Made by a program: the position numbers and the translations under genes. Source: Porphyra umbilicalis (lineage: Eukaryota; Rhodophyta; Bangiophyceae; Bangiales; Bangiaceae). From it: a stretch of DNA of 64,000 nt. Where the stretch lies: contig KV918791.1 in assembly GCA_002049455.2 (NCBI GenBank), positions 62,001-126,000 of the forward strand, written 5' to 3'. The notes under the pieces are model-generated. The model worked only from the letters and a program-made list of their open reading frames with translations. It made no database searches and had not been told where the DNA came from. Of the stretch, positions 1-64,000 are shown in pieces; the stretch's first letter is position 1; each line of letters opens with the position of its first letter.

Positions 1-1429
1 CCCACAGATGTGCCGCCAACCCACTTGCACACACACACAGTTCCCACAGGAAGCAGTATTTACCATCGCATAAGACACACAGAGAAGCGGGCGTGCCGCC
101 AACCACCACCCACCGCCGACGCACACATACCCTCCACACTCCACGTGCCGTTGTCAACCGCCGCGCGTGCACCCCGACGAGGAAGAGAAAAGAGAGAGGA
201 ACGGATGGAGTCGCCCGGTCCAGCAGGCGCACGACGACATCGAGCCAGAGCCTGGGGTGGGAGAGAGAAAAGAGATAGAAGCAATGCTGACCAGGAGAAC
301 AAGGATCAAGGAGGCAACAGGTCCAATCAATACAGGTGGCACGGCATCCGGGGGCGGGCGGGGCGTGGGGGAGGAGGCAACATGCAGAGAGTCAATGGCG
401 AGGATGTGGTGTGAGAAATCGAGAAGTGCTCAATCATCGTCGAGAGGGTACGCCAGCTCGCCAGACAACGAAGCAGCTCGGGGCGGATGCTCAGACAATA
501 GGCGGGCACCGTACTTGGGTGGCCGTCTGCCGCAGTGCGCAACAGGAGGTGGCCGTGATGGCGTGCACACCATGGTGAAGCAATGGAAACCATGAGCGCG
601 CGGGCGACGTAAGCTCAAGTGTGCTCACGGCGCCTCGGCAAGCAGCGAGCAATCGCCTCGTGCGTTGTGAGTCGAACGGTTGCAGCTGTGTCCCACCCAG
701 CTGGGGCCGTCGCTTCGTGCACACTGGCCGTGTCCTGGAAAAAGCGCGCAAACGGGCAGCCACGTTGTTTTCGCCTCCAGATCTGGCTCGAAATCCCTTC
801 ATATTCAACATCAAACTGACAGCACAAAAGAGAGCCAATAGATGGCGAGAATTGTGCTTCTATACCAATGGCTGGCCAGATTTGCACTAAGAGCCGCTCC
901 AAAGTGTACTAACTCGGCGTGCCCCCCAGCACGACACCATACTCGACGGCTTTCGACCTATTTAACCTCAAATGGCTGCGTTATATGTTTCCTGGAACCC
1001 GTCAGAACTGTCCTTACACCTCCCGAAGCGTCTGAATGCGACTCGATTAGCTTCGGGCATGGCGAGCGCGGAATCACTCCACTGTGCGCTTCACGAGGCA
1101 AGCGCAAAAGTCTGTAGCGCCTCCCTGCGCAGACATGTGGCAGCTGTCCACAATTGATCGCCCGGGGCTGTGCAAGCTGGCGGGGTCAGGCGATCTCCCC
1201 CTGTGTCATCACAGTAAGCCGAGAAGAAGATGGCGGTGACCTTTGACGCCAAGGAGACTCAAGCTGACTGCCCACCACGTCCCGCCATGCCCGTCCACTC
1301 CCTGGTACACTCCCTGGTGCCCTACGATGCCCCGTCCCGCGACGCCACATCGAGGATCACAGCACCAGAACCGTAACTATTGGTCTACATCAGAGCCTTC
1401 CCCCACTACGCCCCGCCGCGCCCCTGCAG
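1..1429. other. No recognisable gene
   Basis: Short overlapping open frames occur on both strands, none with a recognisable domain or a consistent G/C-ended codon pattern. The first 400 bases are purine/pyrimidine skewed and CA-rich. I see no RNA gene or convincing promoter. Confidence 0.5.
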
Positions 1430-1742
1430 GCTGTGGTGCGCCACTCACTTTGCCACGCAAAGACCCCAACATGCGACGGGCACGTCGTCGCCCACGGCGG
1501 AGGTGCCGCTGTTCACTGTGACGTCCTCCCCGTGATCGCCCTGGTACGGGAGCCAATCCTCACGCCTGTCCACGTCATTATTGGCACCCACGCCGTCATC
1601 CGCCACAACGTCGGCGCCATCAGCGTCCCCATATCTGCGCCTGGTACAGCCATCAGCGCCCACACAACTGGTGACGTGGGCGTTGTCGTCGGCTCCCAAA
1701 CCGTCAACCGCCACGACGTCGGCGCCATCAGCGCCCAGCTCT

Positions 1743-1925
1743 CCGCACCCGGTACAGGCATCGCTGGCCACTTCACTCTCCGAGGCTGTTGTCAATAGTT
1801 ACTTTTGACACCGAGGGTGAGGCTGTTGTCAATAGTTACTATTGACACCGAGGCTGTTGTCAATAGTTACTATTGACAACAGCCTCGGAGAGTGAAGTGG
1901 CCAGCGATGCCTGTACCGGGTGCGG
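1743..1925. repeat. Inverted repeat with 57-bp arms
   Basis: The arms at 1743-1799 and 1869-1925 are near-perfect reverse complements. The 69-bp centre carries further copies of a short unit containing GTTGTCAATAGTTAC, itself partly palindromic. Just upstream (1430-1745) a GC-rich stretch repeats GTCGGCGCCATCAGCG-like words. This could be a small foldback or the end of a decayed minisatellite; no gene is supported here. Confidence 0.7.
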
Positions 1926-2456
1926 ACAACTGTTGTCAATGACGGACGCGCCCGTGCTGCCTCTTGGCAGACCCAGCGAAAACGGTCGGATGTCAAAACT
2001 CGTCACCGCAGATTTGTCTTAATTGGAGCTCTTCATTGGCGGATAGACCCTGTGTCGGTACTCTTTCATTGGCTGACTGCTGCTATCAGCATGGGCTCGA
2101 TTGGGAGATATCATTTGCTTTCACTTCGTGGCTTCATCCACTTTGGTCGAACACGGCCGCATTGCTGCTTCAACCGCATATTTCTGCGAAACGGACTTGC
2201 TTGCGGATGCTCCCGCAGTCGCTGCGGACCTGAGAGCAAGTCTATCCGTAGGCCATTGTGCTATCGCCATCTGGCCAAAAAAAAATAATTCCGAACTGGC
2301 GCGTTCGAGAGACGCTGTTGCTCGTCGTTCTATTGGTCCACGTCTTTGGCACAAAGGATGGCTATAGCTATCCTTCTGGCTATCCTGCGCACATTTGGCA
2401 CGAAGGATAGCAATATGGCACAGGATATGGCAAAATGACCTCCCGATAGAGATGCC
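1926..2456. other. Intergenic, no gene seen
   Basis: Moderate-GC sequence with short frames only. It contains several partial repeats of an ATTGGTC/CATTGGC-type word and copies of GGCACAAAGGATAGC near 2345-2410, but no domain, RNA gene or promoter that I can support. Confidence 0.4.
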
Positions 2457-2537
2457 CTAGTGTCTATTCTACCACTGGCATCAATTGATGCCCAGGGCGT
2501 CAATTGATGCCGTTTTTGGATGACCTCTGCTCGAGGG
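2457..2537. mobile_element. MITE end, CTAGTGTCTATTC family (remnant)
   Basis: Starts with CTAGTGTCTATTCTACC followed by palindromes built on GCATCAATTGATGC. It matches the terminus of the complete MITE at 29431-29749. Only this end is present: the sequence stops where the foldback element at 2538 begins, so the foldback probably landed in or beside an older MITE. Confidence 0.6.
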
Positions 2538-3893
2538 TGTAACTGACCACGCCCATCCGCTTTACTCAGATCCTTAGCTGACCAATCGGCAGGCGTTCTG
2601 AGATCCCGGTCAGACACTGATCAATTCGACTCTCTCATCGACAGCAGGAGTTAGACAGCCACACACACAAGCTCCTTTCGAATCGTTGTGGCTTCGTATT
2701 GTTCTGGAACAACGCATCCTTTGATGTTCCGTATTCCCTGCGGAGTGTTTCCTGCACTTGCCCGCCCTTCGCTATCTTCTTTCTACCCCTTTCCCACCCC
2801 ATGTATCTGTTCTGCTTGTATGCACAGGGGATGAAGCGGTCTCCCCCCTCTCCCCCCCCCTCCCTGTGCCTCTGCAGCTGCCCACTTCCCCAGTGGTGAC
2901 CTCACCTGTGGGACAGACGGAGGACGAACACCAGACACCGGAGGTTGGGGTGATGGTAAAAATGCAATGCGGTCGAAGAACAGGTAGGGATATAGAATGG
3001 GGGGGGGGCGGGTGGCGGGGGAAAATGGACAGGGGGGGAATGAGGAGCAGGGGAGGGGGGGGGGTGGCCGGGACGTCAGGATCAGAAACAACGTCGAGCC
3101 GGGCTGTCGGAGCAGCAACCGATCCAAGCGCAGATGTGCCGCATGCGCAAAAGTGGGCGGGTTCCGCCCGCAATGCACCCACCCAAGACGCCAACCATTT
3201 TGGGCGGGCAACGAGCTTCAGCCAATCAAAGTGCCAAGATCAATCCGCCACCGTCATCGGGACACACCTCAAAAAGGTCTCGCCTCATCACGGCGTCGAT
3301 TGCATCGAGTACAAGCCCCCATCGCCGCCGCGTCATCAATTTTCCTCCAGCCGCCCTCCTCCTTTGTTCTACACTTCCTCCCCTCCTCCCCCCCCCATTC
3401 CTTCTCTCCCCCCCCCCCTCCCCCTCTCCCTCTCCTCCGCTTCCTCTCTCTCCCACTTTTATCCGTCCCCACTCTTCCCCGTTAGTCCTCTGTTCCCCAC
3501 GCCTTGTGGCTGGGGACTGGAAATGACACAAGTGGTCACAGGACTGGACAACTGCGCAGGCACAGGGAATGACGGGGGGGAGGGGGGAGACCGCTTCATC
3601 CCCTGTGCATACAAGCAGAACAGATACATGGGGTGGGAAAGGGGTAGAAAGAAGATAGCGAAGGGCGGGCAAGTGCAGGAAACACTCCGCAGGGAATACG
3701 GAACATCAAAGGATGCGTTGTTCCAGAACAATACGAAGCCACAACGATTCGAAAGGAGCTTGTGTGTGTGGCTGTCTAACTCCTGCTGTCGATGCGAGAG
3801 TCGAATTGATCAGTGTCTGACCGGGATCTCAGAACGCCTGCCGATTGGTCAGCTAAGGATCTGAGTAAAGCAGATGGGCGTGTTCAGTTACTC
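2538..3893. mobile_element. Foldback element with about 360-bp inverted arms
   Basis: The left arm (about 2538-2900) and right arm (about 3530-3893) are reverse complements with scattered mismatches, so identical short peptides appear on opposite strands at both ends. The roughly 630-bp centre is a low-complexity G-rich then C-rich tract. A 368-codon open frame crosses it but only reflects simple sequence. This has the build of a non-autonomous foldback transposon; no transposase and no clear target-site duplication were found. Confidence 0.75.
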
Positions 3894-4797
3894 CATGCAC
3901 AGCGCGTTGCTCGCTCTTCCTTATTTAATCCTCGTGTCAAACGCGAAGTTTCTTGAGGAAAATTCTGGGGATTGTTTTTCGACTGCAGCCACATCGATCC
4001 TAGTGGTGGCGATAACCGATTTCTGAGATCATCCAGTAACGATCTCAGGACCGAAGCAGAATAGTCCTCCGGTTCTTTCGTGGATCTATCTTGATATGGT
4101 CCTTTAACTAGAATGGGATGAGGCAAAGAACCTTTCAGTCAGAACGACCTGGGAACTATTTTTGCGCTTCAGTACCCGTGTTCTTCAGAACTGTTCCGCG
4201 GATCATATCAGGATCGGACCTGGACCGCTCGGTGGATAGTTCGCGAGAACAAACGAAAGACCGACCACCGAACTGACCGTCAGATCATCCCGCGGATGAT
4301 CTGACTTCTTTTTTGCCATCCGATCAGCCTCGCGGAAGCAAGATGGTCTTTGACAAATGCTCTGAACCTGTCGCATGGATAGACATGAGGATAGTCACCA
4401 GACTAAGGGAGATCTCCGATGAGGCCAGTGCAGCGGCCCGTATCCGGACCTGGACTGCGGGCACGAGCGAAACTGATCTTGCGTGCATCGACGTCCTGCA
4501 TTTCGTCAAGCGCGCATGTTGCTCTCTTACTACCCTTCGACCGATAGACTTGGCTTCGTCGTGCGTGGTCCCCTTGACTCGTCCTGTCCTGTTGCAATCC
4601 TGACGGCCTCGTCGCCCGGCTGCCCACTTCTCGTTACCGCCGAGCTGTGTCACTCGTACCGCAAGAGCTCGATTCGATTCCACTTAAGCCCTTTTGCGGC
4701 CCCTCGTACCGTCCTTGCCCACGATACCTGCTTTCGTCGACACTCTTCTATCACTTACTATCGCCTCGCAGCCGGCTCTCGCTGGGGGCTCGAATAA
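3894..4797. other. Intergenic region upstream of the transposase gene
   Basis: A-T richer than the flanks and without a supported gene. A perfect inverted repeat, CAGATCATCC-CGC-GGATGATCTG, lies at 4281-4303 and could be a regulatory or hairpin site. The 5' leader or an upstream exon of the gene starting at 4798 may lie here; no clear TATA box is visible. Confidence 0.4.
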
Positions 4798-7785
4798 ATG
4801 AAGCGTCGCAGGCGCGGCCCGCGAGGGGCGGCCTTCTTCAAATTTTTCGATAGTAACGTGATGCATATGGAAGCCCAGAGTGCTACCGCCCCTGTTGACG
4901 TGAACACGACCGGCGTCGAGGAACCCAGAAGCACCGTCACGGGGCGTGTTGAGACTCTTGGCGAAACAAACATGCCCTCCGCGGCTTCAACGGATGGCTA
5001 TGCAGAGGTTGCATTGTCGACGGACTCTGAGCGGCAAGGATGCCCCTCTGAAGACACAGAGTTTTCAAGTGACGAGGACAGTTCTGCTGGCGAGTTCACT
5101 TCTCGCAGAGAGTTCCTATGCTTCGGATACCTCTTTGGCCGAGCTCGTGTCACCTTCAGGCAGTACGACGTCATGCGGGAGGCCGAGAACTCTTTTAACC
5201 CGAAGGAGAAGTGGCCATCGAGGTGGCGCCTGCAAAGGCTGCGCAAGCTGCTGCTGAAGCTAGCTGTGCCTCTTCGACGGGAGGTGACTACCCGACAGCT
5301 ACCCGTTGGCAAAGGGAAAGCATTGTGCAAACTCCCCGATGTGACGGTTTCATATATTCCGTTCTCTGAACACATCAAGCGTGACTTTGGAGATCCTGTC
5401 ACGGCAGCGCTGTTCCACAACAAAGGGGGCTCCGGGGCAGGGACCGTTGAGCGGCCCGCAAAGTTCTTTCAAACCGTAGCCGCCAGAGATCCTGCTCGGT
5501 TTAGCTTCAAGAATGCCTTCTTCCGTGCTGGGTACAGGTATGACATCGGCTGTGTTGTCCAAATCTCCTTTGACAGCACTACGTCGCTTCAGGCCCGCTT
5601 GGAGAGCACCGCCATTGCCCCCGATGGAGATGTTACAATCTCAGCATCAACGTACGCTCGTCAGAGTACGCTAAGAGTTGGAGACATGATAGCGCTATTT
5701 GAAGTTCTTCCAGGCGTCGAGCCCCCTGAGCGCTGGGCTTCGTGCTTCAAGACCGATCGCAGGCTAACGCTGAGGTTCAACCAGTCCGGAGGAGCGTTCG
5801 TCATTAATGTGTGGGGCTCAGACGAGCGTGAGAAGGACTCCTGGTCGGCTTTGACAGCGCCACAGCCTCTAGAGCTGTCCCATGTGGCTGAACAAACGAA
5901 CGATGCGCTCCCAGAGAAGGATCCATACACTCTATATGTATCTCTGTACGGGGATGAATTCAACGTGTACAAGAGGCGTCGAGGGAGCTTGGAGGGGTAC
6001 TATGGGGGCTATACATCTTTATCATTGGAAGATCGTGCATTCTCCGTTCGACCACTCTTCTACCTGCCACCAGGGGCAAACTCCGATGCTCTGATCAGGC
6101 GTGTCGTGGATGATGCTCTGCCAATGGGCAGCGAGGGTGTCGCCGTTTATGACGCGTTCAAGCGCAAGAATGCTGTTGTAAGGGTGTACTTGTGCCTCGG
6201 TGTGTTCGACTTCCCCATGGCTGCCACGTTCTCAAACTCCGTTGGCCCTAGAGGTACTGAGCACTGCACAAGCTGCGACATTGTGCATCCAAAGACGACA
6301 TCAGAGAGGAGGGAGCGCGCGATGAGCAGCACAGTGTCTGTCGACGTCCAGGACGCTCGTTACTGTCGAGTGCAGGAACGCACGGCTGTCATCATGTCCA
6401 CTGTGAAGGGCTCGCCCGACCTCTCGGCCGATGCTTTGAAGGAAGCTCTATTGCTGAACGGCATCACAGACAAGAGTGGTACGTTGCTGATGCGCCTGGA
6501 GCAGGCCCGTGGTGAAGGGAGCTTTGATATACATTCCCATGTTATTGTCGCTCCCTCGCACCTGCTGTACTATAACATCGGCGCTAATCTCTTGATGGAA
6601 GCGTATGAGGCACTGTCCGTTGAACAGCGCGACAGGTTCATGCGGGACATGCGTCGCAGCGCTAAGCATATCCCAACTCACACCGTCCTGTCGTCTCTTG
6701 AGCCAGAGAAGATGGGTGGCACAACTCTGTCAATGTCTGACTATGCAGTCCTGCTGACGGTGGGCCCCACGGTGCTACAGTACCTTGTACACACCGATGC
6801 CACGAAACCACACGCCCTTGCGGCGCTTAGTGCTCTCAAGGCTCTGCGCATGTTTTCCATATCTTTTTTCTATCTACCAACCCTTGCCTCTGATGGAGAA
6901 CAAGCAATGAGAGGACGCCCGACTGTAGCCGCGCTCCAGGTTCTGGGTGAGCAGTTGATGATGGAGCTACGTCGACTGGTACCTTTTGAAGGAAATTGGG
7001 AGCGCCCGGCAGTTCACAGATTACTGGAGCTTCTGTACCGCACGCTCCCCCTTGTGCAGCTCGGACCAGCAGTGTGCGAGCTGATCTTCGAAAAGTTTCA
7101 CCAACTGGCAAAGCAGGAGGTAAGCCAGAGCAACAGCCGGAACCCCGCTGAGTACTCCATGCAGAGATGGAGGGACACCGAGCACTTCTCGAGACTGCTG
7201 TCAATGCCAGACGAGTATGGAATTCCTGCGTCGTGGCTGCTTGGGAGGAGTGGCCAGCCCCTTAAGGCGGTCCAGTTCCACAGACTAGCTCCGCACGGGC
7301 GACCCTCGTCTGCTGTCGACGTGAACTGGCGCCCGAAGAAAGCCCTGCACACTGTCCGATCTTCTACAGAGGAGTTATGGAGACGCCAGGCCCCTAATGC
7401 TGTCCTCGCGTTCTACGGGATGGCAACGCACCCACACAGAGTATTCGTGATCCGAGAAGGCTCGACACTCTCTGTTTCTGAGGAGAGAGAGGGCTCCTCA
7501 GAAGAACCAAGCACCGAAGCGACGGATTCTGATGCGCAGCTCTTCGTTCGTGTGCATTCCATTGGAACGATTGACGGAGAGCTACACGTCGCCGTGGAGA
7601 AGTGGAAATTACCACCGATGGCGCTCTCTATCCTCGGACAGCCCGTGCTGGTAGCAATCGACGTAGCAGCTGGCGTCACGATTACCCGAGCTCACCATGT
7701 GCGGCAGATAGCCTTCGTGCTGCCTTGTGGTCAGCACGACGTCCTGTTCTCCAAGAGGTCGGGATTTCATTTCAAGAGTGGCTAG
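4798..7785 (+). CDS. CACTA/Tnp2-like transposase-derived protein
   Basis: This 995-residue frame starts at an ATG with an in-frame TAA two codons before it. The N-terminal 100 residues are acidic and serine-rich. Around residues 380-510 the order of features fits the Tnp2 (CACTA/En-Spm, Plavaka) transposase core: an acidic GDEFN motif, a LEDRAF segment, LPPGA, a conserved FDFP motif and then CTSC as a C-x2-C pair. That suggests an RNase H-fold DDE transposase, although I cannot assign all three acidic residues. Codon use is less G/C-ended than in genes after 26 kb. No terminal CACTA repeats were found, so it may be a transposon gene or a domesticated one. It converges on the JmjC gene 220 bp away. 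Confidence 0.6.
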   Translation: MKRRRRGPRGAAFFKFFDSNVMHMEAQSATAPVDVNTTGVEEPRSTVTGRVETLGETNMPSAASTDGYAEVALSTDSERQGCPSEDTEFSSDEDSSAGEFTSRREFLCFGYLFGRARVTFRQYDVMREAENSFNPKEKWPSRWRLQRLRKLLLKLAVPLRREVTTRQLPVGKGKALCKLPDVTVSYIPFSEHIKRDFGDPVTAALFHNKGGSGAGTVERPAKFFQTVAARDPARFSFKNAFFRAGYRYDIGCVVQISFDSTTSLQARLESTAIAPDGDVTISASTYARQSTLRVGDMIALFEVLPGVEPPERWASCFKTDRRLTLRFNQSGGAFVINVWGSDEREKDSWSALTAPQPLELSHVAEQTNDALPEKDPYTLYVSLYGDEFNVYKRRRGSLEGYYGGYTSLSLEDRAFSVRPLFYLPPGANSDALIRRVVDDALPMGSEGVAVYDAFKRKNAVVRVYLCLGVFDFPMAATFSNSVGPRGTEHCTSCDIVHPKTTSERRERAMSSTVSVDVQDARYCRVQERTAVIMSTVKGSPDLSADALKEALLLNGITDKSGTLLMRLEQARGEGSFDIHSHVIVAPSHLLYYNIGANLLMEAYEALSVEQRDRFMRDMRRSAKHIPTHTVLSSLEPEKMGGTTLSMSDYAVLLTVGPTVLQYLVHTDATKPHALAALSALKALRMFSISFFYLPTLASDGEQAMRGRPTVAALQVLGEQLMMELRRLVPFEGNWERPAVHRLLELLYRTLPLVQLGPAVCELIFEKFHQLAKQEVSQSNSRNPAEYSMQRWRDTEHFSRLLSMPDEYGIPASWLLGRSGQPLKAVQFHRLAPHGRPSSAVDVNWRPKKALHTVRSSTEELWRRQAPNAVLAFYGMATHPHRVFVIREGSTLSVSEEREGSSEEPSTEATDSDAQLFVRVHSIGTIDGELHVAVEKWKLPPMALSILGQPVLVAIDVAAGVTITRAHHVRQIAFVLPCGQHDVLFSKRSGFHFKSG

Positions 7786-7852
7786 TCAGGGGCATAGCCT
7801 TCCACTGCTTTGTTTCTGTTTCTTTCGTCGCTTGTGCGATCTGTCGGAAACG

Positions 7853-7858
7853 AATAAA
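7853..7858 (+). promoter_or_regulatory. Candidate polyadenylation signal AATAAA
   Basis: AATAAA lies 68 bp after the transposase stop. A second AATAAA is near 7971, just before the end of the convergent JmjC gene. Confidence 0.45.
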
Positions 7859-8003
7859 GTGTCTTAAATTGCCATGAGAAAGGAATGCAGACAACATGTT
7901 GCGCTCTAGAGGGCATATGAATGGCCCTCCGCCCACTGCAAAGAAGATTTAAGGTCCCAAAAAATGACAATAAACAACAGCAGAAAAAAACACTTCGGCC
8001 ACA

Positions 8004-9515
8004 TCACGACCTCCCTTCTTCCCCATCAACCGCTACCACGTTCTTCAGGTGCTCCACCATCAAGGACACGCGGCCATTGGCCAGTCGCTGTACCACAAGA
8101 GGGACATGAGCATCCACGGGTTGGGTCCCTGCTAGAGGAGTCTTGCGGAGTCGATCGTGCTCGCCATCGCATACATCTGGCGCGCACTCCAAGCAGCAAA
8201 AAGGCGCAAACTTAGCCGCTTCGTCTCCGAGCTCCTCAATGCACGTCTGGCAGACAACCACGGAGAGCCAAGCCACTTTTCCGCAGTGGGGACATGACGC
8301 GCCGTCCACCGAGTAGTCCGTCACCTTTGCAGCATCCTCATGTGGAATCACGAGGGGGTCCCCTTTCGTGTCGACAGCATTGTCAGCAACGAATTGCTGC
8401 ACAAGCTGAGGGGCGCGGTCGAGTCCCACGACTGTCGGCGTCTTGCCGACGCAAGTACGGTGCGCATCCATTTTCATGTAAGCCAGGACGCGGTCGAGAT
8501 ACTTGTCGAGATAGGCCACCATCACGAGGATGTCCCGTCGGAACTCGGCTGGGTCGCAAGCTTCATATGTTTTTGCATTGCCGACCCACCATTCTCCATC
8601 AACAAGCTTCATAGCGGCCAGCACCAACAGCTTCTCAAATGGGATCAGGATTGCGAGCTTTCCGTGCCACTGCGCCGCGTGCTCCATTGCATATGAAAGC
8701 CAGCCGGTGCATGCAAGGTTCACGGCCGACGCCACGTTCTTACCTCCGTTAAAGCCACTGTGGGGAACTCCGTATCCAGTCACGACATAGTCCCCGACCT
8801 CCATCGCGTGGAAACCAACTCTGATTCCGTGAGCAAGGAAGAACGTAGCTGGCCACAAAACGGCCTTCTTCGCTAGAACCGTCCACACATCACCCCCAGC
8901 AGCTTGTAGTACGTCTGGGTCCATGTGTTCTTCCAGGACGCGCACCATCAGGAGGAGCTCGGATCTGGGCACAAAGAACCAGTATTTACTCGCCCCGGTC
9001 TGCAAGTACGAGACGGACAGGAGCAGGCTGTCCTCCACGTGCCAGCTGAAGAAAGATCCCATGGTTCCCATGTAGAGCAAGTTGGTATTGACACCTTCAC
9101 ATGTTGACCCCGCTCCGAGCATACTGTGATGGTTCCGGGTACGCGGGTTCTGCAGTCGGTCGGTGGGGAAGGACTGGTCCACTGCGGCCTTGCACGCGGG
9201 ATCTCCGAGACTCCTGCTGCACCCGTCCTCATTTTCGGGCGAAAAGTCCGACACATAGTACACATCAATTGGGTGAGGCTTCCCAGGACCCAACACCGCT
9301 TTCTCGTGGCCAGCAGTGGTCACCTCTCGGACCCAGGTCACATTGGCGTCGTTCAAGTTCCTGAGGAAGCTAGAAACAGTGAGGTCCTTGTACCGGGATA
9401 TCATGGCGTTGGAACTCTCCTCGATCCTGGCACTCAGCCGGCTTGCTGACATCCACTTCTGGCCTTCAGCTGGCAGCTGGTTCTGTAGCTCTCTGCCCTT
9501 CACGCTGCGGTCCAT
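8004..9515 (-). CDS. JmjC-domain protein, KDM4/JMJD2-like lysine demethylase
   Basis: A 503-residue frame. The JmjC core runs from about residue 139 to 275. EGVNTNLLYMG followed by the Fe(II)-ligand motif H159-x-E161 (in SWHVED) closely follows the KDM4 pattern. K177 is the expected 2-oxoglutarate lysine and H252 (in GVPHSGFN) the third iron ligand, so all catalytic residues are present. A cysteine-rich region (about 385-430, C-x2-C pairs) resembles a treble-clef or C5HC2-type finger. The family demethylates histone lysines in the nucleus. The JmjN part expected before JmjC lies in the overlapping upstream frame at 9500-10138, so this ATG is probably internal to a longer gene. Substrate specificity cannot be read from the sequence. 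Confidence 0.85.
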   Translation of the reverse strand: MDRSVKGRELQNQLPAEGQKWMSASRLSARIEESSNAMISRYKDLTVSSFLRNLNDANVTWVREVTTAGHEKAVLGPGKPHPIDVYYVSDFSPENEDGCSRSLGDPACKAAVDQSFPTDRLQNPRTRNHHSMLGAGSTCEGVNTNLLYMGTMGSFFSWHVEDSLLLSVSYLQTGASKYWFFVPRSELLLMVRVLEEHMDPDVLQAAGGDVWTVLAKKAVLWPATFFLAHGIRVGFHAMEVGDYVVTGYGVPHSGFNGGKNVASAVNLACTGWLSYAMEHAAQWHGKLAILIPFEKLLVLAAMKLVDGEWWVGNAKTYEACDPAEFRRDILVMVAYLDKYLDRVLAYMKMDAHRTCVGKTPTVVGLDRAPQLVQQFVADNAVDTKGDPLVIPHEDAAKVTDYSVDGASCPHCGKVAWLSVVVCQTCIEELGDEAAKFAPFCCLECAPDVCDGEHDRLRKTPLAGTQPVDAHVPLVVQRLANGRVSLMVEHLKNVVAVDGEEGRS

Positions 9516-10138
9516 AGACGGCGACCACGGAACGTGTCGCTGACAATTGTCGGGAACTGTGGGAAGCTTTGAATGCGAACCCTGACGTTGTCCCCGACAA
9601 GTCGCTTTGGAGCCCTGCTAGGAACCGGGCGCACCGCGGGTGCAACCACTCGGAACACGTGCGCACCGGAAGTCCGCATCGATGCCAACTTGGATCGAAT
9701 CAGACCATGCAGTCCAAGCTCCGGAACGGTACTTATACAAGTAATTGGAATTCTGTGAAAGTCCATCGGACGCCGCTGTAAAGTGCCCGTCTCGACATTT
9801 GGCCGTACTTCGCGTAGACGCGATGCCTCAAGTGAGCCACAGGCATCTCTGTCGGCGCGGGCAGGTGCTCTACGTAGCGTTGTTTCCCTCCTCTCAGCGC
9901 TATCGTCGCCAGCAGGGTGGCCTGCAGTGGCCCCCGGGCGTGGCTCTGCACGAATGGCTGCGACGCCAGCGGCGCCCGGTTCTGCGTCGCCATCAACCAC
10001 AGTTCCAGGGCTAGGACCGTTCGTGCGCGCCTCTGCTGAGCCACCACCGTCAGCTTCTGCAGCTATGTGTCGAGGACATGGTGTCACAGGAGCAAAACCG
10101 GCGAGGATGTTGAGGTCTGCAGAGTCCAAGCTATTCAA
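9500..10138 (-). CDS. JmjN-like N-terminal part of the JmjC gene
   Basis: A 212-codon frame that overlaps the JmjC frame by 16 bp in another register. Its C-terminal 85 residues, from the ATG near 9766 (MDFHRIPI), align by eye with a JmjN module: an aromatic-start strand, a helix, then a SGAHVFRVVAPAVRP segment like the KDM4 hydrophobic-VxPP core. The first 120 residues are disordered and A/G/R-rich. The frame has no ATG at its 5' end and is in phase with the large upstream frame, separated only by the TAG at 10154-10156. A frame change or small intron near 9510 would connect it to JmjC. JmjN identity is by pattern only. Confidence 0.5.
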   Translation of the reverse strand: MNSLDSADLNILAGFAPVTPCPRHIAAEADGGGSAEARTNGPSPGTVVDGDAEPGAAGVAAIRAEPRPGATAGHPAGDDSAERRETTLRRAPARADRDACGSLEASRLREVRPNVETGTLQRRPMDFHRIPITCISTVPELGLHGLIRSKLASMRTSGAHVFRVVAPAVRPVPSRAPKRLVGDNVRVRIQSFPQFPTIVSDTFRGRRLWTAA

Positions 10139-10153
10139 CGCATCACCAAGACG

Positions 10154-13100
10154 CTAAGCGGGACCCAAACCGAGGAGTTCAAACCCTAGGCCAGCGACAT
10201 CCAACCGCTCTTCCGTCTGGGCCACGGAACCGGCGCCCTCCGTTGAGGAGCTGGCAGCATCAGGCTCCGCCGCAGCCGTGGTGGCACGCACAGGCCCCGA
10301 GCCGTCGCCACGTCGCTGGTCATCATCACGTTCGCCATTGTCACCTAGTTGGCCGCCGTCTCCACGAACGCCACCGCCTCCTGCAACACGACCACTCTGG
10401 CCGTGGACGACCTGGTTCTCCCCACCTCCCTGGCCGTGCACGCCTCCATGTACACCCCGTCGCGAGTCGGAAACGCCCTCAGCGCGTCCCCCATCGGCGT
10501 CGGTACGACGACCAGCACCACCTCCTCGCGCAGCATCAGCAACTCGAGCGTCAGGCACTCGTTGCGCACGTCCAACGCTTCGGCTGCCGGCATCGTGCAC
10601 GCCTGCAGCAAGATGACATTGATCGGAACCGGGTCGTGGGTCATCACGAGCACCACGCGCTCGCCCGTGACCAGCGCGATTGGGACTATGTGCGTCAACA
10701 GCACCTCCGCCGTCGCCGCCGCCAGTGTCGCCACCAGCGACGCCGTCGTCACGTCGCTGATCATCACCTCGTCGAGCATCATGAGCATCTCGGGCGTCAG
10801 GCGCTTGTTGCGCACGTCCCACACCTCGGTGGCGGGCACCGTGTCCTCCACCATCCACATGATCGTGATCGACACCGGCTCCTGGGTCAGCACGAGCACC
10901 ACGGGCTCGCCGGTCCTCATCGCCATCGAGACGATGGGCGTCCACCGCTCCTCCGCCGTCGCCACCTCCATTGTTGCCAATTGCACCGCCGTCGACATGT
11001 TGTTGGTCACCACCTCCTCGGCCTTCACCACCCCCTCGAACAGCACTAAGAACTCGGGCGTCAGGCGCTCGTTGCGCACGTCCAACGCTTCGGCTGCTGG
11101 CATGGTGCACGCCTGCAGCAAGATGACATTGATCGGAACCGAATCGTGGGTCATCACAAGCACCACGCGCTCGCCCGTGATCAGCGCGATTGGGACGATG
11201 TGCGTCAACAGCGCCTCCGCCGTCGCCGCCGCCAGTGTCGCCACCAGCGACGCCGTCGTCACGTCGCTGATCATCACCTCGTCGAGCATCATGAGCATCT
11301 CGGGCGTCAGGCGCTTGTTGCGCACGTCCCACACTTCGGTGGCGGGCACCATGTCCTCCTCCATCCACATGACCGTGATCGACACCGGCTCCTGGGTCAG
11401 CACGAGCACCACGGGCTCGCCGGTCCTCATCGCCATCGAGACGATGGGCGTCCACCGCTCCTCCGCCGTCGCCACCTCCATTGTTGCCAATTGCACCGCC
11501 GTCGACATGTTGTTGGTCACCACCTCCTCGGCCTTCACCACCCCCTCGAACAGCACTAAGAACTCGGGCGTCAGGCGCTCGTTGCGCGCGTCCAACGCTT
11601 CGGCTGCCGGCATCGTGCACGCCTGCAGCAAGATGACCTTGATCGGAACCGGGTCGTGGGTCATCACGAGCACCACGCGCTCGCCCGTGATCAGCGCGAT
11701 ATGGAAGATGGGCGTCAACAGCACCTCCGACATCGCCGCCCCCAGTGTTGCCATGTACAGCTCGGGCTTCACGCTCTCGCGCCACACATGCGACTGATTG
11801 GACATGCGCCATGCGTCCGCCCCCCGCGCTGGCGACGGCACAAGGAGCTTGGTGGCGCCGGTCGTCAGCGCCATTGCCATGATGGGTGCCTTCATCTCCT
11901 CCACTTTGATCAAGCTCATCGTCGCAACCGCCAACCCCGTGTCCATCTTCTTGGTCACCACCATGCCAGCCGTCGCAACCTGCACTTTCACCTCCTTCGC
12001 GGCCGTCACCACCTCTGTTGCCATAATGTCTTCCGATAGCACCGGCACGACCAGCATCGTCGCGAACATGCGCACGTTCAGGAGACGGACGGCGTGCTTG
12101 TCGAACATCCAATGCATCTGCTCGTTGAGAGCCGTCGTCGTCTGCACCTTGTCCATGCACGAGTCCCCGTCGTCGGCCTCCTCTGCCAGCGTAACAGTCA
12201 CCAGCATCTTCTCGGGCGGCATCGGGACCTCGGCGACCATGTGCCCCTTTTGCACATGCAATGGGTTGGGCGCGGGCAGCATCTGCGTCAGAGTGAAGGC
12301 CAGCACCACCCACATGCATGCCATCAGCAACTCGGGTGTCAGGTTCACCTTGCGCATGTCCGACAGATTGGCGGTGGGAACCTCGTCCGCCGCCGCTGAG
12401 CCTACCATGGGTGGCACCTAGGCCGACGACTGTGTCGCCGACGACGCGCCCAAGGGAAACGCGACGCCGCCGTACATCACCACCACGAGCACCATCGAGG
12501 GCCCCATGCGATCCACGTCGACTCATCGACTCGACCCGACTGCCGGGATTCGCATCGAGGCCGCCATCTCGGCCGCCATCACGGTAGTCGCTCATGTAGC
12601 CTGCCCGGTCACCCGACCCCCCGGCATCGTAGTCATCGTCCACGTCTCGCATTGCGTCATCGGCGTCCGTCTCCTCTTCGTCAGACATATCACGACCATT
12701 GAGCAGCTCCTCTGCTGGCTCCTCCTCATCGTCCCTAAGACCACCTGGTCGATGGGCGTCGATAATGCGGCGGACAAGGCTACGAAAGCGCCGAGGGGCG
12801 TGGGCCTTCTGCCATTGGCTCGAGTCGTGACCGCGAAGAAGGCGGGTTGCTTGTCCCGGCTCAGCCGACAGAAGCATCGCCATGAACGCAATCAGGTTGT
12901 CCGCCGTCGTGTCTCGCCCCCCTGCCCGAGTCTTGAGCACCTTGATGGGAAGAAGGTCGCGCAGGCCATCCTCGACGAGCCTAGTTTTCCGCGAATCGTC
13001 GCAAGTGCGCAGGTAGGTAGTGCAGATGGCCACCGTTAACGCACGGAAGAGGCCTGTCACCACATGCTCGTCCCACCCCCCCTCACCCTTGCCGACCGAC

Positions 13101-15004
13101 GAGGTGTCAATCACAGCCATCGCCGCCCCTGGCACGGCCTCATCCGAGAGCGCCGCGCCTGAGCGCACAGAGGCGACCACCCGTACGACGGTCTCCCGCA
13201 GACCCGTCACAACGATTGCCCACCAGGTACCAGCCGTACACACGGGAACTACCGTCGTGCCTGCGCTGAACACCAGCCGGTCCACGATTGCGTCACGAAC
13301 CCGCCCAACCAGGCGATCATCTCGGCACACGGATGCTGCCATGTCATCAGCGTCCAAGGAGGTCAACACTCGGAGACCGCCATAGCCCCCGTCGTGGCCA
13401 AACTTCATCAGGAACCAGAGGAATAGCCCATCCACCACGCGCCGCGAGAGCGCATTGCCCTCCGCCAGAGAGATCCGATCAACTCGGAAGAGCTCCACAC
13501 TCCGAGAGGCGTTGGAAGGAAACAAAAAAGGTGGCTCACGGGGAAACCGTGGCGGGGGGGGGCGCTGCAGACATGCGCCCACCTCGGTGGCGGTAGCATG
13601 CCAGGGACGTCGACCTCGCTGTCGTGCCGGGCTCGCCGTGGCAATGGTCATGTCATCGTCGTAAACGAGGTCTTCGCTACAGCGCTGCTGCGTTGAAAGG
13701 CGTGAGCGATCCCCTCTGACGGCCTCCCCAGCAGCTAAAGGCCGAGCATTCCCTCGGGCAATCGAGTGAGCATGTCGTGGCACATCGTGCGGCCGAGGAC
13801 TAGGCGCGGAGAGGCCCGCGGTGAGTCCCAGGGAGCCTCGCAAGGGAGCCTGGCGTACATTGGATTGCGGTGGAGCGTCGTGGGCGGCTGGCACAGCAAC
13901 GGCGCGGTCCGGCAGTGGACTGACGGCATGCAGCAGCTCGCCCCGTGCGGCTGGGGCCTCGGCAGTCGCTTCGAGCGGGCGAGGCCGTGGCTCGTGCATC
14001 GTTGTCGCTCGCAGCCCACTGGAACAGCCGCCGCTGCACGCGTGCCACTGCAAGGCACGCTGCACAAATACAGAGGCAGTGTCGGCCGCATTGGGTGCGG
14101 AGCGGCTGACGTCATCTTCGAACCCCCTGACAGCCGCCGCCAGTAGCGAATCCAGGGCGGCGGCGTCGCCGCAACCACCGGAGCAGTTGCGCATGGTCCG
14201 CGATTGATCTGCGCTGGGAACAAATTGTCGACCGGCAATCTCAAGTGCGCTCAGAACCATCCGCAACTGGGCCATTGACAGTCCCCCTGTGGATTGCCCA
14301 ATCAGCGGCCGCCGCGCGTCATGCAGCACTCCCACTAGTGCGGCAGCCGACGGCCGTGGCTCGCCGTCGCCAGATGCGTTGGCGGCGTGCACCGAGGCGC
14401 GATCGGACACTACTGCAGGCCGGTTACGCCAGCGATTGGCGCCCGCGTTGCCAGGAGCATCTGGGACCCCACCTCCCTGCAGATGCAGGCGCCGCATCGC
14501 GCGGTTCGGGGCGGTCGCAGATATCGCCGCCCCGTGCTCCGGCGCCGATCCGGTCCGTGATGACGCTCCCAGATCACGGTCGGGTGCTGGTCTGCCGCGA
14601 CCTTGGCTTGCCACAGTTTCTGAGGGTCCGTCGCCGCCCATGTGAGAGCCGGCCCCGCGACTTTGCCTCTTGGATCTTCCGCGGCCGCGAGCACGGCCGC
14701 GGCCGACGTCACCACCGTCGCCGCTCGATTGGCCCGCATCACATTGCGAGGGGCCCACAGCAGACCGCCGCGCGAGGTCCTCGGCGCGCTGGGCGGCACG
14801 GGCCGCCACACGCATCTGGGCAGCGACACGCTGCGCCCGCGCAGCTTCGGCCTGGAGCACCTGCGCCTGCGACATCGCAGGTTGCGCGCCCCGGGACTCG
14901 TTGCGCTGCCGCTTGTTGGGCCCGTTCTCAGTCGGAGCGTCTTCAGACGCGCTCCGGTCGCCACCGCTGCCACGGCACCAGCTCGCGTCCCGATCCCCAT
15001 CCAT
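10154..15004 (-). CDS. Large protein with a Ulp1-like (C48) fold, first half well supported
   Basis: The frame is open for 1616 codons from an ATG at 15004. Residues 1-470 are basic, R/G/A-rich and probably disordered, with the nuclear-signal-like NKRQR. About residues 470-720 (roughly 13590-12850) resemble a Ulp1/C48 peptidase fold: DGLFLWFL, a VVPV..GTWWAIVV strand pair, MAVIDTSS and DNLIAFMAM in the order of the His, Asp and Cys boxes. The catalytic His and Cys positions look replaced (W and D), so it is likely inactive. Past about 12420 this frame becomes G/D/R/H repeats with poor third-position GC, while another frame (10345-12408) carries the coding signal. Good signal returns in this frame over the last 40 codons, so the true transcript probably changes frame or splices twice. 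Confidence 0.5.
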   Translation of the reverse strand: MDGDRDASWCRGSGGDRSASEDAPTENGPNKRQRNESRGAQPAMSQAQVLQAEAARAQRVAAQMRVAARAAQRAEDLARRSAVGPSQCDAGQSSGDGGDVGRGRARGRGRSKRQSRGAGSHMGGDGPSETVASQGRGRPAPDRDLGASSRTGSAPEHGAAISATAPNRAMRRLHLQGGGVPDAPGNAGANRWRNRPAVVSDRASVHAANASGDGEPRPSAAALVGVLHDARRPLIGQSTGGLSMAQLRMVLSALEIAGRQFVPSADQSRTMRNCSGGCGDAAALDSLLAAAVRGFEDDVSRSAPNAADTASVFVQRALQWHACSGGCSSGLRATTMHEPRPRPLEATAEAPAARGELLHAVSPLPDRAVAVPAAHDAPPQSNVRQAPLRGSLGLTAGLSAPSPRPHDVPRHAHSIARGNARPLAAGEAVRGDRSRLSTQQRCSEDLVYDDDMTIATASPARQRGRRPWHATATEVGACLQRPPPPRFPREPPFLFPSNASRSVELFRVDRISLAEGNALSRRVVDGLFLWFLMKFGHDGGYGGLRVLTSLDADDMAASVCRDDRLVGRVRDAIVDRLVFSAGTTVVPVCTAGTWWAIVVTGLRETVVRVVASVRSGAALSDEAVPGAAMAVIDTSSVGKGEGGWDEHVVTGLFRALTVAICTTYLRTCDDSRKTRLVEDGLRDLLPIKVLKTRAGGRDTTADNLIAFMAMLLSAEPGQATRLLRGHDSSQWQKAHAPRRFRSLVRRIIDAHRPGGLRDDEEEPAEELLNGRDMSDEEETDADDAMRDVDDDYDAGGSGDRAGYMSDYRDGGRDGGLDANPGSRVESMSRRGSHGALDGARGGDVRRRRVSLGRVVGDTVVGLGATHGRLSGGGRGSHRQSVGHAQGEPDTRVADGMHVGGAGLHSDADAARAQPIACAKGAHGRRGPDAAREDAGDCYAGRGGRRRGLVHGQGADDDGSQRADALDVRQARRPSPERAHVRDDAGRAGAIGRHYGNRGGDGREGGESAGCDGWHGGDQEDGHGVGGCDDELDQSGGDEGTHHGNGADDRRHQAPCAVASAGGGRMAHVQSVACVAREREARAVHGNTGGGDVGGAVDAHLPYRADHGRARGARDDPRPGSDQGHLAAGVHDAGSRSVGRAQRAPDARVLSAVRGGGEGRGGGDQQHVDGGAIGNNGGGDGGGAVDAHRLDGDEDRRARGARADPGAGVDHGHVDGGGHGARHRSVGRAQQAPDARDAHDARRGDDQRRDDGVAGGDTGGGDGGGAVDAHRPNRADHGRARGACDDPRFGSDQCHLAAGVHHASSRSVGRAQRAPDARVLSAVRGGGEGRGGGDQQHVDGGAIGNNGGGDGGGAVDAHRLDGDEDRRARGARADPGAGVDHDHVDGGGHGARHRGVGRAQQAPDARDAHDARRGDDQRRDDGVAGGDTGGGDGGGAVDAHSPNRAGHGRARGARDDPRPGSDQCHLAAGVHDAGSRSVGRAQRVPDARVADAARGGGAGRRTDADGGRAEGVSDSRRGVHGGVHGQGGGENQVVHGQSGRVAGGGGVRGDGGQLGDNGERDDDQRRGDGSGPVRATTAAAEPDAASSSTEGAGSVAQTEERLDVAGLGFELLGLGPA
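10345..12408 (-). CDS. Tandem-repeat protein, 172-residue units, in an alternative frame
   Basis: The frame has strongly G/C-ended codons and a normal hydrophobic pattern, unlike the overlapping 1616-codon frame. It starts at an ATG at 12408 in a CCACCCATGG context, just after an in-frame TAG. The protein contains a repeat of about 172 residues (about 516 bp; copies begin near 11640, 11120 and 10610 on the plus-strand scale). Each copy consists of two related 86-residue halves marked by RLTPE(F/M)L, TGE(R/P)VVLV and P(A)AE(A/V). No known family is recognised; the TGERVVLVMTHDPV strand pattern suggests a beta-rich repeat. It is either a separate gene or the spliced or shifted continuation of the Ulp-like protein upstream. 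Confidence 0.55.
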   Translation of the reverse strand: MVGSAAADEVPTANLSDMRKVNLTPELLMACMWVVLAFTLTQMLPAPNPLHVQKGHMVAEVPMPPEKMLVTVTLAEEADDGDSCMDKVQTTTALNEQMHWMFDKHAVRLLNVRMFATMLVVPVLSEDIMATEVVTAAKEVKVQVATAGMVVTKKMDTGLAVATMSLIKVEEMKAPIMAMALTTGATKLLVPSPARGADAWRMSNQSHVWRESVKPELYMATLGAAMSEVLLTPIFHIALITGERVVLVMTHDPVPIKVILLQACTMPAAEALDARNERLTPEFLVLFEGVVKAEEVVTNNMSTAVQLATMEVATAEERWTPIVSMAMRTGEPVVLVLTQEPVSITVMWMEEDMVPATEVWDVRNKRLTPEMLMMLDEVMISDVTTASLVATLAAATAEALLTHIVPIALITGERVVLVMTHDSVPINVILLQACTMPAAEALDVRNERLTPEFLVLFEGVVKAEEVVTNNMSTAVQLATMEVATAEERWTPIVSMAMRTGEPVVLVLTQEPVSITIMWMVEDTVPATEVWDVRNKRLTPEMLMMLDEVMISDVTTASLVATLAAATAEVLLTHIVPIALVTGERVVLVMTHDPVPINVILLQACTMPAAEALDVRNECLTLELLMLREEVVLVVVPTPMGDALRAFPTRDGVYMEACTAREVGRTRSSTARVVVLQEAVAFVETAAN

Positions 15005-15055
15005 ATCCGGCGTGTGGCTTGCCAGCGATAGATTGTTGCCCGTACTAGCGGGTAG

Positions 15056-15250
15056 CTCCGCGATTCGTCAATCCCTTTCGGGAGTGCGTGGTCCCTTTCG
15101 GGACGCGAATCACAACCAACCCTTTCGGGAGGCCACAGAGCACGCAGGTAGCGGTGTGGCGAGCTCCTTGCACCATAGATCACACAGTTGGCCGTCCCTT
15201 TCGGGTTAGTTGGCCGTCCCTTTCGGGGTGCTGTGCGCAGTCCGCCCTCA
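15056..15250. repeat. Dispersed CCCTTTCGGG motifs
   Basis: At least six copies of CCCTTTCGGG (a CCC/GGG mini-hairpin with TTTC loop) with irregular spacing, directly upstream of the minus-strand gene that starts at 15004. More copies occur to 15470. The motif recurs inside the 86-bp minisatellite that follows. Confidence 0.65.
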
Positions 15251-15507
15251 CGGGGGACCGACTCAACGATGGTGATCCGGGCCAGCAGCTGTCAAACACC
15301 GATGAAGACTACAGGTCTTCCCTTTCAGGATACCGTGTGTGGTACGCCTTTTCAGGGGACCGAAGAGCCGATAGATAGACGTGCACGAAGACCAAACAAC
15401 GCCGATGACACAACTGGCCGTCCCTTTCGGGGTGCAGTGTACGGTCCGCCCTTTCGGGGGATCACAACGACGGTCTGTTGTACAGCACGAAGGCATGCAC
15501 AATTCGT

Positions 15508-16046
15508 CGACCCTTCCGGGGAGCCGTGCAGCGTCGACCCTTTTCAGGGGAGCTCGTGGAAGGGGGGCGTGCCTTTCCAGGTGCCGTGCGGTGTCGACCC
15601 TTTCGGGGAGCCGTGCAGCGTCGACCCTTTCCAGGGGAGCCGTGGAAGGGAGGCGTCCCTGTCCAGGTGCCGTGCGGTCTCGACCCTTTCGGGGAGCCGT
15701 GCAGCGTCGACCCGTTTCAGGGGAGCCGTGGTAGGGAGGCGTGCCTTTCCAGGTGCCGTGCGGTCTCGACCCTTTCGGGGAGCCGTGCAGCGTCGACCCT
15801 TTTCAGGGGAGCCGTGGAAGGAAGGCGTGCCTTTCCAGGTGCCGTGCGGTCTCGACCCTTTCGGGGAGCCGTGCAGCTTCGACCCTTTTCAGGGGAGCCG
15901 TGGAAGGGGGGCGTGCCTTTCCAGGTGCCGTGCGGTCTCGACCCTTTCGGGGAGCCGTGCAGCGTCGACCCTTTTCAGGGGAGCTCGTGGAAGGGGGGCG
16001 TCCCTTTCCACGTGCCGTGCGATGTCGACCCTTTCGGGGGTGATCG
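15508..16046. repeat. 86-bp minisatellite, six units
   Basis: Units begin at 15508, 15594, 15680, 15766, 15852 and 15938, with a partial seventh at 16025. Each carries TCGACCCTTTCGGGGAGCC and a diverged half-copy TCGACCCTTTTCAGGGG. A 360-codon frame through it is a by-product of the 86-bp unit. It lies about 0.5 kb upstream of the minus-strand gene at 15004. Confidence 0.85.
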
Positions 16047-17479
16047 ATGGTGCCAGACACAGCGTGCGGCGGGCGAGGGGGGGGGGGGGAAGCAAGGCGA
16101 GGGGGAGGGGGGGGGGGGAACAAGCGGGTTACACTTACGATGATGAAAAGGAGAACGCCCACAGCGCGCAGCGCGGGGGGGTGAAGGGGAGCACGCCGTT
16201 GCCACAGCGGATCGGGTGGCAAAGAGATGCGGGGCAGTGCGCGGTAGGACGACGGTGCGGCTGGCGTTAGCAAACAGTGGCATGTGCTCGGGGGGGAGGA
16301 GGGGGCGCTGCCTCGACGGTTCGCGGGGATATGACGGTCTGACGGACACTTGCGGTGCCCGATCGAGGTGTCCCCTCGTGGCCTCCGTGGCCGTTGGATC
16401 TGCGGGCGCCACGCGCGTTTGTGTGGCGGCAGATCCACGGTGGAGGGTGCCGCCGGTCAAATCGAGATCACTCGTCGACCGGACCGATCGGAGCGGATCG
16501 TTTGCAATTTCCCAGACGGATGCGGCGAAATACGTATTGGAACATCAATTGTCTGTAGTTGCACAGAGATCAATCCACGCCGGGGCCCCCAGCGAGAGAG
16601 TGCAGCTAGTCTGGACCACACGATTCTTGCGTCCCCTCGCCGTCCGCGCTGCCACTGGATGCCATAGTAATTCTTCTCCTGGGACTCTTGCGAGCGCTTC
16701 AGCGGCAAGTGCGACAGCGCCCCGACAAGGCAGAGCCCCCTGACCTACAAATGCATTTACTGGACGGGGTCTGGCGCCTGCGTGGCGGTATCTCAGGGGC
16801 GAGCTCATGACGAGAACTGACCCGTCGCGGACGTCCACCGGACTGGGGCCATTGCTCTCAGAAGAGCCAGTGCCCGCAGGGCCTCGTCCCACTGTCCCTC
16901 TCGTTGCCTCGGCATCGTGCGTCCCGCACCCCTCGTCATCTCTCTTTGACTCCGCACCGCGCGTCCCGTGGCCCTGGCCCCCCGTCAGAGGCCTCTTGAT
17001 GAAGGTTGCTTGTGACGAGTTTCTCTTGACTGGACCAGCCGTTGCCCGCGCCCGTCGCCCTGGTTGCCCGTGATAACTCTGTTGATCTCGGCTGCTTGTG
17101 ACGACTCTCGGTTGACTGGGAGAGCTCTCGACAGCGCCTGTCACCCTTGTCGACCGTGATATGTCTGTTACTCGAAGTTTCTGGTAACGACTCTACATTA
17201 TCTGGGCAATCCCTAGACCTCTTCCTCGCCGCTGCCTCAGACGTCGCCATGCCTGGCAGTGACGCTGATGACTGTAACGACGTTCCCGGGACACCTGGGC
17301 CCAACTCGCCCGTTGTGGACTCCGCGCTGCTCTCTAGTGTCTGGAGCTCTCCTGGAGTACGTTTCTCCTGTCCTTGACCTATGTGACTGCGCGCTCGTCC
17401 AGCACCCAGCTTTCCGTCGTGCGCATGCCGCTTCTCGTCCTTTCGTTCGTGCCGGATCTGACTCTGACGTTTTTCGCTT
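16047..17479. other. No supported gene; G-run tract then unclear sequence
   Basis: 16075-16120 contains two runs of 10 or more G. From 16500 open frames exist on both strands: 16545-17144 and 16936-17487 on the minus strand, 17147-17377 on the plus strand. All are disordered, S/R/E-rich and unrecognised. The plus-strand one could be a 5' exon of the next gene. Confidence 0.4.
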
Positions 17480-18310
17480 ATGGACACTGTCTACGGGGTC
17501 TCATTTTTCGTCGTCTTGGTGCTACCTGGCTTTCCCTCGTCGCAGGATGAGGTCGTTGGTTTGTTTTCTAGGTACGGCCAGGCAATGCTCAAGAAGATCA
17601 GCTACGGTTTCGTGAGCCCTGGAACGAACGGTCACTCGGTCGACTCGCCCAAGCATGACTGCATGTCAGGGTTAGCGCCTCCTGGACACCTGGAGGGCCC
17701 GAACAGAGATTGTACGCGATCCCTCAGAGCTGTGGTTAACGAGGCGGTTGAGAAGTGTGTTACCGGAGTAGATCACGCTGCAAGCGGCTGGGAAAACAAG
17801 CGACGGGAGGTGAGGGCGGCGTCGAGAAGGGGCCTGCGTACTCGTTGCAACCGACGCCGTAACTCTGCACGACTGCTGGCTTACCGTACCTTGGGAGTTT
17901 ACATGGATGGTGACGTCAGTGAGGCCTCTTTGGAGCGTGTGGGTGTGGCGACTGATCCAGGGAATGCCATGGACGCGGACGCTGCGGTTGCGGTGCCTGG
18001 GACCTCGAGCACTGGGTACAGACTGAAGATCAAGGACGGGGATCGCGAAATGGAGAGAGAACTGGACTTGAGCGGCGTTGCGGCCTCTATTGTTGCTGAG
18101 CTCCTGTTGTTGGAACCGAGTCAGGTTTGGACATCTGTGCGAGAAGCATGCGCAGCCTGCTTGAAAAAGTATGTGGATGCGACGGAGTACCCCAAGTTCT
18201 TGCGTCCAGAGAGCCTCGAGGCCCGCAATGGCGTTGTCCGCTGCAAGCGCGACGAGCTCAGGGATCTTGAGGCGGGTGACATTGACCTTTCGGATGAGGA
18301 AGCCGACTAG
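17480..18310 (+). CDS. Hypothetical protein with acidic tail
   Basis: A 276-codon frame from ATG 17480 to TAG. The first 50 residues are atypical and the true start or an upstream exon may differ. Residues 85-130 are basic (SRRGLRTRCNRRRNSARLL). Residues 180-235 form a likely helical domain (LDLSGVAASIVAELLLLEPSQVW then an alanine/cysteine-rich helix), and the chain ends DIDLSDEEAD. No family is recognised. Codon use resembles the transposase at 4798, so it may belong to the same element. Confidence 0.5.
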   Translation: MDTVYGVSFFVVLVLPGFPSSQDEVVGLFSRYGQAMLKKISYGFVSPGTNGHSVDSPKHDCMSGLAPPGHLEGPNRDCTRSLRAVVNEAVEKCVTGVDHAASGWENKRREVRAASRRGLRTRCNRRRNSARLLAYRTLGVYMDGDVSEASLERVGVATDPGNAMDADAAVAVPGTSSTGYRLKIKDGDREMERELDLSGVAASIVAELLLLEPSQVWTSVREACAACLKKYVDATEYPKFLRPESLEARNGVVRCKRDELRDLEAGDIDLSDEEAD

Positions 18311-19096
18311 ATCCCTCGCGCGACACGTGATGATACCCCCGCGGTGCATGCTGCGCGTCCAGCATCATGTCTTGGCGTCCACACATCCTGGAGCCAGCGT
18401 GACAGATCATGCGAACGTGCAGCTGCCACCGGTTTATTTCTGCTCTTTTTTCTTTCTTTCTCGTTTTATTTTTCTCGTGGGTTTTTTATCAAAGACGAGT
18501 AAACCAAAAAAACGTACGTCGCTTCCCAGGATTATCGCGCGCGATAATCACGGAAAATATGAGCGGAAGTGCTCCTCAGTTAATTTCTAATATTGTTCTC
18601 TTGTTTATTTCTCGGCAGTCCCTCAAGATGAGATACTCGCAGAATCGAAGAGTGAGAATGAGGGCCGCTCCACGAACCATCTAGCAGATCGTTCCTCTGA
18701 CCAGCGCGGGGATTGCAGTGTGGATATCCTCTGACATAGGCTCTGTGATGGACTCACATGTGGTCGATTGTATCGTCCCCATGACCATCATACAAATGAA
18801 GTGCAGTACGTGATTGGACACCATTCCTCGAAAAAGGAGAGGGATAAATCACCATTTAGTATCTGAAACAGTCTGTGTGGACCCGTAGGGACAACGTAGA
18901 CAAGTGTATCCTTCTGACTGCATAACGAACGTGCCAACATATTGCTGGTCATCGAGTCTGCGGAATAGTCTCTCATACGTTTTGCAGGATCAGATGCCGT
19001 CTTGTTCGGCAAACGGTCCTGGACACAGTTCCTGAACTGATCGCAGGATCATCCTCGGGTAAATGCTAAAACAATCCCATGATCAAATCACGGCAG

Positions 19097-19496
19097 TTCC
19101 GACTCTCACTCGTGGAACTATCCTACCAGGCTGCCAGAACATTCCGGAAGATAATGCCACAACCGTCGACGACCTTATTCCCAGAATCATTCATCGAAGA
19201 GTCCGGCGGCATATCCCAATTCAGCCTCCTTATTTATATTAGCGAAACACATCTCAATACATCTCGTGATTTAATACAAGCGCGTAGGCACGAAAATTCC
19301 GATTCTCATTCGTGGAACTATCCTACTGGGCTGCCAGAAAAATCCCGAAGATAATCCCATGACCATCGTCGACCTTATCTCCAATATCATCCATCGAATA
19401 GTCCGGCGGCATATTCCAATTCAGCCTCCTTATTTATATTGGCGAAACATATCTCAAGACATCCTGTGAATTTAATACCTGCACGCAGTGAGGGCC
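19097..19496. repeat. 200-bp tandem duplication
   Basis: The unit begins TTCCGA(C/T)TCTCA at 19097 and again at 19297. The copies share most positions, including TCCGGCGGCATAT and CAGCCTCCTTATTTATATT. No gene is inside. Confidence 0.75.
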
Positions 19497-20349
19497 GTCA
19501 AGCCAGATTCTCAAGATCGAACAGAAATGTGCAAGAATACACTCGACGATAACTTTGTGACTTTCGATCAGATTGATGTGAATATAGCTTCATTGAACAG
19601 GTCTCGGTGACCTGAGTCGAATGGTGTGGCTAACTCAAAAATGACGAAGGCTCAAACAATGAGGATTCTATCGTAAACCGCCACATACGGAGACATCGTC
19701 TTCCGAGTCATCCGCACATAGCATAGCGCCATGGGTGGCTACAGAGCGCCTATGTATAGACGGCGGTGGCGACATGCAAACGGCACACAAGCACGAACCC
19801 CTGTTATTTCACAACTCAATTCATGGAGCCAACAAAGGAGAAAAAGCTTCAAGCTATCTACAACTACAAATTGGTACAGTGTTTTGATATTATTCGCGAA
19901 GCTTCTTATGAGACTGTTCAACAACGCTGCAAAACGTGGCATTTATGGGCCGTATGGAACATGACGATTGGCGTAGCGCTTGTTAAGTTTGGCAGGTTTC
20001 TTGGAACGTATTGGATGGTGGCGTCAGTGGAAACGCCGCCGTAGGGCTACACCGCGTGCGCCGCTCATATTCGTACGTGTCTGACGGTTTCAGTCGTCAC
20101 GTCTTGACGAGTGGTTCTTGCGCCACGCAGTCGGTCACGACTCCCATCAACCAACGTGGCATCGTGGCGTACACCAGTCGGATTGTACCACACCACTCGC
20201 ACGACGGGATAGGAGGCTGGAAATGGCGACAAATGATATACTACACCGTCACACAAGTGGCAACCCGCTGGGACACGGGCACACACGCCTGACTGCCGAG
20301 GCGGACGCCGCAGTTATTTTATCGTGGCTGGGTTCCTCGATCCTCGTGG

Positions 20350-20530
20350 CCCATTTCTTGACGTTTCCAAGAACGTCATGGTAAAAGTCCTGACGTTTCC
20401 AAGAACGTCATGGTACAATTCCTGACGTTTCCAAGAACGTCATGGTACAATTCCTGACGTTTGCAGACCGTTCCGGTCCAATTCCTGACGTTTCTCAACG
20501 TCATGACTGCATTCTTGACGTTTCCACAAA
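20350..20530. repeat. Short-period array of TGACGTT...AACGTCA palindromes
   Basis: About five copies, spaced roughly 33-36 bp, of TGACGTTTCCAAGAACGTCA or degenerate forms. Each is an imperfect palindrome with CRE/bZIP-like TGACGT half-sites. It may be a regulatory array or a microsatellite. Confidence 0.65.
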
Positions 20531-20854
20531 CATCATCGCAGTGCAGAGAGATTCGAGGCCAAAATGCGTCACCAAGTATGCGGTCTCAAACTCATACAAT
20601 TGCGCTATTGGCGACAAGTGTGGGCAGCACAACTCCATTCTCGGCAGGCAACGAGTCGACCTCATATCTGAGCTTCATCCTCTGCATCCACGGGCAGTCC
20701 ACAGATGCGGCACAAATTAATGTTTACGAACCAGTCTCATAACGGCCGGTAGTGCAACTTGGCAAGGACCAGATGCGTAGTGGACGGACTTGTTCCTTCA
20801 GCACCTTTGAAGGGCACCCTGTTGTCCTTCTCAGCTGCTAGGCACGGAACGTAC

Positions 20855-21790
20855 TCTGCTCTCATCATGTGCGACGACACTTCTCGGATGGTCGCCATCT
20901 CCTGGGTTCTGTTCGAGGATGTCAGCGGCGCGGAGGCTGCCCGGCGTTTGCGTTGTGCCCGGAGCACCGTGGCGGCGTGGATTATGGCGTATAAGGATAC
21001 GCGCGAGTGATTGCCCGACCCTGTCATCCGAAACCGTCACGCCGACAATGTTCGGTATGACCTGCACGTTGTCGCCGCCGTCAAGGCCGTCGTCAAATCA
21101 GACCCAGAGCAGCTTTGAGCTAAAACGAAGGACTTATTTCTCTTTTTACGTACTTTAACTGGTTACCGAGACGCCTACAAGTGCTCTGTTGCCACCTTCG
21201 ACCGTGTACTAAGGGCTGCACGCTACTCTTACAAGGAGCTCTACCGCATGTTTCGGGAGCGCGATCAAGAAGGACGGGCGGGGTTTGCCAAGGTCCTCCT
21301 TTCCATTCCTCTACGGTGCGTTGTTTCGGCAGACGAGACTCTCAAGGACGGTCGGGGCTTGCGGCGCAGACGGGGCCGCTGAATGCTCTGTGTGCGCTAC
21401 CAGTGCCAGTCGCGCGACCGCAGAGCCATGTTGAGGACATCAACGATGACGGCCGTTTCTTGCACGGACGGGGTTCTGCCATCGGTCACAACCCCCACTC
21501 CTCCCTCGTAGAACGCGCATGATCGGCTGCTGTTTCTGAACGGGCTGCTGCCAACCATTAATCAGTTCTTTCCTGGACTGCCATGGAGTTTGCAACCATA
21601 AAGATGTGTTCTACTGTGCGACATCGCCCCCATACTCTCTGGAGAGGCGAACGCTTGCATCACTGCCAACGGGATTTTCCGGCTGCGGTTGCCACTGTAC
21701 AGCCCTAAAAATCCAACCAATCTAGGAAGTATTCAGCGAGTACTCACATCAGCTCAAGATAGGGCACAACTCGTATTCGGGTGTGCCAGA
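20855..21790 (+). pseudogene. Decayed IS630/Tc1-mariner-type transposase
   Basis: Pieces of a DDE transposase run in order across frames. Around 20885-21005 lies a helix-turn-helix-like MVAISWVLFEDVSGAEAARR. Around 21150-21350 come ATFDRVLRAARYSYKEL, FRERDQEGRAGF and the first catalytic box VVSADETLKDGR (DET). Around 21530-21740 come LPTINQFFPG, LLCDIAPI (second Asp box) and LPLYSPKNPTN, the typical LPPYSPDLNPIE end. At least two frame changes and two stops separate the parts, so it is dead. No terminal repeats could be fixed. It is a plain DNA transposon. Confidence 0.75.
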
Positions 21791-21873
21791 GGCGCTTCTC
21801 CACGCAGTGGCGCTTTCCAAGTCGACAGTGACCAACATAGTATCACACTTTGAGCACTGCCTGTTAGAGGCAG

Positions 21874-22362
21874 CTAGGAATGTTTCAGAGTTGTGAGGAC
21901 CGGGTGCGCCTTGTGAAGGTTTGTTTGCTCCGCAACCAGAAGTCCGAGAGTAAAGAACTGCAGAAAAATGTAAAATTGCGAAGACGCACGATCGAAGCTC
22001 ATGCAGACAAAACCAGAGTAGCGGCAATGATATGGAACCCATGACAATACCAGATCTCGTAACCCCAGTGGGAAGGACGACACCTCCGGATGCGGCTGAC
22101 CGTCCTCGCTCCACTTCGTCAAAATCATTACCACGACCTCCATTGCACTCAAAGTCGTGTCACAAACGGTGTGCCCTCGCAAGAATGCAGCAGGCATTCC
22201 CCGACGCGCGTTCTCTATGAAAATATCCCGTTGGGCGTCGCCTCCGGGCCCTAAAGCGAACGTGGCTAAGTCCATAGTCAGCGCCGCTGTACCAAGCTGC
22301 CGGAACTCGGAGTGACCCGGTGCGTTAACAACTGGCTCGCTGCCAGCTCCGTTAGCAGTCAC
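21874..22362 (-). CDS. Hypothetical fragment (weak)
   Basis: An open frame of 162 codons without a good ATG. The stretch from SEPVVNAPGHSEFRQLGTAALTMDL to VVVMILTKWSEDG reads like protein, but codon bias is weak. It may be a downstream exon of the frame at 23148-23594 on the same strand, the MITE at 22506-22905 then lying in an intron. No domain is recognised. Confidence 0.25.
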   Translation of the reverse strand: MTANGAGSEPVVNAPGHSEFRQLGTAALTMDLATFALGPGGDAQRDIFIENARRGMPAAFLRGHTVCDTTLSAMEVVVMILTKWSEDGQPHPEVSSFPLGLRDLVLSWVPYHCRYSGFVCMSFDRASSQFYIFLQFFTLGLLVAEQTNLHKAHPVLTTLKHS

Positions 22363-22505
22363 ACCCTCGGCCGCTGCACCGGGTGTCTGGTGGGTAGCAG
22401 AAGGTTCTCCCCCAGAGTACAGCGCCCTCCTCTACATCCACCGACGCAAATAAGCGAAAACAATAAATGAAATCCAATCGCGGACTGAATAGTCAGACAA
22501 AGTTA

Positions 22506-22905
22506 TTGCAGATCCCCGAATTTTGTCCTGGTGGACCGAGACAGAGACTGAGACTGCCTGTGTTGGACCAATCATATGGTCCGCTGGGACCGATCGCAGC
22601 ATGCTGACAGTTCTGACCTGCCCATACGCTCTCCGATGGCACATCAGCATCTCAACTTTTCCGCACTTCTCGCGGACAAACAGTGAGAGGTCTCACGATC
22701 TCGGCTGGATGCAACTGTCCGACCACAAGAAAACGGATCCGCGACCAGAAAACAGTGGTTTCTTATGAATGCATGGCTCTCGCACTAAACCCAGAACATC
22801 GATCGGCTCAACAGGGATGTTACAACAGATTTTGGCCAATGAGAAGGCCATCATCACACTCAGTCTCTGTCTTTGGCCATGTGGACAAAATTGGGGGATC
22901 AGCAA
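22506..22905. mobile_element. MITE with about 45-bp terminal inverted repeats, TA target site
   Basis: The ends read TTGC(A/T)GATCCCC(G/C)AATTTTGTCC inward on both sides and stay similar through GACAGAGACTGAG. Both ends are flanked by TA, as expected for a Tc1/mariner-mobilised MITE. The element is 400 bp and non-coding. A second copy of one end is at 24515. Confidence 0.8.
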
Positions 22906-23147
22906 TACCAGTGAAAGAAAGAGAGAACAGTAAGAAAATGTTACGAACGGAATAAGGCAGTCATACAGACGATCCAACACTAACTCGGTCTGGCACAGAA
23001 CAAGCCAAAAATAAAGGAGGCGTCCAACACGCACACTCGGGCGGACGAACTGGCCCCATCTGCGTTGCCAAGACGGCCATCAATTCTCTCAACCTGAGCA
23101 ATTCGTTTATCTGCCCCTGTGTCCGCCAAGCGCTTTCGAACTGCCCG

Positions 23148-23594
23148 TCAAACAATACCGGGGTTGGGAACCTCCCCGCTTGAGCGGGCCCCAAAGTCGA
23201 CACCAGCCGGACTTGCGCAAGCAAGCAGCTGGGCCACGTCACGAGGCATGCCGGCAGCCAAACCACTTGGCAGAGATGAGTGATAGGCCGCGCCGCTGGG
23301 ATTGGTGAACAGGGCGACGTGGGCATTTGGGCCCGAAAGCGCCGTAGCTGCCTGAGCCATGATTGCTCCGCGAGCTACATCTGGCTGCCGAGCGATATCT
23401 ACATGTAGTGCGTTCTGACGCCGAGCACGTTGCGCTTGCACCTCGTCTGCGGCCGACGTTGCCGACTGGAAAGCTGCAGCAGCAACTTGTTTCAGGTACT
23501 CATCGGTAGTCTTATGGCACACCATCGATTCTGCATTCCAGGGGATGCCCTTCTTGCGTCGTACTGACAGCTTTCCTGTGGGTGTGGACGACAT
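23148..23594 (-). CDS. Hypothetical alanine-rich protein (weak)
   Basis: 149 codons from ATG 23594 (MSSTPTGKLSVRRKKGIPW). A basic N-terminus is followed by an alanine-rich helical stretch (about residues 35-110) and a P/G-rich end. Third positions are modestly G/C-rich. No family is recognised; it could be the first exon of a longer minus-strand gene. Confidence 0.4.
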   Translation of the reverse strand: MSSTPTGKLSVRRKKGIPWNAESMVCHKTTDEYLKQVAAAAFQSATSAADEVQAQRARRQNALHVDIARQPDVARGAIMAQAATALSGPNAHVALFTNPSGAAYHSSLPSGLAAGMPRDVAQLLACASPAGVDFGARSSGEVPNPGIV

Positions 23595-23645
23595 ATCTAA
23601 CGCCCTTGATAGCGAAAGAGTGTGGGGAATGTGTCCCTTTTTCAA

Positions 23646-24512
23646 ACATAAAGGGCAACTAAGGAGGCAGTCAGAGTGCGTCCAAGAAGAAAAAAATGCT
23701 CATTATTAGCGAAGCTTCTAGTAGGGATCCATTCGTGTTCACAACGCTCAGGCAGCCACGTTGCATAGAATGGATGGCCCTTGTCGGTTTGATGGTCACC
23801 CTCTAGGCCATTTGATTGGATGGTCCCATCTGCACGCCCAATCAAGAATATCCACGTTTCAGTATTCGATGGCTCACGATCGCTCTGGTCCAGATGGATT
23901 ACACGCGCAAGCGATTACAGAATCCGCCAAAAGCGTTTACAGCTACCTTCGGGGAACCCCCACTGTACAGTATACACTCCACACCAAGGCCGCCCCTTTT
24001 TTTGCCCCCCCCCCTCCCCCTTTCTTTGCGCCCGCGCGCCGCATCTGCCCCATTCTTTGACCCCCTCCCTCCCCCCATCCGCACGCCATGCAAGTCGAGC
24101 TGTACTGACGTTCGTTTTTTTCCTCCATGTGTTTCACGTCCTTCCCCGTTCCCCCCCCCGGTCCCTGCCGGAGTGTTTACTCATCTCTTGTTCATTTCTT
24201 GAGGCATCTGGCGGCCTCCGCTGTCGACCTCCCCCTGCGTGTGGCGGCGCGCCGGGAGCTGTGCTTGTTTGCTTAGCTGACCATTGTTTTATACTGAGAA
24301 CCATACGACAAAGATGAAGATATCAAATGGGGACCGACAATGGGGACGCGACAACTGGAGAAGAGAAAAAGACACAGCGACAACGGGGTAAAAAAAAAAG
24401 GGACCCAACGCCATGGTGGTCACAAGAGAAAAGGGACAGGACGACTAGCCGCCATTACAGTGACGACGCTCGGAGTTTTATGACAGCATCGAAAAGACAT
24501 TCTCCCTCAATG
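23646..24512. other. No gene; pyrimidine-rich tract
   Basis: 23990-24200 is dominated by C and T runs. Short frames through it are simple-sequence artefacts. Nothing else is supported. Confidence 0.45.
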
Positions 24513-24514
24513 TA

Positions 24515-24600
24515 TTGCTGATCCCCCCATTTTGTCCTCATCGGTCAAAACCGGGACTGCTTTGTAAAACAGGCCAACCATTGGTCTAGAACAGCATCAA
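24515..24600. mobile_element. One end of a second copy of the TA-flanked MITE
   Basis: Begins TTGCTGATCCCCCCATTTTG after a TA and matches the terminus of the MITE at 22506-22905. I could not find the opposite end downstream, so the copy is truncated or diverged. Confidence 0.55.
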
Positions 24601-25104
24601 ACAGCTGCTGAGTGCGTATCTTCGACGCGCCATTTGCTCTCCAACCGCCAGGTTCGTGCAGAATCGAGATTTTCCGTTTTCTTGAGATATTCTTCCGTTC
24701 TCAGTCGTCTCATGTGGTAAAGTAGCTCAGAGCAGTGAGTTATCGAGATTTTCTTCAGGATTCTCAAATATTCTGAGAAAAACGAGTGCGCCGATAGTGC
24801 GTTTGCGGGCCGTACGGGCACATTCTGTAAAGATGGGACTCGACATGCACTGCTGTTGCTCCTCTTGGCTAATCACAAACGTCCCTGACTTCCAGCTTGT
24901 GGGGGGTGGCGCTCCGGCCGTGGTGCGGACACTGTCCAGCTCACTCCCACCTCGGCCGGGACCAGTGCTTTGCCTGACAGGCGGTGAGTGTTTTCCGTAT
25001 GTCCGACACGAAACAGCAGAGCACGACAGGCCAAGAAAATGAATGCAGACTGTCACCTCGGAAACGGGGAGCAAGTCCCACGATCTAAGCATATGTGTGC
25101 AGCA

Positions 25105-26025
25105 CTACACTTTGAGAGTACCCTGTCGTAAAGACCAGGAAATATAACATACGGAAGCCTGTTGCCCCGGCCTCGCACAGTCCTCCAGTGTCTGGTACTG
25201 CGTCTCCGACGCGAGCAGCAGCTCGGTTCCATCCGACCGCGTCGCCTCGGCGGCGGCTCGCGACACGAGCATATTGTGTCGCTCGTGCAGGCCGAGGGAT
25301 GGCACCTCCGTCAGCGCCAGGGTGCAGACGGCGACGGCGGCACCCCGGCACGAGCAGCAGCTCGATCCTAACCGACCGCGTCGCCTCGGCGGCGACTCGC
25401 GACACAAGCATATTCTGCCGCCCGTGCTGGCCGAGGGAGGGCACCTCCGTCGGCGCCAGGGTGCAGACGGCGATGGCAGCACCGGCGGCTCGGCAGTCGC
25501 GTCCTGCCCCGTCGATCCACTCGACATGACGCTCGCCGCCATCTGCTCCCGCATCCCTTGGGCGAAACCCATGCGCCACTGGGTGCGGCAGAAAGCGTTA
25601 CGGGCAGTCGCGCAGAGGTGGTTGAGGATGTGCTCACGTTGACCCAGCTCCACAATGGCCTTGTCGGCGACTTCAAGAATCGTCTTGAGGTCGGAATTCA
25701 GCTGGAGGATGCGAGTCTTTACGCGGCTGATGCCCGTGCGGAGCCGGAAGGTGTCCCCGCCACCCGCCGCCAACGCGTTGGTCTTTCTTTTGAGCGACGA
25801 GGTGTCCCGCTGCAACCTCTGGGTCAACCTCATTTGCATTTCGGCGACAGAGGTGACGCGCTTACGGAGCCGCCTGACGAAAGGCACGTGAGCGCACAAC
25901 TTTCCGGAAACCGCAGCCTCGGAGATGCCGCCGTAGGTCGCCACCCCCTTGATGCCGAGCTCAGCCGCCACATGGCGGGCGTCCAGGTCGTCAGTTGCAG
26001 TCGCAACTAAGGCTACTGAGCCCAT
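25105..26025 (-). CDS. Hypothetical coiled-coil protein
   Basis: From ATG 26025 (MGSVALVATATDDLDARHVAAELGIKG) the first 175 residues look like real protein: a short alpha/beta start, then long heptad-like helices (MQMRLTQRLQRDTSSLKRKTNAL, ILQLNSDLKTILEVADKAIVELGQREHIL). The last 110 residues lie on a duplicated DNA segment (two copies of about 150 bp, 25211-25500) and look low-complexity. Upstream, frame 26013-26456 contains ARELLWAANLVVSCC next to an 18-G run and may be the 5' part in another register. Family unknown. Confidence 0.5.
   Translation of the reverse strand: MGSVALVATATDDLDARHVAAELGIKGVATYGGISEAAVSGKLCAHVPFVRRLRKRVTSVAEMQMRLTQRLQRDTSSLKRKTNALAAGGGDTFRLRTGISRVKTRILQLNSDLKTILEVADKAIVELGQREHILNHLCATARNAFCRTQWRMGFAQGMREQMAASVMSSGSTGQDATAEPPVLPSPSAPWRRRRCPPSASTGGRICLCRESPPRRRGRLGSSCCSCRGAAVAVCTLALTEVPSLGLHERHNMLVSRAAAEATRSDGTELLLASETQYQTLEDCARPGQQASVCYISWSLRQGTLKV
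25211..25500. repeat. Tandem duplication, about 150-bp units
   Basis: Two adjacent copies share CCGCGTCGCCTCGGCGGC, CACGAGCATATT/CACAAGCATATT and GCGCCAGGGTGCAGACGGCG. They lie inside the C-terminal part of the minus-strand frame above. Confidence 0.75.
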
Positions 26026-26456
26026 CCGCCCGTCGAGCAGCAGCTGACGACGAGATTGGCGGCCCAAAGCAGCTCCCTGGCGGTGTTGTCGTCGATGGCG
26101 CGGCGGACTGGTTGTTGAAAACAAAGCGCGGGAGGGGAAAACCGATCCAGAGAACACGAAGAAGGGTTGCCGTTCAGTGGGAGGTGCCGCGGCGAGCGGC
26201 AGCGCCAAGGCCGGCGGCGGCGGCGGGGGCGGGGGCGGTGGCGGTGGCGGTGGCCGGGGGGGGGGGGGGGGGGTGCAAACGATGCCAGGGTAGCAGAGGA
26301 GGACTGGCTTCCATCCCCCACATGCCGATGTGGAGTGCGCTGCGGCCGCGTTCCACCACGCCATGTGCAGCACACTTCTGGTGCGGTGAGCTCGACGGCC
26401 ACGGCGGGGCATTCTTCATCGCGTTGAGACGCTTCTAACTCCGTAAAGCAATACAC

Positions 26457-27351
26457 CCCCGTCGGCCCGGAAAGTTAATCCATATGGGCTCGAAGAAAAT
26501 TTCGGCCCTGGTGACCACGCACAGGCCGATTTCAGATTCCAATGTGGGTCCCCATTGCCAGCAATGACATTTGCGTCCCACCCCCAGTGAAGCGCCACTG
26601 AGCCGGGGAAAGGGCAGGGTCAGCCCGAGGTCTCTGTGAGAAGCTTGTAGCCCGCCTCTCGTATGTAGTGCTCGTGTGGTCTGTCCGCATCGGCCGCACA
26701 GGGTTTCTCCCGTAATCAATTGGACGGCACAGGGCGAAGCGAATCACGGCTGACAAGGGGGTCTCACCCGTGCGCGCCCGCACGCCACGCACGTGCGGAT
26801 GGGCGCGTTGGCGCGGCAGCCGACGCGATGGAGCGGCGACGCCTGTGCACACCCCCTGGCGCGGGCCCAGACGCGTGCAGCCAAGCGGGACAGACCACGC
26901 GACCGTTGGCAGCGGCGTGTGTCGCAACATTGGGCGAGGCGTTGCCGGATTGTCGACATCTCGTTTGACAGTTGTTGCAAAAGAAGAATTACAAACACCC
27001 AAGACGTGGAAAATCTCCCTTCACATACGGTATACAGTGGTGTAAACATTCGCGGGGATCCGTACTGTACCGGCATACTGTCACGTGACGACCTCGGCCA
27101 ATCGCATCCACGCTTCGTCGGCACACCGTGCCACGCGCACGGACCACCCCACTCGCAGGAACAATGGACGGTCGACGCACGCCGCTCGGCTGCGGCGGTT
27201 TGTGGCTGCCACACCCCCCCCCCCACCCTACAGCATGATGTTGCAGCGGCGAACGGGACGGGTGTTGCGCTTGCCCCGCTCCGCTCGGCCGAGGCGTCGA
27301 CCGCGTGTCGGCGCGGTCGACGCCTCGTCCGACGGTGGGACAGGCGTCGCG
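26457..27351. other. No supported gene
   Basis: Several unrecognised overlapping frames on both strands (for example 26532-27002 and 26744-27226 on the minus strand) without domain or codon signal. A short C run is at about 27214-27224. Confidence 0.35.
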
Positions 27352-27729
27352 TCAGTCGTTTGTGTCGCGGCTACCGGCGCGGTGCCCCACAGATGCGGCA
27401 GCAGCCACACCGTCCGGTGCGTGCGACGCCGACCGAGCGGCACGTGCGCCACCGAGGGACGTGCGGCCGCCGCTGTCAGACAGCTGGTCGATGGCCGCAA
27501 ACTCCGTCGGCTGGGTGGCCCACTCGGCGCCGGGGGTGGTCAGCTTGTCCAGCGGAAAGCGCGTGTCGAGGACCCCCACCACCCCCGACACGGTCGGCTC
27601 GAGGAGCGCGCTCAGGCGCAACGGCAGCGGCCGGTGCAGCGCCGGGGATACCCCCGCCCGGGCGGTCTGCGCTCGGGAGGCCAGCGCCACGTCCCAGTCC
27701 GCGTGCGTCACGTCTGGGAGCGGCGGCGG

Positions 27730-27765
<36 letters not shown>

Positions 27766-28835
27766 CACCACCCCCGACTGTCGCCGGGTCTGTGGCGGCG
27801 GTCGCCACCGCCTCGAGCCACTGCGGGTCGGTCCGGCGCCACGCGCAGAACACGGCTTCGGTGGCGAGGCCCCGGATTTCCGCTCCCGACCAGCCGTCTG
27901 TGCGTCGGAGGACGTACGAGACCGCCGTCTCGTCTGCCGACGTGCCTGCGTGCAACGCCATCAGCCGCCGGCGGTCGGACGCGTCGGGCAGCTGAAAGTC
28001 GAGCTCCAAGTCAAACCAGCCCGGACGCTGAAACGCCGAGTCCAACAGGTCCGCCCGGTTGGTCGCGGCGAGGACCAACACGCAACCGCGCCAGCGAAAG
28101 CCGTCGAGCAAGGCGAGAAAGGTGTTGACGACCCGCGAGTGGTCGCGGTTGTCGTCCCGCGTCGCCGCGAGGGCGTCGACTTCGTCGAGAAACAAGATGG
28201 ATGGGGCCGCCGCGGTCGCAGTGTCAAACAGGCGGCGCAGGCGGCGCTCGCCCTCGCGGACGTACTTGGAGAGGATTTCGCCGCCGCGGATGAGGTACAG
28301 AGGCACGGGGACGCCACCATTGGCCGCCCGCGCGTGCGACGCGAGCACCCGCACGCTCAGCGTCTTGCCCGTCCCGGGCGGACCGGTCAGCGGCACACTC
28401 CGGGGAAAGGGCAGGGGCCGCCCGACACCTCCCCCGCGCGGCGTGGTGGTGAGCAGCGCCAGCACCTCGCGCAGCCGCGACACGTGCGCGTCGTGGCCCG
28501 CCACCGTTTCCCACGGGAGCGAGGCGGGGGGCTCGGGCTCGGGCACAATGTCGCCGGTCTTGCCCCGCCGGCGGCGCTTGGTCGCCCCGCCCGACACTGA
28601 CCGGTCGGTGCGGGCGCGCTTGGCCCCGACGGCGCGCACCGGCGAGCCGCCTGCGTCGACGGGCGGAGGGGGGGGGCAAGCGGTTGGCGGCGCTCGCGGC
28701 ACTCGCCGGCGGCAGTGTGTGGAGGCGCCCGTCCAAGCGCGTTGCCACGTCTCGCACGGCGGCACGCGCCGCGCGGTCCCGCGCGGAACAACCACCCCGA
28801 GGCATGCCGCGCGGCGAGGGCGACGGCGGGGACAT
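27352..28835 (-). CDS. ATAD2/Yta7-like AAA ATPase, first copy (frame interrupted)
   Basis: The AAA core (about 28550-27830) has Walker A GPPGTGKT (near 28370), Walker B ILFLDEVD (near 28185), sensor-1 LAATNR, a QRPGWFD arginine-finger region and a C-terminal helix (DGWSGAEIRGLATEA). The N-terminus is basic with ATKRRRRGKTG, nuclear-signal-like. Good coding signal starts at ATG near 28835, changes register at a 9-G run (28668-28676) and again at a 30-C run (27735-27764). Beyond the latter, frame 27352-27771 continues with SPALHRPLPLRLSALLEPTV...FPLDKL, matching the second copy at 30893-32695. There is no second AAA domain, unlike ATAD2. The family acts on histones/nucleosomes. TATA box at 28986. 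Confidence 0.75.
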
Positions 28836-28985
28836 GGTGCTGCAGACGGGGGGCAAACGACAGGGCGGCGGCACCGCGCGCACCCCGCGCGCCGCCGAGC
28901 GAGCCGCGCGGTCTCGCACGAGGGCGCCTCGGTGTGACGGCGACGCCCGTCGGCGGCGGTCGCAGTAGTCTCATCGACCGGACCG

Positions 28986-28993
28986 TATTTATA
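28986..28993 (-). promoter_or_regulatory. TATA box of the first ATAD2-like gene
   Basis: TATAAATA on the minus strand, about 150 bp upstream of the preferred ATG near 28835. It sits in a GC-rich setting like the TATA box at 38200. Confidence 0.6.
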
Positions 28994-29430
28994 CCCGCTG
29001 TCGACAGGGGGGGCAGCGGCAAATTTTTATCCACGGAAGTTTGTATTCATACGGTAGCCTGCGAATCTGGCAGTGGAACGTGTGGTGGCAGATGCTGGTT
29101 GCAGACGGTCCCGTCCCAACATCCGCTTTGGCATCATGACCCGCCCCCTGAGCCCCGAGCCAATGAAACAGTGAGTTTGCTGACGCACCTAGGTCCGAGT
29201 TTTGTGAAAAGCACAATAACACACCCGCCCCCTGCCCGTCCGCTCCCCCCCCCTGCCTCCCCCACCCGTGCGCCCCCGTCCCCACCTCTCTGTCCTTTGC
29301 TGCAGCCTTCCCCACGTCTATGTCCTTGGCTGCAGCCTTCCCCGCCCGCCTCCCCCCCTCCCTCCCCCCTGCTTCACCCTCGACGCCCGCCCAATGTCTT
29401 TTGTTTAGCAATCCCCCGTGTCTCATATCC
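28994..29430. other. Intergenic, C-rich, no gene
   Basis: C/T-rich tract at 29220-29390 with two copies of TCCTTTGCTGCAGCCTTCC-like sequence. No gene is supported. Confidence 0.4.
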
Positions 29431-29749
29431 CTAGTGTCTATTCAACCGCAATCGGGCATCAAATGATGCCCGTTTGGGCATCAAATGATGCACCCTCTCC
29501 CAGGGCCAGAAAACGACGGTTCTACCCCCCCTGTTGAGGCAACTGGAGCACCCCCCGTTTGCATCTACAGCATATTGGCTGGGACCTCCCCTCAGAGTAA
29601 CAAGGCATCGCTGAGTCCGTTTCTGCAGTCTTAACGAGCGTCAGAGGTCGGGAAGTACGAAATCGAGCGCTCCGAAAATGGGCATCATTTAATGCGATTC
29701 GCATCAATGCGATTCGCATCAAATGATGCTGCGGTAGAATAGACACTAG
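29431..29749. mobile_element. MITE, CTAGTGTCTATTC family (complete)
   Basis: Both ends read CTAGTGTCTATTC(A/T)ACCGCA inward. Several GCATCAAATGATGC palindromes lie just inside each end. The outer CTAG may be a 4-bp target duplication or part of the terminus. It is 319 bp and non-coding. A partial copy is at 2457. Confidence 0.8.
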
Positions 29750-29822
29750 AGGTTCCTCATCACCGCACGTGTCATAGGCCTCCTCTGCAAAGCGTCCCCA
29801 GCTCACGCGCTCCCTTGGCTGT

Positions 29823-30650
29823 GTACCCCACAGGCGTCCTGGGGGGTGGGCTTGGGTGCCCAGCGACGCGCAGGGGTCCTCCCGGGCCGCACCCCGGTGG
29901 GTGGTTGATTTTGCAAAATATGTTTTATGTAGCCCACCAGGCTACAATAAAACCAACGGTATTGCTAGAGTCAACTCTCGTAGGTTTTCCATTGGATTGT
30001 GATACATCACCCCATCTGGGGGGGGTGTCCTGGGGGTGCCCTGGGGGTACCCCACAGGCGTCGTGGGGGCGGGCTTGGGTGCCCAGCGACGCGCAGGGGT
30101 CCCCCCGGGCCGCACCCCGGTAGGTGGTTGATTTTGCAAAATATGTTTTATGTAGCCCACCAGGCTACCATAAAACCAACGGTATTGCTAGAGTCAACTC
30201 TCGTAGGTTTTCCATTGGATTGTGATACATCACCCCATCTGGGGGGGGTGTCCTGGGGGTGCCCTGGGGGTACCCCACAGGCGTCGTGGGGGTGGGCTTG
30301 GGTGCCCGGCGACGCGCAGGGGTCCCCCCGGGCCGCACCCCGGTAGGTGGTTGATTTTGCAAAATATGTTTTATGTAGCCCACCAGGCTACCATAAAACC
30401 AACGGTATTGCTAGAGTCAACTCACATAGGTTTTCCATTGGATTGTGGTACATCATTCCATCTGGGGGGGGGTGTGCTGGGGGTGCCCTGGGCGTGCCCG
30501 ACAGGCGTCGTCGGGGGGGGCTTCGGTGCCCAGCGACGCGCAGGGGTCCCGCCGGGCCGCACCGCGGTAGCCGCGACGGGGTGGTTGTTTTTACAAAATA
30601 TTTTTTTTGTAGCCCACCAGGCTACCATAAAACCAACGGTACATCACCCC
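29823..30650 (+). repeat. Tandem array 1, about 223-bp units with shared core
   Basis: About 3.6 units. Each has a GC-rich half (ACCCCACAGGCGTC..., GGGCCGCACCCCGG) and an A/T-richer half with the hairpin GTAGCCCACCAGGCTAC, then AGAGTCAACTCT and AGGTTTTCCATTGGATTGTG. The second half is the core shared with arrays at 38.4, 39.9 and 47.2 kb. Frames of 70-230 codons through the array are artefacts. Confidence 0.9.
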
Positions 30651-30892
30651 ATCCGGGGTGGGGGGCCCTGGGGGTGCCCACTCGCGTCCACCTGCGCAAA
30701 GCCCCCCCCGCCGGTCGGTGCTTGCGTCTAGACACATCGCGTGCGCTTTGCCGCCCGTCCACAAGAGCCGTCAGCGGCGCCGTCACCGCCGCCACCATCG
30801 TACGTGTCGTCATTGGCGACACCGTCTGCTGTGTTTGCGCCGACACTCGGCATTTCGCCGTCGAGCGCGACGGTGGCCCCCAAAAAGCTCCC

Positions 30893-32695
30893 TCACAGGT
30901 CCACCCCCGTCCGGACCTCCATGGACAGGCGGGCGCGGAGGCCCTCAAACACCTGCTCCATCGCGTCGACGCTCCAATCCGCCGACTGTGTCGGCAACGC
31001 CTCCAGCCGTGCGCGTACGGCCGTCATGGCGACTGGTAGGCGTACACCTTTCTCGAGCTGCACGGCAAACTTGTCCTGCCACGCCCCGACGATGTAGGCC
31101 CAGTAGTCGGTGCGCTGCGCATCTGTGGCGCATTCGACAGAAACGGTGGAGGGGAAGCTGGCCAGCAACGCAGGGCGGGCGCGCCCATCCGTTGTGGCCA
31201 AAACCAGGAGCGGCGTGCCGACGGGTACGTCCCGGAGCGCCGCCTCAAAAAAGCGCAGGTCTGTCGAGTCCCCCGCCGACGAGTCGTCCACCCACAAGTG
31301 TGCGTGGGGGATGAAGAGCACGGCCAGCGCGGCGCGCGTGGCGGCGGAAATCGTCTCTGCCAGCCGCTGCTGGGGGGTACGCGCACCAGCCCCGCGTGTC
31401 AGCGACACAAAGCCCGCGTCATAGATCGGCATTGGTGTCAGCGCATGGAGAACCGCAGCTGCGACGGTGCCTTGTCGCATCCCCTCGTCCCCGTCAATGA
31501 GCAGTCGCTGGGGCAAAATGGGGAGGCCCGCGGCCAAGACTTTGAACCCAGTGTCCGCGCCGCACCCAACCGCCGCTGCGGCGGCGCACCGCCCAGGCAC
31601 CGAACCGAGCCGCTGGACGGGAAAGTGGCGAGTGAGAAACCCCCGCACGTCGGCCAGCGTCGGTGCCAGCAGCAGCGTCACGCGTTCGGGGAGCGGCCGC
31701 CGCAGGGGCGGCGGCGTCCCGAGCCGCGTGAACTGTTCGCGCCGGTAGAGGGTGCCCTGCCAGTTGACACGCACGTCGGCAGGATCGTCGGCAACCTCCT
31801 CAATCGAGTCGGGCCACCCCGGAAACCGCCGCGCGAAGACGGTCGTGGCGGCATCGTCACAGAGGCCCGCGAGCTCGGCCCCCGACCAGTCGTCGGTGTG
31901 GTTGGCGATCCAGGGCGCGTCCGCGGCGTCCACGGGCACGCCCACCGCGGCGGCCGACACGCGCATGATGGCCGCGCGGCCGGCCGCGTCGGGGAGCCCA
32001 AAGCGCAGCTCCGTACCAAACCGGCCGGGCCGACGAAACGCGGGATCGATCAGGTCGACACGGGACGTCGCCGCAACACCCAACACCCGGTCCCGCCGCC
32101 CCAACCCGTCCAAGAACGCCAACAGCGTGGCGATCACGGGCATCGACTCTTGGCGCCCGCCGGTGCGCGTGGCCGCGAGCGCCTCAAACGCGTAGAAAAA
32201 AATGATGGACGGCTGCGCGGCGGTAGCGGCGTACATCACACGCCGGACACACTGTTTGCCGTGGCCGACGCACTTGGAGAGGAGCTCGCCGCCATTGAGG
32301 ACCCACAGGGGCACCACGGTGCCCCCATTGAGCGCCTTGGCACGGCCCGCCAGCAGGCGGACGGCCAGCGTCTTGCCCGTCCCGGGGAAGCCCGTCAACA
32401 AAACCCCACTCTTGGTCGCGGCCCCCGCCGCCCGTCGCGCGTCGGGCATCAGGAGGACGGCAAGGGCGACTTCGAGGGCGTCCACGTTGGCCGCTTGGCT
32501 GGCAAGCGCGTCCCACCCCGGCGTGTCGTCGGGCAGTTGCAGCGGCTCGGGCGGTGGCGTCGACGACCGCGGTGAGTCGGCCGTGCGGGTGCGGTGGCGC
32601 TGCCGTCGCTGCGGCGGTGGCTGCTCCTCCTCCTGGTACTGTGGACGCGGAGGGGGCGGGCCAGCCAACAACGAACAAAAGGAACCATAATACAT
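30893..32695 (-). CDS. ATAD2/Yta7-like AAA protein, second copy, degenerate Walker B
   Basis: 600 codons from ATG 32695 (MYYGSF). The first AAA domain (residues 60-330) has Walker A GFPGTGKT (102-109), but the Walker B box reads IIFFYAFEAL (164-173) in place of hhhhDEh, so the catalytic D and E are missing; sensor VAATSR and RRPGRF remain. The linker SRL-type segment PPPLRRPLPERV...HFPVQRL is as in ATAD2. Residues 370-600 match the second, naturally degenerate AAA domain of ATAD2/Yta7 (LLIDGDEGMRQGTVAAAVLHAL ... ALAVLFIPHAHLWVDD). Upstream, frames to 33059 joined across a 14-G run (32734-32747) may add a proline-rich N-terminus. ATP hydrolysis is doubtful; a structural partner of the first copy is possible. 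Confidence 0.75.
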   Translation of the reverse strand: MYYGSFCSLLAGPPPPRPQYQEEEQPPPQRRQRHRTRTADSPRSSTPPPEPLQLPDDTPGWDALASQAANVDALEVALAVLLMPDARRAAGAATKSGVLLTGFPGTGKTLAVRLLAGRAKALNGGTVVPLWVLNGGELLSKCVGHGKQCVRRVMYAATAAQPSIIFFYAFEALAATRTGGRQESMPVIATLLAFLDGLGRRDRVLGVAATSRVDLIDPAFRRPGRFGTELRFGLPDAAGRAAIMRVSAAAVGVPVDAADAPWIANHTDDWSGAELAGLCDDAATTVFARRFPGWPDSIEEVADDPADVRVNWQGTLYRREQFTRLGTPPPLRRPLPERVTLLLAPTLADVRGFLTRHFPVQRLGSVPGRCAAAAAVGCGADTGFKVLAAGLPILPQRLLIDGDEGMRQGTVAAAVLHALTPMPIYDAGFVSLTRGAGARTPQQRLAETISAATRAALAVLFIPHAHLWVDDSSAGDSTDLRFFEAALRDVPVGTPLLVLATTDGRARPALLASFPSTVSVECATDAQRTDYWAYIVGAWQDKFAVQLEKGVRLPVAMTAVRARLEALPTQSADWSVDAMEQVFEGLRARLSMEVRTGVDL

Positions 32696-33059
32696 CGCCG
32701 AGAGGTTCTGGGCGCCGCCCGTGGCAGGTGATCGGGGGGGGGGGGGGTGGTGGGCGGGGCTTCGGGCGGGGCCTCGGGCGGGGCCTCGGGCGGGGCCTCG
32801 GTGCGCCTGCCACCCCGAGCGCCGGCACCTCGGCCGGCAGCGGGGGGGGGTGCACGTGGACGAGCCCCGGCAGACGACAGCGGGGGGCGCCCAAGGCCGG
32901 CGGGGGCGGCCCGCCGGCCCCCCCTGCCCCGAGCGGGCGCGGCCGCGCCACCCACGCCGCGCCGACCAGCGTCAGGGGGGGAGGGCACCCCATCGCCCGC
33001 GCGGTCGCCACCGGCACCGTCATCTCGCGTGGCACGCGGCGTGCCGACCATGTTGACAA

Positions 33060-33085
33060 GCAAGGGAGCCGCGGCTACACACGAA

Positions 33086-33117
<32 letters not shown>

Positions 33118-33720
33118 CCGACGCGGCCACGGGGGCAGTTGGTGTGTGTGGGGTGGGAGAGGAGGGTGTCACTATCTGGACCACCGCGCTGCCTGTCCCG
33201 TCTCTGCCCGGAGCCGTGGCGCCCACCAACCTTTTCTAGGGGCTGGCGCCCGCGGGACGACCAATCACGATGGGCTGACAGCCACCTCTCAGCAACAGCA
33301 ATGCAGCCTTCCCCACCGCAGAAGCCACAACCGCCCATCTCGTGGGCCCTGTGGCAGACCCGTCCAGTGCACTGTCGCAGTCGGTGTTGTACCCTCCATA
33401 CCGTACGCGCTGGGCACGCTCGCCGTTCCAACAGGCGCGTCAGTGTTGTGGTCCCTCGCACAGCACAGTGGCGAACCCACACCTGTGACGGCGTCTGTCA
33501 ATGGGCGACGCGCTCCGAGTCGCACCGTGGCGCGCTGGCGTGTCGCCTGTGGTAGACTCATTGGGATTGAGCACACATCGTATTGATACAATGTACCAAA
33601 CCTCTACTGACTGTCCTACAAAAAGAAAGATGCATCTCGCGTGTCGATCGCTCCTACCCCCCGCCCACCCAAAACGCACGACCGGTCGACCGAGGTGGGG
33701 CCGCGCCGGGACCGCCCGAC
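33060..33720. other. Intergenic, no gene; 25-G run
   Basis: A 25-G run lies at 33086-33110. Frames on both strands are shadows without domain or codon signal. Confidence 0.45.
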
Positions 33721-34031
33721 CTATCGGTCAAACGCCTGCGGGGAGCTCCGTCCCGTGCCGGCGCGCGACTTTTGCACAAACTTCCACTCAAAGTCGGCCC
33801 CATATTCGACCAGCAGCTCCTCCCCGAACGCAACCGCCCGCGTCGTCACCAGGGTGAGGGTGTCGTCCCGGGACAGGTCCTCCACGGCACGGATGTCCGT
33901 GTACCACTTCAACACCACGTTTAGCCCCTGGACCTCGGGCGCTGGGGACCGCGCGGGACCCGGCGCGGGCGCGACCGGTGCCAGAGCACCCGCAGCACTC
34001 GCATCACGCGCATCATGCGCTGGCGCGGCCG

Positions 34032-34067
<36 letters not shown>

Positions 34068-34316
34068 ACATGCGCCGGCCGCCGCGTCGGCGGCGACATG
34101 CGCTGCGCCGATGACCGGTCCCCAGTGGTTGACAAACCCGAGCGCCGACCCGCCCAGGGGCACAACCCAAAACGGCTGGGCCCAGTGAGACATCTTGTGC
34201 CCGTTCAGGCGGCAGAGCTGGGGCGTCACACGCGCCTTTCCGCGCATCGGCCCGAAGAAGTGGTTCTTGACTTGCTCGTACTGCGCCATCTGACAGTTGT
34301 GCCACACGACCGGACC
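33721..34316 (-). CDS. SET-domain segment, C-terminal part of the ParB-methyltransferase gene
   Basis: Coding signal continues in the same frame past the TGA at 34317-34319: WHNCQMAQYEQVKNHFFGP...SALGFVNHWGPVIGA, where FVNHW matches the SET pseudoknot RFINHS box (near 34120). A 36-C run (34032-34067) then shifts the register, after which comes LTLVTTRAVAFGEELLVEYG (near 33810), the GEEL..YG end of a SET domain. The start of the fold, DAGLGCFVSRPDG (GxG strand), is encoded just before the TGA, in the previous feature. The family methylates lysines. Key Asn-His and the closing Tyr are visible; activity is uncertain. This is either the distal part of one fusion gene or an adjacent remnant. Confidence 0.65.
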
Positions 34317-37300
34317 TCACGAGGACCCGACGGTGTGTTGGGCGCCAAAGCCATCCGGCCGGCTGACAAAGCAGCCGAGGCCCGCATCCGGTACGGTCGA
34401 GACGCCAAGGCGGACGCCACAGGCAGACTCGTCGGCAGCGCGGAGAGACGCGATCGGAAAATCCTCAAAAAGAAACCGAAGGGCACGCCGCCACTTTCGC
34501 AAATGCAAGGCGTACATCGCCCCAATCTCCACGGGTGTCACCACGTCCGCGGCAGCGAGCGGGACGTACGCGGCCACGACGTGGTCCACAATGTGCCTCG
34601 GCAGCACCGTGTGTGGCACCATCTCCGTCGCGGGCGGCTGCAAAATGCTGCGCCGCGCAGGCCGCATCGCCGGTGGGCGATCGTGGGAGAGCACGTTGCG
34701 GTCGAGCGCACCGACGGTGGTCGTGACAGCCGATGCCAGCTCCGCATCTCGCTCGCAAATGGCTCGACCGTCGTGCGTCGAGGACAAAAAGCGGACAAAT
34801 GACGAAAAGACGCGTCGCTTGCCAAACCGCACTGCCACGGGGTCCTTGTCACAGCTCCAACTGTGGCGCCGCGTCTGGATGCGCGCGTCCGCCGATGAAA
34901 AGGAGCCCGCAAATAGGTCCAACACGACGTCGCTCGGTTTGGTGAAGCGTCGAATGAGCTCGCACAAGAGGCTGACCGGCTTCTGCTTGGGGCGCAGGAT
35001 GCCGTCGCCCGCATAGACGACCTCGCGACCCGTCGGCTGCGTCACATGGTTGTACACGTTGCTGATGCCGGGCATACTCGACACGTCACTGTCAAACACG
35101 CGGTAGTTGACCATGCGGTGGCCGGCCAACCCCGCGCCGCGCCGCGTCGCGTGTACGGCCACAAACATGTGGTTGGCGAGGGTGGTGGTGCTTCGCGGCG
35201 CGGCCGTCGGCGTCGAACAAATAAAGGCCATGGGGCCCGCGTCCACCGCCCACAGCGACTCGGTCTTCGTCGGGGCCTTGTACGATTCGAGCGTCTTGGA
35301 CAGGTTCGAAAACTGGGAGAAGGAGCACATGATGATGGCGTGGCCCCCCTGCCGAACGCTGGACGTCGCAAAGTCACACAGCACCCCCCGGTCCGCGTCG
35401 TTAAAGACGTCGTGGTCAGAGTTGTCATTGCCAGCGACACGCCGCGTATTCCACGGAATGTCCGTCAGCAGCAGCTGGACGCGCAGCTGGAGGCGGGATA
35501 CGGGGAACGTCCAAAAGTCGAGCTCGTACGTGCGGCACTCCTCTGCCAGAGCGCGGTCGACCACCTTGAAGGCGTCACGCTCCGCGTCGGTCAAGCCGGC
35601 CACCAGCCCGACAGAGGTGTCTGTCGGTAGGGCCCCTTCCGGCGCGACGGGAACACGCACAGCGTCAACGGGGTCCGCCTCGACCGGCAAACGCAGCTGC
35701 TTCAGGTAGCTCGACAAGACGGGCGCCAGACCATCCACCAGCGTGCGCCGGGGTCGAAGGAAGGACGCGCCGCTCAAACTCCCAATGTCGGCGCGCATGG
35801 ACAGCGGGTTGTAGGTGTTTGACCAAACGTCCTTGCCGTTGGAAACGGTAACGACGTGCTCGACAAAGCGAACGGCCGCTGTCCGCAACGCCCGATCCGC
35901 CAGCGGCAAAGCGTCCAGCCGCCGCAAGGCAGCGGCGTCGACCACGGCAGGGTCCACCGAGGGCCGTTGCCCATGCCACAGGCGATGGCAACTCGCCAGG
36001 GGGGCGAACCCCAACCGGGCGTCGGTGATCGGCTCAAAACACACCTTCGGTGCGGACCACAACAGGTAGGGCGACAGCATGGTTTCACTGTCGGGGAAGC
36101 CACACAAGATTGCAAGCACGTCCCACGATCGCACGCACGCCATGATCTGCGCCTTGACGCGAAAGCCCCGCAGCTCGCGGTCGACGGTGCCGACCGGGTC
36201 GGGCGCCCGTCGCAGACGCGGTGTCGCAACGGCGACGATCGCCTTGGCCGCCTTGGTCTTTAGGGTGCCCCCCTGGCGAGCGACGCGGGAAGCACGACCG
36301 GGGGCGTTGCGCGCCGCCGGCGCCCCGTCCGCCGCACCCGCGCGCTTGGACGGGGCCTTGCCCGCACGCTTGGGCGTCGGCAGTGAGGGCCTCGTGTCGT
36401 TGACGTCTTCGAGAAACGGGTGCGCCGCCGTCACGTCGCGCGCGAGTTGGGTAAACCACCACAGCCGCTTCCACGGGGTCGCGTAGGGACCACACGGCGC
36501 CACACGGCGCGCTGTGGTGGTCTTGTCGATCACACAATACGCGGCAGTCTCGCACAGCGCCTGGGAGCGATCCACCGCCGCAGCGACAACAGCAGCGGAG
36601 AGCATTGACGGGGCACCCGCAGCTGGAGCGGTCATCGCCGCGGCGCCGGCCGATGCAGCACGTCCCTCGTCTGCAACGTCTCGGGGCGCACTCGATGCCG
36701 CGCCGGCGGCCGCCTTGTCCGTACCCGTGGCAACGCTGTCGACACCGCGCGCGGCCGCGGCACCGCGACTGACGCGGCGCACCTTTGTTGGCGGCGCGCC
36801 GTCGCCACCGTCGGGCGCACCGTCCACGGCGATCGACGCCACCCCGTCTCGGTCGACGTCCATGGGCGCGTCAGAGCTGCCCTCGGCGGCGTCTGCGTCC
36901 TCCTCCTCGTCGGACGGGGATTGCGATGGCCCCTGACCCGAGCGCCGCCCTCGTTTGGTGCGCTTGGGCGGTCCTTTCGCGAGCTTTGGGAAAGAGGGGC
37001 CCCCAAAGTTGCGCCACTGATGGGACACCAGCACAGGACAGTGGAGCATGCTCCATGTAACCCGGGGCAGGCGGTCCGCCGGGCGGTCCGTAAACCCGAC
37101 CCGGGAGCGCTCCCCTGCACTGGCGCCACCGCCACTACTGGCACGTGTGCCAGCCGTGGCCGGTGCCCCATCCGTTTCGGCGGGCCCGTCTGCGTCGACG
37201 AGCACGTCGGCCAGATCATCGAGGCGGCGGCCCAGGAACAGGAACAGCTCCCAGCACCGCGTGTCGACAGGCGCAGCGCGCGCTTGCCGCGCCGCAGTCA

Positions 37301-37634
37301 GGTGGTCAGAAGTCCACGGCTTGATAGCCTGCAGGAGGCGGTACCACGTGTACGTGCGGTTCTCCGATATCCACTTGACGAGCCCCTCCTCCGTCGAGGC
37401 CCCTTCAGCTCTGCCCGAGCTGCGCAGAACCTCCTTGAGAGTCACTTTGCGGACGGGGATGTCGTCTTCCCTAACCAGGTCGTCCCGCACAAAGGTCATT
37501 GACATGAAGAAGTCGACAGACGCCATACGCAGGGTCCGCGCCGTGGTCGTGTTCTTGTTTGACGCCATGACCACGCGCGTCGCGTCGGTCAGGTTGGCCG
37601 CCTTTGCCTCGGTCGTGGGGCCCCCGGGGACCAA
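34317..37634 (-). CDS. DNA methyltransferase (beta-type N6-adenine/N4-cytosine) with start of a SET domain
   Basis: 1105 open codons. Residues 1-150 continue the ParB-like module from the upstream frame (NLTDATRVVMASNKN). 150-450 is an acidic, disordered region with many Ala/Ser. The catalytic region has LLLTDIPWN near residue 724 (motif IV, DPPY-like with Ile for the first Pro) and, later, VVLDLFAGSFSSADA near 905 (motif I) preceded by KPVSLLCELI. This motif IV-before-motif I order defines the beta class. CDKDP fits motif II. The last 20 residues, DAGLGCFVSRPDG, begin a SET domain that continues after the stop. Family: transfers methyl from SAM to DNA bases, here probably nuclear. Base specificity cannot be read. 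Confidence 0.8.
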   Translation of the reverse strand: MVPGGPTTEAKAANLTDATRVVMASNKNTTTARTLRMASVDFFMSMTFVRDDLVREDDIPVRKVTLKEVLRSSGRAEGASTEEGLVKWISENRTYTWYRLLQAIKPWTSDHLTAARQARAAPVDTRCWELFLFLGRRLDDLADVLVDADGPAETDGAPATAGTRASSGGGASAGERSRVGFTDRPADRLPRVTWSMLHCPVLVSHQWRNFGGPSFPKLAKGPPKRTKRGRRSGQGPSQSPSDEEEDADAAEGSSDAPMDVDRDGVASIAVDGAPDGGDGAPPTKVRRVSRGAAAARGVDSVATGTDKAAAGAASSAPRDVADEGRAASAGAAAMTAPAAGAPSMLSAAVVAAAVDRSQALCETAAYCVIDKTTTARRVAPCGPYATPWKRLWWFTQLARDVTAAHPFLEDVNDTRPSLPTPKRAGKAPSKRAGAADGAPAARNAPGRASRVARQGGTLKTKAAKAIVAVATPRLRRAPDPVGTVDRELRGFRVKAQIMACVRSWDVLAILCGFPDSETMLSPYLLWSAPKVCFEPITDARLGFAPLASCHRLWHGQRPSVDPAVVDAAALRRLDALPLADRALRTAAVRFVEHVVTVSNGKDVWSNTYNPLSMRADIGSLSGASFLRPRRTLVDGLAPVLSSYLKQLRLPVEADPVDAVRVPVAPEGALPTDTSVGLVAGLTDAERDAFKVVDRALAEECRTYELDFWTFPVSRLQLRVQLLLTDIPWNTRRVAGNDNSDHDVFNDADRGVLCDFATSSVRQGGHAIIMCSFSQFSNLSKTLESYKAPTKTESLWAVDAGPMAFICSTPTAAPRSTTTLANHMFVAVHATRRGAGLAGHRMVNYRVFDSDVSSMPGISNVYNHVTQPTGREVVYAGDGILRPKQKPVSLLCELIRRFTKPSDVVLDLFAGSFSSADARIQTRRHSWSCDKDPVAVRFGKRRVFSSFVRFLSSTHDGRAICERDAELASAVTTTVGALDRNVLSHDRPPAMRPARRSILQPPATEMVPHTVLPRHIVDHVVAAYVPLAAADVVTPVEIGAMYALHLRKWRRALRFLFEDFPIASLRAADESACGVRLGVSTVPDAGLGCFVSRPDGFGAQHTVGSS

Positions 37635-38098
37635 CCAGGGTACCGCGTCCAGCCATCGGGGTAGCCCTCTCCCGCCAGCTGCCGCTCAGCCGCAAGCAAG
37701 CGGTGGTGGCCCTCGACGACGACGCCGTGGCGCTCGCCGCGAATGGCGAGACCTGGGATCGGGTGGGCGGCCAAGTCCTTGAGCGAGTCCGGCTCGATCT
37801 CGTCGACGTGATCCAGCACCACAGACCGACAGCGCGTCCCGTACCGGAAGAAGCCGACTTCAACCCACACTGTTGCGCCCACTGGGAGAGAGTCTGGTTC
37901 AACGTCAAGGGGGCTGCCCGTCACGTTGGTCATCAACGGCTGGGAGGTTGCCGCGGCAGGTGGCAGCGGCTGGACCACCCCCACCGGCAGCGGTTGGACA
38001 GCCGCCACGCCGTCACCATGTCGATGTGCTTGCGCACCCCCACGTCCCGCCTTTGGCGCGTTGGTGGTCGCACCCCCGGCTGCTGGCGTTGTCCCCAT
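37589..38098 (-). CDS. ParB-like domain, N-terminal part of the methyltransferase gene
   Basis: Starts at ATG 38098 (MGTTPAAGG), about 100 bp after a TATA box. Residues 55-150 form a ParB/Srx-like module: DHVDEIEPDSLKDLAAHPI, then GVVVEGHHRLLAAERQLAGEG, the canonical DGHHR-type nucleotide-binding box. The frame runs into the 34317-37634 frame in another register. The switch lies at GGGGCCCCCGGGG (about 37617-37629), after which the ParB pattern continues (NLTDATRVVMASNKN), so one protein of about 1300 residues is likely. ParB-methyltransferase fusions are known from phages and plasmids. Confidence 0.75.
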   Translation of the reverse strand: MGTTPAAGGATTNAPKAGRGGAQAHRHGDGVAAVQPLPVGVVQPLPPAAATSQPLMTNVTGSPLDVEPDSLPVGATVWVEVGFFRYGTRCRSVVLDHVDEIEPDSLKDLAAHPIPGLAIRGERHGVVVEGHHRLLAAERQLAGEGYPDGWTRYPGWSPGAPRPRQRRPT

Positions 38099-38199
38099 CG
38101 TCACTGCCGCTACGCACACACACACCGCGTCCGGTCCGAGCCCGGCGCACGTCGGCACCCGTCAACGGGCACACCCCACGCAGCCAGACATACCCCTCT

Positions 38200-38207
38200 T
38201 ATTTATA
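38200..38207 (-). promoter_or_regulatory. TATA box of the ParB-methyltransferase-SET gene
   Basis: TATAAATA on the minus strand in CGCCTATAAATAAGAGGGG, about 100 bp upstream of ATG 38098 and 115-190 bp from the start of array 2. Confidence 0.7.
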
Positions 38208-38319
38208 GGCGTATCGCAGGGTGCACTGCGTCGGCAATGACGAGCGGTGCTGGTGCGCCAGGCGTATCAGTTGCGCACCGCAGCGAGCACGCCCACAGAG
38301 GGTTTGACGCCGGCGGTTT

Positions 38320-38935
38320 GTTGGTGTGGGCGGCTGACCGCCCCTCCCGGGTGCGCAAGACGCCGTCTGGACGACCCCCCCCTGAAGGTGCGTGTGCACC
38401 ACAATCCAATGGAAAACCTACAAGAGTTGACTCTGGCAATACGGACGGTTTTGGGGTAGCCCGGGGGGCCACAAAGATAAATTTTGAAACGCGTCCCACA
38501 CCACGCACACACACGCGGAGGCCCCCCCGGCACCCACGTAGGTGGTGTGGGCAGCTGACCGCCCCTCCCGGGTGTGCAAGGCGCCATCTGGACGACCCCC
38601 CCCTGAAGGTGCTTGTGCACCACAATCCAATGGAAAACCTACAAGAGTTGACTCTGGCAATACGGACGGTTTTGGGGTAGCCCGGGGGGCCACAAAGATA
38701 AATTTTGAAACGCGTCCCACACCACGCACACACACGCGGAGGCCCCCCCGGCACCCACGTAGGTGGTGTGGGCAGCTGACCGCCCCTCCCGTGTGCGCAA
38801 GGCGCCGTCTGGACGACCCCCCCATGAAGGTGCTTGTGCACCACGATCCAATGGAAAACCTACGAGAGTTGACTCTTGCAATACGGATGGTTTTGGGGTA
38901 GCCCGGGGGGCCACGAAGAAACATTTTGGATCATA
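38320..38935 (-). repeat. Tandem array 2, 221-bp units, minus orientation
   Basis: Three units, with the core motif CCAATGGAAAACCTAC at 38406, 38627 and 38848. In minus orientation the core reads GCCAGAGTCAACTCT...AGGTTTTCCATTGGATTG, matching arrays 1, 3 and 4. It sits directly upstream of the TATA box of the minus-strand ParB-methyltransferase gene. Confidence 0.9.
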
Positions 38936-39125
38936 ATCCCACACATTGCCGACACAGTGGGGGGCTTCCTCGGCCCCTACCTGTTGAACTGATGGGCAGT
39001 TGTGGTTCAGTGTCTTTGCTGTCAAATGACAAACCCCTCACAACAACCCCCATGTTCTCATGTCTCAAGACCCTCTCTGGAAAGCCTGAAAGCGGAGCAT
39101 GGCACAAGTGACGGACAGTTCTATT
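38936..39125. other. Intergenic spacer before MITE
   Basis: A/T-richer spacer without a gene. Confidence 0.4.
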
Positions 39126-39456
39126 TGTGGCGGCTGATTTTAGAATCCGCGATCTAGGTGAGCTTCATCGAACGCAGATACGGCGAGTTAAGGATTGTTC
39201 GATCTAAAGTCACACAGGTCAATCCTGAGTCGCGATTCCCTCGTCATGGGTGATCTGGCCGGTCCTTTCCTGGTTCTGGGCTAAAGTCAGCAGAACGTCA
39301 TGGATCGAGAAAATTACATCCCTGCTCTGGGATTTGATTCAGTGCAGATGGCGAAGGCGGCGTTCGACAGTTCGTGACGAGACGATTCTTGAGGTCTGAA
39401 TAGGTCAGAAATGTTGACAGCCCCATAGATCGCGGACTCTAAAATCAGCCGCCACA
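39126..39456. mobile_element. MITE with 31-bp terminal inverted repeats
   Basis: The ends read TGTGGCGGCTGATTTTAGA then (A/G)TCCGCGATCTA on both sides, one mismatch apart. The element is 331 bp and non-coding, and is flanked by A/T-rich sequence. It is a different family from the CTAGTGTC and TA-TTGC MITEs. Confidence 0.8.
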
Positions 39457-39839
39457 TTTAGTCTTATCAAGAACGTATTCTTCTTGCAAGGTGGTCACTG
39501 CCTGGTGTCCATTCTGCCCAGGCTAAAATCAGGCTCTGATGAAAATCAAATAAGGCTCTCTCTCATATGGCCTGGAAACGCAATCTTACTGGTGTGTCTG
39601 GGGCACCCCCTGCAAGCTTTCATCTCACACAGTCGCCCAGTTCGTGCATTGGTAAGTAAACTGCGCTGAGACAACATCACTCCTTGAGCAGCCGAGGCAG
39701 GCAATATGGTTTCACAGTGGCAGCCCATCTCTTGGAGGGTGCTCTGGGCGTGCCAAGGGCACGCCCAGGACACACATGCAGGGCATTCCAAGACACGCCA
39801 ACACACAGGGGTCCCCCCAGGACGCACGCCATTTAGCCA
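39457..39839. other. Intergenic spacer
   Basis: No supported gene. It contains a short inverted repeat GGGCGTGCCAAGGGCACGCCC near 39747. Confidence 0.4.
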
Positions 39840-40600
39840 CGTCGGGGTGTTTGATTTTGCAGATTATCATTTTGGTAGCCCACCAGGCTACCATAAAACC
39901 AACGCTACTGCTAGAGTCAACTCTGGCACGTTTTCCATTTGATTGTGGTACTGCGACCCATCTGGGGGGGGTTGCTCTGAGGGGGCCCCACCGGCGTCCT
40001 GGGGGGGTCTGGGGAGGCCGCCCCCCGGTAGCCACGTCGGTGTGTTTGATTTTGCAGATTATCCTTTTGGTAGCCCACCAGTCTATCATAAATCCAACGA
40101 TATTGCTAGAGTCAACTCTGGCAGGTTTTCCATTGGATTGTGGTACTGCGACCCATCTGGGGGGGGTTGCTCTGAGGGGGCCCCACCGGCGTCCTGGGGG
40201 GGTCTGGGGAGGCCGCCCCCCGGTAGCCACGTCGGGGTGGTTGATTTTGCAGATTATCATTTTGGTTGCCCACCAGGCTACCATAAAACCAACGGTATTG
40301 CTAGAGTCAACTCTGACAGGTTTTCCATTGGACGGTGGTACTGCGACCCATCTGGGGGGGGTTGCTCTGAGGGGGCCCCACCGGCGTCCTGGGGGGGTCT
40401 GGGGAGGCCGCCCCCCGGTAGCCACGTCGGGGTGGTTGATTTTGCAGATTATCATTTTGGTAGCCCACCAGGCTACCATAAAAATAACGGTATTGCTAGA
40501 GTCAACTCTGGCAGGTTTTCCATTGGATTGTGGTACTGCGACCCATCTGGGGGGGGGTGCTCTGAGGGGGCCCCACCGGCGTCCTGGGGGGGTCTGAGGT
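39840..40600 (+). repeat. Tandem array 3, 195-bp units
   Basis: Four units (TTTTCCATT at 39931, 40126, 40321 and 40516). Each has the hairpin GTAGCCCACCAGGCTAC, the palindromic AGAGTCAACTCT and TTTTCCATTGGATTGTGGTA, plus a GC-rich half with GGGGGCCCCACCGGCGTCC. It lies upstream of the duplicated TATA promoter and the ParB-like gene at 41026, in the same orientation. Confidence 0.9.
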
Positions 40601-40659
40601 CACCACCGACGCGCGGGGGTGCTCCGAGGCCGCCCCCTGGGGGAAAGGCGCGACGTGGG

Positions 40660-40945
40660 GGGGTTGTATACACTGCTTGAGCGTGGTGTGCCGACCGACC
40701 ACTGGTGTGCCACAGGTCTATATAAGACCTGGACCCTGTGCGTGCCCGCTCAGTCGGGTTACGGACCGGACCCGCGTGTGACGCGCAGGGGTGTCCCCAG
40801 GCCGCACCCGCGGTGGCCGCGTGGAGGAGGGTCGGGACGTGGGGGGGTTGCGGACACTGCTTGAGCGCGGTGTGCCGACCGACCACTGGTGTGCCACAGG
40901 TCTATATAAGACCTGGACCCTGTGCGTGCCCGCTCAGACCCCCTG
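40660..40945 (+). promoter_or_regulatory. Duplicated promoter with palindromic TATA boxes
   Basis: Two 184-bp copies of a promoter-like block, each with TATATAA (40719-40725 and 40903-40909) inside the perfect inverted repeat CAGGTCTATATAAGACCTG, preceded by GACCACTGGTGTGCCA and followed by GACCCTGTGCGTGCCC. The second copy is about 120 bp upstream of ATG 41026. Confidence 0.75.
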
Positions 40946-41025
40946 GTGCCGCACCTGTCACACCCCGAGACGCCGTCGTGCTTCTCAACCCCCCCCCCCC
41001 TCAACCGTGCGACTCTGAGAGTGTC

Positions 41026-41847
41026 ATGGTGGCGTCTCTGGCTGGCGCGGCCGACGGGTCGGTGCCCCTGCCCCCCACTGTCTTGCGCGATGTGAAGGTC
41101 GGAAGCCTGCGCATTCCGGATCTGATGCCCCGCCGTCAGTCCAGCTCATTGGTTCGTGACATCCTGGCAACCATTTGGCGATATCGCACATTGCCAGAGG
41201 CGCATGCACCGATCTTGTGCCTCGACCGTGAGGACCCGTCCTTCATCATCCCTTGCGACGGCGGTCATCGCGTGAGCGCGATCCTTCAAGCGCTGCGGGA
41301 GGGTATCTTGGGTGCAGAGGACATCATTCGCGCCCTCGTCATTGTCGACCAAGATGAGCAGAGCGTTTCCCTCTGTGACTCCATGCGCGCCCTTCTGGCG
41401 ATGGAGTACAACCATCAAGGCCACAACATCGCACGCACGTCGGCGTACGACAGCATCACCACCAACCTCATGATCTTCCGAGCCTGGTCGGCGGAGACTG
41501 CCATTGAGCTCAGCATCAGCAGTGCAGCCGAGTATGCCGCTGGGTACACCACCAAGCAGCTGTACGTCTCTTGCAGGGAGCCGCCGAGGACATTTGCTGC
41601 TCGACGTAAGGCCGTTGAGACGCTGTTCAAGGCTGTCTTTACCTTTCTGGAGAGCCCCAGGGCGCTACAGTTTCGGGGAAAGACTCTAGAGGAGGGCCGC
41701 TTTGAGCCACCCACCTACCCTCACTACCGCTACAGTGTGACGGTGTTGGGCGCCCCAAGCCTGCGCAAGTCTCTCGCCCCTGAGTCGTCGGCCGACGAGC
41801 GGGACCAAGTTCGCTGCGTGCTGCTGCGCGTGTTTGAGGCGTGGTAA
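41026..41847 (+). CDS. ParB-like domain protein
   Basis: 273 codons from the first ATG after the duplicated TATA promoter. Residues 40-160 fit a ParB-like fold: a lead strand HAPILCLDRED, the IIPCDGGHRVSAILQAL box (D78, G79, G80, H81, R82) and a downstream LLAMEYNHQGHNIARTSAYD helix resembling the ParB N-E-x-R/H region. Residues 170-273 are an uncharacterised helical region. ParB-family modules bind DNA or nucleotide (CTPase or nuclease); no HTH is visible. The TAA at 41845 is followed in the same frame, nine bases later, by the ATG of the next gene, which is unusual for a eukaryote. Confidence 0.65.
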   Translation: MVASLAGAADGSVPLPPTVLRDVKVGSLRIPDLMPRRQSSSLVRDILATIWRYRTLPEAHAPILCLDREDPSFIIPCDGGHRVSAILQALREGILGAEDIIRALVIVDQDEQSVSLCDSMRALLAMEYNHQGHNIARTSAYDSITTNLMIFRAWSAETAIELSISSAAEYAAGYTTKQLYVSCREPPRTFAARRKAVETLFKAVFTFLESPRALQFRGKTLEEGRFEPPTYPHYRYSVTVLGAPSLRKSLAPESSADERDQVRCVLLRVFEAW

Positions 41848-41856
41848 GACGTGCAC

Positions 41857-44646
41857 ATGGGCATTGATGGCGACACGCCTCGACCCTGGGAGGGGGTCGA
41901 ACACCCCACCCTGACGGTCGCCCTAGGCAAGCGTATTGGCGACTCCTTTGCTCCCTTCGTGCGAGGCATGACGGAAGCTGCGGTGATCGCCGGGAGATCG
42001 CTGGAGGAGGTGTTGGCGCTCCATCCGGGGCCTACTGCCGATGTGCCGTACCCGTCGGTTGGGGACCGTTTGGTGTCCACGTTTCGCCACCTCGCTCCCC
42101 CGCCGTCATCTGTTGAGGAGGACAGTGACGGGCTGTTTCAGGCCCAAGGGAATGCCTTGCGCGCCGACCTTGTGGACGCGCTCCGGCAGGATTCCGAGCA
42201 CCCGCCCATTGTGCCGTGGGTCGTCCCTGGTCTGCCATGCGCCTCCGACGCAGACGCGGCCGACGAAGAGGATGCCAATGCGCCCGCGCTCGGCCCGGAA
42301 ATTGACCAGGTTCTTGCGCACCTTGATGGCGAGGACCCGCAGAGCTATATCGGCCTTTTTCAAGAGACGTCGTCAAGGCCACTACCTGTGGTTCGTGTAC
42401 CAACCGGGGACGAGCTTGCGTGTCGTGATCTTGAGGCTGCCGACCAGTGGGGTTTGGCGGATGCCGCTGGTGGCGACGGCCCGCGCGGTACCCCCCGCGT
42501 GTCTGACGGTGTCGCCTCTGGCGACGGTGATGGGGACGGGCCCGCAGGCACCACACCCCGTGCGGCTGACGGTGCGGCCTCTGGCGACGGTGGTGGGGAC
42601 GTTGGGGGCTCTGGTGGCGACGGCCCGCCCGTTACCCCCTGCGTGTCTGACGGTGCCGCCTCTGGCGACGGTGATGGGGACGGCACCCATGGCCGGATGG
42701 ACGCACACGGCCTGGACCCCACCGCTAACTCTCACGTGGACGACCGAGGCGGACGTGCCCGGGCAGGTTACGGTGCGAATGGTGGCGAGCCTCCCACGAC
42801 ACCCGCGACGGCGCTTGCCACGTCGGCCGCGGGGCGCGCGACTGTGTCGCCGGATGGCGCGTCGCCGCCGTCACGCGCTTCTCGACGTGCCTCTGCTCGC
42901 ACTCCGCCTGGTGCTGCTCAGCGAAAGAGGCGTCCACCAGTGTCTGGCAAAGGTGCGACTCGGCGCGGGCGGTCTCCCGAGGTTGTCGAAGTGACACCCG
43001 GCCGGGCGCGTTCCCCTCTTCGAAACGAACAAGCGGCGCGTGAGACCGGCTCGACCCGTGGCAGCCGAGCGACGGATGCCACTCTCCCGACGACACACAC
43101 GGGGGGTGTGCGGCACCGTCGCCCTCGAGGTGCGAGCGGTGTCCCTGTGCACGTGTACGCGCACCCCACGGCGAGCGCAGAGGACGCCAACTGGTTTCGC
43201 CGCGAGTGGGCCTGTGGTGCCAGCGCGGTTGCGTCCGCTGCCGAGCGCGGTGGTCCGTCGCTCATGGGTGTGCTGACAACTCCCGCTTTCAGTGTGCTCG
43301 TGCCGAAGAACCACCGTGCGAGGCTGGCCGTCCGTCGCCCGTTTTGGCTGGCCGTCGACGGGCGCGTCCGGACGTGGGGCCTGCTGCAGCGGATGCGACC
43401 GCTGACTGCCGTTGGCGAGCGCCCGGCGGAGCTCACACACGAACGCGTTGAGGGCGGGGTCGCGGCGGCCGCTTTTTTCAGTGCGAGCGCGACCCTGCTG
43501 TTCAGTCGAGGGTCGGTCACGCTGGACCACCTCGCAGACATGACGACCATGGGGGCCGTCGGACACGACCTCGCGGCTTCTCTGTGGACGTTGCTGGCTG
43601 GCGTGACGGCCAAGTCGGAGGGGGACGTCAAGGTGTTGACCGCCGCTTCTCGATCGGCGTCGGACCCCTTTGCCACCATGCACTACAGGCGCCGTGTGGC
43701 AGACAAGGACCGGCTTGCCGCCGCCAAGGTGGACGTCGTGATTGCGTGCATCTTTCACCACTTGACGGCGGCGTTCCGTGCCGCACACGAGCAGAAGGAC
43801 GCCCCACCCGTGGTCGAAGGACGCCGCGTCGAGTCCGGGGGTTGTCACGTGCGAGTGACGGCCTCTCACGCGGTTCGCAGTCCGTTCTTCCACTATGGGG
43901 AGCCGGACCCGATCGTGGCGCCAGAGTTTTCGACCGTACGAGCAGACGGCAACTTTGTGGCGCTCGTCACGGCGACCAACGCGCATGTCATTGAGTGGGG
44001 GTCGTCGTCTACACCTGCGGTCCTGCCCCCCTTCTCCGTCACGTTCATCCTCCAGGACCTCCACCACGCGTACGCCAGTCGGGAGGTCGTGGCGCTCGTC
44101 GCGGTCATGTACGCGGGGGTCGAAGCCGACGACGTGGTCACCATGGTCTTGCGGCGTACGCATCCCAACCTACCAGACGCGCCTCCGCTGCGAGGCGGAG
44201 CCTGCGCTATGTACGAGCTGCACCCGGCACAGGGAGGCATTCGTGGCCATCGGGTTGCGGACGGGGTCAGCGGCTCGCAGCGTCCCCCGGGCATGACGAC
44301 TGCCATGGAGGCGCTGACAGCGGCGGCCCAGGCGCACGTCAGCCTGCGGGCGTTTGACCCTGGGGAGTTGGAAGCGACCACCGCCCGCGTCGTGTCCTCC
44401 CCCAAGCCGGCGCGGCCGACGCTGCGTGCCCACACGGCGTTAGCTGGGATGACCGCACCGCCCCGCGACGCGACATTTTCGAGGATGGTCCGGCTACTCT
44501 CATCCGAAGCGCAGCCGTCGTCCGACTCGGACGGGCAACGTGCGGCGAGCGCCAAGGATGCGGATTACGAGGCCGGGGGCTCCCCCTCGGGATCCTCCTC
44601 CAGCACCTCCTCATCAGACGACTCAGAGGGCTCCACATCTGGGTAG
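41857..44646 (+). CDS. Large hypothetical protein with acidic repeat linker
   Basis: 929 codons from ATG 41857 (MGIDGDTPRPWEG). Residues 1-200 look folded. 205-275 contain degenerate repeats (VSDGVASGDGDGDG). 275-440 are basic and disordered (RKRRPPVSGKGATRRGRSP). 440-800 form a second folded region (VPVHVYAHP, NWFRREWACG, RRPFWLAVDGRVRTWGLLQRM, VTLDHLADMTTMGAVGHDL, VVALVAVMYAGVEADDVV). The tail is serine/aspartate-rich (SSSSTSSSDDSEG). No family is recognised. It follows the ParB-like gene in phase, separated only by TAA and eight bases, so the two may be read as one unit or expressed by reinitiation. Codons are strongly G/C-ended, supporting real coding. Confidence 0.7.
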   Translation: MGIDGDTPRPWEGVEHPTLTVALGKRIGDSFAPFVRGMTEAAVIAGRSLEEVLALHPGPTADVPYPSVGDRLVSTFRHLAPPPSSVEEDSDGLFQAQGNALRADLVDALRQDSEHPPIVPWVVPGLPCASDADAADEEDANAPALGPEIDQVLAHLDGEDPQSYIGLFQETSSRPLPVVRVPTGDELACRDLEAADQWGLADAAGGDGPRGTPRVSDGVASGDGDGDGPAGTTPRAADGAASGDGGGDVGGSGGDGPPVTPCVSDGAASGDGDGDGTHGRMDAHGLDPTANSHVDDRGGRARAGYGANGGEPPTTPATALATSAAGRATVSPDGASPPSRASRRASARTPPGAAQRKRRPPVSGKGATRRGRSPEVVEVTPGRARSPLRNEQAARETGSTRGSRATDATLPTTHTGGVRHRRPRGASGVPVHVYAHPTASAEDANWFRREWACGASAVASAAERGGPSLMGVLTTPAFSVLVPKNHRARLAVRRPFWLAVDGRVRTWGLLQRMRPLTAVGERPAELTHERVEGGVAAAAFFSASATLLFSRGSVTLDHLADMTTMGAVGHDLAASLWTLLAGVTAKSEGDVKVLTAASRSASDPFATMHYRRRVADKDRLAAAKVDVVIACIFHHLTAAFRAAHEQKDAPPVVEGRRVESGGCHVRVTASHAVRSPFFHYGEPDPIVAPEFSTVRADGNFVALVTATNAHVIEWGSSSTPAVLPPFSVTFILQDLHHAYASREVVALVAVMYAGVEADDVVTMVLRRTHPNLPDAPPLRGGACAMYELHPAQGGIRGHRVADGVSGSQRPPGMTTAMEALTAAAQAHVSLRAFDPGELEATTARVVSSPKPARPTLRAHTALAGMTAPPRDATFSRMVRLLSSEAQPSSDSDGQRAASAKDADYEAGGSPSGSSSSTSSSDDSEGSTSG

Positions 44647-45118
44647 AGCACAGAGGGCAGTTTCACCGACGCGTCGACGGCCTGACTCATACAATATCGG
44701 TAGTGTGCGCTTGTGTGTTCGTGGTCTGTTTTTTTGTGACCCCACTTCACCGTTGCTGCTCGTGTGTCAGTGGTGCTCCACTGTTTGCGCTTCGCGTGTG
44801 ATGCCAAAAGACTGTCGATTTTAGGGTGGGTAGAACACCGGCCACCGTTGGCCCTGCCAATATGCTTTTCACAATTGCAGCTCCCGTCCCTTCCGTCCTG
44901 CCTGTCAATCCGGCACGTGGCGCCGTCGGTCGCCGGCGGTGCCTATAAGAAAGGCTCGACAAAGCACGGCGGTGGTGGCCGTGCACGTTCCGTTGTCGCC
45001 GGCACCCGCGGGCAGTGCACTCCCGCGACGCGGTGAGCAGAGGAGACGCCCGCCGCAGCACGTTGGTGCCCGAGCGTCGAGTGCGCGTGCCGGCCCGTCG
45101 TTGCCGTTGGTTGCCGCC
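44647..45118 (+). other. Intergenic region with promoter of the Ulp1-like gene
   Basis: TATAAG at 44944-44949 inside GCCTATAAGAAAGGC, 170 bp upstream of ATG 45119. No gene is in between. Confidence 0.5.
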
Positions 45119-46036
45119 ATGCCGCGCGCTCCTGATAAGATCGTTCTTTGGCCACGTCACTCCGTGCCGCGCTCTATCATCAATGGTGTCCTTCTCGGCC
45201 GTGACTTTACCGACGACATTGTCAATGCACTACTCACCGCGCTCCTGACCCTCTCCGCCGACATGGCCACCTCGTCCGCGACGTGGATTGTGGACAGCGC
45301 CGTCGTCAAGCGCATGCTCGGCGGAGAGAGCGGCGAGCGACAGACGGGCTCGCGTGCCCCGTCCGTGAGCCAGTGGGCCGCAGATCCGTGGCACCTGTTT
45401 TGCACCAACTTACACCAGCTCCTGCGCCGCGACACATTCGACCAATCACACATCCTACTGCCAGTCGTCATGGAGGATCACTGGTTCCTTTTGGTCGTCG
45501 TCAACCCACCTGCGCTGCTCCCTGTGCTTCACACGGCGGTGGCGGAGAGCACCCACGAAAGTGGCCGCAAGGCAGCGTGGGCGCCGCCACCGACGTCCCC
45601 GCCCGTTCCCGACGCACCGTGTCACTTCCTCGTCTTCAACTCGTTTCGCTCGCTGTGGGACCACGAGCGCTACGTCGTTGCCGTTGTGCGCTCCTGGATT
45701 CTCGACATGTTTCGCGTGCACAAGGCGGTCGCCGCTGGCGATCGACAGCACCTGGTCGAGACCCTTGTCAGTGGCACGCCCGTGCACAGCATCACCGTCG
45801 GGCCGCAAACCCACGGCAACTTGTGCGGTGCCTTTGTACCGGCCGCTGCGGACGCGTACCTCCGAGAGTCGGACGTCGGCCGGTCTCGGTTGTGGTTCGA
45901 ATGTTGTGGCCCGGACCAAGAGGAGCAGTATTGGGTCGGTCCCACTTCCGGTGACTTCTGGCAACAGTTCCTCCGCTCGTGGCGCAATGGCATTCTCGAC
46001 TGGGATGAGTCTGTGGCCAAGTCCCGAGTTCGGTGA
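45119..46036 (+). CDS. Ulp1-like (C48 family) cysteine peptidase
   Basis: 305 codons from an ATG in a strong GCCGCCATG context. The C48 boxes are in order: HILLPVVMEDHWFLLVVVNP with H121-W122; HFLVFNSF, where the usual Asp is N174; VGPQTHGNLCGAFV with oxyanion Gln230 and nucleophile Cys236. Cys, His and Gln are present; the third triad residue is Asn, which may lower activity. The family cleaves SUMO-like or ubiquitin-like modifiers, and such genes are often carried by DNA transposons. The N-terminal 100 residues (a NALLTALLTL helix and WIVDSAVVKRML) match the substrate-side half of the fold. TATA box about 170 bp upstream. Confidence 0.8.
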   Translation: MPRAPDKIVLWPRHSVPRSIINGVLLGRDFTDDIVNALLTALLTLSADMATSSATWIVDSAVVKRMLGGESGERQTGSRAPSVSQWAADPWHLFCTNLHQLLRRDTFDQSHILLPVVMEDHWFLLVVVNPPALLPVLHTAVAESTHESGRKAAWAPPPTSPPVPDAPCHFLVFNSFRSLWDHERYVVAVVRSWILDMFRVHKAVAAGDRQHLVETLVSGTPVHSITVGPQTHGNLCGAFVPAAADAYLRESDVGRSRLWFECCGPDQEEQYWVGPTSGDFWQQFLRSWRNGILDWDESVAKSRVR

Positions 46037-46239
46037 CCCGTGCGTGACGCGCGTGCGTGCCGTCGAGGCAGGGGGCCCCGAGTGCAACCGACAGACAGGG
46101 CGTGTGGTGGCACGTGGCGGGAGTGTTGGTTGACCAATTGCGACGGGTTTTGTAGATTTGATCACCGCCGCACACGACCGGTCGGCGGCCGTGCGCGGCG
46201 GCCCCCTTTTTTCTTGTCTCGACGCCTCCTGGCGGTGTG

Positions 46240-46247
46240 CATAAGAG
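46240..46247 (+). promoter_or_regulatory. TATA-like box CATAAGAG
   Basis: CATAAGAG about 155 bp upstream of ATG 46402, spaced like the TATA box of the preceding gene. Confidence 0.4.
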
Positions 46248-46401
46248 GGTCCTCTGCCCAGTCTGCAGACCACCCCCCCGGCGCCGTGTGCGCGCTTCGT
46301 CTGCTCAGCGCTCGTCGGTGGCCCGACCGGCCTGCGGGACCGCTTGCACCCACCAACAACACCGCGGGGCGACGCGCGCGTGCGTCGTTCCCACCCCACT
46401 A

Positions 46402-46872
46402 ATGACCCGCGAGGCCGTGGAGGCGCAAGCGCTGGTGATGCTCTCCCTCCTGGCCGTGACCCCGCGTGAACTCGGTGGCACCCTGGACGACGACCCGGGT
46501 GTGGTTGACGGTGCGGAACGCTCGGCGTCTGCCGGTGCCCCTGCACACGCACTGCGATCCGACGCATCCGCGACTGGTGTCGGCCGCGAGCGCCCACGTG
46601 CATCAGACGGAGCTGTCGCATCAGACGGTGCTGCCGACTCTGCGACCAAGCGCCACCGCCGCGCATCCGTTGCCGGCGTCGGCAACGAGCGCACACGTGC
46701 TGCCTTCGCGGCTTGCGCGCCGCCCGCGGCATCAGTCGGTGCTGCGGACTCTGCGACCAAGCTCAATCGCCGCGCACCTGTTGCCGACGCCGAGGTTGCG
46801 ACTAAGACCGCCTCCCTCATGACGGTCGGTCGGAATCGTCCATCGCCGCCTGCGTCTCCGGGAACTCGATAG
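46402..46872 (+). CDS. Small disordered hypothetical protein
   Basis: 156 codons from ATG 46402 (MTREAVEAQALVMLSLLAVTPRELGG). A short helical N-terminus is followed by two imperfect repeats (SDGAADSATKRHRRASVAGVG and SVGAADSATKLNRRAPVADAE), basic and alanine-rich, suggesting a nuclear disordered protein. No family is recognised. The frame stays open after the TAG for another 130 codons into array 4, probably by chance. Confidence 0.5.
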   Translation: MTREAVEAQALVMLSLLAVTPRELGGTLDDDPGVVDGAERSASAGAPAHALRSDASATGVGRERPRASDGAVASDGAADSATKRHRRASVAGVGNERTRAAFAACAPPAASVGAADSATKLNRRAPVADAEVATKTASLMTVGRNRPSPPASPGTR

Positions 46873-47149
46873 TTGCGACCGTGTTGGCCGCGACCTTGCA
46901 AGCAAGCCGGTGTGGACCACACGATCACTTGCCGAGGTGTCTTTTTCGGTGGGGGAGTCGCGCCTCACCAGCGCCTCGGCGGGTTGTGTCGCGTGGGGGA
47001 AGCAACACCGTGGGGACAGCGTCTGTCTCTGACCGTCGAGTGGGCCTGGTTCTCTGACGGGCTTTTCAATGTTTTTCGTCACCCGACTCAGTCCTTTCCG
47101 CTGCGTCTGCACAGCCCTGCGGCGCGTAGCTGTTCCCATGGTGCGCAGG

Positions 47150-47972
47150 CTTGGTTGAGTTTTGAAAACGTCGCCCCCCAGGCTACCGTAAAACCTCAGA
47201 GATTGCCAGAGTCAACTCTGGCAGGTTTTCCATTGGATTGTGGTGCAGGGCCCCACTGTCCGTAGGTGCGCGGCAGACGCCCCAGAGTGGCCGTCCGAGG
47301 TGGGGGGGGCCGTTTTTCTTGTGGAAACCCTCGTCTGGAGATTGGGGTCGACTGTTGGAGACGTCGCCCCCCAGGCTACCGTAAAACCTCAGAGATTGCC
47401 AGAGTCAACTCTGGCAGGTTTTCCATTGGATTGTGGTGCAGGGCCCCACTGTCCGTAGGTGCGCGGCAGACGCCCCAGACTGGCCGTCCGAGGTGGGAGG
47501 GGCCGTTTTTCTTGTGGAAACCCTCGTCTGGAGATTGGGGTCGACTTTTGGAGACGTCGCCCCCCAGGCTACCGTAAAACCTCAGAGATTGCCAGAGTCA
47601 ACTCTGGCAGGTCTTCCATTGGATTGTGGTGCAGGGCCCCACTGTCCGTGGTTGCGCGGCAGACGCCCCAGACTGGCCGTCCGAGGTGGGAGGGGCCGTT
47701 TTTCTTGTGGAAACCCTCGTCTGGAGATTGGGGTCGACTGTTGGAGACGTCGCCCCCCAGGCTACCGTAAAACCTCAGAGATTGCCAGAGTCAACTCTGG
47801 CAGGTTCTCCATTGGATTGTGGTGCAGGGCCCCACTGTCCGTGGGTGCGCGGCAGACGCCCCAGAGTGGCCGTCCGAGGTGGGGGGGGTCGTTTTTCTTG
47901 TGGAAACCCTCGTCTGGAGATTGGGGTCGACTTTTGGAGACGTCGCCCCCCAGGCGACGTCTCCAAAAGTCG
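47150..47972 (+). repeat. Tandem array 4, 193-bp units, ending in a perfect inverted repeat
   Basis: Four units with the 18-bp palindrome GCCAGAGTCAACTCTGGC, then AGGTTTTCCATTGGATTGTGG, CAGGGCCCCACTGTCCGT and GGAAACCCTCGTCTGGAGA. The array is cut short inside a fifth unit. At 47928-47972 the unit sequence CGACTTTTGGAGACGTCGCC faces its exact reverse complement across a 5-bp spacer. Confidence 0.9.
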
Positions 47973-48169
47973 TCCCCAGCACCCGCGCTGTTGGATGCAC
48001 GACGGTGTCGCACTTGGGACGGCCCACGTGTTCTCTGGTGGGAGCGGTGCCGCCGGCGGCCGCCAACCTGCACGGCTACTTGAGCGACATGCACGCGTCT
48101 GGACGGGCGCGTGTGCGCGCGCGCTGCCACTGCGTCTGAACGGTGGCGGCCTGTGCGCCCCCGCGCGTC

Positions 48170-48177
48170 TACTTAAA
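48170..48177 (+). promoter_or_regulatory. TATA-like box of the LRR gene
   Basis: TACTTAAA in a GC-rich region, 246 bp before ATG 48416 and 172 bp before the in-phase ATG at 48342. Confidence 0.4.
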
Positions 48178-48341
48178 CGGCGTCGGCACGTCCCGTGGTG
48201 GGTCGCCCGCCGCCCGTTGCGCGTGTGGTCGCGCGTCGGCCGCACTCGGCGTGTGTGTGCTGCTCGCGGCCGACCCGTCTGGCGTCGCGCGCCCCCCAGA
48301 TCGTGCGGACGCGGTCACGGCCGACGCCTCTGCCCGTGCGA

Positions 48342-48403
48342 TGGATGCCGACGATGTCGCCGGCACGGTGGTCCAACAGATTCGTGAGCACAAAACAACG
48401 TGA
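48342..48403 (+). CDS. Short in-phase ORF before the LRR gene
   Basis: 20 codons (MDADDVAGTVVQQIREHKTT) end at TGA 48401-48403. The LRR protein starts four codons later in the same frame, and the two read as one helix (VVQQIREHKTT / IISHMGIKEASDVRAEVAEAIKQLL). It may be a uORF, or the true N-terminus interrupted by a stop. Confidence 0.45.
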
Positions 48404-48415
48404 ATCATCTCCCAC

Positions 48416-49156
48416 ATGGGGATTAAGGAGGCGTCTGACGTGCGGGCCGAGGTGGCGGAGGCCATCAAGCAGCTGTTGCAGTCGACGGGCGCGCCCGTGT
48501 GGGGCGTCTTTGCGCACCACAACGGCATCCGAGATGTCGGCTGGCTGACAATGGAAGCGCAGTGGCGTGTGCGCGTCTTGGACGTTTCCCACCACCCATT
48601 GGACGACTTCCCCACGGCCGTGCTGGCTGCGCTCGGGCCCACGCTCGAGCATGCGCGGCTGAGCCACTGCGGGCTGACGGTCGCGACTATGCCGACAGTG
48701 CCCCTGAAGCAACTGACTGTCCTCAACCTGTCCAACAACCGGCTGCAAGGGTGGCCCGCGGCTCTGACACGCAGGGGCGTGCCGAGCCTGGTAGCGTTGG
48801 ATCTGTCCAACAACGTGCTCACCACCGTCGCCACCGTTTCGGCTGTGCCGTCGACCGTTCAGGACATCGACGTGCGCCACAACCCGGCTGGCGAGGACCC
48901 CGCCTGGGCGGCTGCGGCCACTGCACGCCGTTGGCACACTGGTCCGACGCGTCGACCGACACCGCCACGGCCGCCCCTGCAGTCGCTCCAGGACCTGCCG
49001 CCGGTGCCTCGTCGGATAGATGCGGACCAGGCGTCGCCCGCTGACGACGTCGGCGGGAACGCGACGGTAGCGGCAGCCGACGCGGGCGATGCAAAGAACG
49101 CGACGCGCGCGCGCGACGCCGCGAGCGCAAACGGTGCGGCGCCCGACGCGCACTAG
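48416..49156 (+). CDS. Leucine-rich-repeat protein
   Basis: 246 codons from ATG 48416. Residues 45-150 contain four to five LRRs of the LxxLxLSNNxL type, clearest at LKQLTVLNLSNNRLQGWP and LVALDLSNNVLTTV, with less regular units before (VRVLDVSHHPLDDFP, LEHARLSHCGLTV). The C-terminal 85 residues are proline/alanine-rich and disordered. LRRs are protein-binding scaffolds; no catalytic domain is seen. It lies downstream of array 4. Confidence 0.8.
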   Translation: MGIKEASDVRAEVAEAIKQLLQSTGAPVWGVFAHHNGIRDVGWLTMEAQWRVRVLDVSHHPLDDFPTAVLAALGPTLEHARLSHCGLTVATMPTVPLKQLTVLNLSNNRLQGWPAALTRRGVPSLVALDLSNNVLTTVATVSAVPSTVQDIDVRHNPAGEDPAWAAAATARRWHTGPTRRPTPPRPPLQSLQDLPPVPRRIDADQASPADDVGGNATVAAADAGDAKNATRARDAASANGAAPDAH

Positions 49157-49473
49157 GCGGCGGACGGCAAGTCGGCCCGCTCCACCATTGTGCGTAGCAG
49201 TCCCTTGAAGTACACTTGGGACCAAGTACCATCAGAGTAGTTTGGCGGTTTGCGTTGCACTGGGATGTACTCGAAAAGGTCGCTCGGCTTTTGCCTCCAT
49301 GACAACGTGTGCTTGCCCTTGAACCCCGTCAGAGTGAGAAGCGGTTGGTTGGAGAAACAAAATTCATTACACGCTGACCCACCAAAGGCGGCAGTTGCAG
49401 AGTGGTGGCAATAACCATGTAGCAAACGTGGACCAATGGAATCACGGAATGCAAAAAGATTTCCGATCGACAT
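49156..49473 (-). CDS. Hypothetical fragment (weak)
   Basis: 106 codons from ATG 49473 (MSIGNLFAFRDSIGPRLLHGYCHH). It reads like a globular protein (FGGSACNEFCFSNQPLLTLTGF, FEYIPVQRKPPN) with codon use unlike the GC-rich neighbours and more like the 4.8-7.8 kb gene. No family is recognised. It ends tail-to-tail with the LRR gene and is downstream of the minus-strand TATA array, so it could be a small real gene or an old exon. Confidence 0.35.
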
Positions 49474-49805
49474 GACCGTTCCGTCTGGAACCGCGGTGCC
49501 ACCCGGTATGTGGCCTTTTGCGGGGGGGTACGACAGTGCGCCGGGCAGGTGTGACACAGTCCTCGTTGGGCACCGAAGAGAGAGCAGCAGCAGACACCCA
49601 CTCGCGTCAATGCCAGTCGTACGCGTACGCCGCGGTCACGGTTCGTCGCGCCGCGATACCGTACACAGATCCAACCGTTTCTTGATGTATCGAAATCTCG
49701 ACCGCACACTCTGTTTCATAGCCTGTCACCGATTTCCGAGAGTCGGAATACGCACATATTTCGATGAGCGCTACAATGGACAGCCAATATCCGGTTTGAT
49801 ACGCT

Positions 49806-49836
49806 CCAGTTATATATCAGGGTGATATATAACTGG
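49806..49836. other. Perfect 14-bp inverted repeat
   Basis: CCAGTTATATATCA, spacer GGG, then TGATATATAACTGG. It is A/T-rich in an otherwise mixed region and could be a regulator site, a cruciform or a small-element end. Confidence 0.7.
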
Positions 49837-50095
49837 GAGATACCCCCAACGAGGGTGCACCATGTCAATCACGAATGTCGTCGCTGTGACGCACGACCCT
49901 GGCAGAAACTTGCGTGTACGAGCAAGTCAGGGGGGTGCCACCCAGAATCTGAAAAAACGAAATCCGATAACAACGGTACTGTAGAAAAAACATCAAGCCA
50001 CACACCGGTGGCCCCGCGGCCAACCACCGCACCACGGGCGCAGGGACAGGGACGATCCGGCCCCAGACACGGGGCCGCAGGGGCAGCAGGAGCTG

Positions 50096-50860
50096 GTGCG
50101 CCGCAGGTGCGGCCACCCGGTGACGCGACTGCCCGGCTCCCACGCGACGCAGCTGCGGGCCGCGACGCACCCCTTTTATAGGCGCGCGCGGGCGCACGTC
50201 GGTCCCCCGCCCGCAGGGCGCGCGGCGCCGTGCAGCCACCCGGCGACGCGACTGCCCGGCACCCACGCGACGCAGCTGCGGGCCGCGACGCACCCCTTTT
50301 ATAGGCGCGCGCGGGCGCACGTCGGTCCCCCGCCCGCAGGGCGCGCGGCGCCGTGCAGCCACACCCGGCGACGCGACTGCCCGGCACCCACGCGACGTAG
50401 CTGCGGGCCGCGACGCACCCCTTTTATAGGCGCGCGCGGGCGCACGTCGGGCCCCCGTTCGCGGGGCGCGCGGCGCCGTGCAGCCACACCCGGCGACGCG
50501 ACTGCCCGGCACCCACGCGACGTAGCTGCGGGCCGCGACGCACCCCTTTTATAGGCGCGCGCGGGCGCACGTCGGGCTTCCGCCCGCGGGGCGCGCGGCG
50601 CCGTGCAGCCACACCCGGCGACGCGACTGCCCGGCACCCACGCGACGCAGCTGCGGGCCGCGACGCACCACTTTTATAGGCGCGCGCGGGCGCACGTCGG
50701 GCCCGCGCCCTCGGGGCGCGCGGCGCCGTGCAGCCAAACCCGGCGACGCGACTGCCCGGCACCCACGCGACGCAGCTGCGGGCCGCGACGCACCCCTTTT
50801 ATAGGCGCGCGCGGGCGCACGTCGGGCCCCCGCCCACGGGGCGCGCGGCGCCGTGGGGCA
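50096..50860 (-). repeat. 125-bp tandem array, six units, each with a minus-strand TATA box
   Basis: Six near-identical units at about 125 bp spacing. Each contains CCTATAAAAGGGG on the minus strand (about 50174, 50298, 50423, 50548, 50673 and 50798), GACGCAGCTGCGGGCCGCG and a CGGGGCGCGCGGCGCCGTG block. It reads as a six-fold repeated core promoter pointing left. Frames through it in both directions are repeat artefacts. Confidence 0.85.
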
Positions 50861-52592
50861 TCACGTTGCGGACACCCCGTCTGCCCCGGACGACGCGACG
50901 GCGCTGTTTGGGTCCTTGCCGGTGGGGGCGCGCTCTGTGCAGTGCACTTTCCACCCCCCTTTTTCGGTGCACCACCGTAGCCAGTACCCGCCGCGTGCCT
51001 CGTCGCCAATAGACACATACAGTCAATCCTCACACCCCTACGGCACGAATTGCACCTGCCAGCACTATTGCCACAGCCAGTGCTGAAGGCTACTTCACCA
51101 ACAATCGTGACCAGAAGCTGCCCTCCTGATACGATCAATGCAGGTCGGTCTCTGAAATGGAGCTCAGAGCCTTGCGCGACGGGACAATGTGCCTTGATCG
51201 CCTCTCTGGGGGCGGTCGTCGGTCGACTCGTTAAAGGCCGACCTGGGCCTTCCGCGGTTGTGACAAGGTCGGGGATTGACTGTACCACTCAAGCGAGGCG
51301 GCCGACGGACGCCCACAGACTGGCGATCGAGGCACTTTCTCGCTCCATGCCAGGCGGTCTGGCGACTGCTGCACACCTCAACCGCCATTGGTTGTACCAG
51401 GCAGGGCCCTTCCGGCGACGACCTGGGAAAAATTAGCCGTCTCAAACGGGTGTGGCAGCAACCCCGCAGGGGTGTCTGATCAACGGGGAATGACGGTACC
51501 ACCACAGCACGGGCACGTGGAGGGGCGCAGCCGGCGATCCTACCGCATGGTGCGAACGGCCCCACCACACGCGCACGAGCATCCCAGAGTCTCCCAGCGC
51601 CAGCTCATACTTCCTACCACCCCCCCCCCCACCTATCCAGCATGCCATGTCCTGCTCACCAACCCCCCGCGGGCGCACGTACCCAGGGCCAAGTGCCGTG
51701 CAGCACCAGTCACTGAGCGCAGCGGTGGGAGGTGGTGGCTGCAGCGCCACCCTGCAACAACGGGCGTGGTGGGTGTTGTCTGGCACGGCCAATGCATCCG
51801 GCTGATGGAACGGCCGCACTGTCCTGCCATGTGAGTTGGAGGCCTGTGAGGGTCAAGTTTTGCGAGGGGTAATAGACAATATATATGGTGATATGACGAT
51901 CTCTGATGGCGCACCGATAGACGCGCTCTTACAGACATACAAGGCGCTTTCCACAACTTCCGACCATTCGCGAGCGCCGTGACCGCGGAATGTCGGTCCC
52001 ATGTGTGACACAATATACTCGTTTGTAGCCACACCCAACGCGTCGGTGGCGCCCCTGTCGCGTGCACGCTGTCACGCACGCCGGTCGGCCGCCGCTGCCT
52101 CTGTTTGGGCGACGCGCCGCATCGGGCACCCCGCATAGGCGTGCAGTGTGGGACCTGCAGCCGCCCCAGCGCCGCGCAAAGACCACGTGCGTGCGCGCGG
52201 CTGGTGGCGCACCGCGTCGATCTCGGCACGCCGCTGCGCAGCAGCGCAATGGGTGCCGCGCCCCCGTCGGTCACACCGTGACGGTCCGTACCGTGTCGTG
52301 TCGCAGCGTCTACCATGTCGCTCGTGCCGCCGGAATCCGTACGCGTGCCTATAAAAGCGCCACCGACCGGGACCGATCGGCGGCACCAGCAGGCGCAACA
52401 GCGCACTCTGGGCCGACGCCCCCCGCCGCCGCGCGTGCCGGCGGCGCGGGGCGTCTCGTGCGCGCCGCCCGCCCCTTGTTGAGCGCGACTGCAGCCGCAC
52501 GCCCCCGCCTGCCCCCCTCCCCCACACCGGCCGGTAGACGGTGTCACCCGCCGTGGTGCCCCCCGCCTGTACGGCGCGCGGTAAGGTGGGGT
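50861..52592. other. No supported gene; promoter of the next gene
   Basis: Frames here (including 382 codons on the minus strand at 51633-52781) lack domains and a coding third-position pattern. A TATA box TATAAAAG at 52350-52357 lies about 240 bp before ATG 52593. Confidence 0.5.
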
Positions 52593-54458
52593 ATGGCCGA
52601 CCCGGGTGACAGTGCCCGTACGCCTCTGAGGCAGGTGACACACCCTGGTGTGTGGGGGTTTGTTCGACAGGGCCCCACTCCCCGCGTCCCTGACGCGGCG
52701 GGTGTCGGCGGGCACGCCCGTGCTCGCCTGAACGACGCCATGCGGCTGGACGCACCCCTGTCCGTCGCCAGCAGCGAACACTCGCGTCGCGCGGCTGGTA
52801 CCGGAGCCGTTGCGTGCGGCACCATCCCGCTGGAGGGCATTGGGGCGACACCCGGCGGCGACGCAGACGACTTGTCGTCCATAGACGAGGAGGACGCGCC
52901 CGGCACGTCGACGGCGCTGCGAGCGCGTCGCGGCCGCACCGGGGCGCGGCGGTCAGCCATGATGGCGGGCGGTGGTGCCGGTAGCGGCAATGGCGCACAG
53001 GCGGGTGTGGCAGACGGCAACGGGCCCGCGGGTGGGGGCGCCGCTGGCGGCGGCGCAGGGGCCGTGGCCGCGACCACCAGAGTCGGTGCTGCGGGCGGTC
53101 CCGGCGACGACACTCGTGCCTCGGCGATTGGCGGCGACCACGGCGGTCTGCTCCCTCGGGTGGGTGGGGGTGCCCCCGACAGCCGCCCACAAGAAACGGG
53201 GCGCGTCCCCGCGCGCCCCGCGCCGTCGGCGATAGTCCCCAGCGGCCCCCGTGTGCCCGGCGGGGTGCCCCCCCCGTCAGCACCAGTGACCGACCCCGCC
53301 CCACAGACAGCTGGTGGGAGCGGCGGTGAGGACGGCGGGGGCGGGGACGGCCCCGTCGACGGACCCGTCGACAAGGACCTCGACCGTGACGACGCCGTCA
53401 CGCGTCTGGGTGCGACCGGCGGGGACGCGGCCATTCAGGCTGGCGGCCACGTAGACGCCGCGCGACAATGTGCCGCATCTGCCGTGCGGTCCGCGACGGT
53501 CGAAGTCGCCGCCGCCGCCGCCGCGTGCGAGGCGGCCGGCGACGTGGCGCCGGTGGGCCCCTTGCAAGACGCGAGCACCCTGCTGGGCAAGCTGCTCGCA
53601 GCAAACCCCGTGCACGCGCGGGGCACCACGTCGTACGCGTCGGCAGCGCTGGGCGACGCCGAGGCGGCCTCGACCGCAGTGCTGCGAGCCGTCGACGCGG
53701 TGACCGTGCCGCCGCACCGACCACCCGCTGCCGTCCCTGGGGACGGCGGCGCGGCAGACGCTGCCGCCGGCGCTGCGACAGCCGCCGACAATGCCGCGGT
53801 GGTCGCCTGTCGGCGCCTGCGCGCGCGCGCCTGGCACGCCGCAAGCAGCGTCTTGTCCGCGGCCATGGGCTGGATACCCATGGCAACCCCCGACGCGGGG
53901 GACCACCCGGGCGACGACGCGGGTGCCGGCGCAGGGGGCGCGCCGGCGAGCGGCGGCGGCGGCACGCGTGGTCGACGCCACTGTGGCGGCTGCGGGGCGA
54001 CGGGGCACTACGTGCGGACGTGTCCAGCCGACGCAGCAGGTAAGGCTGCGCACGCGGCGCGCGTGGCGGCCGCCCGGGCGGCCAAGGGCACCAGTGCCGG
54101 CAGCGGCCGGACCAGGTGCGGTGCGTGTCACGCGCGGGGCCACACGCGCGCGAGCGCAGCGTGTCCGCTGCGTGCCGTCGCCCACGGCTGGTCGGACCAC
54201 AGCGAGGACCGCGGCCGCGACTTGGCGTGGGCCTCCCAGTACCGCATGACGGGGGAGGTGACGACGACGGTGGTCGTGTCAGTCGACCGGTTCTTTGGTG
54301 TTTGGCGGCGGCGGCTCCCGCGGCCGCCCGCAGACTGCCCGCCGCCAGCGGGACGCCCGCCGACCACCTCGGCTCATCGCAAGACCGAGGCGTCTGTCGA
54401 GGCTGTCACCAATGCGGCGGCGGGCGCGGCTGCGCTGACAGAGTTGGCTACGGCATAG
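52593..54458 (+). CDS. Zinc-knuckle protein, possibly the N-terminal part of the Fanzor gene
   Basis: 621 codons from ATG 52593. Residues 90-290 are G/A/P-rich and disordered. 290-440 form an alanine-rich helical region. Around 460-475 lies a CCHC knuckle (CGGCGATGHYVRTC, C-x2-C-x4-H-x4-C), and around 505-520 a second, C-x2-C-x4-H-x6-C (CGACHARGHTRASAAC), which suggests nucleic-acid binding. After TAG 54456-54458 the same frame continues (TQRLRLVSIVMDGTMRYLLEG) into the Fanzor chain, so this may be its N-terminal half or a separate gene of the same element. Confidence 0.5.
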   Translation: MADPGDSARTPLRQVTHPGVWGFVRQGPTPRVPDAAGVGGHARARLNDAMRLDAPLSVASSEHSRRAAGTGAVACGTIPLEGIGATPGGDADDLSSIDEEDAPGTSTALRARRGRTGARRSAMMAGGGAGSGNGAQAGVADGNGPAGGGAAGGGAGAVAATTRVGAAGGPGDDTRASAIGGDHGGLLPRVGGGAPDSRPQETGRVPARPAPSAIVPSGPRVPGGVPPPSAPVTDPAPQTAGGSGGEDGGGGDGPVDGPVDKDLDRDDAVTRLGATGGDAAIQAGGHVDAARQCAASAVRSATVEVAAAAAACEAAGDVAPVGPLQDASTLLGKLLAANPVHARGTTSYASAALGDAEAASTAVLRAVDAVTVPPHRPPAAVPGDGGAADAAAGAATAADNAAVVACRRLRARAWHAASSVLSAAMGWIPMATPDAGDHPGDDAGAGAGGAPASGGGGTRGRRHCGGCGATGHYVRTCPADAAGKAAHAARVAAARAAKGTSAGSGRTRCGACHARGHTRASAACPLRAVAHGWSDHSEDRGRDLAWASQYRMTGEVTTTVVVSVDRFFGVWRRRLPRPPADCPPPAGRPPTTSAHRKTEASVEAVTNAAAGAAALTELATA

Positions 54459-55020
54459 ACGCAGCGTCTGCGCCTCGTCTCCATTGTCATGGACGGCACG
54501 ATGCGGTACCTGCTCGAGGGCGTCGACGGTGGTGGCGGCGGGCTGGGTGCGGGTGGTGGTGGCGGCGGCCGACGCACGCTCGACGAGTTCATGGCGGCCG
54601 TGCCGGCGTCGCTGATGGGCAGCCATGGGCTGGCGTGGAAGCAGGTCGCCTCGACCGTCTCGTGTCGCGGTGTCCACGCGTTTGAAGGCGCCCCCCGGCG
54701 GGCGTGTGTCTCTTGCTCGGGGCGGCGCGCACACGCACAGCCACGTGCGGACGTCAAGGCAGCAACAGGCGACGGCGATTACACCGCCTTTGTTGCCGCG
54801 TCGGCGGCAGTGGCGGCGGCCGTAACCGAACCAGAGCAGCTGCCGTGCAGCACGCTGCTGCCGAGTCCGGCCGACACGGGCGGCTGGGCGATCGTCGCAA
54901 TGTCCTTTGAAAACCTCTATGTGACGCACGTCACGTCGGCGGTCAAGGCTATTGCAAAGTGCATCGTCCTCACGGTCTACCCGCAGACCCCGGGCGGGTC
55001 AGACGGGCACCCCCGCGCGG
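54459..55020 (+). CDS. Fanzor gene, upstream part (split by Copia insertion)
   Basis: Continues the frame of the zinc-knuckle region; the first ATG is at 54489. It has a glycine-rich stretch, then a folded part (RRTLDEFMAAVPASLMG, FVAASAAVAAAVTEP, WAIVAMSFENLYVTHVTSAVKAIAKCIVLTVYPQ) typical of the helical region before RuvC-I in TnpB/Fanzor proteins. It stops at the 5' LTR of the Copia element. The codon phase at 55020 is exactly resumed at 60907 once one CGCGG target copy is discounted, showing that both parts were one reading frame before insertion. Confidence 0.6.
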
Positions 55021-55419
55021 TGTTGAGGCAGCCCCCCAAGCCCGCGCAGGTAAGTCGGAGTTACCGCGGACTGCCTGGCTAATTCCAGGAGTGACTTATG
55101 CGGTCATCGGCTTGTTTGGCTGTGCCATTGACATGCATTGCTGTATGTGTGTGATGTAATTACTTGTACTTGTATCTCGCGGGCAGCTCACTTTGGAGCT
55201 GAGCTCGGGGAGATTCTCGTGGGCTCCTCGAGGGGCGTCGCGATTTGTGGGGTGGTGAGAGCATGTACCCTCCAAGGGAGAGAGCACTGCGCTGGCGGGG
55301 GGTGCCCCGGCAGGACGTGGCGAGAGAGGCACACGGAGGGGTTAAGAGCCTGCTGGCCTCGCGCCTCAGACCGCTCTCGAGAAAAGCAACGCATCCACCC
55401 AACTACCGCTCACTTCACA
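55021..55419 (+). repeat. 5' LTR of the Copia element
   Basis: Begins TGTTGAGGCAGCCCC and ends CACTTCACA. Over 99% identical by eye to the 3' LTR. Confidence 0.95.
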
Positions 55420-55434
55420 GGTTATGGGCCCAGC
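55420..55434 (+). other. Copia primer-binding site (initiator tRNA-Met anticodon arm)
   Basis: GGTTATGGGCCCAG directly after the 5' LTR is complementary to the anticodon stem-loop of eukaryotic initiator tRNA-Met (CTGGGCCCATAACC). That is the half-tRNA priming known for copia-type elements. Confidence 0.75.
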
Positions 55435-55576
55435 CGTCGCTGGTGGTAACCGTCGTCTTCCCTGCGGTCGCTGGCGAGACGACGTTGCTGGGGTCGCGGT
55501 GTGTTCCGGCGTCGGGAGGGCGTGTTCTGCTCCCTACGTCGTTAGTGCGGCGCTGTGCGGCGCCGAGGTCGTCAAC

Positions 55577-56641
55577 ATGGCAGACCACGGCCGCTACGGC
55601 GGCCCGCGGTTCGTGCAGCTGTACGACGACTACAAGGTGTGGGCAGCGTACCAGCGTGCGCAGCTCAAGAAGGAGAAGCTCTGGGCGGCGGTCGTGACGG
55701 ACCGACCGGCATCTTTGTCCGACGACAAGAAGTCCGACCCGGTGGTCGACGCGTGGGATGCCATGAACGAGGCGGCGCTGGCGACCATCCAGATGTCGGT
55801 CAAGCCCATGCATCTCAACACGGTCACGTCGGTGGACACGGCCAAAGAGGCGTGGGACGCGCTCAAGGTCACGTTCGAGGCGCGAGACAACGCGCAGCTG
55901 CTGCGGCTCATGGACGAGCTGAGCAGGCTGAAGAAGGGCGGCGACGAGAACATCATCAAGTTTGCGTCGCGCGCCAAGATGCTCCGGGACGAGCTCGCCA
56001 TGCTCGGAAACCCGGTGGACGACAACACGCTCGCGCTGCGTGTCTTATCGGGGCTCCCTGCAGAGTACGGGATGCTCAGGACGGTCTTGGAGAACAAGGA
56101 CACAAAGCTCGTCATGTCGGACGTGACGGCTAAGCTGCTTCAAGTCGAGCAGCGGAGCATTTCTGTCGGCGCTTCCAAGCCTATTGGCAGTGTCAAGTCA
56201 CAAGCCTTTGCGGCAGCGGCGCCTAAGAAACCGGTTGACAAGAAGTCGGTCATGTGTTTCTACTGCAACGAGAAGGGACACATGCAGCGCGACTGCTACA
56301 AGAAGAAGGCGGACGAGGCCAAGGGCAAGGGCAAGCCCGGCGGTGGTGGTCGTGAAGGCGGCCACGGCGGCGGGCCTCTACTGGCAATGCCGGGAGCAGC
56401 AAGGCTCCCGGGAGCACACGGGGGTTATCAACTTGGGTGTTCGACTCTGGCGCAACCAACCACATGGCCGCCGGGGATAAGGGCTTCACCGTCCGGACGG
56501 CGGGAATCGGAGCCGAGGACACTTTGGCCAACGGCGAAAAGGTACCCATCAAGGGGCACGGCCACGTCTCCATGGACGTTGGCAAGGGCAAAACCAAGAC
56601 GCGCATGGTGCTCGGGGAGGCCATGCTTGTGCCGGACCTGA
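55577..56641 (+). CDS. Copia gag-like region
   Basis: From the ATG in MADHGRYGG. It contains a UBN2/retrotran_gag-type core (WDAMNEAALATIQMSV, HVTSVDTAKEAWDALK-like, LLRLMDELSRLKKG, LRVLSGLPAEYGML) and a CCHC zinc knuckle CFYCNEKGHMQRDC before the protease region. Fossil entry: family and parts only. Confidence 0.85.
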   Translation: MADHGRYGGPRFVQLYDDYKVWAAYQRAQLKKEKLWAAVVTDRPASLSDDKKSDPVVDAWDAMNEAALATIQMSVKPMHLNTVTSVDTAKEAWDALKVTFEARDNAQLLRLMDELSRLKKGGDENIIKFASRAKMLRDELAMLGNPVDDNTLALRVLSGLPAEYGMLRTVLENKDTKLVMSDVTAKLLQVEQRSISVGASKPIGSVKSQAFAAAAPKKPVDKKSVMCFYCNEKGHMQRDCYKKKADEAKGKGKPGGGGREGGHGGGPLLAMPGAARLPGAHGGYQLGCSTLAQPTTWPPGIRASPSGRRESEPRTLWPTAKRYPSRGTATSPWTLARAKPRRAWCSGRPCLCRT

Positions 56642-59600
56642 CCAGCAACCTGCTCTCGGTTCGAGCGGTTGACCGCAATCGTGGTGCGGTAGTGTTCTTC
56701 GGAAACGCCTGTTACATCCTCAGCGACGTGGATGCTGTCTATTCGAGCGGAGTGCTCGACAAGGCGTCCGTTGTCGGCAAAGTCAACGACCTGGAGCAGT
56801 ACGTGCTCAAGGTCACGCCGGTCAAGGCGTCGGCGTGCGCGGCATCGACGCGCATCGCTGGGGAGGCGGAGCTGTGGCATCGTCGGTTCAACCACTTGGG
56901 GTTGGAGAACCTCAAGCGGGCGGCCACAATGGTCGACGGCAAGCCGTCGTCAGTGGCAGACGCTAAGCGCGTCATTGGCACTGTGTGTGTGCCGTGTGTG
57001 GACGGCAAGATGGTTCAGTCGCCCAGCCCCCGCTCGTCGACAGCGACAACCAAGTGCGAACTGGTGCACACCGACATTGGTGGCCCACTCACTGAGTCGC
57101 TGGGTGGCTCCCTCTACTTTATGACGGCGCTGGAGGACTCAACGGGGTTCATCACGGCTACGCCTATCAAGACAAAGGGGATGGCGCCAAAGGTGCTCAA
57201 GACGCGCATCAAGCAGCTTGAGACGCTGACGGGCGTGAAAGTGAGGCGTGTCCGTCACGACGGTGCAAAGGAGTACGTCACGAACGATCTTAAGGCGTGG
57301 TACGAGGATAAGGGCATCACGTCTGAGATGACGGCGCCGTACAAGTCGCAGCAGAACGGCAAGGCGGAGCGGGTGAACCGCACGCTTATGGAGCGCGTGC
57401 GTGCTGCCCTGCTTGACGCCGGTCCGGAGGAAGCGCTGTGGGCCGAGGCGTTGGCCTCGGTCGTCCATGTGCTCAACCGATCTCCCAAGGCGGGGCTCGA
57501 TGTGACGCCGCTCGAGGCGCTGACGGGTCGACGCCCCAATGTCGCGGGATTTCGCGTTTGGGGGAGTCGGGCGTGGGCGCTCAAGCCGAAGAAGCAGCAG
57601 CGCAAGCTGGAGCCGAGGACCGACGTCGGCCGCTTTGTCGGCTACACTGTCGGTGGCAAGGCCTACCGCATCCTCGAGGACGAGACAAACCAAGTCTTCG
57701 AGCGTCGGGACGTGCTGATGGAGGAGAACCCGGCGAAGGTCGAGACGTCAGCAGTCGGGTCAAGCGCTGGTCCCCGGCTGACTGCGGAATATGACGGCGA
57801 CAAGGACGGCGCCACGGAAGGGGCAATGGACATGCTCGACGCAGAAGGCGGGCGAGCGAACGAGTACTCCCCCGACGACACCTTTGACAGCGACAACGAA
57901 GTCGGTCCTCCTTCCTTTGCTGGCGATAGCCAGGAGGAGGACGAGGACGGCGTTGGTGGCTCGACACCCGCAGCTGCTCAAGCACCTGCGGCCAGTGACA
58001 GCGTCGCACCGGGGCCTCGTCGCTCGAAGCGCAAGCCAGCTCCTAAGGTAACATGGTGGGAGAAGGAACCCAAGGCGTACCTGGCAAGCGGTACCGAATC
58101 CGGCGCTGAGGAGGGCTGGGACTTGCACAAACCGCCTGCAAACGAGAAGGAGGCGCGCGCTCGTCCTGACTGGCCGCTGTGGAAGCAGGCCGTTAAGGAG
58201 GAGGTGGCGGCACACAAGAACCTTTGCGCCTGGTCCAAGACCAACGGTAACAACAAGAAGCACAAGGCCTTCAAGACGCGATTCGTGTTTGACATCAAGC
58301 ACGACGCGGAGGGCAAGATGACGCGCTACAAGGCCCGACTCGTGGCCCAAGGTTTCAACCAAGTGCCAGGGCGCGACTTTGATGAGACATGGGCGCCGGT
58401 GCCCAACGCGGCTACGACACGGTCTCTCTTTGCTGTGGCTGCAGCTACGGGCTGGGAGGTTCATCATGTCGATGTCAAGACAGCCTTCCTCAACGCCAAG
58501 ATGGACAAGGAGATGTACATCAAACTCCCCGACGGTGTCGATCCGAAGGGGCTGGAGGAGATCTGTCGGCTAAATCTGGCACTCTACGGGACAAAGCAGG
58601 CGGGGCGGCTGTGGGGCATCAAGCTCGACAAAGAGCACAAGGAGATGGGGGCGGTCCGCTCCAAGGTGGACCCATGCCTCTATGAGTGGCACCACCCAGT
58701 GCACGGGTGCATCTTTATCCTCGTGTACGTCGACGACCTTATCGTGGCGGGTGAGAAGCTGGCTGGGGTCGAGGCCGTCAAGCGCTTCGTGTCTGCCAAG
58801 TTTGAGGTGCGCGACATGGGGGAGGTCAAGGACTTTATCGGCATGAAGGTCATGCGCAACCGGGCGGCCAAGACTCTGACGTTGAGCAACCCGGGGCACA
58901 CCGCGACGCTGCTGGAGGCGTTCGGGATGGACAAGGCGACGCCGAACAAGACACCGATGGCGTCGGGGGTCAAGCTGACCAAGACAGGGGAGGGCCTGCT
59001 GCCGGAAGGCAACCGTTACGCCGAGTTGGTTGGCTCCCTCCTCTACCTGTCTACCACGACGAGGCCAGACATCGCCTTTGCCGTGGGGGTGCTGTCGCGC
59101 TTCATGTCCTGCCCTGAGGAGGACCACATGCGCGCGGCCAAGGGGGTTTTGCGCTACCTGGGCGGGACGACTCGCCTGGGGGTGGTCTACGGCGGCAGCG
59201 AGCCGCTGCAAGGGTTTGTCGACGCCGACTGGGCCGGCGACATCGACGGTCGTCGGTCGACAACCGGTTTCGTCTTCACCTGCAATGGCGGGCCGATTGC
59301 GTGGGCGAGCAAGCGCCAGTCGACCGTTGCCACCTCGACGGCCGAGGCCGAGTACGTGGCCGCCGCGATGGCTACCAAGGAGGCGCTGTGGCTACGCAAG
59401 CTTCTGTCGGCTCTGGGCGTCGACGGCGGAGCCGTGCCGATGGGGGAGGACAACCAGTCCTGCCTGGCGCTGGTCAACAATCCCGAGGCGACGGGGCGGA
59501 CCAAGCATGTCGACGTCGCCTACCACATGGTTCGCGACTACCAGGCGCGCGGGGATGTGGCCTTCTACTTCCTCCCGAGCGCCGACATGCCGGCGGATGG

Positions 59601-59724
59601 GCTCACCAAGCCGCTGCCGTCGCCGGCGTTCACGGCTTTCCGGGCTGCCGTCGGGGTTGGTGAAGACCTGGGCGCGGCTGCGCGGGGCGCCGGGCTTGGC
59701 GACCCCCGGTTGGGTGAGTGCTGA
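56437..59724 (+). CDS. Copia pol region (protease, integrase, RT, RNase H)
   Basis: 1095 open codons. In order: aspartic protease FDSGATNHM; GAG-pre-integrase LWHRRFNHLGLENL; integrase core with HTDIGGPL and the distal RTLMERVRAALLDAG; reverse transcriptase with VDVKTAFLNA and YVDDLIV; RNase H with VDADWAGD and TAEAEYVAAAMATKEALWL. The order protease-integrase-RT-RNase H is diagnostic of Ty1/copia. Confidence 0.95.
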   Translation: MFDSGATNHMAAGDKGFTVRTAGIGAEDTLANGEKVPIKGHGHVSMDVGKGKTKTRMVLGEAMLVPDLTSNLLSVRAVDRNRGAVVFFGNACYILSDVDAVYSSGVLDKASVVGKVNDLEQYVLKVTPVKASACAASTRIAGEAELWHRRFNHLGLENLKRAATMVDGKPSSVADAKRVIGTVCVPCVDGKMVQSPSPRSSTATTKCELVHTDIGGPLTESLGGSLYFMTALEDSTGFITATPIKTKGMAPKVLKTRIKQLETLTGVKVRRVRHDGAKEYVTNDLKAWYEDKGITSEMTAPYKSQQNGKAERVNRTLMERVRAALLDAGPEEALWAEALASVVHVLNRSPKAGLDVTPLEALTGRRPNVAGFRVWGSRAWALKPKKQQRKLEPRTDVGRFVGYTVGGKAYRILEDETNQVFERRDVLMEENPAKVETSAVGSSAGPRLTAEYDGDKDGATEGAMDMLDAEGGRANEYSPDDTFDSDNEVGPPSFAGDSQEEDEDGVGGSTPAAAQAPAASDSVAPGPRRSKRKPAPKVTWWEKEPKAYLASGTESGAEEGWDLHKPPANEKEARARPDWPLWKQAVKEEVAAHKNLCAWSKTNGNNKKHKAFKTRFVFDIKHDAEGKMTRYKARLVAQGFNQVPGRDFDETWAPVPNAATTRSLFAVAAATGWEVHHVDVKTAFLNAKMDKEMYIKLPDGVDPKGLEEICRLNLALYGTKQAGRLWGIKLDKEHKEMGAVRSKVDPCLYEWHHPVHGCIFILVYVDDLIVAGEKLAGVEAVKRFVSAKFEVRDMGEVKDFIGMKVMRNRAAKTLTLSNPGHTATLLEAFGMDKATPNKTPMASGVKLTKTGEGLLPEGNRYAELVGSLLYLSTTTRPDIAFAVGVLSRFMSCPEEDHMRAAKGVLRYLGGTTRLGVVYGGSEPLQGFVDADWAGDIDGRRSTTGFVFTCNGGPIAWASKRQSTVATSTAEAEYVAAAMATKEALWLRKLLSALGVDGGAVPMGEDNQSCLALVNNPEATGRTKHVDVAYHMVRDYQARGDVAFYFLPSADMPADGLTKPLPSPAFTAFRAAVGVGEDLGAAARGAGLGDPRLGEC

Positions 59725-60502
59725 GGCGCCATGGCGCCACTGGAGGCGTCCAGTGGCGCAGCCCCGGATTCGCGGCAGCGACCTCCGTCGACCTTGCTGC
59801 GGGCCGGTGCCGGCCGTGGACGGTTGCGCTACTATCCACTTGCTCGGGGCCGGCAATGGGGCGCTGTTGCCTTGGGGGACGGCCCGTTGGGACCGTCCTG
59901 GGGCGCTGTGGCGCCACTGGGGCCGACCAGTGGCGCAGCCGCGGGTTCGCGGCGATCGCCCGACTCGATTTGGCCTAAGTCGATTTTGGGCGATTTCGGC
60001 CGGGAGCTGTAGGCCTACAGCTCTGACGGGTCGAGTCGATTTTTGTGAAGTCGATTTCTTTGTGGTCTTGGGCCCGAATCTGGAAGTCTCCAGCTTCGGG
60101 CCACGTCGGCCGGTCGGGCCCGAATCGATTTGGTGCAAGTCGATTTTGGCCGATGTTGGCTAAGGGAGCTGTAGGCCTACAGCTCCGACGGGTCGAGCCG
60201 ATTTTCGGCACGGTCGATGAGATGCGTTTACGCCCGCACTTTGACGGGCCGCCGATGCGCCGGATCGTCTCCGTTCGAGACGCGCCCTAGTGCGTTGCAC
60301 TCACCTCGACGTCTGCTTCACATCGATCGTGATTTTGGTGATTTTGGCGAAGGTCGATTTTGCAGGTGCAACACCTGGAACCTGGGGATCGACTTGGGCA
60401 TTTTCCCGACTGCGGATGATGGCCGGAGATGTCGCACTGGTCGGGACGGGTTGTGACCGCGCTGAGGCGTCGATGGCGCGGACTGTGGGGTGCTGGGGGG
60501 AG

Positions 60503-60901
60503 TGTTGAGGCAGCCCCCCAAGCCCGCGCAGGTAAGTCGGAGTTACCGCGGACTGCCTGGCTAATTCCAGGAGTGACTTATGCGGTCATCGGCTTGTTTG
60601 GCTGTGCCATTGACATGCATTGCTGTATGTGTGTGATGTAATTACTTGTACTTGTATCTCGCGGGCAGCTCACTTTGGATCTGAGCTCGGGGAGATTCTC
60701 GTGGGCTCCTCGAGGGGCGTCGCGATTTGTGGGGTGGTGAGAGCATGTACCCTCCAAGGGAGAGAGCACTGCGCTGGCGGGGGGTGCCCCGGCAGGACGT
60801 GGCGAGAGAGGCACATGGAGGGGTTAAGAGCCTGCTGGCCTCGCGCCTCAGACCGCTCCCGAGAAAAGCAACGCATCCACCCAACTACCGCTCACTTCAC
60901 A
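60503..60901 (+). repeat. 3' LTR of the Copia element
   Basis: Same 399-bp sequence as the 5' LTR with about three differences. Preceded by a G-rich polypurine stretch ending GGGGGGAG. Confidence 0.95.
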
Positions 60902-63900
60902 CGCGGCACTGAGTGCGGCCCTCGTTGCCGGCCTGCAAGCCGCCTACGGCACGCGCCCGCCGTCGTTCAAGTGGCCGGCGGGCACGCCTGCAGCGGACGG
61001 GCAAGCCATGGCGGCCGCCGCGGCGCTGGCCTATGACACCGTCCTCGTGTACACGGATGGCGGCGCTCGGCGTCGCTCGCTTCTGCACCTAGACACGTTG
61101 GCCCTGCGACAGCGGCCGCTACACGTTTACCCGTTGCTGCACTATGCCCAGGCCCTGTGCGTCGGCGCCGACATTGAGGCAGCCGACACGTCACCCGGCC
61201 GAGCCGCCACGTGCACCGCGTACGCGCGCGTCAGCGGCGCGCTGCTCCGCAAGCGTCTGGCGGTCCACGGGGGTTCAATCCCACCAAAGACGGCCGACGA
61301 TTAGGTCGTGCAGGCGCTGCTCCGCCGCGCGGGCATCATCCGCGCCTCGACGGTCGTTGGCCCCTCCATCGTGACGAATGGCGTCGGCGTACACTTTTCG
61401 ATACGACTCCCCGACACTGCCGCGTCGACGGCGGCCGCTCGGCGGGCGCGCCGCAGGGCGGCCAGTGACGGTCGCGGGGGGGGGGGTCCGACCGAGACGG
61501 CGAGCGTGCGTACGCAGCTCGACCGAATGGCGTTTGCGCCCGACGCTGTCAAGGCGCTCGTCTTTGTCGGGTGGGACCAGGGCGTCGCGTCCATCGTCGC
61601 TGCCTACTGCCCCGGCGCAGTGCCGTTTGCGCTCTCACCGGCACGGCACCTGCACGCGTACCGGGCGTATCGGGCGCTGCGGATTGCAGCCGACGCGCTC
61701 GCGCGGGCGGCCATGGCCGCGACCGCAGCTGCAGAGTGCCACGTGCGGCGCAGTGGTCGGTTACTGCCGACCGTCGACACGCTGCGTGCAACGGTGGCCC
61801 AGATTGTTCGTGCGGCCAAGGCCACCGCGGCGGACCTACCCGTCGCCGGCGGTGACGCGGTGTGCGGGACGACCAAAAAGCGCGGCCGTGGCGCGCTCGG
61901 CGCGTCGACCGGGGCGGTGGGGTCTCCCCCAAATCAGAGTCGTGGAGCTTTGGTGGGCCCGACGGCGGCCACACCGGCGGCGCAGGCGTCATTGCCGCCT
62001 TTGGAGCACGTACCGACGGAGCCGGCCGCTGCGCTGGACCCCCCCCCCCCCCTGACCCGCCCAAGCGGCCGCGGTACACGCAGCCGGCATACGGCGACGC
62101 GTGGCTGACGCCCGTCCAGCGGCAAGAGGTCGCCCGCATGCGGGGGACGAGCGGCCCCGACGGCCGGCGGCCGCTGCTGACGCGCCTGCGCGCGCTCGCA
62201 CACGCCGCGGTCAACGACGGCGGCGTCCAACCGTGGCGCCTCCCCAACCACGTGTGTGTGAGGATGGGCGAGGCGGCCCTGTTCAAAGCGTCGACCGACG
62301 CGGCCGCCAACGCAGGCGCCAAGGCTGAGGCGGCAGCGAACGCAGAGGCGGCGTGGCACGTCCTGTCGGTCGGGGATCAGCGACACGCTGCGCGCGTGTG
62401 GCACAGCGCGGCGCGCACCGCAAAACGGGCGGCGGCGGCGGCGCGCAACGCAACGCGTGCGGCGGCTGCGGCCGCCGCCGCTGCGCCGACAGAGCTCCCG
62501 CAGCATGGTGTGCCTGGCACGCCGCTTCCGTCGGCAGACCGCCTACGGGTACTGTGTGCCACCCTCCGGCGTGCGGCCACGACCACGAGACCGCGCGCGC
62601 GCGCCCCGCCGGCGGGGGCGACGCGGGTCATCTCCAAGGGCGCGTACCGCGAGGCGACGTGCGCCGGTATGACCAGGCGCGCCGAGGCGGCAGCGGCGGC
62701 GGCGTGGGCGGCGACCAGCCCCGACGTGTCGCGCGAGTCACTGACGGCCGGGTGCTCCCTCAAAGTCGCTTCGTGGGGCGCGTGGCTGGTGGCGGCCACT
62801 GCGCGCATCGCCCGCACCTACACAGACGCCTATCAGGCGGCGTACGGGGCGGCCGCGACGTCGGGCCGGCGAAAGGCGCGCCTGCACGCCCTCATCCAGC
62901 GCAACCGGTACGCGGCAAAGTTGGCCCACCGCATGACGGGTGGGCTCCTGCGGCGCACGGTGGACGGTACCAAGGCGGTGCTGGCCATTGGGCGGTGTCG
63001 GCCGCGCGCCGGCAGCGTCGACCTCGTGCGGCGCATGGCCAAACACGTGCACTTCGTGTACGTGGACGAGCAAAATACGAGCCAGACGTGCGCCGAGTGC
63101 GGTCACGGCTTGTGCAACACGTACGTGTCGCCCGACTCGCCGGTCGACCTGACGCCCCTCAAGGCGGCAAGCAGCTACGCGCATCGCGCGTCGGCGTCGG
63201 CGGCCAAGCGCGCCTCGCCCCTCCGCGGCGGCCGGCGCGCGCGACGGGGTGTGACGACCGGCAGTCGGTCGGACCCACCCGACGGTGCGGCTGCCCAGCG
63301 CGCCAAGGAGCACGCAGAGGCGGTGCGGACAAAGATGCTGCAGGCGATCGCGGCTCACGGCAAGTGGGCGTTTGGGACCGACCCGCTGGCGCTGTGGGGG
63401 GTCAAGCTGTGCACCAACGTCGCATGTCCCGCGACGTACGTCGGGCGAGACACCAACGCGGCGCGCAACATGTCCAAGATTGCCATCAAGAGCATGCAGG
63501 GTCGAAGCATCTACCCCCACATCCGGGGGTACACCGTGTCACGCGCGCCACCCCAGGAAGACCCAGTCCAGGCGACGCGGCACGCGGCTGCGATCGAGGT
63601 GGGTACCTATGAGGCCGGCTACGGGTGGACGCGCTGTTCACCCACGTCGTGGCAGCGTTGGCGCCGACCTGTCGTCGCCGACGCGCCGGTCGCGGAGGCG
63701 GGGACGACCCCGGCGGTCGCGGAGGCCGGGACGGCCCCCACGGCCGTGCCAGTGGCGGCGCCAACGGTGCGGGTAGAAGCGCTGGGTGTGGTGGCAGACA
63801 GGGCGCACGACGCAGCTGCTGCGTCGGCAAGCGGTGACCTGGCGACGAGTAACGTCGGCCAGATGGCTGCTGCCAGCCCCGCGCCAGCCGTGGGGCACAG

Positions 63901-63970
63901 CCACTCGTCTTCGAGCCGCCTCGAGCGGGTAATCGTAGACTGTTCACCAGGTTCATCTCGTGGGGTGTGA
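60902..63970 (+). CDS. Fanzor (eukaryotic TnpB-like) nuclease, downstream part
   Basis: Three open stretches: 60902-61304, 61305 to about 62040, and about 62050-63970. RuvC-I is FVGWDQGVASIV with the Asp at 61575-61577. A long alanine/arginine-rich helical insert follows. RuvC-II is HFVYVDEQNTSQTC with the Glu at 63068-63070. Zinc ribbon Cys pairs lie at CAEC (63089-63100) and CTNVAC (63410-63427). RuvC-III is GRDTNAARNM with the Asp at 63449-63451. All catalytic and zinc residues are present. The family is an RNA-guided DNA nuclease spread with transposons. A TAG lies at 61302-61304 and the frame changes at a 14-C run (62039-62052), and the Copia splits the gene, so the copy is probably inactive unless these are errors or introns. 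Confidence 0.85.
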
Positions 63971-63990
63971 GTTGGGAGCTTCGCTCCTCA
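63967..63990 (+). ncRNA. Stem-loop at the Fanzor stop codon, possible omega-RNA end
   Basis: GGAGC-TTC-GCTCC (63975-63987) with an outer GTGA/TCAC pairing overlaps the TGA stop. Guide RNAs of TnpB/Fanzor elements overlap or follow the 3' end of the gene, so this is a plausible start of the scaffold. The window ends 13 bp later, so the RNA and the element's right end cannot be seen. Confidence 0.35.
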
Positions 63991-64000
63991 CCTCTTCCAG

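Follow-up and report, generated by a model that had tools for sequence, protein, structure and literature searches.

The window studied here, 64,000 nucleotides of the red alga Porphyra umbilicalis (C31:62001-126000), contains a decayed member of a multicopy gene family, and this gene is cargo of a Fanzor-carrying mobile element whose copies have sharp shared ends and unrelated flanks. From their sequences, the least damaged relatives are predicted to encode proteins of ~1,450-1,500 aa, in which a GHxR-motif region and a middle part precede a DNA methyltransferase of the permuted beta class (N6-adenine/N4-cytosine) and, at the C-terminus, a divergent SET domain. That a beta-class DNA amino-methyltransferase and a putative, divergent SET domain form one gene is supported by single-frame relatives and by a profile relationship. 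We are highly confident of the identity of gene and element as described, the composite gene being carried as mobile-element cargo. The best explanation overall, in which this composite cargo gene of a Fanzor-carrying element works as a dual marker, is held with less assurance and seems to us probable.

The gene in the window and its copies

An earlier note on this DNA had read, on the minus strand and in this order, VEGHHRLLAAE, DIPWN, DLFAGS, DAGLGCFVSRPDG, FVNHW and GEELLVEYG, and all of these were located in the order and place claimed, with an ATG at 38098. They are held by three frames: VEGHH lies in a frame at 37589-38158, the methyltransferase in an ORF at 34317-37634 that is closed by a TGA, and GEELLVEYG in a frame at 33721-34320, reached past a run of 36 G bases. 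The features of the gene are these:

33721..38098, minus strand: putative composite gene, decayed copy, with GHxR-motif region, beta-class DNA methyltransferase and SET (motifs, DNA search, single-frame relatives on C82 and C60)
38200..38207, minus strand: TATA box, 109 bp upstream of the ATG
37550..37897, minus strand: N-terminal region whose GHHR motif looks ParB-like by eye, without profile support
34800..35477, minus strand: amino-methyltransferase of the beta class, with motif IV (DIPW) ahead of motif I (DLFAGS), PF01555 at 5.3e-9
34317..34319, minus strand: in-frame TGA, not seen in sister copies
34119..34440, minus strand: putative SET, first half (GLGCFVS ... FVNHWG), based on alignment to family B and to the family-A copies that stay in frame, and on the profile test
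34032..34067, minus strand: G run of 36 bases, polyglycine inside the SET part in sister copies (G runs of 16-80 in copies)
33775..33925, minus strand: putative SET, second half (VLKWYTDIRAVEDL ... FGEELLVEYG), Pfam SET at E ~0.05 for each family's isolated intact piece

The genome, of 83.8 Mb in 665 contigs, matches PBS_linker_poly 12 times, four times on C665, which looks like the plastid, and eight times elsewhere, as would fit a red alga; among 14 control genomes Synechococcus alone gave a match. A DNA search with positions 33721-38150 gave 26 matching stretches in this genome, the window itself counted, which establishes the multicopy state. Near-full copies of this family, designated A, lie on C25 (two), C60, C88, C22 and C363 and are 94-97% identical in the DNA search; partial or broken copies, at 91-97%, are found on C445, C48, C7, C94, C272, C345 and C30, together with some short pieces. 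The C88 copy has one ORF of 1,418 aa, extending from the GHHR region through the methyltransferase to FVNHWG, with the SET end in another frame, and the C60 copy has one open frame of 1,051 aa comprising the methyltransferase and the whole SET. No family-A copy was seen with all parts in one frame, and the SET part is complete and in frame in six of the eight family-A loci tried (C60, C48, C7, C94, C272 and C22), such in-frame copies having 8-14 Gly, sometimes interrupted, at the G run.

These copies also clarify the damage in the window. The TATA box that the earlier note put at the 5' end of the gene is present, and TATAAA stands 109 bp before the ATG in all eight loci where the ATG was found (12 loci tried, the window being among the eight). 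Its further suggestion that coding phase runs on past the TGA is borne out by the other copies, since that stop is missing from every one of the 10 that yielded the stretch (out of 11 other loci tried). The splitting of the SET part across the end of the methyltransferase frame is real in the window, but reflects the decay of this one copy.

A second family, B, consists of diverged paralogues matched on C82, C265, C5, C8, C62, C113, C40 and C33, with a fragment on C77. On C82 the GHAR region and the methyltransferase (with DPPYG and DLFMGTGTT) share a single ORF of 1,487 aa with a complete SET part that lacks polyglycine, and this is the only locus of family B seen with all parts in one frame. 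The two families are 35% identical over 822 aa spanning the methyltransferase and the first half of the SET part, 35% identical in the N-terminal motif region, and 45-46% identical in the SET region at the C-terminus. The existence of single-frame versions, together with a pairing kept across so deep a divergence, establishes the chain of parts and agrees with the earlier placing of methyltransferase and SET in one gene.

Relatives were also returned by protein searches: P0001, which belongs to family B (99-100%), and P0002, a search with which gave P0003-P0005 in addition. The source labels of these five proteins are ena, lgn and jgi, and both of the searches that gave matches scored only the ~8,000 candidates sharing most words; a protein search with the C88 version gave no match. 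PF01555 and an alignable C-terminal region are present in P0001-P0005, so that P0002-P0005 keep the methyltransferase together with that C-terminus, and P0002-P0004, which start with methionine, have no GHxR-type region by eye. Two other possible sources were considered and rejected. Viral origin found no backing in IMG/VR scans with P0001 and A1, where none of the 25 and 99 pattern matches, respectively, was confirmed. That the 85 SET matches of the genome are the same gene was rejected for the loci read: the three long ones of multicopy type are E(z)/CXC-like by eye, with no methyltransferase in the stretch seen, and a fourth SET locus is another SET protein rather than the composite gene.

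Comparison of substitution rates was made against C82 within family B, copies nearly identical to C82 being uninformative for dN/dS. For C62 the ratio is 0.40 in the middle region, 0.48 in the methyltransferase and 0.51 in the SET part; for C8 the corresponding values are 0.47, 0.76 and 0.43, and for C40 they are 0.59, 0.60 and 1.01, while C33 gave 0.81 for the methyltransferase and 0.47 for SET. The family-A pairwise means are 0.70 in the N-terminal region, 0.80 in the middle, 0.87 in the methyltransferase and 0.75 in SET. The family-A range of 0.70-0.87 and the value of 1.01 for the C40 SET part indicate copies that are mostly decaying, and the pattern as a whole would fit past constraint plus present decay.

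Methyltransferase, C-terminal domain and N-terminal region

In the Pfam check that the earlier note had proposed, the sole relevant family found in the window pieces was N6_N4_Mtase, at the value listed above; SET and ParB gave no match at E<=1 in those pieces, the remaining rows being weak and unrelated. The full-length proteins of C82 and C88 match PF01555 at 2.2e-13 and 1.9e-12, NCBIfam also supports the methyltransferase, and the PDB sequence 5hek matches it at 2.9e-7. A tblastn search against phages gave 171 records, and among the 25 matches listed all are via the methyltransferase. Foldseek with the AlphaFold model of P0003, which was made from a six-sequence alignment and has a mean pLDDT of 40.9, being usable only in the methyltransferase core (~60-83), placed CcrM first at 4.3e-7 and found the rotifer N4CMT structure 8s9m at 1.5e-5. 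Together these matches establish the methyltransferase family.

DIPW or DPPY represents motif IV and FAGS or FxGxG motif I, and the order IV before I denotes the permuted beta class. Motif IV precedes motif I in both families; the motifs of family B are canonical (DPPYG, then DLFMGTGTT), and family A keeps the same order with altered motifs: of its copies that have letters at these positions, nine of 11 read DIPW and all 12 read FAGSF. Since DIPW and FAGSF are unusual, the family-A branch of the methyltransferase may be weak, altered or inactive.

The SET assignment comes from sister copies and relatives rather than from the window. The earlier note had looked to the translation of 34.4-33.7 kb for a significant SET match, and there the window's SET part fails by itself. 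In Pfam, SET (PF00856) stays below cut-off in every sequence: the pieces of C82 and C60, taken in isolation, match SET and no other family (E 0.053 and 0.052), each family's piece scoring 14.4 bits vs the 22.4 needed, and SET appears for P0003 at 0.056; full-length C82, C88, P0001 and P0002 show no SET match at E<=5, nor do P0004 and P0005 at E<=1. In a PDB profile search with A3, SETD8 first appears at 0.43, after matches owed to glycine linkers or to chance, the best of which (0.12) was an scFv with glycine linkers. In the AlphaFold models, including the six-sequence run of P0003, the SET region has pLDDT <40, and P0001 modelled alone has a mean of 36.8.

The relationship is established by profile. 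When a profile of eight rows (two of family B, two of family A, and P0002-P0005) was compared with eight SET domains of the same genome, it matched over 103 of 106 columns with Prob 78.6 and E 1.7e-5, and GxG, NH and GEEL..DYG were aligned. None of 300 column shuffles (well-filled columns) reached the real score of 36.8, the best giving 19.0, and the reversed profile gave 9.6. Subsets of the profile gave mixed results: A plus B together Prob 66 (38 columns), B alone 85 (26 columns), A alone 5.6, P0002-P0005 alone 6.5 and P0005 alone 3.1, and a separate comparison of A plus B with SET gave Prob 45 over 67 columns. Most copies in both families retain the signature of GxG, NH and terminal [DE]Y; among the family-A copies that have letters at these positions, the window counted, all 12 carry GEELLV[DE]YG and all 11 carry NH. 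By eye, P0002-P0004 do not keep the NH and final Tyr positions, and P0005 has GAELLLDYG. From these alignments we conclude that the C-terminal region corresponds to a putative divergent SET domain.

The N-terminal region was called a ParB-type box in the earlier note, a name that the searches do not support. What is seen is a GxxR motif, GHHR in most family-A copies and GHAR in C82, and so short a motif is weak evidence. ParB/Srx (PF02195) has no Pfam match at E<=10 anywhere in the genome (0 first-look candidates), the same search being positive in 11 of 14 control genomes. No ParB was found via Pfam, PHROGs or phages; the PDB profile search gave one row, at 1.9, that is not ParB, and a plasmid search gave five matches, all at E>=4, with no ParB among their annotations. 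The ParB assignment was set aside as a candidate identity on these results and is unproven, the GHxR motif being what suggests it. The algal methyltransferase does match phrog_67 (1.3e-20 for C88 and 3.4e-17 for C82), which we take to carry ParB at its N-terminal side; the match covers phrog_67 positions 143-343 and 141-342, respectively, and thus leaves room for an N-terminal domain.

The element and the divergence of its cassette

The gene lies within a large mobile element, which the earlier note had not recognized, nor the status of the gene as its multicopy cargo. The features of the element are these:

23705..64000, strand not assigned: large mobile element, ~40.3 kb including a nested copia, with left terminus ATTAGCGAAGCTTCTAGTAGGGATCC at ~23705 and right terminus ~15 bp beyond the window (C31:126015)
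27476..28795, minus strand: second AAA ATPase gene, PF00004 at 1.6e-31
30893..32695, minus strand: AAA ATPase gene, next to the composite gene in both families, PF00004 at 8.3e-26
55021..60901, plus strand: nested copia retrotransposon, RVT_2 at 2.1e-54 and gag at 4.5e-27
61856..63967, plus strand: Fanzor/TnpB-like gene, PF07282 at 8e-6 (26.4 bits vs a cut-off of 26.3, 22 residues matched)

The sharp left end at 23705 is common to five copies (the window counted) with unrelated flanks, and a 21-base left-end pattern, allowing <=2 mismatches, has 67 + 66 = 133 matches in the genome vs 0 for a backward control. At the right, homology among the copies on C60, C334 and C94 stops at one point, which in the window's contig lies 15 bp past the end of the window and is preceded by two short hairpins. 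The ends of the element are thereby established as shared, and by eye they have only a short inverted stretch in common; self-comparison of the window cannot reveal terminal inverted repeats, the right end being outside it. No target-site duplication is evident by eye at the ends. Between them, besides the composite gene, the two AAA ATPases and the Fanzor-like gene, lie ORFs with DGGHR, with similarity to C48 proteases, with an LRR and with a weak zinc knuckle, and the Pfam matches of the scanned ORFs include no transposase, nested copia aside. The nested copia is absent from the C60 copy of the element, in which a cysteine and an RD motif were read in the Fanzor-like gene; the RD motif we presume to be meaningful in a gene of this kind. 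Stretches matching the Fanzor segment number at least 44, exceeding the count for the composite gene, which therefore looks like cargo of a subset of the elements.

The composite gene can be compared with its AAA neighbour in elements of the two families. These elements have the same left end, and the AAA gene, 91-97% identical in DNA in A contexts, is still 87% identical beside the family-B genes of C82, C113 and C33. The window-gene DNA search gave only 51-bp pieces, at 84%, in C82, C265 and C5. On C594, C287 and C71 the AAA gene is present at 87-88%, and no composite-gene match was found there. With AAA neighbours 87% alike beside composite genes that barely align as DNA, the cassette is established as divergent and must either have been replaced or be diverging far faster than its neighbour, and either course would suggest that the specificity of the gene matters.

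Possible functions and known systems

The proposed protein would methylate amino groups in the DNA of its element, or at sites picked by its own N-terminal part, and its SET domain would methylate lysine on histones or on another DNA-bound protein at the same place. The outcome would be that the element is marked, or that its chromatin is kept expressible despite host silencing, with parallels in the methyltransferases by which phages and plasmids shield their own DNA and in other transposons that have SET or TET/JBP genes. A coupling of DNA and protein methylation in one polypeptide, as the earlier note envisaged, is plausible from the predicted domains; the activity of both, their substrate and the benefit to the element are what we infer. 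The marking or anti-silencing mechanism is accordingly put forward tentatively, as one that may well prove wrong. More doubtful is a larger scheme, in which a dual writer of DNA amino-methylation and chromatin lysine methylation would have its sites set by the N-terminal domain and its specificity renewed by whole-gene swapping between similar elements, amounting to an epigenetic self-identity of giant transposons with relatives in other genomes.

It is unlikely, in our judgment, that the DNA methyltransferase is active in self-marking while the SET part no longer methylates lysine and survives as a remnant with a structural or binding role. The strong divergence of SET, the polyglycine insertion in family A, and the loss by eye of the NH and final Tyr positions in P0002-P0004 would all suit such a remnant, but the conservation of GEELLV[DE]YG and NH in every family-A copy with letters there, and the GAELLLDYG retained by P0005, speak against it. 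That the C-terminus is a spurious SET-like tail on an ordinary methyltransferase gene, through chance juxtaposition or decay, is already disfavoured and strikes us as highly improbable: Pfam finds no SET in the window pieces or the full-length proteins and the window copy is broken, yet this C-terminus is 45-46% identical between the families, is complete and in frame in six of the eight family-A loci tried, remains alignable in P0002-P0005, and scored above all 300 shuffles in the profile comparison.

A different kind of explanation replaces host silencing with conflict between elements. The cassette would then confer an element-specific self-identity, for example by marking the element's own DNA against a partner nuclease (Fanzor or one with a GHxR domain), and cassettes would be swapped to change specificity. 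In its favour is the disparity between the families: their AAA neighbours are 87% identical in DNA, and their composite genes ~35-37% identical in protein, with the 51-bp pieces as the whole DNA match in C82, C265 and C5. The common left end and the Fanzor-like gene carried by the element are in keeping with it. However, an RNA-guided nuclease such as Fanzor need not be blocked by DNA methylation, and fast divergence without swapping may also account for the disparity. We consider this explanation quite unlikely. The composite gene as a dual marker carried by its element is the reading that we prefer.

Several components of the system are known already: some transposons carry SET genes or enzymes that modify DNA, and rotifers have captured an amino-methyltransferase from bacteria. 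The N4CMT of bdelloid rotifers is described as a host gene in which a PF01555 methyltransferase is joined to a chromodomain, and the text available to us states that it has no eukaryotic homologs (PMC8885841). The algal gene resembles it in that a permuted amino-methyltransferase of bacterial type is present in a eukaryote and is fused to a domain related to chromatin, in line with the Foldseek match of the P0003 model to 8s9m, but its partner is SET and it rides on a multicopy element. SET genes occur in HarbingerS and MuDR (Phytophthora) transposons, as cited in PMC12730594, and these are likewise mobile elements with a SET methyltransferase gene; the available text mentions no DNA methyltransferase with them, whereas the algal gene would have both in one polypeptide. 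The same source describes TET/JBP genes in fungal DNA transposons, which also carry an enzyme that modifies DNA bases, in their case a dioxygenase and not an amino-methyltransferase, and mentions no SET fusion in the text available (PMC12730594). ParB-methylase proteins of phages and plasmids (phrog_67, phrog_498; PMC5512222) are similar to the algal gene in the phrog_67 match and the N-terminal room that it leaves; they differ in that the algal gene has no detectable ParB match, and the term 'SET domain' does not occur in the available text of that paper. Among literature titles and the openings of abstracts, the scope of the search (subscription papers and Repbase reports lying outside it), no DNA methyltransferase-SET fusion was found.

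One protein that joins both writers, is carried by a mobile element and has relatives elsewhere would offer a handle on whether eukaryotes combine amino-methylated DNA (6mA or 4mC) with histone marks, and on how large eukaryotic elements deal with silencing by the host. The prediction that follows is of 6mA or 4mC on copies of the element, in motifs that differ between A and B elements.

Repeats in and beside the composite gene

G runs of 16-80 bases lie inside a coding domain, the SET, of the composite gene (GHxR-motif region, beta-class DNA methyltransferase and divergent SET), and their length varies among the window copy (34032-34067) and the sister copies elsewhere in the genome; these differences may reflect either real slippage or assembly error. 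Tandem repeats with a unit of about 220 bp occupy window positions 38322-38928, immediately upstream of the gene, and their copy number seems, from overlapping DNA matches, to differ among copies of the element.

Other open reading frames of the element

The following line gives the feature close to the element's right end.

61856-63967, Fanzor/TnpB-like gene

Stretches that match the Fanzor/TnpB-like segment number at least 44 across the genome, more than those of the composite gene. An ORF with a DGGHR motif (40726-41844; weak Pfam match to DndB, 0.19) would be a second GHR-type protein of the element that carries the composite gene; the next ORF, of 931 aa, was without any family in the Pfam scan. 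The ORF at 44834-46033 resembles a C48 (Ulp1) protease, with a score under the Pfam cut-off.

SET genes elsewhere and a transposase ORF outside the element

SET genes are expanded genome-wide (85 matches, many within long open frames), and the three loci read (L002, L005 and L008) are E(z)/CXC-like in appearance and may reside on other elements. Beyond the bounds of the present element, at window positions 4798-9515, a tnp2 (CACTA-type) transposase ORF adjoins a JmjC-domain ORF.
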